DNA of 64,000 nucleotides from Brenneria rubrifaciens (GTDB lineage: Bacteria > Pseudomonadota > Gammaproteobacteria > Enterobacterales > Enterobacteriaceae), in NCBI RefSeq assembly GCF_005484945.1, contig NZ_CP034035.1:1550001-1614000 (forward strand). The letters run 5' to 3'. Both the position numbers and the translations under genes were made by a program. Within the stretch, counting starts at the first letter, position 1. Each line of letters begins with the position of its first letter. The notes beneath the pieces were generated by a model, which was not told the DNA's origin, searched no databases, and saw nothing but the letters and a program-made list of their open reading frames with translations. Shown here piece by piece: positions 1 through 64,000 of the stretch.

Positions 1-428
1 GTTCGTAATTTGTCGCGCGATAAATGCTGACCTTTATTCAGCATCAATGCATGGCCGTGCAGAAACGCGTGAGGGCACACGCGCTGCATCAGCGTATTGA
101 CCGGCAGGATTAAGACGCCGCGCCCCATCTGGGGAAGCTGGTACAGCGTCGAAAGCCGGGTTGAAATGATTTCCTGGTGGGGAGAAAAACTGTCGTAAGG
201 TAAGGTTTCCCAATCGGGTAAGGTGGTAACGCTGTGCTCGGTAAACTGCTGTATTTCATCACGCAAACGCAGCGCATTTTGCATATCTGGGGTGATAAGA
301 ACGACCAATCCATTATGGCGGTCAATGATCTCTGCGCATTCTACGGCGCAGGCCGCACCGGTCAACTGACCCAGCAGGCGTTGCTCACCTGCTCTGAGCG
401 GCAAAGAATAGCGATATTTTTCAGGCAT
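1..428 (-). CDS. mfd: transcription-repair coupling factor Mfd, N-terminal part (runs off window)
   Basis: The reverse strand from 428 to the left edge is open and gives about 142 residues starting MPEKYRYSLPLRAGEQ. This matches the N-terminus I recall for enterobacterial Mfd, the ATP-dependent translocase that removes stalled RNA polymerase and recruits UvrA to the template strand. The visible part corresponds to the UvrB-like N-terminal region that contacts UvrA; the RNA-polymerase-binding and motor domains lie outside the window. It is divergent from lolC, an arrangement also seen in E. coli, where mfd lies beside the lol locus. Start choice: ATG at 426-428. Confidence 0.9.
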   Translation of the reverse strand, partial: MPEKYRYSLPLRAGEQRLLGQLTGAACAVECAEIIDRHNGLVVLITPDMQNALRLRDEIQQFTEHSVTTLPDWETLPYDSFSPHQEIISTRLSTLYQLPQMGRGVLILPVNTLMQRVCPHAFLHGHALMLNKGQHLSRDKLR

Positions 429-565
429 AATCTGATTATCAGGTCTCGACCCCGGTATCCGCTAAGAAAAAGCCGGAGAGTGAGGGTGTTAGGGTTCCAT
501 AAAGCAGTACTACCCTTTATTATCCTTGAACACTTTGCTTTGGCAACCTTATCCAGACGGATTTC

Positions 566-1768
566 ATGTATCAACCTGTCGCATTATTTATTGGCTTACG
601 CTATATGCGTGGGCGAGCATCAGACCGCTTCGGGCGGTTTGTCTCCTGGTTATCGGCAATTGGCATCACGCTTGGCGTCATGGCGCTGGTGACCGTTCTT
701 TCCGTTATGAACGGGTTTGAGCGCGAGTTGGAGAACAACATTCTGGGGCTGATGCCGCAGGCGTTGATTACCACTCCCCAGGGATCGCTCAATTCCGAGA
801 CAATCCCTTATTCAGCGTTGAGTTCGCTATCGGGCGTGCGCCGCATCGCCCCGCTAACCACGGGCGAAGTGGTGTTGCAAAGCGCCCGTAGCGTATCCGT
901 CGGCGTTATGCTGGGTGTGGAACCGAGGGAGCCTGATCCGTTGTCCCGCTATTTTGTCGACGTGCAGCAGCAAACTTTGCAGCCGGGGCGATATCAGGTC
1001 ATTTTGGGTGAGCAGTTGGCGCTGCAATTGGGGGTCAAACGTGGCGATCAACTGCGCCTGATGGTGCCGAGCGCCAGCCAGTTGACTCCGATGGGGCGCA
1101 TCCCCAGCCAGCGAATTTTCACCGTGGCGGGTACGTTTGCCTCCAATAGCGAAGTTGATGGATATCAGTTGCTGGTCAATCAGCAAGATGCTTCACGTCT
1201 GATGCGTTATCCGGCGGGGAATATTACCGGTTGGCGTTTGTGGCTGGATAAGCCGTTAACGGTGGATGTGCTGAGCACGCAGCCGCTGCCCGCCGGCGCC
1301 GTCTGGAAAGACTGGCGCGAACGCAAAGGCGAACTTTTTCAGGCGGTGCGGATGGAAAAGAATATGATGGGCCTGTTGCTGAGCCTGATTATCGCTGTGG
1401 CGGCGTTCAATATTATTACCTCATTGGGTTTGTTGGTGATGGAAAAACAGGGAGAGGTCGCGATCCTGCAAACGCAGGGACTGACCCGGCGTCAGGTTAT
1501 GACGGTGTTTATGGTGCAAGGCGGGAGTGCCGGAATTATCGGCGCATTGCTGGGGGCGATATTGGGCGCGTTATTGGCCGATCAGCTTAATACGCTGATG
1601 CCCCTGCTGGGATTATTGATTGACGGGGCCGCCTTGCCTGTTGCGATAGATTCGCTACAGGTGACGACCATTGCCCTGAGCGCCATGCTGATAGCCCTGT
1701 TATCCACGCTTTATCCGTCCTGGCGCGCCGCCGCCGTTCACCCCGCTGAGGCCTTACGTTATGAATGA
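566..1768 (+). CDS. lolC: lipoprotein-releasing ABC transporter permease LolC
   Basis: LolC is an inner-membrane subunit of LolCDE, which extracts outer-membrane lipoproteins from the inner membrane and passes them to LolA. The 400-residue product has the usual length. One membrane helix lies near residues 25-47, followed by a large periplasmic domain, then three helices in roughly residues 265-395, the MacB/FtsX-like layout. The N-terminal motif around [16 protein letters not shown] is shared with LolE downstream, as expected for these paralogues. The stop overlaps lolD by 8 bases, so translation is probably coupled. The 137 bases before the start must hold the promoters of lolC and divergent mfd. 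Confidence 0.96.
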
Positions 1769-2468
1769 TTTACCGTTATTGCAGTGCAATAACCTGTGCA
1801 AACGCTACCAGGAAGGAAAATTGTCAACGGATGTTCTGCGCAATGTCACGTTCGAGATATGCAGCGGCGAGATGATGGCCATTGTCGGGAGTTCAGGTTC
1901 CGGTAAAAGCACGTTATTACATCTGCTGGGCGGGCTGGACTCGCCAACGTCGGGGGAGGTGATTTTCAAGGGGCAATCGCTTAGCGGGTTGACCGCTGGA
2001 GCCAGGTCCGAACTGCGCAATCGCGAACTGGGCTTCATTTATCAGTTTCATCATCTGTTGCCGGATTTTACCGCGTTGGAAAATGTGGCCATGCCGTTGC
2101 TGATTGGCCGCGTCCCGACGGCGCAGGCGCAGGACAAAGCGCGCGAAATGCTGGCTGCGGTAGGGCTGGAAGCGCGCAGTCACCACCGTTCCTCTGAATT
2201 GTCCGGCGGGGAACGTCAGCGCGTCGCCATCGCCAGAGCGCTGGTCAATAGCCCGTCACTGGTGCTGGCGGATGAACCCACCGGTAATCTTGACCAACGT
2301 ACCACGGATACCATCTTTGAACTGCTGGGCGAATTGAACGTCCGGCAGGGGACGGCTTTTCTGGTGGTGACCCATGATCTTCAACTGGCCGGCCGTCTGT
2401 GCCGTCAGTTAGAGATGCGGGATGGTCACTTGCAACAGGAACTGACGCTGATGGGAGCCAGGCAATGA
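1761..2468 (+). CDS. lolD: lipoprotein-releasing ABC transporter ATPase LolD
   Basis: Cytoplasmic ATPase of LolCDE. The 235-residue protein has Walker [10 protein letters not shown] at residues 43-51, ABC signature LSGGERQR from residue 147, and a Walker B ending [10 protein letters not shown]. The signature and the D-loop NLD are typical of the MacB/LolD/FtsE group. The gene starts inside the end of lolC and its TGA overlaps the lolE ATG (ATGA), so the three genes form one tightly coupled operon. Confidence 0.97.
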
Positions 2469-3712
2469 CATTTCCTCCGCTTTCCCTGCGGATTGCGCTG
2501 CGTTTCAGTCGCGGCCGTCGGCGCGGCGGCATGGTTTCGCTGATTTCAGTGGTTTCGACCGTCGGTATCGCGCTGGGCGTTGCGGTGCTGATTGTTGGCC
2601 TGAGCGCGATGAACGGTTTTGAACGGGAGTTGAATAACCGCATTCTGGCGGTTGTCCCACACGGCGAGATAGCGCCAGTTAATCAGCCCTTTGACGGCTG
2701 GCAGGCGCTGTTGCCCAAAATTGAGAAGGTGCCGGGCGTCGCGGCGGCGGCGCCTTACATTAACTTTACCGGCCTGCTGGAAAACGGCGCCAATCTGCGC
2801 GCCATTCAGATTAAAGGAGTTGATCCCCGCCAGGAGAGCCGCCTCAGCGCGTTGCCGTCGTTTGTGATGAATGGCGCCTGGTCGCGTTTCCGTGCCGGCC
2901 GGCAGCAGGTCATTATTGGTCAGGGCGTGGCGAAAGCGTTGAATGTGAAGGAAGGCGATTGGGTCACCGTGATGGTGCCTAACAGCGAGCCGGATATGAA
3001 GCTGATGCAGCCCAAGCGCATCCGTCTGAATGTCGGCGGCATTTTGCAACTGAGCGGTCAGCTCGATCACAGCTTGGCGCTGGTGCCGCTGGCCGATGCG
3101 CAGCAATATCTGGCTATGGGTGACAGTGTAACGGGCATTGCCATCAAAGCCGAAGACGCTTTTTCCGCCAACAAACTGGTGCGTGATGCGGGCGAAGTCA
3201 CCAATGCCTATGTCACTATTCGCAGTTGGATTGGCGCTTATGGCTATATGTATCGTGATATCCAAATGATCAGAACCATTATGTATCTGGCGATGGTGCT
3301 GGTGATTGGCGTGGCCTGTTTTAATATTGTCTCGACGCTGGTGATGGCGGTGAAAGATAAGAGCGGTGATATCGCGGTGTTACGTACGCTGGGCGCACCG
3401 GATGGTTTAATCCGCGCTATATTTGTCTGGTACGGCTTGCTGACCGGTTCGCTGGGCAGCGTGAGCGGCGTGGTGGTCGGCGTGCTGGCGGCATTACAGC
3501 TCACCAACCTTATTAGCGGTATTGAGTCGTTGATCGGTCATCGTTTCTTGTCAGGCGATATCTACTTTATTGATTTTCTGCCTTCGGAGTTGCATGCGGC
3601 GGATGTGGTCAGCGTATTGGCAACGGCGCTTTTACTCAGTCTGGCTGCCAGTTGGTATCCGGCCCGGCGCGCCAGCCGGATCGACCCGGCCAGAGTATTG
3701 AGCGGGCAATAA
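2465..3712 (+). CDS. lolE: lipoprotein-releasing ABC transporter permease LolE
   Basis: Second membrane subunit of LolCDE. A longer open frame begins at 2399, but the ATG at 2465 overlaps the lolD stop as ATGA and gives 415 residues ([12 protein letters not shown]...), close to the usual length, so I use it. One N-terminal helix (about residues 25-47) and three C-terminal helices (about 270-410) flank a periplasmic domain. The segment [15 protein letters not shown] parallels the same region of LolC. LolE is the subunit known to bind substrate lipoprotein, while LolC recruits LolA. Confidence 0.96.
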
Positions 3713-3771
3713 CCTTGCATCAGCATACCAAGTGGCTGAGTCGTTATTCGCCATCCATTTAAGGGGCAGTG

Positions 3772-4686
3772 ATGTATTACGGTTTTGACATGGGCGGCAC
3801 AAAGATTGAATTGGGTGTATTTGATGCCGAACTCAATAAGGTATGGCAAAAGCGCGTGTCCACGCCGCGCGATAATTACGACGAGCTATTGAATGCGTTT
3901 GTCGCGTTGGTCAAAGAGGCCGACGCGCGGGTGGGTACGGCCGGTCATGTCGGCATTGGTGTGCCGGGTATGCAAACGGGTGATAACGGCGTGCTGTTTA
4001 CCGCCAATTTGCCGGCGACCAGGGGACGTCCGCTGGGCGCTGACCTGAGTGATTTATTGCAGCGCGATGTTCGCATCAACAACGATGCCAACTGTTTTGT
4101 GCTGTCGGAAGCCTGGGATGCCAGGTTTCGTTCCTACCCGGTGGTGCTGGGGATGATCCTCGGTACCGGCGTCGGCGGAGGGCTGGTGGTCAATGGCCGT
4201 CCGGTAGAGGGATGCAACGGCATTACCGGCGAGTTCGGGCACTTCCGGCTTCCCGTGGACGCGCTGGAGATCCTTGGCGTCGATATTCCGCGCGTGAAGT
4301 GCGGGTGTGGTCAACTGGGGTGTATTGAAAACTATATCTCCGGCCGGGGCTTTGAATGGCTTTATTCGCATTTCTACCAGGAGACGCTTCCGGCCATCAC
4401 CATCATCAGGCACTATCGCGCGGGTGAAAGTAACGCGCTGGCGTTTGTCGATCGGTTCATGGATTTGCTGGCGGCCTGTTTGGGTAACTTGCTGACCATC
4501 TTCGATCCGCACCTGCTGGTACTTGGCGGCGGGTTATCGAATTTTGACGAAATTTATCAGATATTGCCAATGCGTTTACCTTCCCGGCTGTTACCAATTG
4601 CCAAACTGCCACGGATTGAAAAAGCGTGTTACGGCGACGCCGGCGGCGTTCGCGGCGCGGCTTTGCTACACTTAATGGATAATTAG
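3772..4686 (+). CDS. nagK: N-acetyl-D-glucosamine kinase NagK (ROK family)
   Basis: Phosphorylates N-acetylglucosamine recovered from cell-wall turnover, feeding amino-sugar recycling. The 304-residue product has an N-terminal ATP-binding GGTKIELG loop (about residues 8-15), the ROK glycine-rich segment [12 protein letters not shown], the sugar-site motif GEFGH, and the zinc cluster CGCGQLGC. I use ATG 3772 rather than GTG 3769 because the known protein starts MYYGFD and the purine-rich AGGGGCAG sits a suitable distance upstream. The lolCDE-nagK-cobB order is as in E. coli. Confidence 0.95.
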
Positions 4687-4700
4687 CAGGAGCATAGATT

Positions 4701-5531
4701 ATGCATACGCATCAACGATTGGGACGCTTTCACAAAGGGAAACGTATGCGACAGCAGCGCCTGCGTGCACGTATTTTTCATCGAGACTATCTGGCGGCGA
4801 GCGAAGTGAAAAAACCACGTATTGTTGTGTTGACCGGGGCAGGCATTTCCGCGGAGTCAGGGATTCGCACCTTTCGTGCGGCCGATGGTCTGTGGGAAGA
4901 ACATCGCGTTGAAGACGTAGCAACCCCAGAAGGGTTTGTGCGCGATCCGCAACAGGTTCAGGCATTTTACAATGCGCGTCGCCGTCAACTTCAGCAGCCT
5001 GAGATTATGCCTAATGCGGCGCATCTGGCGCTGGCGAATCTGGAAGCCACGCTGGGGGATAACTTTCTGCTGGTGACCCAAAATATCGATAATCTGCATG
5101 AGCGTGCGGGCAGTCAGCGTGTGATCCATATGCATGGCGAACTGCTGAAAGTACGCTGTTGTCAGAGCGGGCAGGTATTTGACTGGACCGGCGATCTATC
5201 CGCTGACGAACGCTGCCACTGCTGTCAGTTTCCTGCGCCTTTGCGTCCGCATATCGTGTGGTTTGGCGAAATGCCGTTGGACATGGATAAAATATATCAG
5301 GCGCTGGCGCAGGCGGATTACTTTGTGGCCATCGGCACATCCGGGCATGTTTACCCCGCCGCGGGCTTTGTGCATGAGGCAAGAGCGCATGGAGCCTATA
5401 CAGTTGAACTGAACCTCGAACCGAGTCAGGTGGAAAGCCAGTTTGACGAGAAGATCTACGGCCCGGCCAGTATTGTCGTGCCTGAGTTTGTCGGCGCCTG
5501 GCTGACACGGCGTAAAAGCATCCGATTTTAG
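4701..5531 (+). CDS. cobB: NAD-dependent protein deacylase CobB (sirtuin)
   Basis: Class III sirtuin that removes acetyl and succinyl groups from protein lysines with NAD. The 276-residue product has the NAD-binding [14 protein letters not shown] motif (near residue 46), [12 protein letters not shown], the catalytic histidine in HMHGEL, and zinc-binding cysteine pairs (RCC and CHCC). The Tyr and Arg of FYNARR correspond to the two residues that confer desuccinylase specificity in E. coli CobB. A basic N-terminal extension of about 37 residues precedes the catalytic core, like the longer E. coli isoform; an internal ATG at 4746 could give a shorter form. Its stop overlaps the convergent small gene by four bases. 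Confidence 0.95.
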
Positions 5532-5725
5532 CGGCTACCCGATTTAGGTTCTTGCCGTAAACGGTCGTTGTAACATTCGTTGACCTGATCGAATGGCAAG
5601 GTTGCCGAATGGTTAAAGAAGCAGAATTCGCTTTCGCGGCAGTAAGCATGCGTTGCTGCCTGTGCCGGGCGCTTGGTTTGGGAATGTGTGGCCCGCGCCG
5701 TGAATCGTTGGAAAATAGTCAGCAT
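5528..5725 (-). CDS. small hypothetical protein, 65 residues, convergent with cobB
   Basis: I do not recognise a function. The frame is supported by a strong ribosome site (AAGGA eight bases before the ATG at 5725). The product begins [12 protein letters not shown] and contains three cysteines, two aromatic-rich stretches (CFFNHSAT) and a charged tail. There is no signal peptide or membrane helix. Its stop overlaps the cobB stop on the other strand by four bases, so the two genes converge. Short conserved proteins of this kind are common in enterobacteria; existence is better supported than role. Confidence 0.6.
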
Positions 5726-5958
5726 AATAGTGTCCTTGCGGCAATCAGAGCGATGCGTGTTTTTTAAGCGTAGCCGATCTTTGACCGTTCACCGAATGAC
5801 AAATATCACAAGCGGTAGGACATTGTTCTTCCGCTGTTTTTCTTCTGTTGTCATCCCCCCAATAGCCGGTTCTGGCCGTCAGCGTATTGAAAACAGTAAT
5901 GACGGTATAAAATCGTTTAACATAGCCGCATTGAGGAACCGCGCCGTAGCCAGTTGTC

Positions 5959-5989
5959 CCGTATGGCAATACGGCCCGTTTGTTTTTTT
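5959..5989 (+). terminator. rho-independent terminator-like hairpin in the btuC leader
   Basis: The stem CCGTAT / ATACGG (5959-5964 with 5969-5974, loop GGCA) is followed by a T-rich tract to 5989. It ends only 15 bases before the btuC ATG. It may be the relic terminator of an upstream gene (ihfA precedes btuC in E. coli but is absent here) or an attenuator. I could not identify a canonical cobalamin riboswitch upstream; AGCCAG...TCCCG at 5948-5961 only loosely resembles a B12 box. Confidence 0.55.
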
Positions 5990-6003
5990 ATTGCTGGTGG
6001 ATA

Positions 6004-7005
6004 ATGCAGCCATTCAATCCGGGGTATACCCAGTTAACAAGACAGCAGCGTATTCAGGATCGCTGGCGGCTGACCATTCTGTTGTGTCTGACGATCACGA
6101 TCCTGATCGTCAGCCTGTGCGCCGGTGATCGCTGGATTTGGCCGTTCTCCTGGCTGGAGGATTCCCAACAGATGTTTGTCTGGCAATTGCGTTTGCCCAG
6201 AACGCTGGCTGTGCTGCTGGTTGGCGCGAGTTTGGCGATGGCGGGAGCGGTGATGCAGGCGATATTCGATAACCCGTTGGCGGAGCCGGGCTTGTTGGGC
6301 GTGGCCAATGGCGCGGGCGTGGCGCTGGTGCTCACGGTGCTGCTGGGGCAAGGACGGCTGCCGATTTGGGTGCTGAGCCTGAGCGCCATCGCCGGCGCAC
6401 TACTGATTACCTTTCTGCTGTTGCGCTTTGCCCAGCGGCATGTGTCGAATGCCCGGCTGCTGTTAATCGGCGTGGCGCTCGGCATTATCTGTAGCGCGAT
6501 CATGACCTGGGCGGTCTATTTCAGCACCAGTCTTGATTTGCGCCAACTGATGTACTGGATGATGGGCGGTTTCAGCGGTATCGACTGGCGTTATGGCTGG
6601 CTGATCGCGGCGCTGTTGCCGTTCCTGGTGTGGCTGAGCCGGCAGGGTACGGTGCTCAATTGGCTGGCGTTGGGCGAAGTGCCGGCGCGCCAACTGGGGG
6701 TTTCCGTTTATCGCTGGCGTAATATTCTGGTGTTGGTGATTGGGGGGCTGGTGGGGCTGAGCGTTGCGCTGGCCGGCGTGATTGGGTTTATTGGCTTGAT
6801 TATTCCGCATATGTTGCGCCTGTGCGGTTTGACCGATCACCGGTATCTGTTAACCGGCTGTGCGTTGGCAGGCGGCGCCATTCTGATGCTGGCGGATACC
6901 GTGGCGCGTATTGTACTGGTGTCGGCGGAGTTGCCGATTGGGGTGGTTACCGCTACGCTGGGATCGCCGTGGTTTATTTGGTTGCTGTTACGTAACAGGC
7001 TTTAG
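6004..7005 (+). CDS. btuC: vitamin B12 ABC transporter permease BtuC
   Basis: Inner-membrane permease of BtuCD, which imports cobalamin delivered by BtuF. The 333-residue product is almost entirely hydrophobic with about ten helices, typical of the FecCD/BtuC family. Diagnostic segments are [14 protein letters not shown] near residue 62, the [11 protein letters not shown] loop, and the coupling region [14 protein letters not shown] start at ATG 6004, preceded by GGTGG, rather than the upstream in-frame ATG at 5980 inside the terminator-like hairpin. btuE and btuD follow on the same strand. No BtuF gene is present here. Confidence 0.94.
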
Positions 7006-7069
7006 TCGAGAGCCAGGCAGCCCTATGACTGACGGTATTGATGAGTCACAGAATAAAAGGATCAAGACG

Positions 7070-7621
7070 ATGAGTAATGAAATCTACGCCATTCCGCTCA
7101 ACACCATCGAAGGGGCGGCCGCCACGCTTGAAACCTATCGGGGAAACGTCGCTTTAATCGTCAATGTTGCCTCGCAGTGCGGTCTGACGAAGCAATATGA
7201 CGCACTGGAAAAGATCTACGAAACCTACCGCGATAAAGGGTTCGTCGTGCTGGGGTTCCCCTCGAATGAATTTGCCGGGCAAGAGCCGGGCAGTGACGAA
7301 GAGATTCAGGCGTTTTGCCGGGGTACCTTTGGCGTGCAGTTCCCCATGTTCAGCAAGATCGAAGTCAACGGCGCCAACCGTCATCCGCTCTATCAGGTAT
7401 TAATCCGCGAACAACCCAAAGCCAGCGGCTCCATGCTGAGCGGTTTTTATGCTCGTCTGGTTAATAAAGGCCGCAAGCCAGCTCATCCCGAAGATATTTT
7501 ATGGAATTTTGAAAAATTCCTGATTAATCGTCAGGGACAGGTGATTCGGCGTTTTGCACCCGATCTGACGCCCGATGATTCAATGATTATTGAAGCGATA
7601 GAAGAGGCGCTGGCAAAGTAA
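7070..7621 (+). CDS. btuE: glutathione/thioredoxin peroxidase BtuE
   Basis: BtuE is a non-selenium glutathione peroxidase family enzyme that reduces peroxides, preferentially with thioredoxin in E. coli; it sits in the btu operon but is not needed for B12 import. At 183 residues it has the expected length. The catalytic cysteine is in NVASQCGLT (about residue 37), the Gln in GFPSNEFAGQEPG and the Trp/Asn in ILWNFEKFL complete the conserved tetrad. I chose the ATG at 7070 (MSNEIYAIPL); the longer open frame from 6911 overlaps btuC. Confidence 0.94.
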   Translation: MSNEIYAIPLNTIEGAAATLETYRGNVALIVNVASQCGLTKQYDALEKIYETYRDKGFVVLGFPSNEFAGQEPGSDEEIQAFCRGTFGVQFPMFSKIEVNGANRHPLYQVLIREQPKASGSMLSGFYARLVNKGRKPAHPEDILWNFEKFLINRQGQVIRRFAPDLTPDDSMIIEAIEEALAK

Positions 7622-8398
7622 TTGAGTCAGGACGATGCGCCGTTATTAAGGCTGAGGCAGGCCGGCGTTATGCCTCGTCTCTCTCCGGCTGATGCCGAAT
7701 GTGGCGCGGGTGAGCTGTTGCATATTATCGGTCCGAACGGCGCCGGGAAAAGCACGCTGTTGGCGCGCTTGGCCGGGTTGCTTGCGGGTGAAGGGGAGAT
7801 TTATTTGGCAGACGCGCCGCTTTCTCAATTATTCCCTCAGGATCTGGCGCTTCAGCGCGCCTATCTGACGCAACAGCAGCCGCCTATGGCCTTTATGCCG
7901 GTATTCCAGTATTTACGTTTGCATCAACCGCCGATGGCCGGTGAAGACGATCTTGAGGCCGTTGTGTGTTTTCTTGCCGACCGTCTGGCGCTGGCGGATA
8001 AGTTGACCCGGCCGTTAACCCGTCTCTCCGGCGGTGAATGGCAGCGGGTACGGCTGGCCGCCGTGTGCTTGCAGATTTGGCCGACGCTGAATCCGCATGC
8101 CCGCTTGCTGCTGCTGGATGAGCCAGCTAATAGCCTGGACGTGGCGCAACAGGTGGCGTTGGATGAATTGCTGCGCCAACTTTGTCAGGCTGGCATTACC
8201 GTTATTCTTTGTGCGCACGACCTGAATCATAGTCTTCATCATGCCGATCGCGTCTGGCTGATCGCTGCCGGGCAGCTTATCGCGCAGGGAAAGACGGATG
8301 ACGTGATGGACCCGGCGTTGCTGTCGCCGGTATTTGGCGTGGGTTTTCAGCGTCACGTTGTCGATGGCTGTCATTGGATTATCCCGCACGGCGCCTGA
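7622..8398 (+). CDS. btuD: vitamin B12 ABC transporter ATPase BtuD
   Basis: ATPase partner of BtuC. Walker [10 protein letters not shown] lies near residues 38-46, the signature LSGGEWQRVRLAA and Walker B LLLLDEPANSLD follow, and the H-loop is CAHDLNHS. GGEWQRVRLA is characteristic of BtuD. The most likely start is the TTG directly after the btuE stop (TAATTG), giving 258 residues; the first usable ATG, at 7670, would remove the first conserved strand. A weak purine tract lies about a dozen bases upstream, so expression probably depends on coupling to btuE. Confidence 0.92.
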   Translation: MSQDDAPLLRLRQAGVMPRLSPADAECGAGELLHIIGPNGAGKSTLLARLAGLLAGEGEIYLADAPLSQLFPQDLALQRAYLTQQQPPMAFMPVFQYLRLHQPPMAGEDDLEAVVCFLADRLALADKLTRPLTRLSGGEWQRVRLAAVCLQIWPTLNPHARLLLLDEPANSLDVAQQVALDELLRQLCQAGITVILCAHDLNHSLHHADRVWLIAAGQLIAQGKTDDVMDPALLSPVFGVGFQRHVVDGCHWIIPHGA

Positions 8399-8537
8399 CT
8401 TGCCGGCAGCCCAAAATCGGAAAAATCGTCTTTACTTGCCAGCTATCGCCGTTATGTCTAAATTAAACTGAAATATCATTCTGATAGATAACATTCTCTG
8501 GGTGCATCAGGCATTCGCGGGTTTTCAGGTGACGAGC

Positions 8538-9008
8538 ATGATACGGTTAAGACATCTATTGGTATGGGTAAGCCTGATCGTGGTCGGGTGCAGCAGTCAT
8601 AACGGCCCGCCGCCAAATGCACGTCTGAGTGATCCCATCATGGTGGTGGCGCAGTTGAACGATCAGCTTAGAGAATGGTACAGAACGCCTTATCGCTACG
8701 GTGGTCTGGATCGTAACGGCGTTGATTGTTCCGGCTTTGTTTACGTGACATTCCGCGATCGTTTCGGCTTGCAATTGCCGCGCAGCACGCAAGATCAGAC
8801 TGAGCTGGGTGAGCGGGTCGATCGCGATAGTCTGTTGCCGGGCGATCTGGTCTTTTTCAAAACCGGTAGTCGCGGCAGCGGATTGCACGTGGGCATTTAT
8901 GATTCGGACGATCAGTTTATCCATGCTTCCACCAGTCGGGGCGTTATTCGCTCATCGCTGGAAAACGTTTACTGGAAACGGGCGTACTGGCAGGCCCGCC
9001 GTATCTGA
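8538..9008 (+). CDS. nlpC: NlpC/P60-family lipoprotein NlpC
   Basis: Putative cell-wall endopeptidase anchored as a lipoprotein. The 156-residue product has a lipoprotein signal ending LIVVGC (lipidated Cys about residue 18) and one NlpC/P60 domain. The catalytic cysteine is in GVDCSGFV, the histidine in GLHVGIY, and the third polar residue is the His in FIHAST. An ATG at 8502 is in frame, but ATG 8538 gives the family length and a proper signal. nlpC directly follows btuD in E. coli too, so this is core synteny. Confidence 0.93.
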
Positions 9009-9036
9009 TCTTAGTCCCACATGGCATGGAACGGGT

Positions 9037-9735
9037 ATGTCTTCTCTGCGTTTGTCACTTTCCGATCCCTTCGACCCCTGCTTCATTCCTGGCGCTGGAA
9101 ACGCCGCAAGGGAGTTGCAAAATCTCTGGGTCTGCCTACCGTGAAACGAAGGATCGCGGTTTTCAGCATGAAACATGACTGCTAAATGCAGATTTAAGCC
9201 GTCTGGCGGATTATTTGAGTCCTGATATCAAAAAGCTACAGGCTAAGGGAATTGCATTCGTCCGTTCACGGGTGGCGAATCTGGTTGAACTTTTGCCGAC
9301 TATCGATCGCGACGGTGTGAGTCAGTCGATTAAACAGGCATTTTTTGACCATTATGGCGAACGTTGCGAACCCGAAATCATCTCACCCGCCGTGTTTCCC
9401 GATTTACCCGGATTCAGCGAGCAGTTTGCGCATCAAAGTTGCTGGGAATGGAATTTGGGGCAAGCGCCAGATTTCTTTCCTTTATTAGCTAACCGTTTTG
9501 CCTGGAGGAGCGTAGAATTACATTTTGATGTGGAGCGAGGCATTATATTCCGTGCTCAAATATATACTGATAACCTCAATCCGGCGCTACTGTAAGCGTT
9601 GACGATAGAATTTCAGGTACTGTATAGCGGCCAGAAAAAATGGCCCGTATTTGCCAGCAATTAATAAGAATATTCTCAGAACAACAGAATGAATTGCAGC
9701 AACACGAAGCATGGTTAGCAGAAAGTCTCCGTTAA
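9037..9735 (+). pseudogene. lplA: decayed lipoate-protein ligase A
   Basis: The remains of LplA can be followed in several frames. ATG 9037 opens [16 protein letters not shown], the family N-terminus. After an internal deletion of roughly 110 residues, including the RRSSGGGAV active-site region, the frame at 9080 gives [15 protein letters not shown], which stops at an in-frame TGA (9176-9178) where a leucine is expected. [13 protein letters not shown] continues in the same frame through WEWNLGQAP and ELHFDVERG to a TAA at 9593-9595. A further frame (9640-9735) carries the expected C-terminal end. The long middle segment is open for 126 codons but is not a functional gene. Confidence 0.9.
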
Positions 9736-10050
9736 TGAGCGAATATTTCAGTTCATGGGCGGTAAAAAATCCGAAAAATGCAGCTCAGAACCCTTTATTT
9801 TGGGCAATTAAAATCCCAGGATAACTTTTTTAATCTATATAACATCCGGAATTCATAGCTGAGAAATTGAATAAGTAACCTGATTTTTCAGATAAAATTC
9901 TTCCTCGGCTCCTGAAGTAACAAGGCATTTTATTTGTTTTCATCTGCTGACGATCCGGTTATGCAATTGATGCGGAAAATAAAGGCGGCTTGTGGCAGAT
10001 AATTATTGATTTATAATGACTCCATCACTGATTAATCCTAATTCAATAAT
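9736..10050. other. AT-rich intergenic stretch upstream of the YdiV-like gene
   Basis: I see no gene, RNA or clear repeat here. It follows the lplA remnant and must contain the promoter of the gene at 10051. The composition is more AT-rich than the flanking core genes. Confidence 0.5.
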
Positions 10051-10776
10051 ATGCTGATTCGGTTAGATGTAGACTATGTTAGCGACTATATTTTCTGGCC
10101 TATTTATAATCTGGATGGGACACTGTTGGCCGTGGAAATGATTAGTCGGTTTAATAGTGTTTCTGGTAATTTAAGTATACCTTCCGATATACTCTCTACC
10201 ATGTTAAGTCCAGGTCAACAATATGATTTAATTAGAGAAAAAATTAACTTCATAACAAATAAAGCCGTATGGTTTTTTGATAATAATATTATTTTAGTCA
10301 TGAGAATTGATCAGGAGTTAGTAAATATAATTATTAAATCAGATACGCTGCGTAATGAAGTGAAAAGTCTTTCTTTCATTCAGTTGGAAATTAATGAGTT
10401 TTTCCCAAATCTGTCACAGGGAAAAGAAAACGCCGCATTGGTCAGCCTGAGCAACTCGTTTTCTCTTTGGCTGGATAACTTTGGGTCAGGAAAAATTAAT
10501 CTGAAGCCGTTAAACGATGGATTACTGAGCTGTGTCAAAATGGATCATAGCTTTACTGAGCATCTATTATCCCGCGCTGAAAACGCATTGATTATGGCGC
10601 AGTTATTGCGGATCATAAAAACCCATTATCAGGAAGTGAGGGTTGTTGCTAAAGGTATCGACACACCGGAGCATTTGAATAAAGTCAAAAAACTGGATAT
10701 TGATGCGATACAGGGAGAGCTGTGGCCGGCCGTTCATTTTGATGAACTGGCGATACAGGCGGATTTCTTTCCCTAA
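10051..10776 (+). CDS. ydiV: degenerate EAL-domain protein, YdiV (RflP)-like anti-FlhDC factor
   Basis: A 241-residue single EAL domain without sensor or membrane segments. The catalytic EAL(L)R motif is replaced by EMISRF (about residues 31-36), and other catalytic metal ligands are altered, while the fold markers [16 protein letters not shown] and the C-terminal IDAIQGELW remain. In E. coli and Salmonella, YdiV lies beside nlpC and does not cleave c-di-GMP; it binds FlhD and blocks or targets FlhD4C2, repressing flagella. Same position and length here support that role. The ribosome site is poor and the base composition AT-rich, consistent with low translation. Confidence 0.85.
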
Positions 10777-10849
10777 ATCTCATCGCACGGTTTTTCTTTT
10801 CCAGCGACACTCCGGACATTCCATTTTGCAGAATAACGAGTATCCCTTT

Positions 10850-12301
10850 ATGTCGCAAATACCACAGTTCGTTAATCATTACTTTCAGCAACTGCCGGGG
10901 TTTTATACCGCCCTGAAACCGACTCCGCTTCAGGGCGCCCGCCTGCTTTATCACAGCAAGGGGTTGGCAAATGAACTGGGGCTTTCTCCTGACTGGTTTA
11001 CGCCAGAGCAGCAGAAGATCTGGAGCGGTGAGACGCTGTTGCCGGGCATGGCGCCGCTGGCGCAGGTTTATAGTGGACACCAGTTTGGTACGTGGGCCGG
11101 GCAGCTCGGCGATGGGCGCGGCATTCTGCTTGGTGAACAGCAATTGGCAGAGGGGCGCACGATGGACTGGCATCTCAAAGGCGCGGGTCTGACGCCCTAT
11201 TCACGCATGGGCGACGGCAGGGCGGTTTTACGCTCCGTCATTCGGGAGTTTCTGGCGTCGGAAGCGATGCACCATCTGGGCATTCCCACGACGCGGGCGC
11301 TCACCATTGTCACCAGCGAACAGGTCGTGCAGCGTGAGCGGGAAGAGCCGGGCGCGATGCTGCTGCGGGTGGCGGAAAGCCATGTGCGCTTCGGTCATTT
11401 CGAGCACTTCTACTACCGGCGAGAACCCGAAAAAGTTCGGCAACTGGCGGATTACGTCATCGCGCGCCATTGGGCTCAGTGGCAGGATGATGAGCAACGC
11501 TACGCATTATGGTTCGGCGACGTCGTCGAACGCACCGCCCGCCTGATTGCGCATTGGCAAACGGTCGGTTTCGCACATGGGGTAATGAATACGGACAACA
11601 TGTCGATCCTGGGTTTGACGATAGACTATGGTCCATACGGCTTTATGGATGATTTCCAGCCCGGTTTTATCTGCAATCACTCCGACCATCAGGGTCGTTA
11701 TGCTTTCGATAATCAGCCTGCCGTTGGGTTGTGGAATCTCCATCGTCTGGCTCAGGCGCTGTCAGGATTGATGAGTACCGAGGTGCTGGAGAAGGCGTTG
11801 TCGCGCTATGAGCCCGCGCTGATGCAGCAATATGGCACGCTGATGCGCGCCAAGTTAGGGTTGTTTACCGCCGACAGTCAGGATAACGACATTCTGGAGG
11901 GGTTACTGCGGTTGATGCAACAAGAGCGGCGCGACTATACCCGCACCTTCCGGCTACTGGCGGAGAGTGAGAAGCAGGCGGCGCAATCTCCCTTGCGCGA
12001 TGAGTTTATTGATCGTCCGGCGTTCGACCACTGGTTCAACGTCTATCGCAAACGGCTCATGCGGGAAGAGCAGAGTGACGCCGAGCGTCAACGATGCATG
12101 AAGGCGGCCAATCCGAAATATATTCTGCGTAACTATTTAGCTCAACAGGTCATCGAAGCGGCGGAAAAAGATGCTATCAGCGCACTGGCGCGTTTGCATC
12201 AGGCGCTTTGCCAGCCCTATGACGACCAGCCTGAAATGGACGATCTGGCGGTCTTACCGCCAGAGTGGGGCAAGCATCTGGAAATCTCTTGTTCCAGCTA
12301 A
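10850..12301 (+). CDS. selO: protein adenylyltransferase SelO (YdiU)
   Basis: SelO is a pseudokinase-fold enzyme that transfers AMP to Ser, Thr or Tyr of target proteins. The 483-residue product has the family landmarks [18 protein letters not shown] (about residues 70-87), the Lys-containing [12 protein letters not shown], and [19 protein letters not shown], which holds the metal-binding Asn and Asp. It ends EISCSS; this terminal cysteine matches the position where animal SelO carries selenocysteine. I start at ATG 10850 (MSQIPQF); the open frame from 10700 overlaps the preceding gene. Confidence 0.95.
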
Positions 12302-12308
12302 GGCACAC

Positions 12309-13109
12309 CTATTGACGCAGATAAACCTGCGGAATCGGGTATTCGGGGTGCGGGCTGACGTTGAGATCGGCCTGATACCAGCGGGTGAGTACCTCGGCTT
12401 GCAGCACCTGCTCCGGCGTCCCTTGCGCCACCAGTTCGCCTTCATGCAGCAGCAGAATTCTATCGGCGTACAGGGCCGCCAGATTAAGATCGTGCAGGAC
12501 GCAGCACACGGCCAGCGGCTGCTGGCGGGTCAGTTGCTTCAATAAACGCAACAGATGCTGCTGGTGATACAAATCCAATGCCGAGGTGGGTTCATCCAGA
12601 AATAACCAACCCGGCGTCGGTTGCGCGTGCCAGAGCTGCGCCAGCGCGCGGGCCAGTTGAACGCGTTGCTGTTCGCCGCCGGAGAGATGGCGGTAATCCC
12701 GGCCGGCCAACGGCAAACAACCGGTTTGTTCCATTACCTGCTGGATCACGGCTTCGTTGTGGCGCGCGCGCCCATGAGGGGAACGCCCCATGGCGACAAC
12801 ATCCTGTACGCTGAAGGCAAACGCCATGCCGCTGTGCTGTCGCATCACGGCGCGAGTTCTCGCCAGCGCATTGGGCTGCCACTGGGAAAACGGTTTGCCC
12901 GCCAGCAAGCACTCGCCTTGCTGCGGTGTCAAATAGCCGGTCAAAAGCCGTAACAGCGTCGATTTTCCCGCGCCGTTAGGACCGATAACCGCCACAATTT
13001 CACCGCAGTCAACCGTAAGAGAAATATCCCTGGTCAGGCAGCGTTCACCGGCGTAAAAGCTGAGGTTGCGTGCAATCAGCGACATTTCGAAAGCGCTGGA
13101 ATCACTCAT
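12309..13109 (-). CDS. hmuV: haemin ABC transporter ATPase HmuV
   Basis: ATPase of the HmuTUV haem importer. Walker [10 protein letters not shown] (about residues 36-44), signature [15 protein letters not shown], Walker [12 protein letters not shown] and H-loop VLHDLNLA are all intact. ATG 13109 gives 266 residues, the HmuV length, and overlaps the hmuU stop by eight bases; ATG 13133 is possible but adds eight residues that are not typical. Last gene of the hmuSTUV operon, convergent with selO with only seven bases between. Confidence 0.95.
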
Positions 13110-14106
13110 TTCCGCGTCCTTTATGCTGAACAATCAGCCACAAGAAGTAAGGGCCGCCAATCAGACTGCTCAATAAACCGACGGGCAGTTCCGCCGGAGA
13201 AAGCATGGTGCGGGCCAGCGTATCGGCAACCAGCAGCAGGCAGGCGCCGCCTAATGCGGAACCCGGTATCAGCCAGCGGTGATCGGCGCCCAAATGCATC
13301 CGAATCAGATGGGGAATAACCAATCCGATAAAGCTGATGATACCGCTGACGGCCACGGCGACACCGACCAGCAGCGAGCTTAACAGTAGCAACCTATGCT
13401 TGGTGCGTTTCACATTGACGCCAAGATAATGCGCTTCCTCGTCGCCCAATTGCAGCAGATTCAAGAGACGCGCCTGATACAGCGTAATGATAATCGCCGG
13501 AATAACCAGCGTGCCGGCGACGAGCAGCATCGGCCACTGTGCTTGCCCCAGACTGCCCATTCCCCACAGGGAGAACTGACGTAACTGCTGGTCGGTGCTG
13601 ATGTAAGTCAGAAGGCCGATGATCGCGATGCATAAGGCGTTGAGCGCGATCCCTGCCAGCAGTAGCCGCGTGACCCCACCCTGTTCGGAACGGTTGAGAA
13701 TGAAAATAATCGCGGTGATCGCCAGACTGCCGGCAAACGCCGCGAGCATGGGGCTATAAAGCGCCAGCAGTGGGGGCAAACCCAGCGGCAGCACGATGGT
13801 CAGCGCCACGCTCAGCGCCGCGCCGCTGCTGATCCCCAGCAGGCCGGGATCGGCCAGCGGGTTACGAAACAATCCCTGCATGATGGCGCCGGAACAGGCC
13901 AGCGCACAACCGACCAGAACGGCCAACAACACGCGGGGAATGCGGATATTCAGCCAGATATGCCAGAGCGGATCGTCAAAGGGCGTCTGCCATAGCGTTT
14001 TAAACGACAGGGTCAGCGCACCCAGATTTGATGCGCTGACCATCAGAATCAACAACAGCAGCATTAAAGCAATGAGCCAGTAACGCGGGTGAAACCGCCG
14101 TATCAT
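13102..14106 (-). CDS. hmuU: haemin ABC transporter permease HmuU
   Basis: Inner-membrane permease of the haem importer, FecCD family. 334 residues with about ten helices; markers are [20 protein letters not shown] (near residue 57), [11 protein letters not shown], and [13 protein letters not shown] in the cytoplasmic coupling helix region. It overlaps hmuT upstream by four bases and hmuV downstream by eight. It is distantly related to BtuC at 6004, but separate in function by context. Confidence 0.95.
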
Positions 14107-14921
14107 TTGATTTTTTCTGCGGTCTGACGCAGTGTCGCCATCAATGCCGGCGTTTCCAGCGTAAAGCCAAGTATCGCCATGTCATCGACCACCAGCAGAC
14201 GGTTGTTCTTGCCCGCCGGGGTCAGCGCCAGTCCGGGCAATTTCCAGATCTGCGCCTCGCCGCCCAGACTTTTCAGTCCCTGACTAGAGATGAGAATCAG
14301 ATCTGGCGCGCTGGCGATCACACCTTCCTGAGAAAGCGGCTGATAACGTTCCACGCTCTGCATCGCGTTTTTCAATCCGACGCTACGGATAATCGTATCC
14401 GCCGGCGTGTTCTTCCCGGCGGCCATCGCCGTCATACCGCCGTGACTAAGAATGAACAGGACATTAACCGGCAAGGGCGTCTTGGCGACGGCGGCGAGTT
14501 GCTGCTGGTAGGTGGCCGTCAGCTTCTTGCCCTCCGCTTCTTTATTCAGGGCTTGTGAAATGACGCTGATTTTTTGCGGTACGGTTTCCAGCGCGGGTGT
14601 GGCCGGCACGTGAATGACCTGCGTGCCGCTTTCAGCAACCTGTTGTAAAACCAGTGAAGGCTGAGACAGTTCGCTGGCGATCACTCGCGACGGTTTCATG
14701 GCCAGAATACCTTCGGTATTGAGCTGGCGCATGTAGCCGACATCCGGCAATGCGGTGGCGGCCTTCGGGCGCAGACTGGTGCTGTCGCGGGCTACCAGAT
14801 CTTTCTCCGCGCCCAGGGCATAGATAATCTCAGTAACGTCACCCCCGATAGAGACAAGACGCTCGGCGGCAGATGCGCTCAGCGGCAACGCGAAGAGTAA
14901 CGGGAATAGCCAGTTTTTCAT
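14103..14921 (-). CDS. hmuT: periplasmic haemin-binding protein HmuT
   Basis: Substrate-binding protein that carries haem across the periplasm to HmuUV. 272 residues with a Sec signal ([18 protein letters not shown], cut before AERLV) and a class III binding-protein fold beginning [17 protein letters not shown]. The start ATG at 14921 overlaps the hmuS stop (ATGA); the longer frame from 14969 would bury the signal peptide. Confidence 0.95.
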
Positions 14922-15970
14922 ACGGCAAACTCCTCGAGCGGTTTTAATGCGTTGATCTGAGTGCGCCATTGCTGTTGTTCCGGTGCGCCTTCAGTACGTT
15001 GTCCAAACAGTTGGGCAATTTGCGTGCCGTCTGCGGCATACAGTTCCAGGCTGGTGACGATACCGTCCGCCGTCGGTTTACGGGTGACCCAGCTTTCGGC
15101 GATAGCGTTTTCAATCAGATGCAGGGTGAAATCCTGATTAAAGATATTAATCCATTCGGCGTGCTGTTCCATACGTTCCACTCGTTCGATTTTACCGGTG
15201 AAAATCTGTACGCAGCCGCGGTTGCCGACAAATACCATGATCTCGTTCTGAACTTCTTTGGCGGTAAACAGAATCTGTGATAGCGCAGCGTTATCAACGC
15301 GGTAAGCCAGGTCATCGCTGACGGCGCGGAAAGCCTGCTGGCGGGTGAGGTTATAGCGCTTTAACAGCATGAAGAACTGGTGCACATCGGTCATGGCGCG
15401 CCAGTCCGCTTCAAACTGCGGATGGGGGGGCATGGGAGAGTTCGCGGCCGGTTCGCCAGCCTGCGGAGAGATCGTCAGCGCCGGATTGTCGGCGACGGCA
15501 AACTTTTCGACAAACTGTCGCCAGGCAGACATATCGGTTGTCTCGGTGGGGTAGACCTTGAGGATGGCATCACCCTGATGATCGAAGAACTGCATGCTTT
15601 GCCGTTCACCGCGCGGTGTCGTCTCGCGTAAAGCGAAAGCGCAGGCCCATTGATGCAGGAACAAACGCAAATCCAGCCCGCGCGGATTCAGGATCAAGCC
15701 CGCGTGTCCGTCCAGCGATTGGTTCTGGTAATAACCGACGTGTTCATGCACCGCATAATGATTACGCGTAATCGACTTGGTGTGACCAACCTGTTCCAGC
15801 GCGTTCAGCCAGCTCTTGGCATCTCCCTGTAAACGCTGGGCATCGTGTCCGACACGCGCGTGAGTCAGTTCCGCTTCGCTGATGCCGAGCAGGTCCGCCA
15901 GATCGCGGGCATACTTGCGCGGGTGAGCAATTTTAGCCTGGAGATATTGTTGATAAAGTGAAGTCTGCAT
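14918..15970 (-). CDS. hmuS: haemin-degrading/trafficking factor HmuS
   Basis: Cytoplasmic HemS/ChuS-type protein that accepts imported haem and degrades or traffics it. 350 residues forming two repeats of the HemS fold. The haem-ligand histidine region can be matched to the conserved [10 protein letters not shown] and later repeat segments, although I cannot assign the ligand with certainty. First gene of hmuSTUV, with a Fur box just upstream. In many relatives hemP and the outer-membrane receptor gene hemR precede hmuS; neither is here. Confidence 0.93.
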
Positions 15971-16017
15971 TCTCGCTTCCTTATTCTTTCTTTGTTTTGG
16001 TTATAGTACTACTGGAG

Positions 16018-16036
16018 ACTAATGAGAATTATTTTC
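16018..16036 (-). promoter_or_regulatory. Fur box upstream of hmuS
   Basis: ACTAATGAGAATTATTTTC matches the 19-base Fur consensus GATAATGATAATCATTATC at 14 positions. It lies about 50 bases before the hmuS ATG, where iron-loaded Fur would block transcription of the haem-uptake operon. Confidence 0.75.
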
Positions 16037-16204
16037 ATGTAACAAAAAAGTTACATCAAGTGAAGTTTTCTTAATACGCTAATGAGGGAAGAGAAGGGGA
16101 AGAGTGACATAAGCGCAGACAGGGACGAGATACGCCCCGTTTTGGTTTGTCGCCAGGCATCTCATGACGCAGGGACCGTATAGCGGCCCGGTTCCGCCAA
16201 AAAA

Positions 16205-16240
16205 GGAAAGTTCAAGGAGCGCGGCGATTGAGCGCTCCTT
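16205..16240 (-). terminator. probable terminator after the GH4 glucosidase gene
   Basis: A perfect nine-base stem AAGGAGCGC / GCGCTCCTT (16214-16222 with 16232-16240) lies 12 bases beyond the stop of the minus-strand glucosidase gene. In the transcript it is followed, after a short gap, by a U-rich run (complement of 16199-16204), so the terminator is plausible but not textbook. Confidence 0.5.
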
Positions 16241-16252
16241 GTCGGGTGCGCA

Positions 16253-19161
<2,909 letters not shown>

Positions 19162-19463
19162 AGTGTTGTCCTTCATTTTAAGTTTTGTAGGGAAGTTTAT
19201 TTTCGTGGGCAATAAAAAATGTTCTGTACAGTGAGAATATGAAGATTGAGATAAACGGGGAGTCGGCGAACCCAAGATTTGTGAACTGAATCATGAATCG
19301 ATGCTCGCCTGAGAGGTAAGCCTTTGGCGCGTGTTGCAGATCTGTCGATGTGATGGTGATCGTGGGAGAGGAGTGGATGGTTTTAATTATATGATTATCA
19401 AGGTTATTTATATGAATGACTGACCGCTGCTTAACAGCGTAATGAAGAAAATAAGGTCTAAAA
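19162..19463. promoter_or_regulatory. divergent promoter region between PTS operon and its regulator
   Basis: This 302-base gap must carry the promoters for both the PTS-glucosidase operon and the GntR gene. The right end is AT-rich (TATATGATTATCAAGGTTATTTATATG). TGTGATGGTGATCGTG at about 19349-19364 has one good CRP half-site only. I cannot define the GntR operator. Confidence 0.4.
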
Positions 19464-20177
19464 GTGATCTATAAACTCATCGCCGACCAGATCCGCTCAC
19501 GGATAAATTCCGCGGAATTTCGCGTCGGGGAAGCATTGCCTTCAGAAAAAAATCTGGCGCTGGAGTTGTCCGTTTCGCGTATGACGATCCGCAAGGCGAT
19601 ACAGCAACTGGTTGCGGAAGGATTGCTGGAACGTCGTCATGGCAGCGGCACGTACATCCTGCAAAAAGACGTCCAGCTTAAGAGCCATGCGCTGAACAGT
19701 TTTGCTGAACATATGCGGCTGATTGGCCGTGCCACCACCAACGAGGTGGTGGATTTCCGTATTATCCCGGCTCCGCCCTCCATCGCCCGTCAGTTACGCC
19801 TGCGTTCCGATGAGAAAATCTATTTTGCCCGCCGGCTCCGCTATGTGGATGGAAAATCCTGCATGCTGGAAGACAGCTATCTGCCGGTTGCGCCGTTTCC
19901 AGAGCTATCGGTAAAACATTTGCAAGGTTCTAAATTCGCTTACATTGAGGATGAAAAACATATTGAAATCGCCGGTTGCTATGAAATTTTTTCGCCGATC
20001 CTGGCGGAGGGGGCGGTGGCGCGCTTATTGAACGTCAACGAGGGGATGCCGCTGCTGCAAATGACCTCACTGTCGCAATCGGTCGACGGCGCGTACATTG
20101 ATTTTTCGATTATGATTTATAACGTTCACGATTATCAGGTGAGCTTTTATATGCAGCGCAATAAGCTCAACTCGTAA
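19464..20177 (+). CDS. GntR-family (HutC/UTRA) regulator of the alpha-glucoside operon
   Basis: 237-residue repressor-like protein. Residues 1-70 are a GntR winged helix (LPSEKNLALELSVSRMTIRKA and the wing RRHGSGTYI), and residues 90-230 are a UTRA effector-binding domain, which usually senses a phosphorylated sugar. GTG start with AAGGT nine bases upstream. It is divergent from the PTS operon, the normal arrangement for a local regulator, so control by the phosphosugar substrate is the simplest inference. E. coli glv uses an RpiR-type regulator instead. Confidence 0.85.
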   Translation: MIYKLIADQIRSRINSAEFRVGEALPSEKNLALELSVSRMTIRKAIQQLVAEGLLERRHGSGTYILQKDVQLKSHALNSFAEHMRLIGRATTNEVVDFRIIPAPPSIARQLRLRSDEKIYFARRLRYVDGKSCMLEDSYLPVAPFPELSVKHLQGSKFAYIEDEKHIEIAGCYEIFSPILAEGAVARLLNVNEGMPLLQMTSLSQSVDGAYIDFSIMIYNVHDYQVSFYMQRNKLNS

Positions 20178-20238
20178 ATCCGCCAATTAACCGTGCCCGT
20201 TAGCGCTATGCGGATTGGGCGATAAGCATAATCATGAA

Positions 20239-21060
20239 CTAGTACATACGGCGGCTCATGCCGAGAATATCAATGATTTTGGCGGAAATTTCTTCCACCG
20301 AATAATTGGTGGTATTGATGTATTTAATCTGGTGTTTGCGAAACAACGCCTCGACTTCGCTGAGTTCCATGCGGCATTGACGCAGAGACGCATAACGACT
20401 ATTGCCGCGCCGTTCTTCGCGGATCGCCGCCAGCCGTTCGGCATCAATCGTCAGGCCGAATAGCTTATGCTGGAAGGGTTTAAGCGCATCAGGGAGGCGC
20501 AGATTATCCATATCATCGGCGATGAAGGGATAATTGGCCGCGCGGATACCGAATTGCATCGCCAGATAAAGGCTGGTTGGCGTTTTCCCACAGCGTGATA
20601 CCCCAAGCAGGATGACCTGAGCCTGATCGAGATTGCGCAGCGAAATACCGTCGTCATGCGCCAGCGTATAGTCGATGGCGGCGATACGCGCTTCATATTT
20701 CCCCAGATTGTTGGCGGTCAGGCCGTGGGTTCGGTTAGCAATATGCGTCGGCGGAATATTTAGCTCTTTTTGTAAGGGCGTAACCAGTGCTTGCACGATG
20801 TCCTGACAAAACCCCTCGCTGCTGATGATAATGTCACGTACGGTGGGGGTGACAATCGAGTAGAAGACCAACGGGCGCAAACCGCTTTGTCGATAGGAGG
20901 TATTGATTTGTTCGCACACCGCTTTAGCGCGCGTTTCACTTTCCACGAAGGGTAAAGTGAAACTCACGGTTTCCACTGGAAACTGTGACAGCACCGCATG
21001 ACCGAGCACTTCCGCCGTGATCGCCGTCCCGTCGGAGATGTAAAACACGCTTCTTTCCAC
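20239..21060 (-). CDS. ppsR: PEP synthase regulatory protein (bifunctional kinase/phosphotransferase)
   Basis: DUF299-family enzyme that inactivates PpsA by ADP-dependent phosphorylation of an active-site threonine and reactivates it by phosphate-dependent removal. 273 residues. The N-terminal [17 protein letters not shown] and the P-loop [15 protein letters not shown] (about residues 152-166) are diagnostic. Starts with GTG at 21060. Divergent from ppsA, its target, as in E. coli. Confidence 0.95.
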
Positions 21061-21241
21061 CTGAACCCCGCATTGTATTTTTTCAATAAAAACAACTTAG
21101 CGACGACAATAATGCCGTTTTAACAATGTTTATATTAAAACACCATTTCATTATCCTTCTGATAAAGATAATGATCTTCTACGATATTGGATTTTTACCG
21201 TGTTGATCAATCTTTGACAATTAAATGAGTTTTTTTTCATA

Positions 21242-21257
21242 GCTTGATCGATTCACC
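21242..21257 (+). promoter_or_regulatory. probable Cra (FruR) operator upstream of ppsA
   Basis: GCTTGATCGATTCACC agrees with the Cra consensus GCTGAATCGATTCAGC at 13 of 16 positions. It lies about 100 bases before the ppsA start. Cra activates ppsA in E. coli during gluconeogenic growth, so the site fits. Confidence 0.65.
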
Positions 21258-21357
21258 TTTCTATCTTTCATAAAACGCTATGCTACCCTCAGTATGTTGA
21301 GGCATAACTCAACCGAACTCTTTCATACCCTAATTGTATGCAGAAAGGATTTTTTCG

Positions 21358-23736
21358 ATGTCCAATAACGGCTCTGATTTGCGCAATGTCCTCTGGTATA
21401 ACCAGCTTGGCATGCACGACGTTGAACGGGTGGGAGGCAAAAATGCCTCTCTGGGTGAGATGATCACTAACCTGTCGGAACTCGGCGTTGCAGTCCCCAA
21501 TGGCTTTGCGACAACGGCACAGGCGTTTAATGATTTTCTTAATCAAAGCGGTATCAATCAGCGCATTTACGAATTGCTGGATCGCACGGATATTGACGAT
21601 GTGAATCAACTGGCGAAAGTCGGTACGCAAATTCGTCAGTGGATTATTGATACGCCCTTCCAGCCAGAACTTGAGGACGCCATTCGTGATGCGTACCAGC
21701 AGTTGGCTGAAGGTGAAAAAGAGGCCTCATTCGCCGTGCGCTCTTCCGCGACGGCGGAGGATATGCCGGATGCGTCGTTTGCCGGACAACAGGAAACTTT
21801 CCTGAATGTTCAGGGTATTGATGCGGTGATGGTCGCGGTGAAACACGTGTTCGCCTCGCTGTTTAACGATCGCGCCATTTCTTACCGCGTGCATCAGGGA
21901 TATGACCATCGCGGCGTGGCGCTGTCCGCGGGCGTTCAGCGTATGGTGCGTTCCGATCTGGCTGCATCAGGCGTGATGTTCACCATTGATACGGAGTCTG
22001 GCTTCGATCAGGTGGTGTTCATTACCTCCGCGTATGGTCTGGGCGAGATGGTGGTGCAGGGCGCGGTCAACCCGGATGAGTTTTATGTGCATAAACCCAC
22101 GTTGCTCAATGACAAACCTGCGATTGTCCGCCGTAACATGGGATCGAAAAAAATCCGCATGGTGTACGCCGCCAGTCAGGAACATGGCAAGCAGGTACGT
22201 ATCGAAGATGTCCCTGAGCAGCAGCGCACGCGCTTTAGTCTGACGGATGACGAAGTACAGGCGCTGGCGCGTCAGGCGCTGCTGATCGAGAAGCATTACG
22301 GCCGCCCGATGGACATTGAATGGGCGAAAGATGGTCACTCGGGCAAGCTCTATATTGTTCAGGCGCGTCCTGAAACCGTCCGTTCCAACGGCCAGGTGAT
22401 GGAGCGTTATCATTTGCCGTCAGGCGGCAAGGTGCTGGTTGAAGGCCGCGCTATCGGTCACCGCATCGGCGCGGGCGAGGTGAAAGTCATTCATGACATC
22501 AGCGAAATGAACCTTATTAATGCCGGCGACGTGTTGGTCACCGACATGACCGACCCGGATTGGGAGCCGATCATGAAAAAAGCCGCCGCCATTGTCACCA
22601 ATCGCGGCGGACGTACCTGTCATGCGGCAATTATTGCCCGTGAGTTGGGCATTCCGGCGGTCGTCGGATGCGGTGATGCTACCGAGCAGTTGCGCAACGG
22701 ACAGAAAGTGACCGTGTCCTGCGCGGAAGGCGACACCGGTTATGTCTATCATGACCTGCTGGATTTCACCGTAAAAAGCTCACAGATTGATAAAATGCCC
22801 GATCTGTCGTTGAAAATCATGATGAACGTGGGTAACCCCGATCGCGCATTTGATTTCGCCTGCCTGCCCAACGACGGCGTCGGATTGGCCCGCCTGGAGT
22901 TCATTATCAACCGCATGATTGGCGTGCATCCGCGCGCGCTGCTGGAATTTGATCAGCAAACCCCGGAACTACAGCGTGAAATTACGGCGCTGATGCAGGG
23001 GTATGACGATCCGGTCGAGTTCTATGTCGGTCGTCTGACGGAGGGTATTGCAACGCTGGCCGCGGCGTTTTCGCCAAAACGGGTGATCGTGCGTTTATCC
23101 GATTTTAAATCGAATGAGTACGCCAATCTGGTAGGGGGCGAGCGTTATGAACCGGAAGAAGAGAACCCGATGCTGGGTTTCCGCGGCGCCGGCCGCTACG
23201 TTTCCCCGGATTTCAAAGCCTGCTTCGCGCTGGAATGCGCCGCAGTGAAACGCGTGCGTAATGAGATGGGGTTGAAAAACGTGGAGATCATGATCCCGTT
23301 TGTTCGTACCGTCGCGCAGGCGGAAGCGGTCATCGACGAACTGGCCCGTCAGGGATTGCGTCGTGGCGAAGACGGCCTGAAAATCATCATGATGTGTGAG
23401 ATCCCCTCCAATGCGTTGCTGGCGGATGCGTTTCTGCAACACTTCGACGGCTTCTCTATCGGTTCAAACGACATGACGCAGTTGGCGCTGGGGTTGGACC
23501 GGGATTCCGGCGTTGTCTCCGAACTGTTTGATGAGCGCAATGATGCCGTTAAAGCTTTGCTGTCAATGGCGATCAAGGCCGCTAAAAAACAGGGCAAATA
23601 CGTCGGCATCTGTGGTCAGGGGCCTTCCGATCATGAGGACTTCGCTCTGTGGCTGATGGAGCAAGGGATTGATAGCCTGTCCCTCAACCCGGATACCGTC
23701 GTGCAAACCTGGCTGAATCTGGCGGAACATCAGTAA
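21358..23736 (+). CDS. ppsA: phosphoenolpyruvate synthase PpsA
   Basis: Makes PEP from pyruvate and ATP (giving AMP and phosphate), the first step of gluconeogenesis from three-carbon sources. 792 residues, the standard length. Residues 1-350 form the ATP-grasp-like domain ([30 protein letters not shown]). The swivelling domain holds the phosphohistidine in [21 protein letters not shown] (about residue 423). The C-terminal PEP-binding barrel ends with [16 protein letters not shown] and the catalytic-Cys region [13 protein letters not shown] 21358 with AAGGA upstream was chosen over ATG 21334. Confidence 0.97.
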
Positions 23737-23766
23737 TCGCGGATGCGCGTCGATAAGCCGAACATA

Positions 23767-23799
23767 CGCCCGATAGCGGCTAACGCTATCGGGCGTTTA
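23767..23799 (+). terminator. terminator after ppsA
   Basis: A perfect 12-base inverted repeat CGCCCGATAGCG / CGCTATCGGGCG with a five-base loop lies 30 bases after the ppsA stop, followed by a short T run. It also lies between convergent ppsA and apbE and may act in both directions. Confidence 0.8.
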
Positions 23800-23841
23800 C
23801 GATTCCCCTCAATTCTCTTGATATTCCGTTAACAAGCGCCT

Positions 23842-24888
23842 TCATTGTTTAATCAGGAAAGACCCGAACTGTGGCGTCATGACGGCGCGAAATCCTTCAT
23901 CTGTCCTGGTGATTAAATAAACCGCCAGTCTTTGCCGTTCCGCCAGTTTTAACGCTTTTTCCGTACCGAGCACCATCAAAGAGGTATCCCATCCGTCGGC
24001 TTCCAGCGCCGTCGGCGCGATAACCGTGGCGGAAACCAACTGATGCGTAATCGGCTGGCCCGTGGTCGGGTCGATAATGTGTGAGTAACGTTTACCGTCC
24101 TGCTCGAAATAATTGCGGTAGCTGCCAGACGTACTGATGGCGTAGCCCTGTAAATTCACTGCGGCCTGGATCGCGTTTTCCTGATCCGTCGGTTTCTGGA
24201 TGGCTACACGCCACGGCGCGCCTTGCGAATTTACGCCGCGGCTGGAAATCGCGCCGCCCACCGAAACCAGATAGTTGGTAATGCCTTTGCGCGCCATTAA
24301 TTGGGCCAGAACATCCGCGCCATAGCCTTCACCCAGCGTGGAGAGGTCGACATATAAATCCGGCAGATCCTTTTGCAGCCATGCCCCGCGAGAGTCACTG
24401 AGTAACGTTAGGTGGTTCAATCCCACTTTTTGCTTTGCCTGATCAATTTGCTGCTGGGTCGGGATTTTCACCGGCTGTTTTTGCGGTCCGAACCCCCACA
24501 AATTGACCAGAGGGCCAACAGTAATATTCATGGCGTCATTCGTTGCTCTGCCAATACGCTGCGCCGCCAGAATAATGTCCGCCATGCCATTGCTGATAGG
24601 CTGGGGTTCAGTGCCCCGATATTGATTGAATCGCGACAGGGTCGAGTTTTTACGGTAGGTGGAAATTTCATCATTGGCCTGTTCCAGCAAACGATCGATT
24701 TCCTGCTGTAATTGCGCTTTACTCTCCGTCAATTCTCCGCTGATTTTTACGCTGTAAAAGGTGCCCATCGTTTTACCCTCTAGGGTCAGCAGAGGACGCG
24801 TCGAAGTCTGGTGGGACGCATTATCACAGGCGGTGAGCAGGCTGAACAGGCAACCGAGAATGAGTCCCTTAATGGCGAGATTGAGCAT
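23842..24888 (-). CDS. apbE: FAD:protein FMN transferase ApbE
   Basis: Periplasmic lipoprotein that uses FAD to attach FMN covalently to threonine of target proteins such as Na+-NQR or RnfG. 348 residues. The lipoprotein signal ends LLTAC (lipidated Cys about residue 21). Family segments: GKTMGTFYSV, the long alpha-helical EIDRLLEQANDEISTYRKNSTLSRFN, DLSTLGEGYGAD, VGGAISSRG, STSGSYRNYF and HIIDPTTGQP. Nothing next to it in this window is an obvious flavinylation target. Confidence 0.93.
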   Translation of the reverse strand: MLNLAIKGLILGCLFSLLTACDNASHQTSTRPLLTLEGKTMGTFYSVKISGELTESKAQLQQEIDRLLEQANDEISTYRKNSTLSRFNQYRGTEPQPISNGMADIILAAQRIGRATNDAMNITVGPLVNLWGFGPQKQPVKIPTQQQIDQAKQKVGLNHLTLLSDSRGAWLQKDLPDLYVDLSTLGEGYGADVLAQLMARKGITNYLVSVGGAISSRGVNSQGAPWRVAIQKPTDQENAIQAAVNLQGYAISTSGSYRNYFEQDGKRYSHIIDPTTGQPITHQLVSATVIAPTALEADGWDTSLMVLGTEKALKLAERQRLAVYLITRTDEGFRAVMTPQFGSFLIKQ

Positions 24889-25134
24889 GAAAAAACTCCC
24901 AGAAATGAAGCAACGCGCGATAAATAATAGATTTCAATGTGCGGGCAACTAGCGCCGCTGCAACTTGAAAGGCGACCGGGTATTACCAATAAAGCAAAGC
25001 GGATAAAAAACAAAGCGCAAATTAACAAAAATAAGATTGGCCGCAATTTATGGCGATAAACATCCCTTAGAACGGCGTTGGTGAAAGCATCCCGGGAAGC
25101 AGGAGGAAAGAAGGGAGCGTCTGGTAAGTGGGAT

Positions 25135-25230
25135 AAAAAAAAGCCCATCTCAGGGGATGGGCAAAGACTACACACAGCAATTCGTTACTAACTCTGACGA
25201 GGAGGAAACCTTGTTGACAAACAGCAGGTT
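25135..25230 (-). ncRNA. rprA: small RNA RprA (activator of rpoS translation)
   Basis: On the reverse strand, AACGAATTGCTGTGTGTAG is followed by TCTTTGCCCATC, a terminator stem and eight T residues. This agrees with my memory of the 3' half of E. coli RprA, an Hfq-bound RNA that opens the rpoS leader and acts on csgD. The terminator is GCCCATC-CCCTGA-GATGGGC. The gene sits next to ydiK as in E. coli. The 5' half is not similar to the E. coli RNA: it forms its own small stem (AACCT with AGGTT). The 5' end is approximate, placed after a TAGTTT -10-like element. The remaining parts of the 24889-25493 gap show no gene. Confidence 0.88.
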
Positions 25231-25279
25231 AAAAACTAGCTCCTTTATTTATGCTAAGGATTATGCCTCGTTTAGTCAT

Positions 25280-25294
25280 TAAGAATCATCCTAA
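25280..25294 (-). promoter_or_regulatory. RcsB box upstream of rprA
   Basis: TAAGAATCATCCTAA (reverse TTAGGATGATTCTTA) closely fits the RcsB-type box TAAGAAT-ATTCCTA. Its centre is about 60 bases before the inferred rprA start. In E. coli rprA is strongly activated by RcsB on envelope stress, so the same control is likely here. Confidence 0.72.
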
Positions 25295-25493
25295 TGGTTA
25301 ATCATTTTTTAAGAGTTGCAATCACATTCGGCAGGCTACAGTGAGTGAAATTAACGTGATAATGGAAAAATCAGCAATTCTTTAGGAATAATCCCTGATA
25401 TTGAGGGTGAATATATTAGTTTTTTTACTTGAATGGTTCATTATAAATGGGTGGTTAGACCACCCATTGCGATGCCGATTTCATTCATTATCG

Positions 25494-26606
25494 TCATTTT
25501 TTCTTGGGGGCGATGACGGGAGAGGTCGTAACGATATTTTCAGGTTCGGGGATCTCTTTCACCCAGGCGAACATCAGCCGATAAGATACGGCCAGCACCA
25601 CCGGGCCAATGAACAGACCGATCATACCAAATGCCAGCACGCCGCCAATGACGCCGCAAAGGATCAGCAAAATGGGAAGATCGGCGCCCATACGAATCAG
25701 CACCGGACGGATGAAATTATCAATGGTGCCGACCACACAGCTCCAAACCAGAAGAACCGTCCCCCAGGTGCTGTCGCCGCTCCAGTAAAGCCAAATGATA
25801 GCTGGAATCAATACCGGGAGAGGGCCCAACTGAGCCAGACAGAACAGAAACATCAACACGGTCAGCAACGTGGTATAAGGTATACCGGACAGTCCCAGCC
25901 CGATACCGCCCATCACGGATTGTACAATGGCGGTGACGACCACGCCCAATGCCACGGCGCGGATTGACTGAGCCGCCAGGATCACTGCGGTATCGCCTCG
26001 CTCTTGTCCCAGGCGGATGGCAAAATGCCGTACGGTTTTGGCGACGGCTTCTCCTTTGTAATACAGCAGGGCGCTGAATATCAGCATCAAGGCACAGTGC
26101 ATCAGGAAACGGCCTACGTGCGCGGCCTGCGCCATCAGCCAGGACGCGGTTTTGCCGAAGTAGGGCTGAACCTGGGTAAAAATACCGCTGCCGCCGCTTT
26201 GCAGCAGCAATTGCCAGCTATCAAAGAGCTTATCGCCAACCAGCGGAATCGACGTTAACCAGTCAAGCGACGGCGGGGCAATTTTCTCCTGTCTGGCGCT
26301 CCAGTCCATTAAGGCTGAACTGTTTTCCACCACGCTGCTGACCAGAAGGGCTATCGGCATGACAAACAGCAGGAGCAGCAATAAAGTCATAGTGAGTACG
26401 GCCAGTGAGCGGTGGCCCCACAGCAGAGCCTGTATTTTTATCAACAGCGGCCAGGTTGCAATCACGACCATACACGCCCAGGCAAATCCCAATATAAACG
26501 GCTGAACTACCCAAAAACAGGCAATGATCATGATAGCGATAAACAGCAGGCTGAATAATATTCTGGCTAAATCAAAACGCTGTTGTCGTTGAAAGTTATG
26601 TATCAA
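25494..26606 (-). CDS. ydiK: AI-2E family inner-membrane transporter YdiK
   Basis: 370-residue membrane protein with about eight predicted helices, of the PerM/AI-2E exporter family. The C-terminal helices contain the family motif IDNFIRPVLIRMGADLPILL and end with a basic tail (APKKK). Substrate unknown; the family includes a presumed autoinducer-2 exporter and Na+/H+ antiporters. Flanked by rprA and ydiJ as in E. coli. Confidence 0.9.
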   Translation of the reverse strand: MIHNFQRQQRFDLARILFSLLFIAIMIIACFWVVQPFILGFAWACMVVIATWPLLIKIQALLWGHRSLAVLTMTLLLLLLFVMPIALLVSSVVENSSALMDWSARQEKIAPPSLDWLTSIPLVGDKLFDSWQLLLQSGGSGIFTQVQPYFGKTASWLMAQAAHVGRFLMHCALMLIFSALLYYKGEAVAKTVRHFAIRLGQERGDTAVILAAQSIRAVALGVVVTAIVQSVMGGIGLGLSGIPYTTLLTVLMFLFCLAQLGPLPVLIPAIIWLYWSGDSTWGTVLLVWSCVVGTIDNFIRPVLIRMGADLPILLILCGVIGGVLAFGMIGLFIGPVVLAVSYRLMFAWVKEIPEPENIVTTSPVIAPKKK

Positions 26607-26883
26607 TTTCGTACCTCATTAAGCAGACTCAATGTCCTAGAGCGACGTCACTTTTGCAAGGCGATGAAGACGGCGTAGATTTATCATGAGATATTTCCGG
26701 GCTTTTTGATAGCCCGTTGGACATTTTGTTGGTGAAGCGGTGGAAACCCAAGATGGGTGTGTTTTTACTGATCAAGCTACGCAATTTTTGCCGAAATATG
26801 ATATATCCTTCATCCTCCACGTTGCTGGTAGTAATGCCATCATTAGCAAATACCTCTTTTTGTACGGATAGGGTCAAAAGATA

Positions 26884-29800
26884 ATGATCCCACAGATCGC
26901 TCAGTCACCCGGACTCGTTCAGCCGGTGCTTAATTTTTTGGAAGCGTTAAAACAGCATGGATTTACAGGCGATATGGCGACAGACTACGCCGATCGCCTG
27001 ACGATGGCGACAGATAACAGTATCTACCAACTCTTACCTGATGCCGTTGTTTTCCCCCGTTCTACCGCAGATGTGGCCATTCTGACCCGCTTGGCCGGCG
27101 AAGAACGTTTTCTCGGTCTGATCTTCACCCCTCGCGGCGGCGGCACGGGGACTAACGGCCAGGCGCTTAACCGCGGCATCGTGGTGGATATGTCACGCTA
27201 CATGAACCGTATTTTGGAAATTAACCCTGAGCAGGGCTGGGTTAGGGTAGAAGCGGGCGTGATTAAAGACCAGCTTAATCAATATCTCAAACCATTCGGC
27301 TATTTCTTTGCGCCGGAACTTTCCACGAGTAACCGCGCCACGCTGGGCGGCATGATTAATACCGATGCGTCGGGGCAGGGATCGCTGGTTTACGGTAAAA
27401 CCTCGGATCACGTGCTGGGGCTGCGCGCGTTGCTGCTGGGCGGCGACATTCTGGACACACAGGCGATGCCGGTGGAACTGGCTGAACAGTTGGCGCAGGA
27501 AGCCTCGCCTGTCGGACGTATTTATCATACGGTTTTGCATCGCTGCCGTGAACAGCGTCGGCTGATCCTCGATAAGTTTCCCAAGTTGAACCGTTTCCTG
27601 ACCGGGTACGATTTGCGTCACGTTTTTAGTGACGATCTGAAAACGTTCGACCTGACTCGCATTTTGACCGGGGCTGAAGGGACGCTGGCGTTCATCACGG
27701 AAGCGAAACTCGATATTACGCCGTTGCCGAAGGTGCGGCGGCTGGTCAATATTAAATATGACTCTTTCAACTCGGCGTTGCGCAATGCGCCGTTCATGGT
27801 GGAAGCGCAGGCGTTGTCAGTTGAAACCGTCGATTCAAAAGTGCTGAACCTGGCCCGTGAAGATATTGTCTGGCACTCCGTCAGCGAATTGATTACCGAT
27901 GTCCCTAACCAGGAGATGTTGGGGCTGAATATCGTTGAGTTTGCCGGTGATGATGAAGCGCTGATCGACGGACAGGTGAAAACGCTGTGCGCGCGTCTGG
28001 ATGAATTGCTGGCCGCGGGCGAAGCCGGAGTGATTGGTTATCAAACGTGCAGCGATCTGGCGGGCATTGAACGTATTTACGGCATGCGTAAGAAAGCCGT
28101 TGGCTTGCTGGGCAACAGTAAAGGGTTGGCGAAACCGATTCCGTTTGCCGAAGATACCTGCGTCCCACCGCAGCATCTGGCCGATTATATCGAAGAGTTC
28201 CGTGCGCTGCTGGACAGCCATAACCTGACTTACGGTATGTTCGGCCATGTGGATGCCGGCGTGCTTCACGTGCGTCCGGCGCTGGATATGTGCGATCCTC
28301 AGCAGGAAATCCTGATGAGGCGACTTTCCGATCAAATTGTTGCGTTAACGGCAAAATACGGCGGCTTGCTGTGGGGAGAGCACGGCAAAGGATTTCGCGC
28401 CGAGTACAGTCCCGAATTTTTTGGCGCCGAGCTGTATGCGGAGCTGCGTCGTATCAAATCGGCGTTTGATCCGGATAATCGCCTTAATCCGGGCAAAATC
28501 TGCGCCCCGTTGGATATTGACGCGCCGATGATGAAAGTCGACGCGGTTAAGCGCGGAACTTACGACAGGGCTATCCCGCTGGCGGTGCGGACGTCATTCC
28601 GCGGCGCCATGGACTGTAACGGCAACGGGCTTTGCTTCAATTTTGACGCCCGCAGTCCGATGTGTCCCTCCATGAAGATTACCGGCAACCGGATTCACTC
28701 GCCGAAAGGCCGGGCGACGCTGGTGCGTGAATGGCTGCGATTGTTGGCGGAACAGGGGGTTGATCCGCTGGCGCTGGAGAAAACGCTGTCCCAGCAGAAA
28801 ATGAGCCTGAGCGCCCTGGTTCAGAAAACCCGTAACACCTGGCAGGCCCGGCAGGGAGACTATGATTTTTCCCATGAGGTGAAAGAGGCGATGTCTGGCT
28901 GTCTGGCCTGTAAAGCCTGTTCGACGCAGTGTCCCATCAAAATCGACGTTCCCAGCTTCCGTTCCCGTTTCCTGCAACTCTACCACACCCGCTATTTACG
29001 TCCGGTGAGGGATTATCTGGTGGCCGGTGTCGAAAGTTATGCGCCGCTGATGGCGCGCAGCCCGAAAACCTTCAACTTCTTTCTCAAAATGCGGTGGGTT
29101 AATACGCTTAGCCGTCAGCAAATCGGCATGGTGGATTTACCGCTGCTATCTTCTCCGTCACTTCGCCAACAGCTTGCCGGTCATAGCGCGACACGAACCA
29201 CGCTGGAGCACCTAGAGAAGCTATCTGATGCTGAACGGCAGCAACATGTGCTGATCGTGCAGGACCCGTTCACCAGTTACTATGAGGCGCAGGTGGTGGC
29301 CGATCTTGTCCATCTGGTGGAAAAACTGAAACTGAAGCCGGTACTGCTGCCATTCTCGCCAAATGGTAAGCCGCAGCACATTAAAGGTTTCCTGCAACGT
29401 TTTGCGAAAACCGCAGCGAAGACGTCAGATTTTCTGAATCGGGTAGCGGAACTCGGCATGCCCATGGTGGGTGTCGATCCCGCGCTGGTACTCTGCTATC
29501 GTGATGAATACCGCGAGATTCTGGGTGACGAGCGGGGTGACTTCCAGGTGAAACTGGTGCATGAATGGCTGATGAGCGTGCTGGGGGCAAGCGCGCCTCA
29601 GGCCGCGACGGGCGAATCCTGGTATCTATTCGGGCACTGCACGGAAACGACGGCGCTACCCGCCAGCACCCAACAGTGGTCGGATATCTTCTCGCATTTT
29701 GGCGCCAAACTGGAAAATGTCAGCGTGGGTTGCTGCGGGATGGCGGGCACCTACGGTCATGAAACCAGGAATCTGGCGAACTCTCAGGGCATTTACTCCC

Positions 29801-29937
29801 TATCCTGGCAGTTGGCGTTGCAGAAATTGCCGCAGAAACGCTGTCTGACCACCGGATACTCCTGTCGTAGTCAGGTCAAGCGGATGGAGGGCAGCGGGTT
29901 GCGTCACCCATTACAGGCTTTGCTGGAGATTATCTAA
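26884..29937 (+). CDS. ydiJ: FAD/4Fe-4S-linked oxidoreductase YdiJ (D-2-hydroxyacid dehydrogenase type)
   Basis: Large 1017-residue fusion. Residues about 40-290 carry the PCMH-type FAD domain ([15 protein letters not shown] near residue 80), followed by a FAD-linked oxidase C-terminal domain with [11 protein letters not shown] and the HGKG motif. Residues about 670-1010 hold a ferredoxin-like [16 protein letters not shown] cluster region and a GlpC-like Cys-rich domain ([13 protein letters not shown]). This plan oxidises D-2-hydroxyacids and passes electrons to the quinone pool; D-2-hydroxyglutarate has been proposed as substrate of E. coli YdiJ. menI starts within its stop codon, so the two are co-translated. 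Confidence 0.9.
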
Positions 29938-30353
29938 TGCAGTGGAAAAGACAGTTCACGCTTGAGCAGCTGAATGCGCAAAGCCAGGGATGCATGGTGG
30001 AACACCTGGGCATTCGTTATACCCGGCTTACTGACGATCATCTTGAAGCGGTGATGCCGGTAGATTCCCGCACCCGGCAGCCGCTGGGTTTATTGCACGG
30101 AGGCGCGTCCGTCGTTCTGGCCGAGTCGCTGGGATCGGTTGCCGGTTATCTTTGTACCGAAGGAGATCAGACGGTGGTCGGGATGGAAATCAACGCCAAC
30201 CACCTGCGTGCGGTATCCGAGGGTGAAGTGCGCGGCGTGTGCCGAGCGCTGCATGTCGGACGACGCAACCAGGTATGGCAAATTGATATTTTTGATAGCC
30301 GGAACCGGTTGTGCTGTACCTCTCGCCTGACCACGGCGGTGATCGCGCCGTAG
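29937..30353 (+). CDS. menI: 1,4-dihydroxy-2-naphthoyl-CoA hydrolase MenI
   Basis: Hotdog-fold thioesterase (138 residues) that releases 1,4-dihydroxy-2-naphthoate for menaquinone synthesis. The family motif [20 protein letters not shown] (about residues 51-70) includes the catalytic Glu. ATG 29937 overlaps the ydiJ TAA. Formerly YdiI. Confidence in function rests on synteny and motif; the same fold also hydrolyses other acyl-CoAs. Confidence 0.92.
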
Positions 30354-30443
30354 CGCAAACTGACGTTAAACATTATGCCGGCGGTGTCGATACTCTCGCC
30401 ACTGCCGGCAAAGTCTGTATGATGCGACAACGGCCACGAAGCG

Positions 30444-30845
30444 TCAGGGCAAGAAAGGCACCCGCTTAACGAAATCGGTCTGGAAGGCGGTGGCCTTGTC
30501 CCAGGAGCCCTGCATGCTTAATTGATGGCAAATCAACTTAAGCGTGTTCCGGGCAAAATAGTAACTCTGTACCCGGAAGAGATGACAACGTGCTTCGTTA
30601 TTTATTTCTTTAATCAGCCTGTTATGTAATTTTGCCAGCGCATGTAAATAGCTGGCGTCATCCCCGTTGCGCAGGCATAAGTCAACCATATCCATACAGG
30701 CATTGTGGTAGCGCCGCAGATGATCAATATTGCTTTCAGGGCGGTTCAAACGCGCTTCAGCCATATAGAAATCGACGGTGGCGTCCCGAATTTGAAATTT
30801 ATATTCGTCTATCTGATGCTGTAGCCAGGCATTCATTGAAAGCAT
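30444..30845 (-). CDS. unrecognised 133-residue protein under a strong Fur box
   Basis: I do not recognise this protein. It is predicted to be mostly helical, with no signal peptide or membrane helix, and carries conserved-looking blocks YHNACMDMVDLCLRNGDDASYLHALAKLHNR and HLFRVQSYYFARNTLKLICHQL. Cysteines and histidines are frequent. ATG 30845 has AGGA ten bases upstream. A near-consensus Fur box lies 19-37 bases before the start, so it should be iron-repressed. It is divergent from sufA, another iron-responsive operon. A role in iron stress is inference from context only. Confidence 0.75.
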   Translation of the reverse strand: MLSMNAWLQHQIDEYKFQIRDATVDFYMAEARLNRPESNIDHLRRYHNACMDMVDLCLRNGDDASYLHALAKLHNRLIKEINNEARCHLFRVQSYYFARNTLKLICHQLSMQGSWDKATAFQTDFVKRVPFLP

Positions 30846-30863
30846 GGTTATCGATCCTGGGTT

Positions 30864-30882
30864 TTAAATGATAATCATTATC
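30864..30882 (-). promoter_or_regulatory. near-consensus Fur box
   Basis: TTAAATGATAATCATTATC matches the 19-base Fur consensus at 16 positions, including an unbroken 16-base run. It sits directly before the ATG of the minus-strand gene at 30845. It is also about 390 bases from sufA, so its main target should be the small gene. Confidence 0.85.
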
Positions 30883-31120
30883 ATATTTATAAAATTAATC
30901 GGGATCAATGGGGAAAATGTGGTTTACCACCCAAAGTGGGCGCGCAGTGGTCGCAAATATTCATTTACTTTCCCTGTTTTATAAATAGGCATCCACTATG
31001 AATGTTATACTGATGATAATGAATTGATAGTTTACTGATGCCGGGAAATGGCGGTTGAAATGGTTTAATACAGATTTATCATATTGTTAGACTTATGCGA
31101 GAAACGCTTTTTCACAGCCT

Positions 31121-31139
31121 GATAATGATAATTAAGCGT
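31121..31139 (+). promoter_or_regulatory. Fur-like site in the suf promoter region
   Basis: GATAATGATAATTAAGCGT has a perfect left 12 bases of the Fur consensus but a poor right end. It lies about 130 bases before the sufA ATG in the 423-base gap between the divergent genes. In E. coli the suf operon is repressed by Fur and activated by apo-IscR and OxyR; I could not place the latter two sites. The gap holds no further gene I can support; an open frame from 31095 is just an upstream extension of sufA. Confidence 0.6.
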
Positions 31140-31268
31140 AATAATCACCGCCCAAAAACAAATGCCGCCAATAGCCCTGCAAAACAAGAGGTTGAAGCAA
31201 TATCCATTATCACTAACATTAGAGTAAACCAGCCTGAAACTGGTACGACACACCATGAGGTATTCGTT

Positions 31269-31640
31269 ATGCAAGCGGAAAGCGTAGGGACTTTTTCACT
31301 GGATGAGAACGTCTGGAAAGGACTGACGCTGACAGATAGCGCAGTGAAACAAATCAAGAATTTAATGCAACAGGATGCGGCGGTACAAGGGTTACGGCTG
31401 GGCGTTAAACAATCCGGCTGTGCTGGATTTGGTTATGTGTTGGATCTGGTTCGTGAGTCCGTTACGGATGACTTACTGTTCGAGCGCGACGGCGCAAAGC
31501 TTTATGTGCCGCTAAAAGCGATGCCTTTTATTGATGGCACCGAACTTGATTTTGTCCGTGAGGGACTGAATCAGATATTTAAGTTTAATAATCCCAACGC
31601 TCAGCATGCCTGTGGATGCGGCGAGAGCTTCGGCATTTAA
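31269..31640 (+). CDS. sufA: Fe-S cluster assembly carrier SufA
   Basis: A-type carrier that receives a cluster from SufBCD and passes it to apo-proteins. 123 residues with the three ligand cysteines: one in KQSGCAGFGY and two in HACGCGESF at the C-terminus. ATG 31269 has GAGG eight bases upstream; the longer frame from 31095 is not supported. First gene of sufABCDSE. Confidence 0.95.
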   Translation: MQAESVGTFSLDENVWKGLTLTDSAVKQIKNLMQQDAAVQGLRLGVKQSGCAGFGYVLDLVRESVTDDLLFERDGAKLYVPLKAMPFIDGTELDFVREGLNQIFKFNNPNAQHACGCGESFGI

Positions 31641-31653
31641 GTGATGACAAATT

Positions 31654-33150
31654 ATGGCACGTAGCACAGTAGAAGTACCTGATGATGTCCAGATCTGGAT
31701 GGGTGATGGGCGCTATAAAGAAGGCTTTTTCACCGAGCTGGCAACCGACGAATTGGCGCACGGCATCAACGAGGATGTCGTCCGGGCTATTTCAGCAAAA
31801 CGCAATGAACCGGAGTGGATGCTGGAATTCCGGCTTAATGCTTATCGCGCGTGGCTGGAAATGGAAGAACCTCACTGGCTGAAAGCGCATTACGACAAGC
31901 TCGACTATCAGGACTATAGCTATTATTCCGCGCCGTCCTGCGGCAGTTGCGACGACACCTGCGGTTCTCAACCGGGCGCGACACAGCAATCCGGCATTGC
32001 GGACGTCAATAATTACCTGACCAATGAAGTCGAAAACGCCTTTAATCAGCTTGGCGTGCCCGTGCGCGAAGGTCAATCGGTGGCGGTTGACGCTATTTTT
32101 GACTCGGTTTCCGTCGCCACGACTTATCGGCATGAACTGGCTGAGCAGGGCATTATTTTTTGTTCATTCAGCGAAGCCATTCAGGAGCACCCCGATTTAG
32201 TACGCCAGTATCTCGGCACGGTCGTGCCCGCTAATGATAATTTCTTCGCCGCCCTTAACGCGGCGGTGGCATCTGACGGTACGTTTGTCTATGTGCCGAA
32301 AGGTGTACGCTGCCCGATGGAGTTATCCACCTATTTCCGCATTAACGCGGCGAAAACCGGACAGTTTGAGCGCACGATCCTGATTGCGGACGATGACAGC
32401 TATGTCAGTTACATTGAGGGTTGCTCCGCGCCGGTACGTGATACCTATCAGCTTCACGCCGCCGTGGTCGAAGTCATCATCAATAAAAACGCGGAAGTGA
32501 AGTATTCCACGGTGCAGAACTGGTTCTCCGGTAAAGACGCCGAAGGCGGCATTTTGAACTTTGTTACCAAACGCGCGCTGTGTGCTGGCGAGTACGCCAA
32601 AATGTCCTGGACGCAATCGGAAACCGGTTCGGCCATTACCTGGAAATACCCGAGTGTGGTGCTGCGCGGCGACCACTCGGTCGGCGAGTTCTTCTCTGTG
32701 GCGTTGACTAACGGGCATCAGCAGGCCGATACCGGCACCAAAATGATTCATATCGGTAAAAACACCCGTTCAACCATTATCGCCAAAGGGATTTCCGCCG
32801 GTAACAGTGAGAACACGTATCGCGGTCTGGTAAAGATTATGCCGAGTGCCGCCAACGCGCGTAATTTTACCCAGTGTGACTCGATGCTGATTGGCAGCGA
32901 CTGTGGCGCGCATACGTTTCCGTATGTGGAAGTGCGCAATAACACGGCGCAACTGGAACACGAGGCCACTACCTCGAAGATTGGCGACGACCAACTATTT
33001 TACTGCCTGCAACGCGGTATCAGTGAAGATGACGCGATCTCCATGATCGTCAACGGGTTCTGTAAAGATGTCTTCTCTGAACTGCCGCTGGAATTTGCGG
33101 TAGAGGCACAGAAGTTACTGGCGATTAGCCTGGAACACAGCGTAGGTTGA
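31654..33150 (+). CDS. sufB: Fe-S scaffold subunit SufB
   Basis: Core scaffold of SufBC2D, on which clusters are built under iron starvation or oxidative stress. 498 residues. The N-terminal region includes the cysteine-rich [15 protein letters not shown] segment. The beta-helix core includes GCSAPV, with a Cys implicated in sulfur transfer from SufE, and the C-terminal helical domain contains the [15 protein letters not shown](C) motif. Thirteen bases after sufA; followed by an unusually long 87-base gap to sufC. Confidence 0.96.
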
Positions 33151-33159
33151 TTCGCTGTT

Positions 33160-33187
33160 ACCGGATTTTTATTGATAAAAATACCGG
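33160..33187 (+). other. hairpin in the sufB-sufC gap
   Basis: ACCGGATTTTTAT and ATAAAAATACCGGT can pair with one bulged base and a two-base loop. There is no T run after it, so it is unlikely to terminate. sufC is needed together with sufB and sufD, so a processing or mRNA-stability role is more likely. In E. coli the sufB-sufC gap is only about ten bases. Confidence 0.55.
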
Positions 33188-33237
33188 TCACAAAAATGAT
33201 GAGCGTCGCAAACTATTCGGCGCCGGAAGGATAGAGC

Positions 33238-33984
33238 ATGTTAAGCATTGAAAATTTAAGAGTCAGCGTAGAAGGCAAAGAGATCATTAACGGTCTGAAT
33301 CTCAGCGTTAAGCCAGGGGAAGTCCACGCGATCATGGGGCCGAACGGCTCAGGGAAAAGCACGCTCTCCGCTACGCTGGCCGGGCGTGAAGAGTATGAAG
33401 TGACTGGCGGCGCGGTAAGCTTCAAGGGTAAGGATCTGCTGGAACTGGACCCTGAAGACCGCGCGGGCGAAGGGATCTTCATGGCGTTTCAGTATCCGGT
33501 CGAAATTCCCGGCGTCAGCAATCAGTTTTTTTTGCAAACGGCCGTGAATGCGGTGCGTAAATACCGTGAGCAGGAACCGCTGGATCGCTTTGATTTTGCT
33601 GATTTTATCGAAGACAAAATCAAACTGCTGAAAATGCCGGAAGATTTGCTGACTCGCTCTGTCAACGTGGGTTTCTCCGGTGGAGAGAAGAAGCGTAATG
33701 ATATTTTGCAAATGGCGTCTCTTGAGCCGGATTTATGCATCCTTGATGAAACCGACTCTGGTCTGGACATCGATGCGCTGAAAATTGTCGCCAATGGGGT
33801 GAACGCCCTGCGCAACGAACAGCGCTCTTTTATTATCGTCACGCACTACCAGCGTATTCTTGATTATATCAAGCCAGATTATGTGCATGTTCTGTATCAG
33901 GGCCGCATCATTAAATCCGGTGATTTCTCACTGGTGAAACAGTTGGAGGAGCAAGGCTATGGCTGGCTTACCGACCAACAGTAA
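33238..33984 (+). CDS. sufC: Fe-S assembly ATPase SufC
   Basis: Soluble ABC ATPase of SufBC2D. 248 residues. Walker A GPNGSGKST (about residues 34-42), signature FSGGEKKRNDILQM, Walker B CILDETDSGLDIDAL. SGGEKKRN and DETDSGLD are hallmarks of SufC rather than a transporter ATPase. The stop is 26 bases inside sufD. Confidence 0.97.
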   Translation: MLSIENLRVSVEGKEIINGLNLSVKPGEVHAIMGPNGSGKSTLSATLAGREEYEVTGGAVSFKGKDLLELDPEDRAGEGIFMAFQYPVEIPGVSNQFFLQTAVNAVRKYREQEPLDRFDFADFIEDKIKLLKMPEDLLTRSVNVGFSGGEKKRNDILQMASLEPDLCILDETDSGLDIDALKIVANGVNALRNEQRSFIIVTHYQRILDYIKPDYVHVLYQGRIIKSGDFSLVKQLEEQGYGWLTDQQ

Positions 33985-35296
33985 CCCGAACGTCAAGAAA
34001 ACGGGCATCGAACAGAAGCAGGAAAAAGCCTTGCGGCAATGGCATGACCTGTTTGAAACCAAAACCGCGCAGCGCTCGGCGGATGCGCGTCAGCACTGGC
34101 AGGAAGTGCTGCGTCTTGGGTTGCCGCACCGCAAGCATGAACACTGGAAATACACGCTGTTGGACGGGTTGCTGGCGCACGAGTTTGTGGCTCCGCAAGT
34201 GCCGTCGGTCACGCGGGACGAGCTGAATGCGCTGGCGCTGCCTGTTGATGCATGGCGTCTGGTGTTTATCGACGGTGTCTTCTCCGCGTCGCTCAGCGAC
34301 GCGCAGTGGGGGCCTTATCAGGTTGATATTCAAACCGCCCGTACGCACGGTGAATTCCCTGCGGCCGTCCAGTCGGAAGTGTTTCTGCATCTGACGGAAA
34401 GTCTGGCGGCGCAGAGTACATTGATTCGTCTGGCGGCTAATCAACAGGCTGAAAAACCCTTGTACCTGCTGCATATCAGCAGTAGTCAAGGGACGGCGTT
34501 GAATACGGTTCATCACCGCCACCATCTGGATGTCGCACGCGGCGCCAGCGCGCAGATTATTGAACACTATGTCAGTCTGGACGAACACGCGCACTTCACC
34601 GGCGCGCGTTTAACGGTGAGCGCGGGCGAAAACAGCCGCGTCAACCACTATAAGCTGGCCTTTGAAGCCGCTGCCGGTTATCACTTCTCGCATAACGATC
34701 TGGTGCTGTCCCGCGACGCGCAGGTTCGTAGCCACAGTTTTCTGTTGGGCGCAGGCTTGACCCGTCATCACACCAGCGCGCAATTGAATGGCGAAGGGAC
34801 GAATCTGGGCATCAACAGCCTTATTCTGCCCATCGGCAGCGAGGTGTGCGACACCCGTACTTATCTGGAACATAACCAGGGGCATGGCGAAAGCCGCCAG
34901 TTGCACAAAACCATCGTCAGCGATCGCGCCAAAGCGGTGTTCAACGGCATGATTAAAGTAGCGCCGAATGCGCTGAAAACCGATGGTCAAATGACCAACA
35001 ATAACCTGTTGCTGGGACGACTGGCTGAGGTAGATACCAAGCCGCAGTTGGAAATCTATGCCGATGATGTGAAATGCAGTCACGGCGCCACGATTGGTCG
35101 CATAGATGAAGAGCAGCTTTTCTATCTGCGTTCACGCGGCATCACCCGGCAGGATGCGCACCAGATGATTATTTTCGCGTTTGCCGCCGAAGTGACGGAA
35201 GCCATTGAAGATGAATTATTGAGAGAGGTGGTGTTAAAACGTATCGCGAAACGCTTGCCGAACACTCAAGCAGACATAGGAAAGGCAGAGCTATGA
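33959..35296 (+). CDS. sufD: Fe-S assembly subunit SufD
   Basis: Paralogue of SufB that completes SufBC2D and is needed for iron acquisition. 445 residues, about twenty more than usual because of the basic N-terminus [20 protein letters not shown]. The C-terminal half has the beta-helix and the family motif [27 protein letters not shown]. The ATG at 33959 overlaps sufC; a start further in is possible. The stop overlaps sufS by four bases. Confidence 0.95.
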
Positions 35297-36516
35297 GTTA
35301 TCCCATCGAACAGGTTCGCGCGGATTTCCCGTTACTGGCCAGAGAGGTGAACGGGCAACCGCTGGCTTATCTCGACAGCGCCGCCAGTGCGCAAAAGCCG
35401 CAAGCGGTGATCGACCGCGAAGTGGCTTTTTATCAGCGGGAATATGCCGCTGTGCATCGCGGTATCCATACGCTGAGTGCGCAGGCGACCAGTGCGATGG
35501 AAGCGGTGCGTGAACAGGTGGCGGCATTCATTAATGCCGCTTGCGCGCAGGAGATTGTCTTTATGCGCGGCACGACGGAAGCCATCAATCTGGTGGCCAA
35601 CAGTTTCGGCCGTGCATTCCTGCAAGCCGGGGACAATCTCATCATTACCGAGATGGAACATCACGCTAATATCGTTCCCTGGCAAATGCTCGCGGAAGCA
35701 CGGGGTGTGGAAGTGCGCGTTATCCCGTTAACGTCGGAGGGAACGCTGGATTTGTCCTGCTTGCCCGCATTGCTGGATGAGCGTACCCGTTTGGTGGCGG
35801 TAACGCACATTTCCAACGTGCTTGGGACGTTGAATCCGGTAAAGGACATTATCGCTCAGGCGAAAGCCGCAGGTGCGGTGGTTCTGGTGGATGGCGCTCA
35901 GTCGATTTTGCATCAGTCGATCGATGTGCAGGATTTAGATTGTGATTTCTTTGTTTTTTCGGGACATAAAATTTATGGCCCTTCCGGTATCGGCGTGCTG
36001 TATGGCAAACGTGCATTGCTGGAGTCAATGCCGCCCTGGGAAGGCGGCGGCGCGATGATCCATCAGGTCAGCCTGCGCACAGGAACAACTTATGCGGATG
36101 TGCCGTGGCGCTTTGAGGCCGGCTCACCCAACACGGCCGGGATCATGGGATTGGGCGCGGCGCTGAGTTATGTGACCGCGCTGGGATGTGACGCTATTCA
36201 GCGCTATGAATCCTCTCTGATGCGCTATGCGTTGGAAACGCTGGCTCAAGTGCCGGATTTAACGGTGTACGGTCCTGCGGAACGTCATGGGGTCATTGCG
36301 TTCAACCTGGGGCGGCACCATGCCTATGATGTAGGGAGTTTTCTCGACCAGTATGGGATTGCGATCCGCACAGGCCACCACTGTGCGATGCCACTGATGG
36401 AACATTATGCCGTTCCCAGTATGTGCCGTGCCTCGCTTGCCGCTTATACTACGCGTGAAGAAATCGACCGGTTGGTCGCCGGGCTGCAACGTATACATCG
36501 ATTGCTGGGCAACTGA
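35293..36516 (+). CDS. sufS: cysteine desulfurase SufS
   Basis: PLP enzyme that takes sulfur from L-cysteine and gives it to SufE. 407 residues. The PLP lysine is in [15 protein letters not shown] (about residue 226) and the catalytic cysteine in [12 protein letters not shown] (about residue 364), the group II arrangement, in contrast to the group I enzyme at 42906. Overlaps sufD by four bases. Confidence 0.97.
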
Positions 36517-36547
36517 GCCTTGCGCCACGTCGCCTGGGGAGGAAAAA

Positions 36548-36967
36548 ATGGCAAGTCTGCCGGAACCGCAGAAATTAGTACGTAATTTTTCGCGCTGTCA
36601 TAACTGGGAAGAGAAATACCTTTATATCATTGAACTGGGCGCCCGGCTTGAACCGTTGCCGGAAATCTGGCGTCAGGCTGAAAATTTGATTTCCGGTTGC
36701 CAAAGCCAGGTCTGGATTGTGATGCAATGTGACGAGCGGGGACGCATAATCCTGCATGGTGACAGTGATGCCGCTATTGTGAAGGGATTGATTGCCTTGG
36801 TGTTCAGTCTTTATCAAGGGTTGAGTGCACGAGAGATCGTTGAACTGGATGTTCGTCCTTTCTTTGAAGAACTGGCATTAAATCAACATTTAACGCCGTC
36901 CCGTTCTCAGGGGCTGGAAGCGATGCTGCGGGCGATCCGCGCTCGCGCCTTGTCGCATGTCCAATAA
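36548..36967 (+). CDS. sufE: sulfur acceptor protein SufE
   Basis: Accepts persulfide sulfur from SufS and hands it to SufB. 139 residues; the acceptor cysteine is in [11 protein letters not shown] (about residue 51). ATG 36548 has GAGG upstream; the open frame from 36407 reaches back into sufS and is not real. Last gene of the suf operon. Confidence 0.96.
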
Positions 36968-37057
36968 ATTTCAAGATACAGGACGCTACCACAAACGCAT
37001 TAATAACTTGATGGATGGCGGGGATAAATAATCACGCAGAACCGGTTCATTCATAAC

Positions 37058-37094
37058 AAAGCGCCAGAATATTATCTCTGGCGCTTTTCGCTTT
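37058..37094 (+). terminator. terminator of the suf operon
   Basis: AAAGCGCCAGA pairs with TCTGGCGCTTT across an eight-base loop and is followed by a T-rich tract. It lies 90 bases after the sufE stop. The rest of the 36968-37320 gap is AT-rich and must contain the ldtE promoter; I see no other gene in it. Confidence 0.85.
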
Positions 37095-37320
37095 TTATTG
37101 GGCATTGCACGCTCATATTTCGGAATGAGTCGATAGATTTATCGCGAGATGGATTTTACTCTACATTCGCTTTTGTAAAGAATTGAATATCAATGCGTTG
37201 ATTTTTAAATAAAATATGATTTTATTTTGGCAATGCTAATATGGCCGGACGCTGGTTGCTTGGAATAGGACCAGATATCGTTTATTAACCGACACTTGAG
37301 CCTTGACGTAGGGACTGTGT

Positions 37321-38364
37321 ATGAAACATGCGTTAACTTTATTTGGTATGTTCTTTGCGACATATCTGGCAAGCAGTAACGCTGCCAGTGCGACGGAGTA
37401 TCCATTACCGCCACCCAATAGCCGTCTCATCGGTGAGAATATCGCTTATACTGTTCCGAATGATGGCCGCTCGCTGGAAGATATTGCTGCGGAATTCAAG
37501 ATTGGTCTGCTGGGCATGCTGGAAGCGAATCCAGGTGCCGATCCCTACCTGCCGAAGCCAGGTTCCACACTGACGATCCCTACCCAAATGCTGCTGCCTG
37601 ATACGCCCCGCAAGGGGATTGTCGTCAACCTGTCCGAGTTGCGCCTTTACTATTACCCCAAAGGCAAGAACACCGTGATTGTTTACCCTATCGGTATTGG
37701 TCAACTTGGTCGTGATACGCCATTGATGACGACCTCGATCAGTGAGAAACGGGCTAACCCGACCTGGACGCCGACAGCCAATATTCGTAAACACTATCTT
37801 GAAGAGCAGGGGATCACGCTGCCCGCGGTCGTGCCCGCCGGGCCGGATAATCCGATGGGCGCGCATGCGTTGCGCCTTGCTGCGCACGGCGGTGTTTATC
37901 TGCTGCATGGCACTAACGCCAATTTTGGCATCGGTATGCGCGTCAGCTCAGGTTGTATCCGCTTGAGACCAGACGATATCAAGGCGCTGTTTGACAATGC
38001 GCCTACCGGAACACGCGTACAGATCGTCAATGACGCCATCAAGACATCGGTTGAGCCGGACGGTAAACGTTATGTAGAGGTTCACCAGCCATTATCCAAA
38101 TCGGATAAAGACGATCCGCAAACCATGCCGATCACGATTTCGGATAAAACCAAAAAATTCATTGATGCGGACGATACCGATGCGAGAGCGGTCGCTGATG
38201 CTATCGCACGTCGTTCAGGAATGCCGATTCTGGTGAATGTAGGACATGATATCAATAGCTATGACCCCCCCCTACAATCTGCCGAAGATGAATCCGCAGC
38301 AGATGGCGCCACAGCGAATCAGGAGGCGCCCATTACCGCTATCAGCTCATCAGCCGCTCAGTAA
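37321..38364 (+). CDS. ldtE: L,D-transpeptidase LdtE (YnhG)
   Basis: Periplasmic enzyme that makes 3-3 crosslinks in peptidoglycan. 347 residues: Sec signal (residues 1-24, cut after ASA), a short LysM-like segment (NDGRSLEDIAAEFKIG, about 44-90), and the YkuD catalytic domain with LHGTNANFGIGMRVSSGCIRL (about residues 197-217), which carries the catalytic His, Ser-Gly and Cys. The C-terminus is extended by an acidic, low-complexity tail (DDTDARA to SSSAAQ). It lies between suf and lpp as in E. coli. Confidence 0.93.
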   Translation: MKHALTLFGMFFATYLASSNAASATEYPLPPPNSRLIGENIAYTVPNDGRSLEDIAAEFKIGLLGMLEANPGADPYLPKPGSTLTIPTQMLLPDTPRKGIVVNLSELRLYYYPKGKNTVIVYPIGIGQLGRDTPLMTTSISEKRANPTWTPTANIRKHYLEEQGITLPAVVPAGPDNPMGAHALRLAAHGGVYLLHGTNANFGIGMRVSSGCIRLRPDDIKALFDNAPTGTRVQIVNDAIKTSVEPDGKRYVEVHQPLSKSDKDDPQTMPITISDKTKKFIDADDTDARAVADAIARRSGMPILVNVGHDINSYDPPLQSAEDESAADGATANQEAPITAISSSAAQ

Positions 38365-38502
38365 TGCGAGCCAACGGCTGCTGGGAGACACTCGCGTTCA
38401 TTCGCGAGTGATCTCTATGAAGGAAGGTTATCGGCGGGATGCGGCAGCAACCTCCTGCCGGTACAAAAGTAAGGCAACGCACCGTACTCATCTGAAAAGA
38501 AA

Positions 38503-38535
38503 GCAAAAAAAAATGGCGCACATTGTGCGCCATTT
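38503..38535 (-). terminator. terminator of lpp
   Basis: AAATGGCGCA / TGCGCCATTT (38511-38520 with 38526-38535, loop CATTG) lies 20 bases beyond the lpp stop. On the lpp strand it is followed by a run of T residues (complement of 38505-38513). This is a strong bidirectional-looking terminator that may also end ldtE transcription. Confidence 0.88.
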
Positions 38536-38555
38536 TCACGACTTAACCAGTTCTA

Positions 38556-38804
<249 letters not shown>

Positions 38805-38836
38805 CTAGATTGAGTTAATCTCCATGTAGCATTACA

Positions 38837-38880
38837 AGTATTACACAAACTTTTTTCTAATGAGAATAAATTTTTGATGA
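38837..38880 (-). promoter_or_regulatory. lpp promoter and conserved 5' leader
   Basis: On the reverse strand TAATACT (38837-38843) is the -10 element, followed by the leader GCTACATGGAGATTAACTC and a ribosome site GAGGGT before the ATG. This matches the E. coli lpp leader as I remember it. The upstream sequence to 39000 is very AT-rich (UP-element-like), as expected for one of the strongest promoters in the cell. The rest of the 38793-39112 gap shows no gene. Confidence 0.8.
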
Positions 38881-39053
38881 GAACATGCTTAATTTCGATC
38901 ATTCGCTCAAAGAAGCAGCGAGTTTTGAAAAATCATAAAAAAAGTAGGGAAAACAGCGTTATTTTTATCAGATAAGTCTGATGTGTTTGACTAGTTAGAA
39001 TTATGCGTAAGCATAAATATTATTTAGTTACCCGCGCGTATTTAATCATAGCA

Positions 39054-39082
39054 GAAAATAAAAAAGCGCCATTCAAGGCGCC
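39054..39082 (-). terminator. terminator of pykF
   Basis: GGCGCCTTGAATGGCGC followed by a T run on the reverse strand (complement of 39058-39082) lies 30 bases past the pykF stop. The stem is five to six GC pairs and the U tract is strong. Confidence 0.82.
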
Positions 39083-39112
39083 TTAAATAATATTTGAGCA
39101 GCCGTTTCTGAT

Positions 39113-40525
39113 TTAGAGACGGTGTACCGATGCAGTGTTGGTCGTGCCGCTGGAAACCAGCGCGCCTGAAACCATTACGACAACATCCCCCTCCTGTGCA
39201 TAGCCGCTGTTTAACGCCGCTTCTTTCCCAAGACGGTAGAAGTCATCGGTGGAGGCAATTTCTTTTACCAACAGGGTATCAACGCCTTTACTCAGCAGCA
39301 GTTGACGAGCGGTTACTTCGTTGGTGGTCAGCGCAAGAATGCGTGCGTTTGGGAAATATTTACGAATCGATTTCGCTGATTTGCCGCCGCTGGTTGCCAC
39401 GACGATCAATGGCGCATCCAGTTTCTCTGCGGTTTCCACCGCACCGCGGCAAACGGCTTCGGTAATCCGCAGTTTGCCAGGCGTCTTGAGCGTATCGAGG
39501 CGAGACTTCATCACGGTGTCAGTGCGTTGGCAGATGGTTGCCATAATTGTCACGGCTTCCAACGGATATTTCCCTTTCGCACTTTCACCCGACAGCATGA
39601 CAGCATCAGTGCCGTCGATGATGGCGTTGGCGACATCGCCCGCTTCAGCGCGGGTAGGGCGTGGGTTTTTGATCATGGAGTCTAGCATTTGCGTCGCGGT
39701 GATGACCACTTTGCGAGCCTGATTACATTTCTCGATCATCATTTTCTGCGCGAAAATCACTTCTTCGACCGGAATCTCAACCCCCAGGTCGCCACGAGCC
39801 ACCATAATGCCGTCGGAGGCTTCCAGGATTTCGTCGAAATTGTTCAAACCTTCCTGGTTTTCGATTTTAGAAATGATCTGGATGTGCTCGCCGCCGTGCG
39901 CTTTCAGATGAGCGCGAATCTCTTCAACGTCAGAACCCTTACGGATGAAGGACGCAGCGACGAAATCGACGCCTTGTTCGCAACCGAAAATCAGATCGCG
40001 TTTGTCTTTTTCAGCCAGCGCGGGCAATTGAATGGAAACACCCGGCAGGTTAACCCCTTTATTTTCGCCCAGATCGCCGTTGTTCAGGACTTTGCACACC
40101 ACCTCATTGCCGCTTATCGCGGTGACTTGCATACCGATCAGCCCATCATCGACCAGCACGGTGTTGCCGACGCTCAGGTCTTCGGTGAAACCGGCATAGG
40201 TCACGGCAACGCGATCTTTATTACCAACAACGCTTTGATCGGTGGTGAACGTGAACGTTTGACCGGCGGTCAGGGACGCATCCGCACCGTTTTCTAATTT
40301 CATGGTGCGGATTTCAGGGCCTTTGGTGTCGAGCAGGATAGCGGCTTGTTTACCGGTTTTCGCCACCACTGCCCGCAGGTTCTTAATGCGTTGGCCGTGT
40401 TCAGCGTAATCCCCGTGTGAGAAATTCAGGCGCATGACATTCATGCCTGCGGTCAGCATGTTGTTCAACATTTCTTCTGACTCAGTTTTCGGCCCGATGG
40501 TACAAACAATTTTTGTCTTTTTCAT
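39113..40525 (-). CDS. pykF: pyruvate kinase I (fructose-1,6-bisphosphate-activated)
   Basis: Converts PEP and ADP to pyruvate and ATP in the last step of glycolysis. 470 residues, the PykF length. Markers: RLNFSHG near residue 32, DTKGPEIRT, the metal/PEP loop [29 protein letters not shown] and the catalytic [20 protein letters not shown]. The C-terminal allosteric domain follows. ATG 40525 is chosen; the frame extended to 40738 lacks family support. Confidence 0.96.
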
Positions 40526-40745
40526 ACGTTGGTTTCTACAAGTTGTGGTGGATAAAAAACGTAGCACCGGCAGCAGCAGGAAAACCGCTTCCGGAAAAAT
40601 GCATTTGGAAACGATCTTAAACAGACAAGTATAGATGGTTGCAGCGAACAGATGATGAAAGCGTAACCGCTTGTCGCATATTGTTAGCGTGATAAGAGTA
40701 GGCGATGCCGTTGACAATAGCGTTATTGATTGTGGCACGTGTGTA

Positions 40746-40762
40746 AGCTGAAACCATTCAGT
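40746..40762 (-). promoter_or_regulatory. probable Cra (FruR) operator upstream of pykF
   Basis: AGCTGAAACCATTCAGT is a palindromic match to the Cra consensus GCTGAAACGTTTCA-type site. It lies about 220 bases before the pykF ATG. Cra represses pykF in E. coli, the mirror image of its activation of ppsA. Confidence 0.65.
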
Positions 40763-41367
40763 GAAACAACGTTTCGTATTATAGTTATTGGGCGATGAGA
40801 AACAAGCTGGTAAAACCTATCAAAGTCAATATTTTGTCATTTTTACGCAAAAAACCGAGCTGTTTGCAATTTTTACCTGCCTATGTTGCTCAACTGCATA
40901 GAAAACTCCATAAAAAGAGGAAAGATCACCGCCGGTATGCAGTGCCGTTGACAGGATTCTGCCGCAATTTATTTAGAAAAACACTATGTAAATAAAGCGT
41001 TCTCTATCAATCTGTATGGGGGTTTGCCGTCATCGAATTTGAGAGAATAATAACAAGTGATGGTTTGTCCGTCATTGTGGACGGTGACGGCGCAAACGGG
41101 CAAAACCAGATTATGCCGGTGACAGCGCTATTAATGGCGGATTATCGCTATTGATAATAACGCCTAAGGCATCTTCTGCACTGATGTGACAAATTTGTTT
41201 CAAGGCTTCAATTTTTCTGACGGTGAATTAGATTCTATGTTGTTTTTAATGGTTTCTTAATTTATGCGAAACATATTCGCTAATATATGTTAGCAAGTTT
41301 ATTCAAGAATAATACGATAGTATATAGCATACTGATAGGGAATTTTTAATTAGAGTGAAACTATACT
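40763..41367. other. pykF-to-cluster junction, no supported gene
   Basis: The sequence turns AT-rich here. A 66-codon plus frame at 40795-40995 and a 53-codon frame without a usual start (40996-41154, containing VIEFERIITSDGLSVIVDGDG) are present; I do not consider either a proven gene, but the second could be the remnant of one. The left edge of the accessory region lies somewhere in this stretch. The last 100 bases, including the short dyad AGTAT-ATAGC-ATACT at 41319-41333, should hold the promoter of the biosynthetic cluster. Confidence 0.5.
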
Positions 41368-42537
41368 ATGGACAATTTGGTTAATATCTATAATGGAATA
41401 AAATTATTAGGTGGTTCTCCTTTAAAATGGTTGATTTCCGATGTCGATGCTTTATATCGTCTCTCTATTGAAGAGCAAAAAATATTAAAGACACTTTTAA
41501 TTAAAGAGGCTTTTAGCTTTCATTATAATAATAATCACTATTATCGGAAACTATGCGATGAGCAGGGTGTTTCTCTCTCAGATATCAATGAATTTGATGA
41601 TCTGGTTCGTATCCCCTTGATTCCTATTTCTGTTTATAAGTCAACAGATAATTTTAAATTGCTCAGCATACCGTTGAATGAAGTGGAACATGAAATGTTT
41701 TCAACGGGGACGAGCGGTATCCCTAGCATCAATCGGCGGTGTCACGAAACGATGAATAATACGGTTTTAACCGTATATACAAATTATCGTTCAATGTTTA
41801 AAATATCTTCCGGGGCAGGTCTATGTTTGTGTCCTTCCCCAGAAGATGCTCCTGAAATGGCATTAGTGAAGATATTTAATTTTCTTACCGGACTGCTTGA
41901 TACAAGGTATTATGCGGTTCAACGCAATGAATTTGATTGTGATAACGTGTTGGAACAATTAGCAGGTTGGCAAAATAATTTTACGCGACATATCATGGGA
42001 CCGCCATTTATGGTACATCGCTTTATTTCTCACCTAAAAAAGAGAAATATCAAGCTCGAATTGGATAAAGACAGCTTGATAATTATGATGGGTGGATGGA
42101 AACGTTTTTCCGGTGAAATGATTTCCCGTTCGGAATTAAATCAGGATATCACTAATTGGTTGGGTATCCCCCCTGAACATATCCGTGATATGTATGGCAT
42201 GGCGGAAGCCAATGTGTTGGCAATTGAGGATGAGTACCACCACAAACATGTTCCCCCTTATATTCACTTTTCAGTGCGTAATCCCGAAGATATCACGCAA
42301 GAAGTACCGGACGGCGAAATTGGTCAGTTGGCGGTGTTGGACCCTTTAGCAATTTCGGTGCCCGCATTGTTATTAACTGAGGATTTGGTCTATTTGCGTA
42401 CAGACAAATGTAAAAGTTGGCGCAATTCTCAGCGCGTGGAGTTTGTGTCAAGAACATCAGCGGCTAAAGAGTTTGGATGCTGTGCCGTCAATCTTGAAAG
42501 AAAGCTGGCGAACAACGATGAGAGAGAAAACCTTTAG
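41368..42537 (+). CDS. LuxE-like acyl-protein synthetase
   Basis: 389-residue adenylate-forming enzyme of the LuxE family (acyl-protein synthetase), which activates a fatty or other carboxylic acid as acyl-AMP and passes it to a protein thiol. Motifs: the nucleotide loop EMFSTGTSGIPS (about residue 111), MGGWKRFSGE (about 238) and the DMYGMAEAN adenylation motif (about 272). The C-terminus is Cys-containing (FGCCAVNLERK), as in LuxE, where a C-terminal Cys accepts the acyl group. The lux reductase and transferase partners LuxC and LuxD are absent, so light production is excluded. First gene of the AT-rich cluster; loading of a starter acid onto the ACP, or delivery of an acyl group to a sulfur carrier, are guesses. 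Confidence 0.82.
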   Translation: MDNLVNIYNGIKLLGGSPLKWLISDVDALYRLSIEEQKILKTLLIKEAFSFHYNNNHYYRKLCDEQGVSLSDINEFDDLVRIPLIPISVYKSTDNFKLLSIPLNEVEHEMFSTGTSGIPSINRRCHETMNNTVLTVYTNYRSMFKISSGAGLCLCPSPEDAPEMALVKIFNFLTGLLDTRYYAVQRNEFDCDNVLEQLAGWQNNFTRHIMGPPFMVHRFISHLKKRNIKLELDKDSLIIMMGGWKRFSGEMISRSELNQDITNWLGIPPEHIRDMYGMAEANVLAIEDEYHHKHVPPYIHFSVRNPEDITQEVPDGEIGQLAVLDPLAISVPALLLTEDLVYLRTDKCKSWRNSQRVEFVSRTSAAKEFGCCAVNLERKLANNDERENL

Positions 42538-42552
42538 GATGAATAAAATATT

Positions 42553-42909
42553 ATGTTTAATGATATTATTATAGATAATTTCTGCAATCCTGAACATCAA
42601 GGCGAAGTGGTTAATCCAGGCATTAGACTCTCTCTGGGCAATTCTGTATGTGGAGATAAAGTAGATATTGATTTAGTGATTGATGATCAGAATATTATCA
42701 AAGAAGCGAAGTTCCGCGCATGGGGGTGTACGGCATTATTAGCGATGGCTAACTTATTTTGTCGCGTTGTGGAAGGAAAGGTTATGCATGAAATTTCTGC
42801 TATGCCTTCAAATGAAATAGATAAGCTTTTAGGTGCGTTGGCGCCTTCTCAGCATCACTGCATTGACATGCTTCATGATTTATTCAGGCAGCTAAGGGAC
42901 TGTAAATGA
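42553..42909 (+). CDS. IscU/NifU-N-like sulfur or Fe-S scaffold protein
   Basis: 118-residue protein of the U-type scaffold family. All three conserved cluster/persulfide cysteines can be seen: NSVCGDKV, AWGCTAL and HHCIDML. Four further cysteines, including one near the N-terminus (NFCNPEH), are present. Typical IscU receives sulfur from a cysteine desulfurase and assembles [2Fe-2S]. The desulfurase gene starts within its last codons (ATGA overlap), so the pair is translationally coupled. The remaining isc genes are absent and the housekeeping suf operon is nearby, so this pair seems pathway-specific. Confidence 0.85.
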   Translation: MFNDIIIDNFCNPEHQGEVVNPGIRLSLGNSVCGDKVDIDLVIDDQNIIKEAKFRAWGCTALLAMANLFCRVVEGKVMHEISAMPSNEIDKLLGALAPSQHHCIDMLHDLFRQLRDCK

Positions 42910-44087
42910 GCGGATTATATTTCGATCATAACGCGACAACGCCTCTCAGTCCTGGCGTTAAGCGTGCGATACAAGAAGCTATGGATATTTTTGCAAACCC
43001 ATCGGGAAGTCACCAATTCAGTTTTTCAGCGAAGGCAATGATAACTGAAGCCAGAACGTCGGTCGCGCAGTTGCTGGGGACCCCGATTGAGAATATTGTG
43101 TTTACCTCTGGGGGAACGGAAAGTAATAATTTAGCGCTCGGTAGCATACTCAACACAGCGCCGGAGGGAAGTTGTGCCAAATGCCATATAATCTGTTCCT
43201 CTATTGAACATCCCTCGGTTTTGAATATCTTACGCTGCTACCAGCAGCAAGGCGGTGCATTGACAATCGTTGATCCAGATAAGACGGGGAGAGTTTCCGC
43301 CTTAGATATTCAAAAAGCTTTACGTCCAAATACACGTTTGATCGTGCTTATGGCCGTTAATAATGAAACAGGTGTGATTCAACCTTTTGTTGAGGTATCA
43401 AGAATAGCAGCACGGGAAAACGTTTACCTACATGTAGATGCTGTTCAGGCCGTGGGGAAAATACCGATTAATTGTCGCCACTTAACCGGTATTTCCACAC
43501 TATCGTTTTCCGGCCATAAGTTTAATGCTCCAAAAGGAATTGGCGGTTTATATTATGCGCCGAATATAAATCTCCGACCGAATATCCTAGGGGGCGGCCA
43601 GGAGTATGGTTTGCGCAGTGGCACCGAGAATACACTGGGCTTGGCCGGGTTGTCTGTGGCGGCGAAAGAGGCGTATTGCGACATGGTGTCACGCTATGAA
43701 ATCTGTCAACAGATGAGGGACCGGTTTTTGGAACGGTTAAATAAGCTTGGGATACGTTATATTGTTAATGGAAGTCCTCACCCCGATAATCAAACTCCCT
43801 GGACGATGAATATCAGTTTTCCTGGTATTCGGGCTGAATCGTTGGCCAGTAGATTGGATCTGTGTTACGGCATTTCTTTGTCATTGAGTTCTGCATGCAG
43901 CAACAATACGACTAAGCGCCGTTCTTACGTACTGAGTTCGATGGGATTATCGGATGAAAACATTGACGGCGCACTACGTATTAGCCTGGGCCATACGACA
44001 TCCGCCCAGGATATTTTACTTTTAGCCGATGCGTTAGCTGAAGAGTCTTCTCATCTGTATCGAATGGCTGGATTTAATATTAATTAA
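42906..44087 (+). CDS. NifS/IscS-type cysteine desulfurase
   Basis: 393-residue PLP enzyme, group I cysteine desulfurase. Motifs: FDHNATTPLSPGV at the N-terminus, TSGGTESNNLALG (about residue 67), the PLP-contact histidine in CSSIEHPSV, HVDAVQAVGK, the Schiff-base lysine in LSFSGHKFNAPKG (about 202) and the mobile-loop active cysteine in SLSSACSNN (about residue 327). All catalytic residues are intact. It is clearly different from SufS at 35293. With the IscU-like neighbour it should deliver persulfide sulfur to a step of the cluster's pathway. Confidence 0.9.
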   Translation: MSGLYFDHNATTPLSPGVKRAIQEAMDIFANPSGSHQFSFSAKAMITEARTSVAQLLGTPIENIVFTSGGTESNNLALGSILNTAPEGSCAKCHIICSSIEHPSVLNILRCYQQQGGALTIVDPDKTGRVSALDIQKALRPNTRLIVLMAVNNETGVIQPFVEVSRIAARENVYLHVDAVQAVGKIPINCRHLTGISTLSFSGHKFNAPKGIGGLYYAPNINLRPNILGGGQEYGLRSGTENTLGLAGLSVAAKEAYCDMVSRYEICQQMRDRFLERLNKLGIRYIVNGSPHPDNQTPWTMNISFPGIRAESLASRLDLCYGISLSLSSACSNNTTKRRSYVLSSMGLSDENIDGALRISLGHTTSAQDILLLADALAEESSHLYRMAGFNIN

Positions 44088-44138
44088 ATCTTAATTAGAC
44101 ATGATGGTTTTTTTAAATATAAAAATTGAGAGTAAACA

Positions 44139-44375
44139 ATGGACGTTTTTAATTTTCTTAAAGAACAAATTATTGAGTTGACAGACACTGATGAAGATAT
44201 TCTTAGCGTTGATATGGAGCTAGACACAATTGGCCTGGTGAGTTTGGACTATATATCAATACAAGTTGCATTAAAAAGAATGTCAGGCGTTAACCTGGAA
44301 TTAAAAAAGGCCGAGCTTTCAAGTATTAAAACGCTTGGCGATCTGGTGGGGTATATAGAGGCTCAGTGCTGTTAA
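44139..44375 (+). CDS. acyl carrier protein, atypical
   Basis: 78-residue acidic helical protein of ACP size and fold (MDVFNFLKEQIIELT...). The phosphopantetheine serine sits in GLVSLDYISIQ (about residue 35). The usual DSL is VSL, but the serine and following LD remain, so modification is plausible. A double Cys ends the protein (EAQCC). Directly before the ketosynthase gene, it is the likely carrier of the cluster's growing chain. Confidence 0.82.
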   Translation: MDVFNFLKEQIIELTDTDEDILSVDMELDTIGLVSLDYISIQVALKRMSGVNLELKKAELSSIKTLGDLVGYIEAQCC

Positions 44376-44453
44376 TATTAATGAGGAATGTTATGCTCAT
44401 TAATTCAGTACGGTTCAAAACAGTGCTTATTTTTTCATATAGGAAGTGATGAT

Positions 44454-45722
44454 ATGTCTGTTTCTCGAAGACTTAACCGTGTCGTGGTTACAGGATACGG
44501 TGGGATCTGTCCGCTTGGGGGAAATAGCCAGGATATTTGGAACGCTATTCTTGCTTATCGCCTCGGCTATACGTTAGTTTCCCACCCCAACGAGGATGTT
44601 GTGGCCAAGTTTTTTGGTCATATTCCTTTTCATGTTGATGTTTCACGTTTTTCAAAGAAATTACTGAAATATCTTCCCCGATTTAGTCGATTAGGGCTTA
44701 TTGCAGCTGATGAAGCATTGAGCATGGCGTTTGGGAAAGATAGTCGCCGTTCTCTTGATGAAATCTATTCTCCCCATGAACGCGGCGTTATTTTTGGCAC
44801 GGGGTGGGGTGGGGAAGATGATATTGCTGAAAATGGGGAAGCTTACACAAGACAATCTCTTGCTTCTCCTTTAAGTAATATTATGGCAATGCCGAGCGTT
44901 GGATCGGCAGCCATCTCGATGAATTGGAATCTTTGCGGATATCAGAATACACCTGTCGCTGCCTGCGCGTCAGGAAGCATCGCGATTGGCGATGCATTTG
45001 AAATAATCCGAAGCGGCCGAGCCAAGATGATGCTGGCGGGGGGAGGAGAGAGCATACGTCACCCCTTCTCTGTCTGGAATATTGATATTCTCGGTGCGCT
45101 CAGTAAAGAGCAGGAGAATGAGCGGAAGGCCTGTTGCCCCTTTAGTCTGGATCGCAGCGGCTTTGTTTTATCTGAGGGAGCGGCGGTTTTATGTCTGGAA
45201 GAGTATGAAAATGCGGTTACGCGTGGCGCGCCGATTTTGGCTGAGATTATTGGGTACAGTAATTTCTCCGACGCCTGGGATGTGACGGCGCCGGACCCAA
45301 ATCTTAACGGCCGGATGATGGTTATTCAGACAGCATTGAGTCAGTCGAAGGTCGCTGTACAAGATATTGACTATATTAATGCGCACGGTACTTCCACGCC
45401 GTTAAACGATCTTAATGAAACATTGGCTTTGAAAAAGAGTTTTGGGAAGTCGGTGTACAATATTCCCATCTCCAGTACAAAATCCTATACCGGACATCTG
45501 ATTGCCGCCTCGGGAGCCATGGAGTCTATTTTTTGCGTCAAGGCGATTGAGGAAAGTATCGCGCCTGCCACATTGAATTTACTGAATCCTGATCCCGAGT
45601 GTGATTTGGATTTCATCCCTAATAAACATCGTGTACTTCCTCGTTTAGAAACGGCGCTAAATGTTAACTATGGGTTTGGCGGTTCTAATAGCGCCTTATT
45701 ATTTAGCAAAGCTAAGTTATGA
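44454..45722 (+). CDS. beta-ketoacyl-ACP synthase (FabF-like ketosynthase)
   Basis: 422-residue condensing enzyme. The catalytic Cys is in VAACASGSIAIG (about residue 167), the two histidines in INAHGTSTPLND (about 308) and SYTGHLIAASGA (about 345), so the Cys-His-His triad is complete. No chain-length-factor partner follows, so it acts alone, like FabF. ATG 44454 with AGGAAG ten bases upstream is chosen over ATG 44388. Overlaps the next gene by four bases (ATGA). Confidence 0.92.
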   Translation: MSVSRRLNRVVVTGYGGICPLGGNSQDIWNAILAYRLGYTLVSHPNEDVVAKFFGHIPFHVDVSRFSKKLLKYLPRFSRLGLIAADEALSMAFGKDSRRSLDEIYSPHERGVIFGTGWGGEDDIAENGEAYTRQSLASPLSNIMAMPSVGSAAISMNWNLCGYQNTPVAACASGSIAIGDAFEIIRSGRAKMMLAGGGESIRHPFSVWNIDILGALSKEQENERKACCPFSLDRSGFVLSEGAAVLCLEEYENAVTRGAPILAEIIGYSNFSDAWDVTAPDPNLNGRMMVIQTALSQSKVAVQDIDYINAHGTSTPLNDLNETLALKKSFGKSVYNIPISSTKSYTGHLIAASGAMESIFCVKAIEESIAPATLNLLNPDPECDLDFIPNKHRVLPRLETALNVNYGFGGSNSALLFSKAKL

Positions 45723-46516
45723 ATATCTGTTATACATCGACCGACCTAATGCGATGGGCTGAGTTTTCTAACGATTTCAACCCTATTCATTTCAATCTCT
45801 CTGCGGCCCGAAGTATCGGCATTCCAAATATTGCCGTACACGGAATGTTGATGATGTTGCCTCTAAAGGTGAACTGTGATGACTATCAAAGGGAGAAGGC
45901 GCATGCGGGATGGCAATGGAAGGCGTCATTACGCCAGCCCATCCTTGCCAATACACAGTGCTTGTTCAATATACAACACCCTACGTTGTCTGGAAAAACG
46001 TTATTCAGTTTATGTCATGGTGACGGCAGTACCACTAAAAACCTGATTGGATATCACGCGCCTTTTTCATTTCATAACCTGCATTGTGAATCGCTGGCGA
46101 AACTTGCGCGTTACAGCTTGCCTCCCAAATGTGTAGTTGAAAAACAAAAAACATTTCAACAATACTATCCGAATATCACCGCGCTTTGGATTTTTATTGA
46201 TGCCCTTATTTTCTCACAGCTTCTTGGTCAACATGCAAAAACGTTGATCAGAGAAGCGTTTTATCCCTATCTGAAAGAACAGGGAAAAAATACCGAGGAT
46301 ATATTTATCTTGCACACGACGCATAAAGTGATGTTGTCCCCGACGATACAGACATTATCTTTGTCCGGTGAAATAGGGGTGATCAATTATACTATAAGCG
46401 TTGATCCATCTTTTATTGTCGACAATAAATTGTGCAATATGCTGACTCTTCCTGTTTGGCTTGATGGGGAGTTGGTTATTGTTATTGAAATCAGTCTTGT
46501 AGGAATAACGGTATGA
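45719..46516 (+). CDS. MaoC-like hydratase/dehydratase
   Basis: 265-residue protein whose first 130 residues are a MaoC-type hotdog. The hydratase-2 motif is visible as SNDFNPIHFNLSAARSIGIP (about residues 17-36) followed by AVHGML, with the catalytic Asp and His in place. The second half looks like a degenerate second hotdog with no motif. It should dehydrate a 3-hydroxyacyl thioester made by the reductase encoded next. Coupled by ATGA overlaps on both sides. Confidence 0.82.
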   Translation: MNICYTSTDLMRWAEFSNDFNPIHFNLSAARSIGIPNIAVHGMLMMLPLKVNCDDYQREKAHAGWQWKASLRQPILANTQCLFNIQHPTLSGKTLFSLCHGDGSTTKNLIGYHAPFSFHNLHCESLAKLARYSLPPKCVVEKQKTFQQYYPNITALWIFIDALIFSQLLGQHAKTLIREAFYPYLKEQGKNTEDIFILHTTHKVMLSPTIQTLSLSGEIGVINYTISVDPSFIVDNKLCNMLTLPVWLDGELVIVIEISLVGITV

Positions 46517-47289
46517 AGGGATTGACAGCCTTTATTGAAAAACAAGAAATAAGCGGCATTCGTTGGGTCTTTGTTTCCGGCGGTTCAAGGGGAATAGGAA
46601 AGTGTATTGTGAAAATGCTGGCAGGTTCGGGATTGCACGTGGTTTTTACCTATCGTAAAAATGGGCAGGCGGCGCAGGAAATTGTCAATGAGCTTCAACA
46701 GGCGGGATTGTCCAGTGAGGCATATTGTTGTGATGTCTCAGATAGGGAACAAGTTAATTCTTTGGCTAATTTATTGCTTTCCCGATTAAAGTCTCCCTAT
46801 GCTGTTATAAATAATGCAGGTATAGTTCGGGATAGTTTGCTGGTTAATATGTCGCACGATAACTGGCTTGATGTTATTAATGGAAATCTCAACGCTATTT
46901 ACTTTGTTAATAAAGCTTTTCTACCTGAAATGATTGTTGAGGGTAATGGTTGTATTGTTAATATCAGCTCCATTTCTGCGTTCAAAGGAAATACGGGGCA
47001 AAGCAATTATGCTGCGTCAAAGGCAGCAATGATCGGTGTGACACGCGCTTTGGCGGTTGAGTTAGGGCGTTTTAATATCCGAGTCAATGCTATTGCCCCG
47101 GGATTGATCGACACCGATATGGTTGCAGATATGTCTTTATCGGAGAAAAAAAGTATTTTGAAAAAAATTCCGCTGCCCCGAATGGGAACCCCGGAAGATG
47201 TTGCGCTAGCCGTGTTATTTTTATTAGGAGAAGGGGGGCGATATATTACGGGTCACACTTTGGTCATTGATGGCGGTATGAGCGTATAA
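46513..47289 (+). CDS. 3-oxoacyl-ACP reductase (FabG-like short-chain dehydrogenase)
   Basis: 258-residue SDR. The cofactor motif is SGGSRGIG (TGxxxGIG type, about residues 22-29), followed by NNAG (about 96), the active-site Ser in NISSISAF and YAASK (about 161-165). FabG-like C-terminal PGLIDTDM and DGGMSV. Expected to reduce the ketosynthase product with NADPH. Last gene of the coupled biosynthetic set; a 156-base gap follows before the exporter genes. Confidence 0.9.
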   Translation: MKGLTAFIEKQEISGIRWVFVSGGSRGIGKCIVKMLAGSGLHVVFTYRKNGQAAQEIVNELQQAGLSSEAYCCDVSDREQVNSLANLLLSRLKSPYAVINNAGIVRDSLLVNMSHDNWLDVINGNLNAIYFVNKAFLPEMIVEGNGCIVNISSISAFKGNTGQSNYAASKAAMIGVTRALAVELGRFNIRVNAIAPGLIDTDMVADMSLSEKKSILKKIPLPRMGTPEDVALAVLFLLGEGGRYITGHTLVIDGGMSV

Positions 47290-47318
47290 GTATCAAAATA
47301 GCTGGTTTTTTCAATTTA

Positions 47319-47347
47319 TTAGCGATGTTATCCGTTAAGCTCGCTAA
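47319..47347 (+). promoter_or_regulatory. dyad before the exporter genes
   Basis: TTAGCGA and TCGCTAA form a seven-base inverted repeat with a 15-base spacer in the gap between the SDR and emrA-like gene. It could be a regulator site for a separate exporter promoter or an mRNA hairpin. There is no T run, so a terminator is unlikely. Confidence 0.35.
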
Positions 47348-47445
47348 CAGAATTCAACCTTTATAATTGATCCAATGGGTTCTGTTGAGCTGGCTTTAAG
47401 ATGTTAAGAGTAAGGCAAACGAATCTCATTGCTGCTGGAAGGTAT

Positions 47446-48618
47446 ATGACTGCACGCGCGCTGCTTAAACCTCATACAGAACAGCCTAACAAACGCAAAA
47501 AGTCGATAGTTGTCGCCTCGGTATTATTTATCCTGATGGCAATAGGCTATTGCCTCTATTGGTATCTGGTGTTGTGCCATTATCAAACCACTAATGATGC
47601 CTATGTTGTCGGTAATCAGGTAAACGTTATGGCCCAGGTCGCTGGAAGCGTAAGTAAAATTTATGCCGAAAATACTCAGCGAGTTAACAAAGGCGATATA
47701 TTGCTTGAATTGGAGCCTACCGATGAGCAGGTGTCTTTTATCTATGCTCAAAATATGCTGGCGAGTGCCGTCAGACAAACTCAACAAAAGATAGTTGATC
47801 AGAATCGTCTGCGGGCTAAGGTGCGTTTGAAACAACTCGCTTTGCGAAAAGCCGAGAGTGATTTTAAGCGTCGGGCAAATTTGGCAGATCGCGGGGCGAT
47901 TGATAAAGAAACGTTGCAGCACGCCAAAATGCAGATGCAAATGGCGCAGGCCGAGCTCGACGTTGTCCGCGAGCAACTGCGTGCGGGCGATGCGCTGCTT
48001 CTGGATACGCCGTTACCCCAGCAACCGGCCATTCAGCAGTCTGCGAGCCGATTGCGTGAGGCCTGGCTGAGTTTGCAACGTACTAAAATTGTTGCGCCTG
48101 CCGCCGGATATGTATCGCGCCGCAACGTTCAAATTGGCGCCAGGGTTAACAAGGGGTCGTCTCTGATGGCGATCATCCCTGAGGAACAGCTATGGGTAGA
48201 CGCCAATTTTAAGGAAACCCAAATCCGCGATATGCGTATTGGACAAGCAGTCAGGCTGGTCAGCGATGTTTATGGCGATAAAGTGATTTATCAGGGGAAA
48301 ATTGTCGGATTGGATATGGGCACCGGCAGTGCTTTCTCGTTACTCCCTGTACAGAATGCAACCGGAAACTGGATCAAGGTGGTGCAACGTGTCCCGGTGC
48401 GCATTGATCTGGAACCGAACCAATTGAAGCGGTATCCGCTACGCATCGGTTTGTCCATGACGGCGACCGTTGATATCACGGATAACGCCGGCCCTGCACT
48501 GGCTGTCAGAAGCGACGAGCAGATCCGTTATCAAACGGAAACCTTGTCTTACGAGCAAGCCCCGATTAATGAGTTAATTTCACAAATTATTGCCAGAAAC
48601 GTGCAGGCGGGGGGATGA
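47446..48618 (+). CDS. EmrA-like membrane fusion protein (HlyD family)
   Basis: Periplasmic adaptor of a tripartite efflux pump. One N-terminal membrane helix (about residues 22-44), then the biotinyl-lipoyl half-motif YVVGNQVNVMAQVAGSV, a long coiled-coil hairpin (about 90-190) and the second half-motif IVAPAAGYVSRRNVQIGARV, ending with the barrel domain. It is close to E. coli EmrA in length (390 residues from this start) and in segments such as LWVDANFKETQIRDMRIGQ. ATG 47446 was chosen by length and the GGAAGG upstream; ATG 47401 is possible. Confidence 0.88.
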   Translation: MTARALLKPHTEQPNKRKKSIVVASVLFILMAIGYCLYWYLVLCHYQTTNDAYVVGNQVNVMAQVAGSVSKIYAENTQRVNKGDILLELEPTDEQVSFIYAQNMLASAVRQTQQKIVDQNRLRAKVRLKQLALRKAESDFKRRANLADRGAIDKETLQHAKMQMQMAQAELDVVREQLRAGDALLLDTPLPQQPAIQQSASRLREAWLSLQRTKIVAPAAGYVSRRNVQIGARVNKGSSLMAIIPEEQLWVDANFKETQIRDMRIGQAVRLVSDVYGDKVIYQGKIVGLDMGTGSAFSLLPVQNATGNWIKVVQRVPVRIDLEPNQLKRYPLRIGLSMTATVDITDNAGPALAVRSDEQIRYQTETLSYEQAPINELISQIIARNVQAGG

Positions 48619-48625
48619 GAGTGCA

Positions 48626-50146
48626 ATGGTAAAAGAGCCGTTATCTGGTGCGCGTCTGGGATGGTTAACCTTTATGCTGGCGTTTGCTGCTTTTATGCAA
48701 ATCCTGGATCTCACCATTGCCAATGTTTCCATTTCCACGATTTCAGGCGATATCGGTGCTTCAACGTCACAGGGCACCTGGGTTATCACGTCGTTTGCCG
48801 TCGCAAATGCGATTTCCATTCCATTAACGGGGTGGCTGGCCAGGCGTTTTGGTGAAGTGCGCCTGTTTCTGATCGCTACGTTGTTGTTTGTTGTAGCCTC
48901 CTGGTTATGCGGTATTGCGAATAATATCGCGATGTTGATTGTCGCGCGTATTCTTCAAGGTGCTGTTGCGGGGCCGATACTTCCATTGTCGCAAAGCCTG
49001 TTGCTAAGCCATTATCCGCCACAAAAACGCAACATGGCATTGGCGTTCTGGTCCATGACGTTAATTGTCGCACCTATCTGTGGCCCGCTACTTGGCGGCT
49101 GGATTAGCGATAATTACCATTGGGGCGGAATATTTCTGATCAATATTCCATTCGGCATCGTAATTGTTCTTACCGTGGGTCTGTTGCTGAAAGGGAAGGA
49201 AACAGTCACGGAGCGTCAGTTGGTGGATAAAATAGGGCTGTTGCTATTAATCGTTGGCGTAGGATGCTTTCAGTTGTTATTGGACCGGGGAAAAGAGTTG
49301 GATTGGTTCAACTCGACGGAAATCATCGTATTGGCAATCATAGCGGTGGTTTCCGTGACTTTTCTGATTATCTGGGAGCTTACCGATAGCAGTCCGATTA
49401 TTGACCTGAAGTTGTTCAAGTCGCGTAACTTTACTGTCGGCACGCTTTGTATCAGCCTGGCGTTTTTATTACACATCGGTACGCTGGTATTGCAACCTCA
49501 ACTGTTGCAAACCGTGTTTGGCTACACCGCTACGTGGGCGGGACTGGCAATGGCGCCTATTGGTATCTTACCGCTGTTTCTGGCGCCGTTGATTGGCCGC
49601 TTCAGTGAAAAATTCGATATGCGTTATTTGGTGACTTTCAGTTTCATTGTTTTTGCCTGTTGCTTTTTCTGGCGCGCTTTGACATATGAGCCTTCAATGG
49701 GATTTGCAGCCGCAGTTTGGCCCCAGTTTATTCAAGGATTGGCTATTGCAACATTTCTTATGCCGTTGAATGCGATTATTCTGTCTGATATTGAGCCTTC
49801 TAAGGTCGCCTCTGCCGGGAGTTTATTTAATTTTTTGCGCACCCTGGCAACATCCATCGGCACATCGCTGACGACCACATTGTGGTCGCGTCGCGAGGCC
49901 TGGCATCATGAACGTTTAACCGAGTCAGTAACCCTTTATAACCCTCTCCAGGAAGAGACATATCGGCAACTGTCCGAACAGGGGTTGACGCAGCAGCAGA
50001 GTTTTAATCAATTGAACCAGATCATTACCCAACAGGGGTTGATCATCGCGGCCAATGAGATTTTCTGGTTATTTGGTTTTATTTTCTTGCTGTTGTTGGC
50101 ATTGGTATGGATATCGAAGCCGATACCTAAGATAATATCGGCCTGA
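48626..50146 (+). CDS. EmrB-like MFS exporter (DHA2, 14 helices)
   Basis: 506-residue proton-driven exporter with about fourteen helices. Family motifs: LDLTIANVSISTISGDIGAS at helix 1, GWLARRFGEVRLF (motif A) and GPLLGGWISDNYHWGGIFLINIPFG (motif C region). Follows emrA-like after seven bases. E. coli EmrAB exports hydrophobic compounds together with TolC; here it probably exports the cluster product. No outer-membrane factor is encoded nearby. Confidence 0.9.
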   Translation: MVKEPLSGARLGWLTFMLAFAAFMQILDLTIANVSISTISGDIGASTSQGTWVITSFAVANAISIPLTGWLARRFGEVRLFLIATLLFVVASWLCGIANNIAMLIVARILQGAVAGPILPLSQSLLLSHYPPQKRNMALAFWSMTLIVAPICGPLLGGWISDNYHWGGIFLINIPFGIVIVLTVGLLLKGKETVTERQLVDKIGLLLLIVGVGCFQLLLDRGKELDWFNSTEIIVLAIIAVVSVTFLIIWELTDSSPIIDLKLFKSRNFTVGTLCISLAFLLHIGTLVLQPQLLQTVFGYTATWAGLAMAPIGILPLFLAPLIGRFSEKFDMRYLVTFSFIVFACCFFWRALTYEPSMGFAAAVWPQFIQGLAIATFLMPLNAIILSDIEPSKVASAGSLFNFLRTLATSIGTSLTTTLWSRREAWHHERLTESVTLYNPLQEETYRQLSEQGLTQQQSFNQLNQIITQQGLIIAANEIFWLFGFIFLLLLALVWISKPIPKIISA

Positions 50147-50177
50147 AAAATATTATATGTATGGGGGTTATTGTCAT

Positions 50178-51038
50178 TTACGGGGTGCTCACAAGTTGCT
50201 GTGAATACGCTGTTGTATTGTGCATATTATCTCGGCATACAGGGCAATTATTACTGGTTTTTTTAAATTTCCATAATGTATTGTTATGCAGTGCCTGCCT
50301 TAAAGATGATGGGCGCAAACCGAAAGTCGTCATGCAGGTTCGGCTGAAATGGGCGCAATCGGAAAATCCACAATCACTTGCCAGCGACGTTAATGTGGTA
50401 TCGCAATCAATGTTTCCAACTGCATCTCGAAAGCGTTGCCAGAGTAGATAGCCACGAAAATTAATTCCCATTTTATCGCGAAACAAGTGTAAGAAACGGC
50501 TTTCAGACAGAAATATACGCGCTGAAATCGTTTTTGAAGAAACACATTTCACGGGTAAACTGTTCATTAGCGATACCGCTCTGTCAATGCGTTTATCCGT
50601 CTGGCATCTGCAAGGCGGGTATGGCGTCAGCAATCGTTCCACCTGAATAAGATCCAGAGAAACATGTGTTGTGAGTGCTTGCTGAACCAACGAGACCAAC
50701 ATTAACGCCGAATAATAATCAAGTAAGGTCAGGCTATTAGAGGTAGTTCGATGCACCAGCCGGTGATAATTAGGATCGGCAGGGTCGACGAGTAAATTAA
50801 TACAGCACTGAGAAGATGTATCTAATCGATGCGGAAGGTTGGGGGGAATAATAAAGCCATAAGATTTTTGGGCTCCACTTTCTGCTTCTATCGTAATCAG
50901 TTCATTATGAGGGGAAAGACAAATTTGCAGGCAAGGATGACTATGCCATTCAGCGATCATATTATGAGACAGTATTATATTCAGTGTGGAGAATGGGTGT
51001 TGCCTGATGAAATAAAGAGGATTTAAATTTTTCATCAT
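50178..51038 (-). CDS. AraC-family transcriptional regulator
   Basis: 286-residue regulator convergent with the exporter gene, with only 31 bases between. The N-terminal half (about residues 20-110) resembles a cupin effector domain (EWHSHPCLQIC). The C-terminal 100 residues contain two helix-turn-helix motifs ending with FSDCAHFSRTCMTTFGLRPSSLR, the AraC signature region. ATG 51038 has AAGGAG nine bases upstream; a TTG at 51062 would place that site inside the gene. Probably the pathway regulator of the neighbouring cluster; effector unknown. Confidence 0.87.
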   Translation of the reverse strand: MMKNLNPLYFIRQHPFSTLNIILSHNMIAEWHSHPCLQICLSPHNELITIEAESGAQKSYGFIIPPNLPHRLDTSSQCCINLLVDPADPNYHRLVHRTTSNSLTLLDYYSALMLVSLVQQALTTHVSLDLIQVERLLTPYPPCRCQTDKRIDRAVSLMNSLPVKCVSSKTISARIFLSESRFLHLFRDKMGINFRGYLLWQRFRDAVGNIDCDTTLTSLASDCGFSDCAHFSRTCMTTFGLRPSSLRQALHNNTLWKFKKTSNNCPVCRDNMHNTTAYSQQLVSTP

Positions 51039-51108
51039 TTTTACCGACTCCTTGTAAGACAAAATAATAACGCAAAGTGATGTTTTTGACGTTAGTCGAA
51101 TATATCTA

Positions 51109-51144
51109 TTTTCTCTATGAGAAAATTAAAACGCATAGAGAAAA
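51109..51144. promoter_or_regulatory. perfect 11-base inverted repeat upstream of the AraC gene
   Basis: TTTTCTCTATG (51109-51119) and CATAGAGAAAA (51134-51144) are exact complements separated by 14 bases, about 70 bases before the AraC ATG. A dyad this perfect is a good operator candidate, although AraC proteins usually bind direct repeats, so another regulator or an RNA hairpin is also possible. Confidence 0.5.
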
Positions 51145-51499
51145 AATTAACGAATCCTATTCGCGATCATAGATACCCCTTTCGACCCACACGCTTTTAC
51201 CACTCGCTATAAGGCATGTCAACAATGGACTGAGTGTGATTACCCAAAGTGTCGTCAGGATACGCCAATGCTGAACACATAACCGTGCCGTGGTTGCGTG
51301 TCCTTCGGTCGCGCAAAGTGAGTGGCAAAAAACCAGAAAAAAGCAAGGACGTGAAAGCGAAAAGTATCTTTGCGGAAATCAGCCAGTTTTTTCAAGCTTC
51401 ATCTATAAATAGTAGTCTACCTTGTCGCAGCATCAACAGGGGTTGTGTAGCAAAGCCACTGGTGAAACATCATTTGGAACGACGTTGCGGAGTAACGGT
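51145..51499. other. no supported gene between dyad and flavoprotein gene
   Basis: The frame at 51249-51503 has a usable ATG but no family I know and only poor start context. The sequence shows Cys-rich coding potential (DYPKCRQD) in another frame that could be a remnant of a zinc-finger or transposase gene, but I cannot show it. The promoter of the flavoprotein gene should lie in the last part. Confidence 0.35.
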
Positions 51500-52609
51500 G
51501 TGAAAAAAACGGAATGCATTATTGTCGGTGCCGGACAGGCTGGTTTGAGTGTGGCTAAGGCGCTGAGGAAAAAAAGGATTGATTGCGTATTGCTGGAAAA
51601 AGATCGGCGGATAGGTGATGTCTGGCGTAGAAGGCAAGATAGTATGCGGCTATTTACATCGCGAGCCATGACTGAACTGCCTGGTCTATCGATGAGGGGA
51701 GAAAGGAACGGTTATCCTGATAAACATGAGGTTGCAGATTATCTGGAGCGTTATGCGCGGTATTATGATTTGGATCTGTGCACCGAAATGGAAGTGAAAG
51801 CGGTTCATTGCCAGGACGGTATGTATCAGGTTTATGCAAATGACGATCGGACTTTCCAGGCACCGTGTCTGGTAAACGCGACAGGCGCTAATCAATTAGC
51901 CATTGTCCCTCCTGAAGCGGAGCAACTGTCGGAAGAGGTTATCCAGTTAAGTGCCGATCAATACCAAAGACCGGAACAAGTGGGAAAAGGGAGAAAGATC
52001 ATCATTGTGGGGGATGGCTCCAGCGGTAGGATGATTGCCCGGGAACTGTCCGCTGAACATCAGGTCACTCTATTTTGCGGTGCCAGACGCGTTTTTATTT
52101 CTCATCACATTTTTGGGAAAGATATTTTCTGGTGGCTGACCGCAACGCGGATTCTTTATGCGGATACCCACAGTTTGATAGGTAAAATTCTGCGACGCAG
52201 AAATCCTATTCCCAGTAAGTCGTTGAACGACGACAAACTGGTTGACGCAGGCATCCGTTTGGCGGGGAGACTAGAGCGTTGTGACGGCCGGTATTTAATC
52301 GATTCCGAAAGGCGGCGTTATAAAGCCGATGTTGTTATATGGTGTCTGGGCTACCGTGAAGATACACGCTGGCTGACGTTACCGGATGCGGTGGATGAGC
52401 ACGGTTTTATCTGCGAAAACGGCTATCAACATGGTGGTAAGACGCCTTACCCGGGTTTATTCATTGTCGGTAAAAAATGGCTTAGTTGCCGTGGATCGGA
52501 ACTGGTGCAAGGCGCCGCTAAAGATGCGATGAGGGTGGCTGACTGGATTGAATGTTATCTGGATGATTTTTCAAAAAACCAAACTACACTTCGCGACAAT
52601 GAAAGATGA
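51500..52609 (+). CDS. flavin-dependent monooxygenase-like oxidoreductase (CzcO type)
   Basis: 369-residue flavoprotein. FAD site VGAGQAGLSVAKAL at residue 9 and a second nucleotide site VGDGSSGRMIAREL (about 166), a domain plan of CzcO-like flavin monooxygenases. The classic FMO fingerprint is not clearly seen, so oxygenation is not certain; disulfide or thiol oxidation is another possibility. GTG 51500 has GGAG seven bases upstream; the ATG at 51422 lacks such a site. It shares the AT-rich style of the cluster across the AraC gene and might be a tailoring enzyme. Confidence 0.75.
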   Translation: MKKTECIIVGAGQAGLSVAKALRKKRIDCVLLEKDRRIGDVWRRRQDSMRLFTSRAMTELPGLSMRGERNGYPDKHEVADYLERYARYYDLDLCTEMEVKAVHCQDGMYQVYANDDRTFQAPCLVNATGANQLAIVPPEAEQLSEEVIQLSADQYQRPEQVGKGRKIIIVGDGSSGRMIARELSAEHQVTLFCGARRVFISHHIFGKDIFWWLTATRILYADTHSLIGKILRRRNPIPSKSLNDDKLVDAGIRLAGRLERCDGRYLIDSERRRYKADVVIWCLGYREDTRWLTLPDAVDEHGFICENGYQHGGKTPYPGLFIVGKKWLSCRGSELVQGAAKDAMRVADWIECYLDDFSKNQTTLRDNER

Positions 52610-52733
52610 AATAACCCACTGTTTCGGAAATGGACCCGAGTACCGAATTCGGACGAATTTCAATGGAATGTAATCACTTCTATTCAATAAACCACAACGT
52701 TCACCCTCAAGGTGGGGTGAATTACGGCGTGGC

Positions 52734-53633
52734 TTAAAGCAGGCTGGTGATCCACATCCACAGCGGGAGAGTGGCCATCGACAGCAGTGTGGAAAGAGAA
52801 ATAGCCGAACTGACGATCTGGCTATCTTCCAGCGAGCGCGCAAAGCCAAGCACATTGACGCCGGAGGGATTGGCGGCCATCAGCACCAGTACATCGCGCG
52901 GCATGCCGCTGATGTTCATCAGCATGCAAGTCAGCAGTACCAGCAAGGGCATGGCGACCAGCTTGGCGACGGTGATGACGACGGCAAGCGCGCTGGGGCG
53001 TAACCGATAGCCGGAGAGGTTGGCGCCGAGCGCGATAAGCGCGCAGGGCAACGCCGCCTGAGCCAGCCAAGTCGCCAGTTTCATACTCCAGCCCGGTAGC
53101 GTGAGGTTCATCAGGTTGACCGCCGTTCCCAACAACAAGCCGACGATCATCGGATTGGCGAGGCTGGTGATCAGAACGCCGGGTTTGAACGGTTCGTTGC
53201 CGGCGAAGCTATCGTAGACGCTCTGAGCGCTGAACAGCAGCAGACTGTGCACGGCGAGCAGGGTGAACAGCAGTACCAGACCGTCGTTGCCAAACAGCCC
53301 CGCCACCATCGCCAGGCCGATCAGGGCATTGTTGGCGAAGGATGCGGTCAGGCCGAATGGGGTGGGATGTCCCAGACTGCGATGAACCGACAGGTTGACC
53401 ACGGCGAAAATGAACAATGCCGGAACGAAATAGGCGGCCAGGATCTTGGTGTTCAGGCCGTCATGCAGCGGTGCGTTGATCATCCCGGTGAACAGCACCA
53501 TCGGCATGAACAGTTTGAAGGCCAGAGCCCCCAGCGCCTTATTGGTGTGGGGATCAAGCGCGCCACGGCGGGCCAGAACATAGCCCAGCATAATCAGCAG
53601 AAAAACAGGCAGGATCGTTTGTGTAATGGCCAC
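52734..53633 (-). CDS. AEC-family transporter (auxin-efflux-carrier fold)
   Basis: 299-residue membrane protein with about ten helices in two inverted five-helix repeats, typical of the AEC/BART family (MdcF, MleP relatives). The crossover region ALGALAFKLFMPMVLFTGM and ANPSGVNVLGF are family markers. GTG 53633 with GAGGAG nine bases upstream was chosen; a TTG at 53663 is possible. Likely carries an organic or amino acid. Divergent from the LysR gene with 188 bases between, so it may share its regulator with the D-amino-acid genes. Confidence 0.85.
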   Translation of the reverse strand: MAITQTILPVFLLIMLGYVLARRGALDPHTNKALGALAFKLFMPMVLFTGMINAPLHDGLNTKILAAYFVPALFIFAVVNLSVHRSLGHPTPFGLTASFANNALIGLAMVAGLFGNDGLVLLFTLLAVHSLLLFSAQSVYDSFAGNEPFKPGVLITSLANPMIVGLLLGTAVNLMNLTLPGWSMKLATWLAQAALPCALIALGANLSGYRLRPSALAVVITVAKLVAMPLLVLLTCMLMNISGMPRDVLVLMAANPSGVNVLGFARSLEDSQIVSSAISLSTLLSMATLPLWMWITSLL

Positions 53634-53821
53634 GGCGGTAGGCTCCTCAACCTCAAATCTCAAATAGGGTGCGAATTACATTATTAGCGGGTCGTTTGCC
53701 TGTTGTCAGCGCGACATTCAGTCTGTTTATGCCGTTGGCATATTAATTGCTATGGTCATATAACCTGTTGTTAAGCGTTCGGCGATAGGCGGACGCCATT
53801 AATTCCACAGAGGTATGCCAA

Positions 53822-54742
53822 ATGCAATCGCTGAATCTGCGTCAAATCGAAGTCTTTCGGGCGGTCATGATCACAGGTTCGATCAACGGCGCCGCGCAAC
53901 TTCTGTATGTGTCTCAGCCGGCGGTCAGCCGGATGCTCTCCCATACTGAGGCGCGAATTGGCTTTCAACTGTTTGAGCGGGTTAAGGGGAGGCTGTATCC
54001 ATCTCCAGAGGCGAGATGTCTTTTCACCGATGTTGAAATGGTCTATCGCGATATTCAACGGGTCAACACCACATTGCACAATCTGGTTCAGCAGCGTCAT
54101 GGCGTGCTGCGTATCGCCAGTAGCCCTAGTCTGGGGCACCAACTGGTGCCGGATGCCATCGCTGCTTTCCGACGGTGCAACGAAGCCATCCTCGTCAGCC
54201 TGGAATGTCTGCGCCATGTTTTGTTGCGCGACCGTCTGCTTGATCAGCAGGCCGACTTCGGTATCTCGCTGTTCCCTATCGATCACCCCAATTTGCGTGC
54301 CATTCCTCTGAGCTATATCCGGGTGCTGGTGGTATGCCCGGTAGACCATTCGCTGACCCGCGTTCCGGCAAACGAGTTGCCTGAGGCGTTGGCGGATACA
54401 GCGTTCATCGGTTACGCAGTGGATACCCCGTTTCACAGTTTCATGAACCAGGCTTTCGAACGCGTGGGCCTGCCATATCGCCCCAGCATTGATGTCGATT
54501 CTCCCCACCACGCCTGCGCGCTGGTTAAAAACGGCACTGGTTTTTCCGTCGTCGATGAAATTTCTTTCCGGGCGTCGGGTGCGGAGCAGATGGCAGTGTT
54601 GCCGCTCCTCAACGAAGAACGCCTGACCATCAGTCTTGTGCACCTGCGGCGTGAACCTCTGGCGCAATTTGCGCAGGTATTCGTCGAACATCTGCGCAGC
54701 ACGCTGGAGGACGGTGGCTTTCACCTGTTCAATCTTGATTAA
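53822..54742 (+). CDS. LysR-family regulator of the D-amino-acid module
   Basis: 306-residue LysR protein. The N-terminal helix-turn-helix is LRQIEVFRAVMITGSINGAAQLLYVSQPAVSRML (residues 7-39), followed by a linker helix and a periplasmic-binding-like effector domain (LRIASSPSLGHQLVPDAI). Lies between the AEC gene and the hydrolase/transporter operon. LysR activators usually sense a pathway metabolite, here probably an N-substituted D-amino acid; that is inference. Confidence 0.93.
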   Translation: MQSLNLRQIEVFRAVMITGSINGAAQLLYVSQPAVSRMLSHTEARIGFQLFERVKGRLYPSPEARCLFTDVEMVYRDIQRVNTTLHNLVQQRHGVLRIASSPSLGHQLVPDAIAAFRRCNEAILVSLECLRHVLLRDRLLDQQADFGISLFPIDHPNLRAIPLSYIRVLVVCPVDHSLTRVPANELPEALADTAFIGYAVDTPFHSFMNQAFERVGLPYRPSIDVDSPHHACALVKNGTGFSVVDEISFRASGAEQMAVLPLLNEERLTISLVHLRREPLAQFAQVFVEHLRSTLEDGGFHLFNLD

Positions 54743-54759
54743 CATGAGGTTAATCAAGA
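54733..54759 (+). promoter_or_regulatory. 11-base perfect dyad after the LysR gene
   Basis: TCTTGATTAAC and GTTAATCAAGA form an exact inverted repeat with loop ATGAG, overlapping the LysR stop codon and 102 bases before the hydrolase ATG. There is no T run, so it is either a weak terminator or the LysR operator. TTGGCATA occurs just after it (54768-54775) and also in the AEC-LysR gap (53735-53742). Confidence 0.5.
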
Positions 54760-54860
54760 CCGACATATTGGCATACGACAGATAAGATCGATCCCCCCAC
54801 AATGACCTTACGCACTGCAACGGTTTGCCGACACCGAGTCGGTCTTGTGGAGGATATGGT

Positions 54861-55784
54861 ATGCGCGAAATCGTTATCGGCGGCGCCCAGTTGGGGGCAA
54901 TCCAAAAAAGCGACTCAAGAGAAAGTGTCGTCCGGCGCATGCTGGCGTTACTGGATCAGGCCCGGCGGCAAGCGTGCGAGCTTGTCGTATTTCCCGAACT
55001 GGCCCTGACCACCTTCTTTCCACGCTGGTATATGGAAGATCAGCGGGAAGTGGATACCTGGTTCGAGCGCGAGATGCCCAATGATGTGACGCGTCCGCTG
55101 TTCGATTTTTCCCGCCGGTATGAAATCGCCATCACTTTCGGTTACGCCGAACTCACCCCTGATGGTCGCCATTACAACACCTCGATCCTCACCAATCGCC
55201 AGGGCAACATCATAGGAAAATACCGCAAGGTGCATCTGCCGGGGCATGTGGAGTTCGATATTGATCGGGACTTTCAGCACCTCGAAAAGCGCTATTTTGA
55301 ACCGGGCGACCTGGGTTTTCCGACCTGGGAAACCCAGGATGCCGTGGTGGGCATGTGCATTTGCAATGACCGCCGCTGGCCGGAGACTTATCGCGTCATG
55401 GGGCTACAGGGCGTTGAACTGATCACACTGGGATACAACACGCCGTCGGTAAACGCGCAGAATAGCGGCGAAGGCGAAGCGCAGCGGCTGTTCCATTCCG
55501 AACTGTGCATGCAGGCCGGCGCGTACCAGAACGCCACCTGGGTGGTCGGCGTGGCTAAGGCCGGGATCGAAGACGGTTATCCACTGATGGGCGGCAGCGT
55601 GATCGTCGATCCCAATGGCTTCGTGGTGGCCAGGGCGAAGGGACAGGGCGATGAACTGATCGTTCACCGCTGCGACATGGATCTGTGCCATTTCGGCAAA
55701 AGCACCATTTTTGACTTCGCGCGTCACCGGCGTATCGAGCACTACGGCATCATCACCCGCCAGACCGGTGTTAAACGTCCCTAA
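54861..55784 (+). CDS. N-carbamoyl-D-amino-acid amidohydrolase
   Basis: 307-residue nitrilase-superfamily enzyme that cleaves N-carbamoyl-D-amino acids to the free D-amino acid, CO2 and ammonia. The catalytic triad is visible: Glu in VVFPELALTTFFPRW (about residue 46), Lys in GKYRKVHLPGH (about 126) and Cys in MCICNDRRWPE (about 171). FPRW, RYFEPGDLGFP and NDRRWPETYRVMG are distinctive for this enzyme rather than a beta-ureidopropionase. ATG 54861 has GGAGG seven bases upstream. First gene of the catabolic operon. Confidence 0.9.
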   Translation: MREIVIGGAQLGAIQKSDSRESVVRRMLALLDQARRQACELVVFPELALTTFFPRWYMEDQREVDTWFEREMPNDVTRPLFDFSRRYEIAITFGYAELTPDGRHYNTSILTNRQGNIIGKYRKVHLPGHVEFDIDRDFQHLEKRYFEPGDLGFPTWETQDAVVGMCICNDRRWPETYRVMGLQGVELITLGYNTPSVNAQNSGEGEAQRLFHSELCMQAGAYQNATWVVGVAKAGIEDGYPLMGGSVIVDPNGFVVARAKGQGDELIVHRCDMDLCHFGKSTIFDFARHRRIEHYGIITRQTGVKRP

Positions 55785-55849
55785 TCTGAAAGTCGTGAGC
55801 GATGTGTATCCCGACGCCAAACGTTGCACATTTTTAAGGAGTGTTAAGA

Positions 55850-57448
55850 ATGAAAAAATTCCTATCCCGTTCTTTGATCGCCTGTCTGTTGTTGCCGTTC
55901 GGCCTGAGCGCGGCCATGTCCGCCTCATCCGCCCTGGCCGCGGAGAAAACCCTGAATGCGGTGATGTCGTCCTCCCTGCGCGTGCTTGATCCGATCGCGA
56001 CGACGGCGCAGATCACCCGCAACCACGGTTACATGATTTACGATACCCTGATCGCCATGGACGAGAATTTCGTTCCCCGGCCGCAAATGGCCGACTGGAC
56101 CGTTTCGCCAGACGGCCTGACCTACACTTTTACGCTGCGTGACGGTCTGCTTTGGCATGACGGCAAGCCCGTCACCGCTGCGGATTGCGTCGCCTCACTC
56201 AAGCGTTGGGCGCGGTACGACGTCGGCGGTCAATTGATGATGAAGTATACCGCCGGCATTACCGCCACCAACGACAAAACCATCACCTTGACGCTGGCCA
56301 AACCTTTCGGCTATGTCCTGCAACTGTTGGCCAAGCCTTCGTCGGTCGCGGCGTTCATGATGCCGGAGCGGGTTGCCAACACACCGGACGGCAAAATGAT
56401 TACCGACTACATCGGTTCCGGCCCGTATAAGTTTGTCGCCAGCGAGTTCGATCCCGGCAATCGCGTTGTCTACGAGAAATTTCAGCAATATGTGCCGCGT
56501 CAGGAACCGGCGAGCGGCACCGCGGGCGGCAAAGTGGTTAACGTCGAACGCGTAACATGGATCAATATGCCGGACCGAATGACGGCGATCAACGCGCTGT
56601 CCTCCGGCGACATTGATTTTATCGAACAGTTGCCGATCGATTTGCTGCCGATGGTGCAGGCCAATCCCGAACTCAAGTCCGGGGTTCTGAGCAAGTTGGG
56701 GGCGATGACCGGCGGACGGATGAACTTCCTGTACCCGCCGTTCAATAACCCGGACATCCGTCGCGCCGCTCTGCTGGCGATGAACCAGAAAGACGTGCTC
56801 GACGCGCTGGTAGGCAACCCGGAGTACTTCAAGCTGTGCGCCTCCGTATTCGGCTGCGGCACGACGCTGGAGACGCAGGCAGGCGGCGAGTCGCTGCTTA
56901 ACGGCGGCAATCTGGAAGCGGCCAAAGCCCTGTTGAAGAAGGCCGGCTATGACGGCACGCCGGTGGTGATCATGCAACCGACCGACGTACCGAGTCAGGC
57001 GCCGCAACCGGTGGTGGTGGCTCAGGCTTTGCGCAAGGCGGGCTTTAAGGTCGATCTGCAACCTATGGACTGGCAGACCCTGGTGTCGCGCCGGGCCAAC
57101 CAAAATCCACCCGCGCAGGGCGGCTGGAACCTGTTCTTCACCTATTGGAACGCTGAAACCATCTGGAATCCGGTGGTCAATCCGATGCTTGATGGCGGCG
57201 GGCGGGAGGGCGCCTGGTTTGGCTGGCCGACCGATCCGAAGATGAACGAACTGCGGGTGGATTTCGCTACCGCCACCGATCCGGACAGACAGAAAGCGAT
57301 CGCGGTGGAGATTCAGACGCGCGCGATGGAGCAGGTCAGCTATATCCCGTTGGGCCAGTTCTATGACGTGGCGGTCTGGAGCAGCCGTATCAGTCATTTG
57401 ATGACCGGGCCGTCCACGGTGTTCTGGAACGTTGAAAAAAGCGACTGA
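55850..57448 (+). CDS. peptide/nickel-type ABC transporter substrate-binding protein
   Basis: 532-residue DppA/OppA-family protein with a Sec signal (about residues 1-31, cut after ALA). Markers: AADCVASLKRW, DYIGSGPYKFV (the family's GTGPYKF) and DIRRAALLAMNQKDVLDAL. ATG 55850 with AAGGAG is the clear start. With the two permeases and fused ATPase it forms an importer of small peptide-like compounds, probably the substrates of the flanking hydrolases. Confidence 0.92.
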   Translation: MKKFLSRSLIACLLLPFGLSAAMSASSALAAEKTLNAVMSSSLRVLDPIATTAQITRNHGYMIYDTLIAMDENFVPRPQMADWTVSPDGLTYTFTLRDGLLWHDGKPVTAADCVASLKRWARYDVGGQLMMKYTAGITATNDKTITLTLAKPFGYVLQLLAKPSSVAAFMMPERVANTPDGKMITDYIGSGPYKFVASEFDPGNRVVYEKFQQYVPRQEPASGTAGGKVVNVERVTWINMPDRMTAINALSSGDIDFIEQLPIDLLPMVQANPELKSGVLSKLGAMTGGRMNFLYPPFNNPDIRRAALLAMNQKDVLDALVGNPEYFKLCASVFGCGTTLETQAGGESLLNGGNLEAAKALLKKAGYDGTPVVIMQPTDVPSQAPQPVVVAQALRKAGFKVDLQPMDWQTLVSRRANQNPPAQGGWNLFFTYWNAETIWNPVVNPMLDGGGREGAWFGWPTDPKMNELRVDFATATDPDRQKAIAVEIQTRAMEQVSYIPLGQFYDVAVWSSRISHLMTGPSTVFWNVEKSD

Positions 57449-57480
57449 TTGCGATGTAAGTCATGACTTCGGAGGTCCCT

Positions 57481-58422
57481 ATGCTTGGTTACTTTTTTCG
57501 CCGCGTGCTGGCGGCGATCCCGGTAATGCTGGTGGTGGCGTTGTTTGTTTTTCTGTTACTGCGGCTGTCACCCGGCGACCCGGCGGCGATTATCGCCGGC
57601 GACATGGCGACCCCGCAGCAACTGGAGGCCATTCGCGAAAGCCTGGGTCTGAACCAGCCGTTGTACCAGCAGTTTTTCGAGTGGATTTCGCAACTGTTGC
57701 GCGGGGACTTCAGTACGTCCCTCATGGCCCATACGCCGGTACTGACCATGATCGGCCAGCGTCTGGAGCCGACCCTGAGTCTGGCGCTGGTGGCGATTGC
57801 CTTCACTATTCTGATTTCGGTGCCGCTGGGCGTGCTGGCGGCCTGGAAGCATGGCAGTTGGATCGACAACCTGGTGATGTCTTCGTCGGTGCTGGGTTTT
57901 TCGGTGCCGGTGTTCGTGATCGGCTACGTGCTGATCTCCGTGTTCGCCATTGAGCTCAAATGGCTGCCGGTTCAGGGGTTTAGCAGCATTAGCGCCGGAG
58001 TCTGGCCGTTCGCACAGCGAATCGTATTGCCCGCATTGACGTTATCGTCGGTGTATATCGCACTGGTGGCCCGTATGACCCGGGCCAGCGTGCTGGAAGT
58101 CTTGGGCGAAGACTTCATCCGTACCGCCCGTGCCAAAGGGCTGTCAGAGATCCATGTGTTGTTCCGGCATGCGCTGCGCAACGCGATGATCCCAATCCTG
58201 ACGGTGATCGGCACCGGCTTCGCGCTGATGATTTCCGGCGTGGTGGTGACCGAAAGCGTGTTCAACATTCCGGGGTTGGGGCGCCTGATCGTCGACGCGG
58301 TGCTGGCCCGCGACTACCCGGTGATTCAGGGCATGATCCTGCTGACCAGCGGGGTGTATGTCATCATTAATTTGCTGATCGATTTGTCGTACGCGATCAG
58401 CGATCCGCGTATTCGTTATTGA
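57481..58422 (+). CDS. DppB-like ABC transporter permease
   Basis: 313-residue permease of the dipeptide/oligopeptide family with six helices. Begins MLGYFFRRVLAAIPVML and carries LRLSPGDPAAIIAGD; the EAA-loop region is FIRTARAKGLSEIHVLFRHALRNA. ATG 57481 has GGAGG six bases upstream. Partner of the next gene. Confidence 0.93.
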   Translation: MLGYFFRRVLAAIPVMLVVALFVFLLLRLSPGDPAAIIAGDMATPQQLEAIRESLGLNQPLYQQFFEWISQLLRGDFSTSLMAHTPVLTMIGQRLEPTLSLALVAIAFTILISVPLGVLAAWKHGSWIDNLVMSSSVLGFSVPVFVIGYVLISVFAIELKWLPVQGFSSISAGVWPFAQRIVLPALTLSSVYIALVARMTRASVLEVLGEDFIRTARAKGLSEIHVLFRHALRNAMIPILTVIGTGFALMISGVVVTESVFNIPGLGRLIVDAVLARDYPVIQGMILLTSGVYVIINLLIDLSYAISDPRIRY

Positions 58423-58432
58423 GGGCATAGGC

Positions 58433-59308
58433 ATGAGTAAACCTAATTCTCTGACCTTGCCTGCGTCCCGGCATCGACTCCTTAAACTGCCGCGTATGCC
58501 GCTAACGTCGGCTATCGCGCTGGTCGTTTTGGCGTTGATCGTGGCGATGGCGATCTTCGCGCCGTGGATCGCCAGTCACGATCCGGTGGCGTTATCCCCG
58601 GCGATGCGGCTGAAACCGCCCAGCGCCGAGTTCTGGCTCGGTACGGACGCTTATGGTCGCGATCTGTTTTCGCGAATTGTCTATGGCGCGCGTATCTCGC
58701 TGATAGTGGGCCTGGGGGTGACGGTAATGAGCGTGCTTATCGGCCTGCCGCTGGGGTTGCTGGCGGGCTACTTCCGGGGGATCGATGCATTGCTGATGCG
58801 GGTGATGGACGGCCTGATGGCGATCCCCGGCATCCTTCTGGCGATCGCCATCGTTTCGCTGAGCAGCGCCGGTATCGGAACCGTCATGGTCGCCATCATG
58901 GTGCCGGAGATCCCGCAGGTGGTGCGTCTGGTGCGGTCCCGGGTGCTGTCGGCCCGCGAAGAACCCTATGTAGAGGCCGCGGTGCTGATGGGGACGTCCA
59001 GCGTCAGGGTTCTCACCCGCCACCTGATGCCCAATACATTGGCGCCGCTGATTGTGCAGAGCACCTATATCTGCGCATCGGCAATTTTGACCGAAGCGAT
59101 TTTGTCTTTTCTCGGCGCCGGTATCGGTACGGAAATTCCGACCTGGGGCAATATCATCGCCGAGGGGCGCGTGTACTTCCAGCTTAAGCCTTCGCTGGTG
59201 TTGTGGGCGGGTCTGGCCTTGTCGCTGTGTATTTTGTCGATCAATCTGTTAGGCGACACGGTGAGCGATGCTCTCGATCCGCGTCTGAAGAACAAGGGGG
59301 CTGCATGA
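58433..59308 (+). CDS. DppC-like ABC transporter permease
   Basis: 291-residue second permease. Family motifs LGTDAYGRDLFSRIVYGARISL (about residue 62) and the EAA region EEPYVEAAVLMGTSSVRVLTRHLMPN. The stop overlaps the ATPase start (ATGA). Confidence 0.93.
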   Translation: MSKPNSLTLPASRHRLLKLPRMPLTSAIALVVLALIVAMAIFAPWIASHDPVALSPAMRLKPPSAEFWLGTDAYGRDLFSRIVYGARISLIVGLGVTVMSVLIGLPLGLLAGYFRGIDALLMRVMDGLMAIPGILLAIAIVSLSSAGIGTVMVAIMVPEIPQVVRLVRSRVLSAREEPYVEAAVLMGTSSVRVLTRHLMPNTLAPLIVQSTYICASAILTEAILSFLGAGIGTEIPTWGNIIAEGRVYFQLKPSLVLWAGLALSLCILSINLLGDTVSDALDPRLKNKGAA

Positions 59309-60948
59309 GCGAAAGCCGAAACGACATCTTGTGCGTGGATCGCTTATGCGTGAATACCGCTCAGGGCGTGCCGATCCTACAGGATATCTCATTCGAGATC
59401 CGTGCCGGGGAGACGGTATGTTTGGTGGGCGAGAGCGGTTCGGGCAAGTCGGTCACGTCGCTGGCCACCCTGGGTCTGCTGCCGAAAGACGCGCTTACCG
59501 CGGTGAGCGGGCGCATCCTGCTGGCCGGAGAAGATGTTCTGCGGGTCAGTAACGGACGGCTCAAGGCGTTGCGCGGCAGTCGGATGGCGATGATTTTTCA
59601 GGAGCCGATGACGGCCCTTAACCCAGTGCTTACGGTCGGCCGCCAGATTGACGAAGTACTGCAAACCCATACCGATCTGAGCGCCCCGGCGCGCCATGAG
59701 CGGGTGATGAATGCATTGGCGCAGGTGCATCTGCCGGACATTGAGCGTGTCCATGACGCTTACCCGCATCAGCTCAGCGGCGGCCAGCGCCAGCGCATCA
59801 TGATCGCGATGGCGCTGGTGCTTGAACCTCGTCTGCTGATCGCCGATGAGCCGACTACGGCGCTTGACGTGACGACTCAGCAACAGATCCTCAAGCTGAT
59901 CCGCGAACTGCAACAAAAGCATGGCACTGCCGTGCTCTTCATCACTCACGACATGGGCGTGGTGGTGGACATCGCCGACCGCGTCTGCGTGATGCGGCAG
60001 GGACACATTGTTGAATCCGGCACTGTACAGCAGGTGCTGTCTCAGCCTCGTGAGGCGTACACCCAAGCTCTGCTGGCCGCGGTGCCGAGTCTTACTCCCA
60101 GAACCGCGCGTCGTGAAGCGGCCCGTGCGCAAGTCGTGCTCGACGTCGTTGAGCTGGGCAAAACCTATCCGGCCTCCGGCGGCGCATGGCGCGGATTTCG
60201 CAAACAACGCGAGGGCACGCGTGCGGTGCATGACGTGTCCTTCATGCTCAAACGCGGGCGAACGCTGGGTATCGTCGGAGAAAGCGGTTCCGGTAAATCC
60301 ACGTTGGCCCGCTGCGTGATGCGCTTACTGACACCGACGGACGGTGCGGTGCGGATCACCGGCAAGGATATTTCCGAGCTGACGACGACCGGGTTAAAGC
60401 CCCACCGCAAACGCATCCAAATGATCTTTCAAGATCCTAACCGGTCGCTCAATCCGCGAATGACTATCGGCAGGAGTCTGGTGGAAGGCCCCATGAACTT
60501 CGGCGTGCCGTTGGCCCAGGCTTGGGCTCGCGGCCAGGAACTGCTGGAATTGGTCGGACTGCCGGTTGACGCCATCAACCGTTATCCGCATCAGTTTTCC
60601 GGGGGACAGCGGCAGCGCATCGCTATCGCCCGTGCGTTGGCGATGGAGCCGGATGTGATCGTCGCCGACGAAGCGGTGTCGGCGCTCGATGTTTCCGTGC
60701 AGGCGCAGGTACTGCAACTGCTTGACGATATTCAACAGCGCATGCAGGTCGCCATTTTGTTCATCACCCACGATCTGCGGGTAGCGGCGCAAATCTGCGA
60801 CGATGTGCTGGTGATGCAGCACGGCCAAATCATCGAATACGGGCCCGCGGCCAGCGTGCTGGCCAGTCCGCAACAGCCTTACACCCAACAATTGATGGAT
60901 GCGGTGCCCGGCAAAGGCTGGGACTTCGCCGTGGGGAGGAGGATTTGA
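59305..60948 (+). CDS. fused DppD-DppF ABC ATPase
   Basis: 547 residues containing two complete ATPases in one chain. First: Walker A GESGSGKS (about residues 42-49), signature [15 protein letters not shown], Walker [13 protein letters not shown]. Second (from about residue 280): [36 protein letters not shown]. Walker B of the second reads DEAVSALD with no Pro after the Glu, which still keeps the catalytic Glu. In E. coli these are separate proteins, DppD and DppF; fusions of this kind are common in GsiA-type systems. Belongs to the importer encoded just upstream. Confidence 0.92.
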
Positions 60949-60950
60949 AT

Positions 60951-62408
60951 ATGATGTTTGATTTACTGTTTCGCGAGGTCACCGTGGTCGATGGCACCGG
61001 CGCCGCACCCTATTGCGCCGACGTCGCGATCCGCGGCGAACGGATTGCCGCCATCGGCAATCTTGCCGGATATACTGCGCAGCGGGTTGTGGCGGGTGCC
61101 GGGCGTTGTCTGATGCCGGGCTTTATTGACGTCCATACTCATGACGACACCAACGTCATTCGTACGCCAGAGATGCTGGCTAAGATTTCTCAGGGCGTGA
61201 CCACTGTGATTGTCGGCAACTGCGGGATTAGCGCTTCGCCGGTGACCCTGACGGGCGCGCCGCCGGACCCGATGAACCTGTTGGGCGCGCAGGATGCGTT
61301 TCTTTATCCGACCTTCGGGGAGTATGCCGACGCCGTTGAGCGCGCATGTCCGAGCGTAAACGTCGCGGCGCTGATCGGCCATACCGCACTGCGGGCCAAC
61401 GTGATGGCGCAATTCGATCGCCCGGCGGCGGCGCCTGAACTGGAACAAATGTGCGAGGCGCTGGAAGACGCTCTCAATGCGGGGGCCATCGGCCTCAGCT
61501 CCGGGTTGGCTTACACCAACGCCAGACAAGCGCCGACGGCCGAAATGCAGCGTCTGGTGGACATTGTCGGCGCGCATGGCGCGCTGTATACCACGCACAT
61601 GCGCAACGAACACGACGGCCTGCTGGATTCGCTGCAAGAGTCGTTCAGCACGGCTCGTCGGGCCGGCGCGGACCTGGTGATCTCGCATCTCAAGTGCGCG
61701 GGCGCGGGCAACTGGGGACGTGCGCCGCTGGCGCTGGCCGCGCTGGAAAAAGCTGCCCGCGAGCAGCCGTGCAACTGCGATTGCTATCCCTATGCGGCCA
61801 GTTCCACGACGCTTGACGCCTGGCGCGTCGATGCAGAGATGGAAATCTTTATTACCTGGTCTGAGCCGCATCCTGAGATGGCGAGACAAACGCTGAAAGA
61901 AATTGCCGAACAGTGGGGCGTCGACTTATGGCAGGCCACCGAGCGCCTGCGTCCGGCCGGGGCGATCTACCATATGATGAGCGAAGATGATGTGCGCAAG
62001 ATTCTGGCGCATCCACTCTCGATGGTGGGTTCCGACGGTTTACCCAACGATCCGAATCCTCACCCGCGGCTTTGGGGCACTTTTCCCCGAGTGCTGGCGC
62101 ACTACTGCCGTGATCTGCATCTGTTCGATTTGGCCGAAGCCGTGCGCAAGATGACCGGGTTGTCGGCCGCACGCTTCCGCTTGCAGGATCGTGGCGTGGT
62201 GCGCGAAGGCGCATTCGCCGATGTGACGCTGATCGACATGATGAAAATTCAGGACGTGGCGACCTATAGCGATCCTTGCCGACCCGCGCCGGGGATCGAT
62301 CTGGTGGTGGTCAACGGCGCGGTGAGTTACGAAGAGGGGCGCGTACTAAGACGCCAGGGACGTTTGTTGAAGCGCCAGAAAAAAGCAGGTGCGGCCGGCG
62401 CAGCTTGA
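60951..62408 (+). CDS. N-acyl-D-amino-acid deacylase (D-aminoacylase)
   Basis: 485-residue amidohydrolase that releases D-amino acids from N-acyl-D-amino acids. Metal site: MPGFIDVHTHDD (about residue 60), the zinc-bridging cysteine in VGNCGIS (about 91), THMRNEHDG, ISHLKCAG and the late SDGLPNDPNPHPR (Asp about 358). The Cys ligand in GNCG separates D-aminoacylases from dihydroorotases. ATG 60951 is preceded by GGAGGAGG. It pairs with the carbamoylase, so both N-carbamoyl and N-acyl blocked D-amino acids could be used. Confidence 0.9.
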   Translation: MMFDLLFREVTVVDGTGAAPYCADVAIRGERIAAIGNLAGYTAQRVVAGAGRCLMPGFIDVHTHDDTNVIRTPEMLAKISQGVTTVIVGNCGISASPVTLTGAPPDPMNLLGAQDAFLYPTFGEYADAVERACPSVNVAALIGHTALRANVMAQFDRPAAAPELEQMCEALEDALNAGAIGLSSGLAYTNARQAPTAEMQRLVDIVGAHGALYTTHMRNEHDGLLDSLQESFSTARRAGADLVISHLKCAGAGNWGRAPLALAALEKAAREQPCNCDCYPYAASSTTLDAWRVDAEMEIFITWSEPHPEMARQTLKEIAEQWGVDLWQATERLRPAGAIYHMMSEDDVRKILAHPLSMVGSDGLPNDPNPHPRLWGTFPRVLAHYCRDLHLFDLAEAVRKMTGLSAARFRLQDRGVVREGAFADVTLIDMMKIQDVATYSDPCRPAPGIDLVVVNGAVSYEEGRVLRRQGRLLKRQKKAGAAGAA

Positions 62409-62568
62409 GCGGCTTCCAGACCGTGGTTCAACAATCCGGCGGGATCGACCGGGAAACTGACGGCGATAAAATCGGACTCAACAGAACCGGATTCGGGTAG
62501 ATTTCGATGAAATGCAAGAAGAGAATTAGACTTTTTCAATGACGTGCAGACGTCGGCGGAAGAGGAAT

Positions 62569-62645
62569 TGGTACGACCGAGTGGACTCGAACCACCGACC
62601 CCCACCATGTCAAGGTGGTGCTCTAACCAACTGAGCTACGGTCGT
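62569..62645 (-). tRNA. tRNA-Val, anticodon GAC
   Basis: 77 bases on the reverse strand with a complete cloverleaf: acceptor ACGACCG/CGGTCGT, D-arm GCTCAGTTGGTTAGAGC, anticodon stem CCACC-TTGACAT-GGTGG with anticodon GAC, T-arm GGTTCGAGTCC and encoded CCA. The loop has T33 and A37, and discriminator A. It resembles the E. coli valV/valW RNAs. The accessory region lies on its 3' side, the usual layout for tRNA-associated islands, but I see no duplicated 3' end on the far side. Confidence 0.95.
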
Positions 62646-62912
62646 ACGGAAAATCTATTTTAGAACTAACCTTTTGATTAAAATGCTATTTCTTCATTCC
62701 AGCCTGTGGAATGGACGCTATTATGGACTCGTCCGGCATGGATGGCAAGACCTTTGTTTCTCTTCTCTTTTCATGTGTTGAATGTTTAGCCTGTTTCACC
62801 GTGTGAGGGCATTGGCGGAGACTAAACCCGCCTTATTGGTACACAGGTTTCACCAGTACCTGCAAAGGGACGCGGGACAGGATGACCAATAGGTGGGCTG
62901 AGCGAGCCGGGG

Positions 62913-63353
62913 TCAATCGTGCGGCACTGATTTTAAAAACTGCTCCAGCATTTCTTTCAGCCTCTGCGCTTCGGCGCTGCCATAAGCGTCTTCGAGCTTA
63001 CCCTGATGGTGGTCAACCCGGCTATTTTGTTTAGCCAATACCGCCTTGCCGTTATCGGAGATAAATAAGCGCACCTTGCGCCGATCCTGTTTATCAGGCA
63101 GGCGATACACCAGCGCCTCACTGACCATTTTATCGATGATTTTTGTCAGGGTGGGGAAGTTCTGCGTCAGATTTTCGGCGAGCTCGCGCATGGTCTGGCC
63201 ATTGTTTTGCGAAATGGATTTCAACGCGCGCCAGTGCTCCAGAGTGATCCCCGCCAAAGATAACTGACGGTTAACTTGGCGGTTAGCCTGTACCAGCAGA
63301 TGAGCAAGATATTCGTTGATGGGTTTTTCCGACATAATGTGCGGCACAAGCAT
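62913..63353 (-). CDS. MarR-family transcriptional regulator
   Basis: 146-residue winged-helix regulator. The DNA-binding helix region is GQTMRELAENLTQNFPTLTKIIDKMVSEALVYRLPDKQDRRKVRLF (about residues 55-100), the MarR pattern with a DRR wing. The internal ATG at 63335 (MSEKPINEY) is an equally plausible start; neither has a good ribosome site. The target is unknown; no divergent efflux gene is adjacent. Confidence 0.87.
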   Translation of the reverse strand: MLVPHIMSEKPINEYLAHLLVQANRQVNRQLSLAGITLEHWRALKSISQNNGQTMRELAENLTQNFPTLTKIIDKMVSEALVYRLPDKQDRRKVRLFISDNGKAVLAKQNSRVDHHQGKLEDAYGSAEAQRLKEMLEQFLKSVPHD

Positions 63354-63816
63354 GATAAAAAGTCATGGGGGCGATGTTAGCACTTTATTTCCCCCCGATC
63401 ACTGACGATTCCGGTGAGTGTTCACCCATCGTTTCCGTTGATAATGAGAGTTGCATAAGATCTTGCCTGATCTCACTGCCTGGCTAATCCTGAGATACCG
63501 CCAGGGTGTCACCGAATGCGTCTACTGCCATGTCTCCTGTTCCGGCGTTTCGCCAACGCTCCTCCCTGGCTGGAAAATAGGGCTATCAGCGCAGATCCGG
63601 TGCGCCTGGAGGGGGACGCAGTCGTCAGTTGGTCGAAGAGCATAAGGTGGAGGCGCTGAAAATAGGCCGACATTCCGCCGGATCAATAATCCGGCTCGGG
63701 TTGGGACACAAGATAAAACAATTACCTATACTTACCCCATCTTGGTCGTGAAATATTCTCTTTAGCCGTAGAATGGGTTCAAAGGCAGTTTTTAACAGTG
63801 CCAGGGAATCGCTGCG
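63354..63816. other. intergenic stretch before the last gene
   Basis: A 64-codon frame at 63451-63645 shows no family features and I do not accept it. I see no RNA gene or repeat. The end should hold promoters for the MarR gene and the membrane-protein gene at 63817. Confidence 0.4.
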
Positions 63817-64000
63817 ATGAAAACATTTAGCAATACAGCAAAAGTCATCATGGCGTTGAATATCGCGGTCGGCGCGCTGTGTATGCTACTTCTCGGCCAG
63901 TTTGTGATAGCAAAAAGTGATCAAAGTAAACTGCGTGACTATTCCAATTCACTGATTCTTCGTGCGAATGGCGTGGCGATGCAGTCCGAATGGGTGTTGG
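63817..64000 (+). CDS. membrane-anchored signalling-type protein, N-terminus only
   Basis: The frame from ATG 63817, with AGGGA about ten bases upstream, runs off the window after 61 codons. It starts MKTFSNTAKVIMALNIAVG and has one membrane helix (about residues 8-32) followed by a polar periplasmic-looking stretch (SDQSKLRDYSNSLILRANGVA). This layout fits sensory proteins such as CSS-motif c-di-GMP phosphodiesterases or methyl-accepting receptors; the fragment is too short to decide. Confidence 0.6.
   Translation, partial: MKTFSNTAKVIMALNIAVGALCMLLLGQFVIAKSDQSKLRDYSNSLILRANGVAMQSEWVL

What the first reader, a model, noticed from the sequence alone, without database searches (positions are those of the whole stretch)
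41368..50146. Compact fatty-acid/polyketide-type cluster with its own cysteine desulfurase and IscU-like scaffold
Seen directly: LuxE-like synthetase, IscU-like, NifS-like, ACP, one ketosynthase, MaoC-like, FabG-like, then EmrAB-like exporter, mostly with ATGA overlaps or short gaps, in an AT-rich block between pykF and D-amino-acid genes. Family knowledge says ketosynthase, dehydratase and reductase make or extend an acyl chain on the ACP, and the desulfurase/scaffold pair mobilises sulfur. Inference: an exported acyl product that carries sulfur (thioacid, thiol or thioamide), or a pathway that needs a dedicated Fe-S supply. I know of no described pathway with exactly this set.
Basis: partly seen in the sequence, partly recalled or inferred. 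Interest (0 to 1): 0.85.

Follow-up and report, generated by a model that had tools for sequence, protein, structure and literature searches.

The report
LuxE–IscU–IscS acyl-sulfur biosynthesis cassette
This is a mobile gene cassette that appears to attach sulfur to a fatty-acid-like chain and export the product, using an activating enzyme related to one from bacterial bioluminescence together with its own sulfur-delivery pair; the product is unknown.

Summary
The same set recurs in 12 Photorhabdus loci and two Gilliamella-family genomes and, with the ketosynthase/dehydratase/reductase replaced by a fatty acyl-AMP ligase, in Xenorhabdus, Colwellia, Priestia and others. LuxE, IscU, IscS, ACP and the monooxygenase are detectable in 23 of 23 loci compared. 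The IscU/IscS pair is not housekeeping: seven of seven other cassette genomes searched carry a separate full-length IscU. Four annotated plasmid LuxE relatives that I opened sit beside LuxC-type reductases; here IscU/IscS take that place. LuxE keeps the acyl-accepting cysteine (C372) and gains a neighbour (C371), Cys in 120 of 120 family sequences but Gly/Ser/Thr in six other LuxEs. IscU keeps its ligands but lacks the LPPVK chaperone motif (0 of 120). Best reading: an acyl chain is activated on LuxE, sulfurated by IscS→IscU, probably to a thioacid, possibly S-oxygenated, and exported by EmrAB. The chemistry is inferred; no product is known. The open-access searches made showed no description of this set.

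The parts
41368..42537 (+). LuxE-like acyl-protein synthetase (389 aa) with C-terminal vicinal cysteines C371-C372
   Evidence: PF04443 7.3e-42; closest solved chain by sequence 7xc6_E, LuxE; C63, C371 and C372 invariant in 120 of 120 distinct sequences, the window's own included
42553..42909 (+). IscU/NifU_N-like sulfur or Fe-S carrier (118 aa); C33, D35, C59, H102, C103 kept, PSQxHC in place of LPPVKxHC
   Evidence: PF01592 5.8e-19; motif counts in 120 listed relatives, own included
42906..44087 (+). NifS/IscS-type cysteine desulfurase (393 aa), catalytic C331 by alignment
   Evidence: alignment with the genome's own IscS- and NifS-like proteins
44139..44375 (+). Acyl carrier protein (78 aa), Ser in GLVSLD
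   Evidence: PF00550 2.8e-4; site
44388..45722 (+). FabF-type ketosynthase with ACASG, NAHGT and TKSYTGH sites (likely start near 44454)
45719..46516 (+). MaoC/hotdog dehydratase-like protein, N-terminal NDFNPIH motif
   Evidence: weak PF01575; six-sequence alignment; low-confidence model and Foldseek
46513..47289 (+). FabG-like ketoreductase, YAASK present
47401..48618 (+). EmrA-like membrane-fusion protein
   Evidence: NF011715 538.4 bits, a little under its cut-off of 563
48590..50146 (+). EmrB-like DHA2 MFS exporter
   Evidence: TIGR00711 579.7 bits over cut-off 230.2
50178..51062 (-). AraC-family regulator
   Evidence: PF12833 1.2e-14; an AraC-family gene in 20 of 23 loci
51500..52609 (+). 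Flavin monooxygenase-like protein (GTG start inferred from the sequence)
   Evidence: PF13738 (scanned from the longer frame 51422); nearest solved chains 4usq, 4usr, 4a9w, 4c5o; a relative in 23 of 23 loci

Best explanation
A horizontally spread biosynthetic cassette that makes and exports an acyl compound sulfurated at its carboxyl end. Steps: (1) an acyl chain is built on the ACP by KS-KR-DH, or in other hosts a free fatty acid is loaded on the ACP by a fatty acyl-AMP ligase; (2) the acyl group reaches LuxE and forms a thioester on C372, as on the C-terminal Cys of lux LuxE; (3) IscS takes sulfur from cysteine and passes it as persulfide to the IscU-like carrier and on to LuxE, most likely to the neighbouring C371; (4) the persulfide attacks the acyl thioester and releases a thioacid (or acyl persulfide), leaving a C371-C372 disulfide to be re-reduced; (5) the flavin monooxygenase may oxidise the sulfur; (6) EmrAB exports the product under AraC control. 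Shown: gene content, conservation, module swap, the subfamily-specific Cys pair, the altered IscU motif, non-housekeeping status. Inferred: every chemical step, the order, and the product.
For: LuxE, IscU, IscS, ACP and FMO detectable in 23 of 23 loci, with the FabF-type KS/DH pair (14) and FAAL (9) never together. Five LuxE-family places on other plasmids, out of 51 records with a hit, were opened: four are annotated and all four lie next to an acyl-CoA reductase; the fifth has no annotation and its neighbours were not resolved. In these five and a lux-type LuxE on pox38, a Cys aligns with or corresponds to C372, but the residue before it is G, T or S (6 of 6); in the cassette family it is Cys in 120 of 120 distinct sequences and the GCC motif is in 24 of 24 loci scanned. 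That the C-terminal Cys is LuxE's acyl site and that the acyl passes to LuxC is stated in PMC8301110 (passages). The Cys pair lies in a tail with pLDDT below 50, which would fit a mobile arm. IscU C33, D35, C59, H102, C103 in 120 of 120; LPPVK-type motif 0 of 120; P[SAT]QxHC 120 of 120. 34 longest-contig lengths are shared between the 120 listed LuxE and 120 listed IscU relatives (own included), which suggests linkage beyond the loci I read. The flavoprotein's nearest solved relatives are flavin monooxygenases; that such enzymes oxidise sulfides is recalled.
Against: No product, mutant or enzyme assay was found. LuxE keeps an adenylation motif (STGTSG), which would need a free acid, whereas the cassette delivers acyl-ACP and has no obvious thioesterase; how the acyl reaches LuxE is unexplained. 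IscU keeps all Fe-S ligands, so an Fe-S role is possible. The FMO substrate is unknown. The vicinal Cys pair could serve another purpose (metal, redox). One further LuxE relative (G494, L059) has no IscU in the 4 kb fetched; it lies at a contig end and lacks the GCC tail. Two distant archaeal LuxE hits (L051, L052) show no such cassette. The Peribacillus locus has interrupted IscU and IscS frames.
Confidence: 0.45

Rival explanations
1. The product carries sulfur, but not at the carboxyl: the persulfide adds to the 2-enoyl-ACP made by KS/KR/DH (a 3-mercapto acyl, dithiolane or thiolactone), and LuxE only activates or releases the chain.
For: KS, KR and a dehydratase-like protein without an enoyl reductase would leave an enoyl-ACP. 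Thiotetronates are a precedent for cysteine-derived sulfur placed in a polyketide chain (PMC5518548, passages).
Against: In the FAAL version (9 of 23 loci) the KS/DH/KR set is absent, yet LuxE, IscU and IscS stay together.
Confidence: 0.2
2. IscU/IscS build an Fe-S cluster for an enzyme of the pathway rather than donating sulfur to the product.
For: All five IscU ligand residues are kept in 120 of 120 listed relatives, and IscU/NifU proteins are classical scaffolds.
Against: No other protein of the cassette matched an Fe-S family. The LPPVK motif is gone (0 of 120; present in the IscU of two sister genomes; its role in HscA binding is recalled). The constant neighbour is LuxE, an ATP-dependent acyl-activating fold.
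Confidence: 0.13
3. The pair compensates for the broken ISC operon of this genome.
For: iscU-iscA-hscB-hscA-fdx are missing from the isc locus, with a 17-codon iscU remnant.
Against: Seven of seven other cassette-bearing genomes searched keep a full-length IscU. Suf-type genes are in the window and NifU/NifS are elsewhere. G007 has only an iscU fragment but no cassette LuxE.
Confidence: 0.05
4. An acyl-ACP/desulfurase regulatory or redox complex, loosely like the mitochondrial ACP-NFS1-ISCU complex, with no sulfur in the product.
For: ACP is a subunit of the eukaryotic Fe-S assembly complex (PMC4991935, start of the abstract seen in the listing); here ACP, IscS and IscU are encoded together.
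Against: None of the 11 genes is an LYR/ISD11-type adaptor; an exporter and a swappable acyl-supply module point to a pathway product.
Confidence: 0.07

Closest known systems
LuxCDE fatty acid reductase complex (LuxE subunit)
   Same: LuxE family, adenylation motif and C-terminal acyl-accepting Cys
   Different: No LuxC or LuxD in the cassette; extra vicinal Cys C371; partner is IscU/IscS; 26.9% identity to the lux-type LuxE on pox38
Thiotetronate (thiolactomycin, Tu 3010) sulfur insertion
   Same: Cysteine desulfurase supplies sulfur to an ACP-bound polyketide (PMC5518548, passages)
   Different: Carrier there is a thiouridylase-like protein encoded at a separate locus; type I iterative PKS and P450; no LuxE or IscU in the passages seen
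Paulomycin / paulic acid
   Same: Cluster with desulfurase, ACP, acyl-CoA synthase and reductase linked to a sulfur-bearing acyl group (PMC4425429, passages)
   Different: ThiF/MoeZ-like protein and SufS-like desulfurase; product is an isothiocyanate; no hit for LuxE in that text
Photoxenobactin E thiocarboxylate (entomopathogenic bacteria)
   Same: A thiocarboxylic acid natural product from the same kind of host (PMC10915793 and PMC9396620, search listing)
   Different: Comes from a PKS/NRPS (pxb) cluster; no link to this cassette seen; PMC9177418 has no hit for 'LuxE' or 'desulfurase' in its main text (word search)
Pyridine-2,6-dithiocarboxylic acid / thioquinolobactin pathways (recalled, no call)
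   Same: AMP-activated carboxyl converted to a thioacid
   Different: Sulfur comes from a ThiS-like carrier with E1-like activation; here an IscU-like protein would take that role
SufU zinc-dependent sulfurtransferase
   Same: IscU-fold protein that can move persulfide sulfur (recalled; solved relatives listed)
   Different: Fails the SufU cut-off (51 against 92.5 bits); 118 aa with an adjacent H102-C103 pair, unlike SufU (recalled)

Membership tests
LuxE long-chain-fatty-acid-protein ligase | Pfam LuxE domain above cut-off | tested here: met
   144 bits against 24.9
LuxE long-chain-fatty-acid-protein ligase | NCBIfam equivalog NF052244 cut-off | tested here: not met
   163.6 against 550 bits
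LuxE long-chain-fatty-acid-protein ligase | C-terminal acyl-acceptor Cys aligned with that of lux LuxE | tested here: met
   C372 aligned; the site in P. phosphoreum is quoted in PMC8301110
LuxCDE fatty acid reductase | LuxC-type acyl reductase encoded in the cluster | tested here: not met
   none among the 11 cassette genes of the window
IscU Fe-S scaffold | NifU_N domain and the five Cys/Asp/His ligands | tested here: met
IscU Fe-S scaffold | IscU equivalog cut-off and LPPVK motif | tested here: not met
   51.8 against 192.4 bits; 0 of 120 listed relatives with the motif
IscU Fe-S scaffold | Assembles and hands over Fe-S clusters | not testable with these tools
   needs purified protein
Cysteine desulfurase (IscS/NifS group) | Class V aminotransferase fold with PLP Lys and catalytic Cys | tested here: met
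   PF00266; K205 and C331 invariant in an 11-row alignment with own IscS- and NifS-like proteins
Cysteine desulfurase (IscS/NifS group) | Any equivalog cut-off (IscS, NifS, DndA) | tested here: not met
   best NifS 314.6 against 530.75; DndA 289.9 against 480
Dnd/Ssp phosphorothioation defence | DndA/SspA with other Dnd or Ssp proteins beside it | tested here: not met
   the desulfurase matches the SspA and DndA profiles; no such partner is among the 11 cassette genes by Pfam; only four of the genes were scanned with PADLOC
Thiotetronate-type sulfur polyketide cluster | Desulfurase plus thiouridylase-like transferase plus P450 | tested here: not met
   no thiouridylase or P450 among the 11 genes; feature list from PMC5518548 passages
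Flavin monooxygenase (4usq/4usr/4a9w type) | Profile match to solved members | tested here: met
   4usq 5.7e-51, 4usr 1.3e-47, 4a9w 3.1e-46
Flavin monooxygenase (4usq/4usr/4a9w type) | NAD(P)H-dependent S-oxygenation | not testable with these tools
   needs assay

The most novel reading that the evidence does not exclude
A thioacid synthase assembled from a bioluminescence enzyme and an Fe-S scaffold: LuxE with a vicinal Cys pair holds the acyl group on one cysteine and receives sulfane sulfur from an IscU-family carrier on the other, so that IscU acts as a dedicated sulfur carrier for a secreted metabolite (thioacid, acyl persulfide or, after the monooxygenase, an S-oxidised or diacyl disulfide form). 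It would be a route to carbon-sulfur bonds independent of ThiS-type carriers, spread between gut symbionts, insect pathogens, marine bacteria, cyanobacteria and bacilli.
Probability: 0.38. Interest if true: 0.87.

Novelty: new variant of a known kind. Interest (0 to 1): 0.68.

Why it matters
If right, it adds an enzyme logic for putting sulfur on an acyl group and gives an IscU-family protein a role outside Fe-S assembly. It predicts a sulfur-bearing metabolite in insect and bee symbionts; a word search of the main text of one large natural-product survey of Xenorhabdus and Photorhabdus gave no hit for 'LuxE' or 'desulfurase'. It also gives a sequence handle (LuxE with GCC beside IscU with P[SAT]QxHC) to find such pathways in genomes.

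Tried and rejected
Housekeeping Fe-S pair: rejected as the general role. Phosphorothioation defence: the desulfurase matches DndA/SspA profiles but no partner genes are in the cassette. RNA element: no Rfam match at the gathering threshold in the cassette. Promoter-like sites 22 against 26.1 (sd 4.8) in shuffles and terminator-like sites 14 against 12.5 (sd 3.3), so not informative. Phage carriage: three phage records with LuxE/PaaK-type hits at about 26% identity, none near the identity of the cassette family; their neighbours were not looked at. Ordinary LuxCE reductase: no LuxC. The dehydratase model is low confidence (pLDDT 66), so its Foldseek list (dehydratases and thioesterases) only hints at a double-hotdog fold. 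Literature: searches found no paper with the asked terms; one search listed 20 of 58, 12 of 25 and 5 of 5 papers, none about this set by title and start of abstract; the library is open-access only.
Full report
WHAT IS THERE. The window is C1:1550001-1614000 of a 4,028,093-base single-contig genome. All eight genes of the finding are present on the + strand with domain support; the MaoC match is partial and below its cut-off. Gaps are 15, -4, 51, 12, -4, -4, 111 and -29 bases. The block 41368-52609 has 44.3% GC against 53.8% for the window outside 40701-52700. Active-site motifs are present in KS (ACASG, NAHGT, TKSYTGH), KR (YAASK), ACP (SLD) and the dehydratase-like protein (NDFNPIH). The desulfurase keeps K205 and C331 in an 11-row alignment with the genome's own IscS- and NifS-like proteins. 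Downstream, an AraC regulator (50178-51062, minus) and a flavoprotein (51500-52609, plus) belong to the same cassette, as the comparison below shows.

CONSERVATION. I dropped two distant archaeal hits (L051, L052; 24-25% identity, no cassette genes). L064 lies on a contig of the same length as that of a Gilliamella protein, hence 'Gilliamella-family'. By tblastn at E 1e-4, LuxE, IscU, IscS, ACP and the flavin monooxygenase are detectable in 23 of 23. Two are partial: IscU and IscS are interrupted in Peribacillus, and the monooxygenase of the Colwellia locus is cut by the contig end. The reference set for this comparison included proteins taken from L031, L048, L049 and L054, so for those loci some hits are to themselves; there the ACP and FAAL rest on Pfam, as do the flavoproteins of L048 and L049 and the AraC of L048. 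AraC-family genes are in 20; EmrA and EmrB in 18; FabF-type KS and DH in 14, with KR full-length in 13 and partial in one (L042). A fatty acyl-AMP ligase (FAAL; AMP-binding with a DIP2-like C-terminal domain) is in the other 9. No locus has both KS/DH/KR and FAAL; Peribacillus has FAAL plus PKS-like ketosynthase fragments. An additional Xenorhabdus locus (L032) also has the set and is not in the 23. So the acyl-supply module is exchangeable and the sulfur/LuxE/oxygenase core is fixed.

WIDER LINKAGE. Of 120 listed LuxE relatives (of 182) and 120 listed IscU relatives (of 354), both including the window's own, 34 longest-contig lengths coincide, 29 of them at 3 kb or more. They include Vibrio quintilis, Shewanella abyssi, Parashewanella, Rheinheimera, Alteromonas, Microbulbifer, Flocculibacter and a Nostocales cyanobacterium. 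This is an indirect sign of shared contigs, not a reading of each neighbourhood, and short lengths can coincide by chance. Fourteen Priestia plasmid records hit with LuxE and fourteen with IscU; in the ten records shown for IscU the two genes are adjacent by coordinates, and I opened one. The cassette LuxE is rare and patchy: 3 of 369 genomes across the class, one of them truncated, 5 of 394 in the order, 2 of 398 in the phylum sample, 2 of 44 in the family of L064, 1 of 4 in that of L058, and only the own genome at full length among 9 of the genus (two others had weak fragments). These samples overlap; those include the own genome. With the low GC this points to horizontal transfer.

NOT HOUSEKEEPING. 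The genome has four other desulfurase hits at 26-35% identity. Seven of seven other cassette genomes searched have a separate full-length NifU_N protein besides the cassette one. The window itself holds suf-type genes at 31095-36964.

LUXE. The nearest solved protein by sequence is LuxE of 7xc6 (2.2e-52); the AlphaFold model (pLDDT 86.4, pTM 0.85) matches PaaK-type ligases best by Foldseek. The C-terminal Cys of LuxE is the acyl transfer site and its acyl group passes to LuxC (PMC8301110, passages). I opened five more distant LuxE-family places on plasmids, of 51 records with a hit. Four are annotated and all four sit beside an acyl-CoA reductase; the Azospirillum record has no annotation and its neighbours were not resolved. 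In these five and a lux-type LuxE on pox38 (beside an annotated acyl transferase; LuxC was not in the 1.4 kb fetched) there is a Cys at the place of C372, but the residue before it is G, T or S, 6 of 6. In the cassette family both are Cys: 120 of 120 distinct sequences (one search counted the window's own twice, as 121) and 24 of 24 loci (23 plus window). C63 is also invariant. The Cys pair is in the C-terminal tail (368-389) with pLDDT below 50, as a mobile arm could be.

ISCU. Among 120 listed relatives C33, D35, C59, H102 and C103 are invariant; P[SAT]QxHC is in 120 and an LPPVK-type motif in none. The IscU of two sister genomes has LPPVKIHC. Recalled knowledge: LPPVK binds the HscA chaperone that releases Fe-S clusters. 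The cassette IscU therefore looks decoupled from that route but able to hold metal or persulfide.

HOW IT PROBABLY WORKS. Acyl chain on ACP (KS/KR/DH or FAAL), acyl thioester on LuxE C372, sulfur from cysteine by IscS via IscU to C371, release as thioacid or acyl persulfide, possible S-oxygenation by the monooxygenase (flavin monooxygenase by profile), export by EmrAB. The anatomy is shown; the chemistry is inferred. The weakest point is that LuxE's adenylation motif suggests a free-acid substrate while the cassette delivers acyl-ACP and has no clear thioesterase.

AGAINST MY READING. All Fe-S ligands of IscU are kept. A LuxE relative in G494 has no IscU within the 4 kb fetched; it is at a contig end with a different C-terminus. 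Peribacillus L049 has interrupted IscU and IscS frames. No published product or mutant was found, but the searches cover open-access text only, two of them were seen only in their top rows, and PMC9177418 was searched by word, not read through.

COMPARISON. Thiotetronates (PMC5518548, passages) and paulomycin (PMC4425429, passages) also pair a desulfurase with ACP-based chemistry but use thiouridylase-like or ThiF-like partners. Photoxenobactin E is a thiocarboxylic acid from entomopathogenic bacteria but comes from a PKS/NRPS cluster (search listing). The parts are known families; the combination and the LuxE and IscU signatures appear to be new.

VERDICT. A real, conserved, mobile cassette; a sulfur-bearing acyl product is likely and a thioacid the best guess. 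Interest 0.68.

Noticed in passing
G000:C1:2815000-2830000 (L074), minus strand about 6990-6775: The genome's isc operon has lost iscU-iscA-hscB-hscA-fdx: iscS is followed by a 17-codon iscU remnant and the tail of iscX, while sister G006 shows the whole operon and G001 all of it except that hscB was not resolved in my ORF list. No other PF01592 gene was found except NifU and the cassette IscU, and an HscA query finds only a 43% Hsp70-like protein and a weak second hit. iscA, hscB and fdx were not sought elsewhere.
   Followed up: partly
G007:C22:26016-26192: A second species of the same genus has only a fragment of iscU (positions 25-84, 80-aa frame) besides NifU, suggesting repeated decay of ISC in this genus.
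   Followed up: no
G000:C1:1825000-1840000 (L003, L075): NifU and NifS followed by a homocitrate-synthase-like gene (named by eye): the genome seems to carry a nif region.
   Followed up: no
window 31095-36964: A suf-type Fe-S operon (Fe-S_biosyn, two SufBD, an ABC ATPase, a class V aminotransferase, SufE; gene names by domain and order) lies about 4 kb upstream of the cassette.
   Followed up: partly
L058 2316-5256: In G376 the cassette has an MMPL exporter and a FabA-like hotdog protein next to it, with no EmrAB found.
   Followed up: no
L064 54-5824: In the Gilliamella-like genome the cassette lies beside ORFs that look phage-like by eye (first one lysozyme-like), a possible vehicle of transfer.
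   Followed up: no
LuxE relatives, C-terminus: 90 of 120 listed LuxE relatives have a CP[VIL] motif within the last 22 residues; the window and the listed Photorhabdus protein lack it. Function unknown.
   Followed up: no
L054 11435-11767 and L049 6861-7526: The bacilli versions have a carboxymuconolactone-decarboxylase/AhpD-type protein nearby, possibly a thiol redox partner.
   Followed up: no
window 25133-25243: An RprA small RNA.
   Followed up: no
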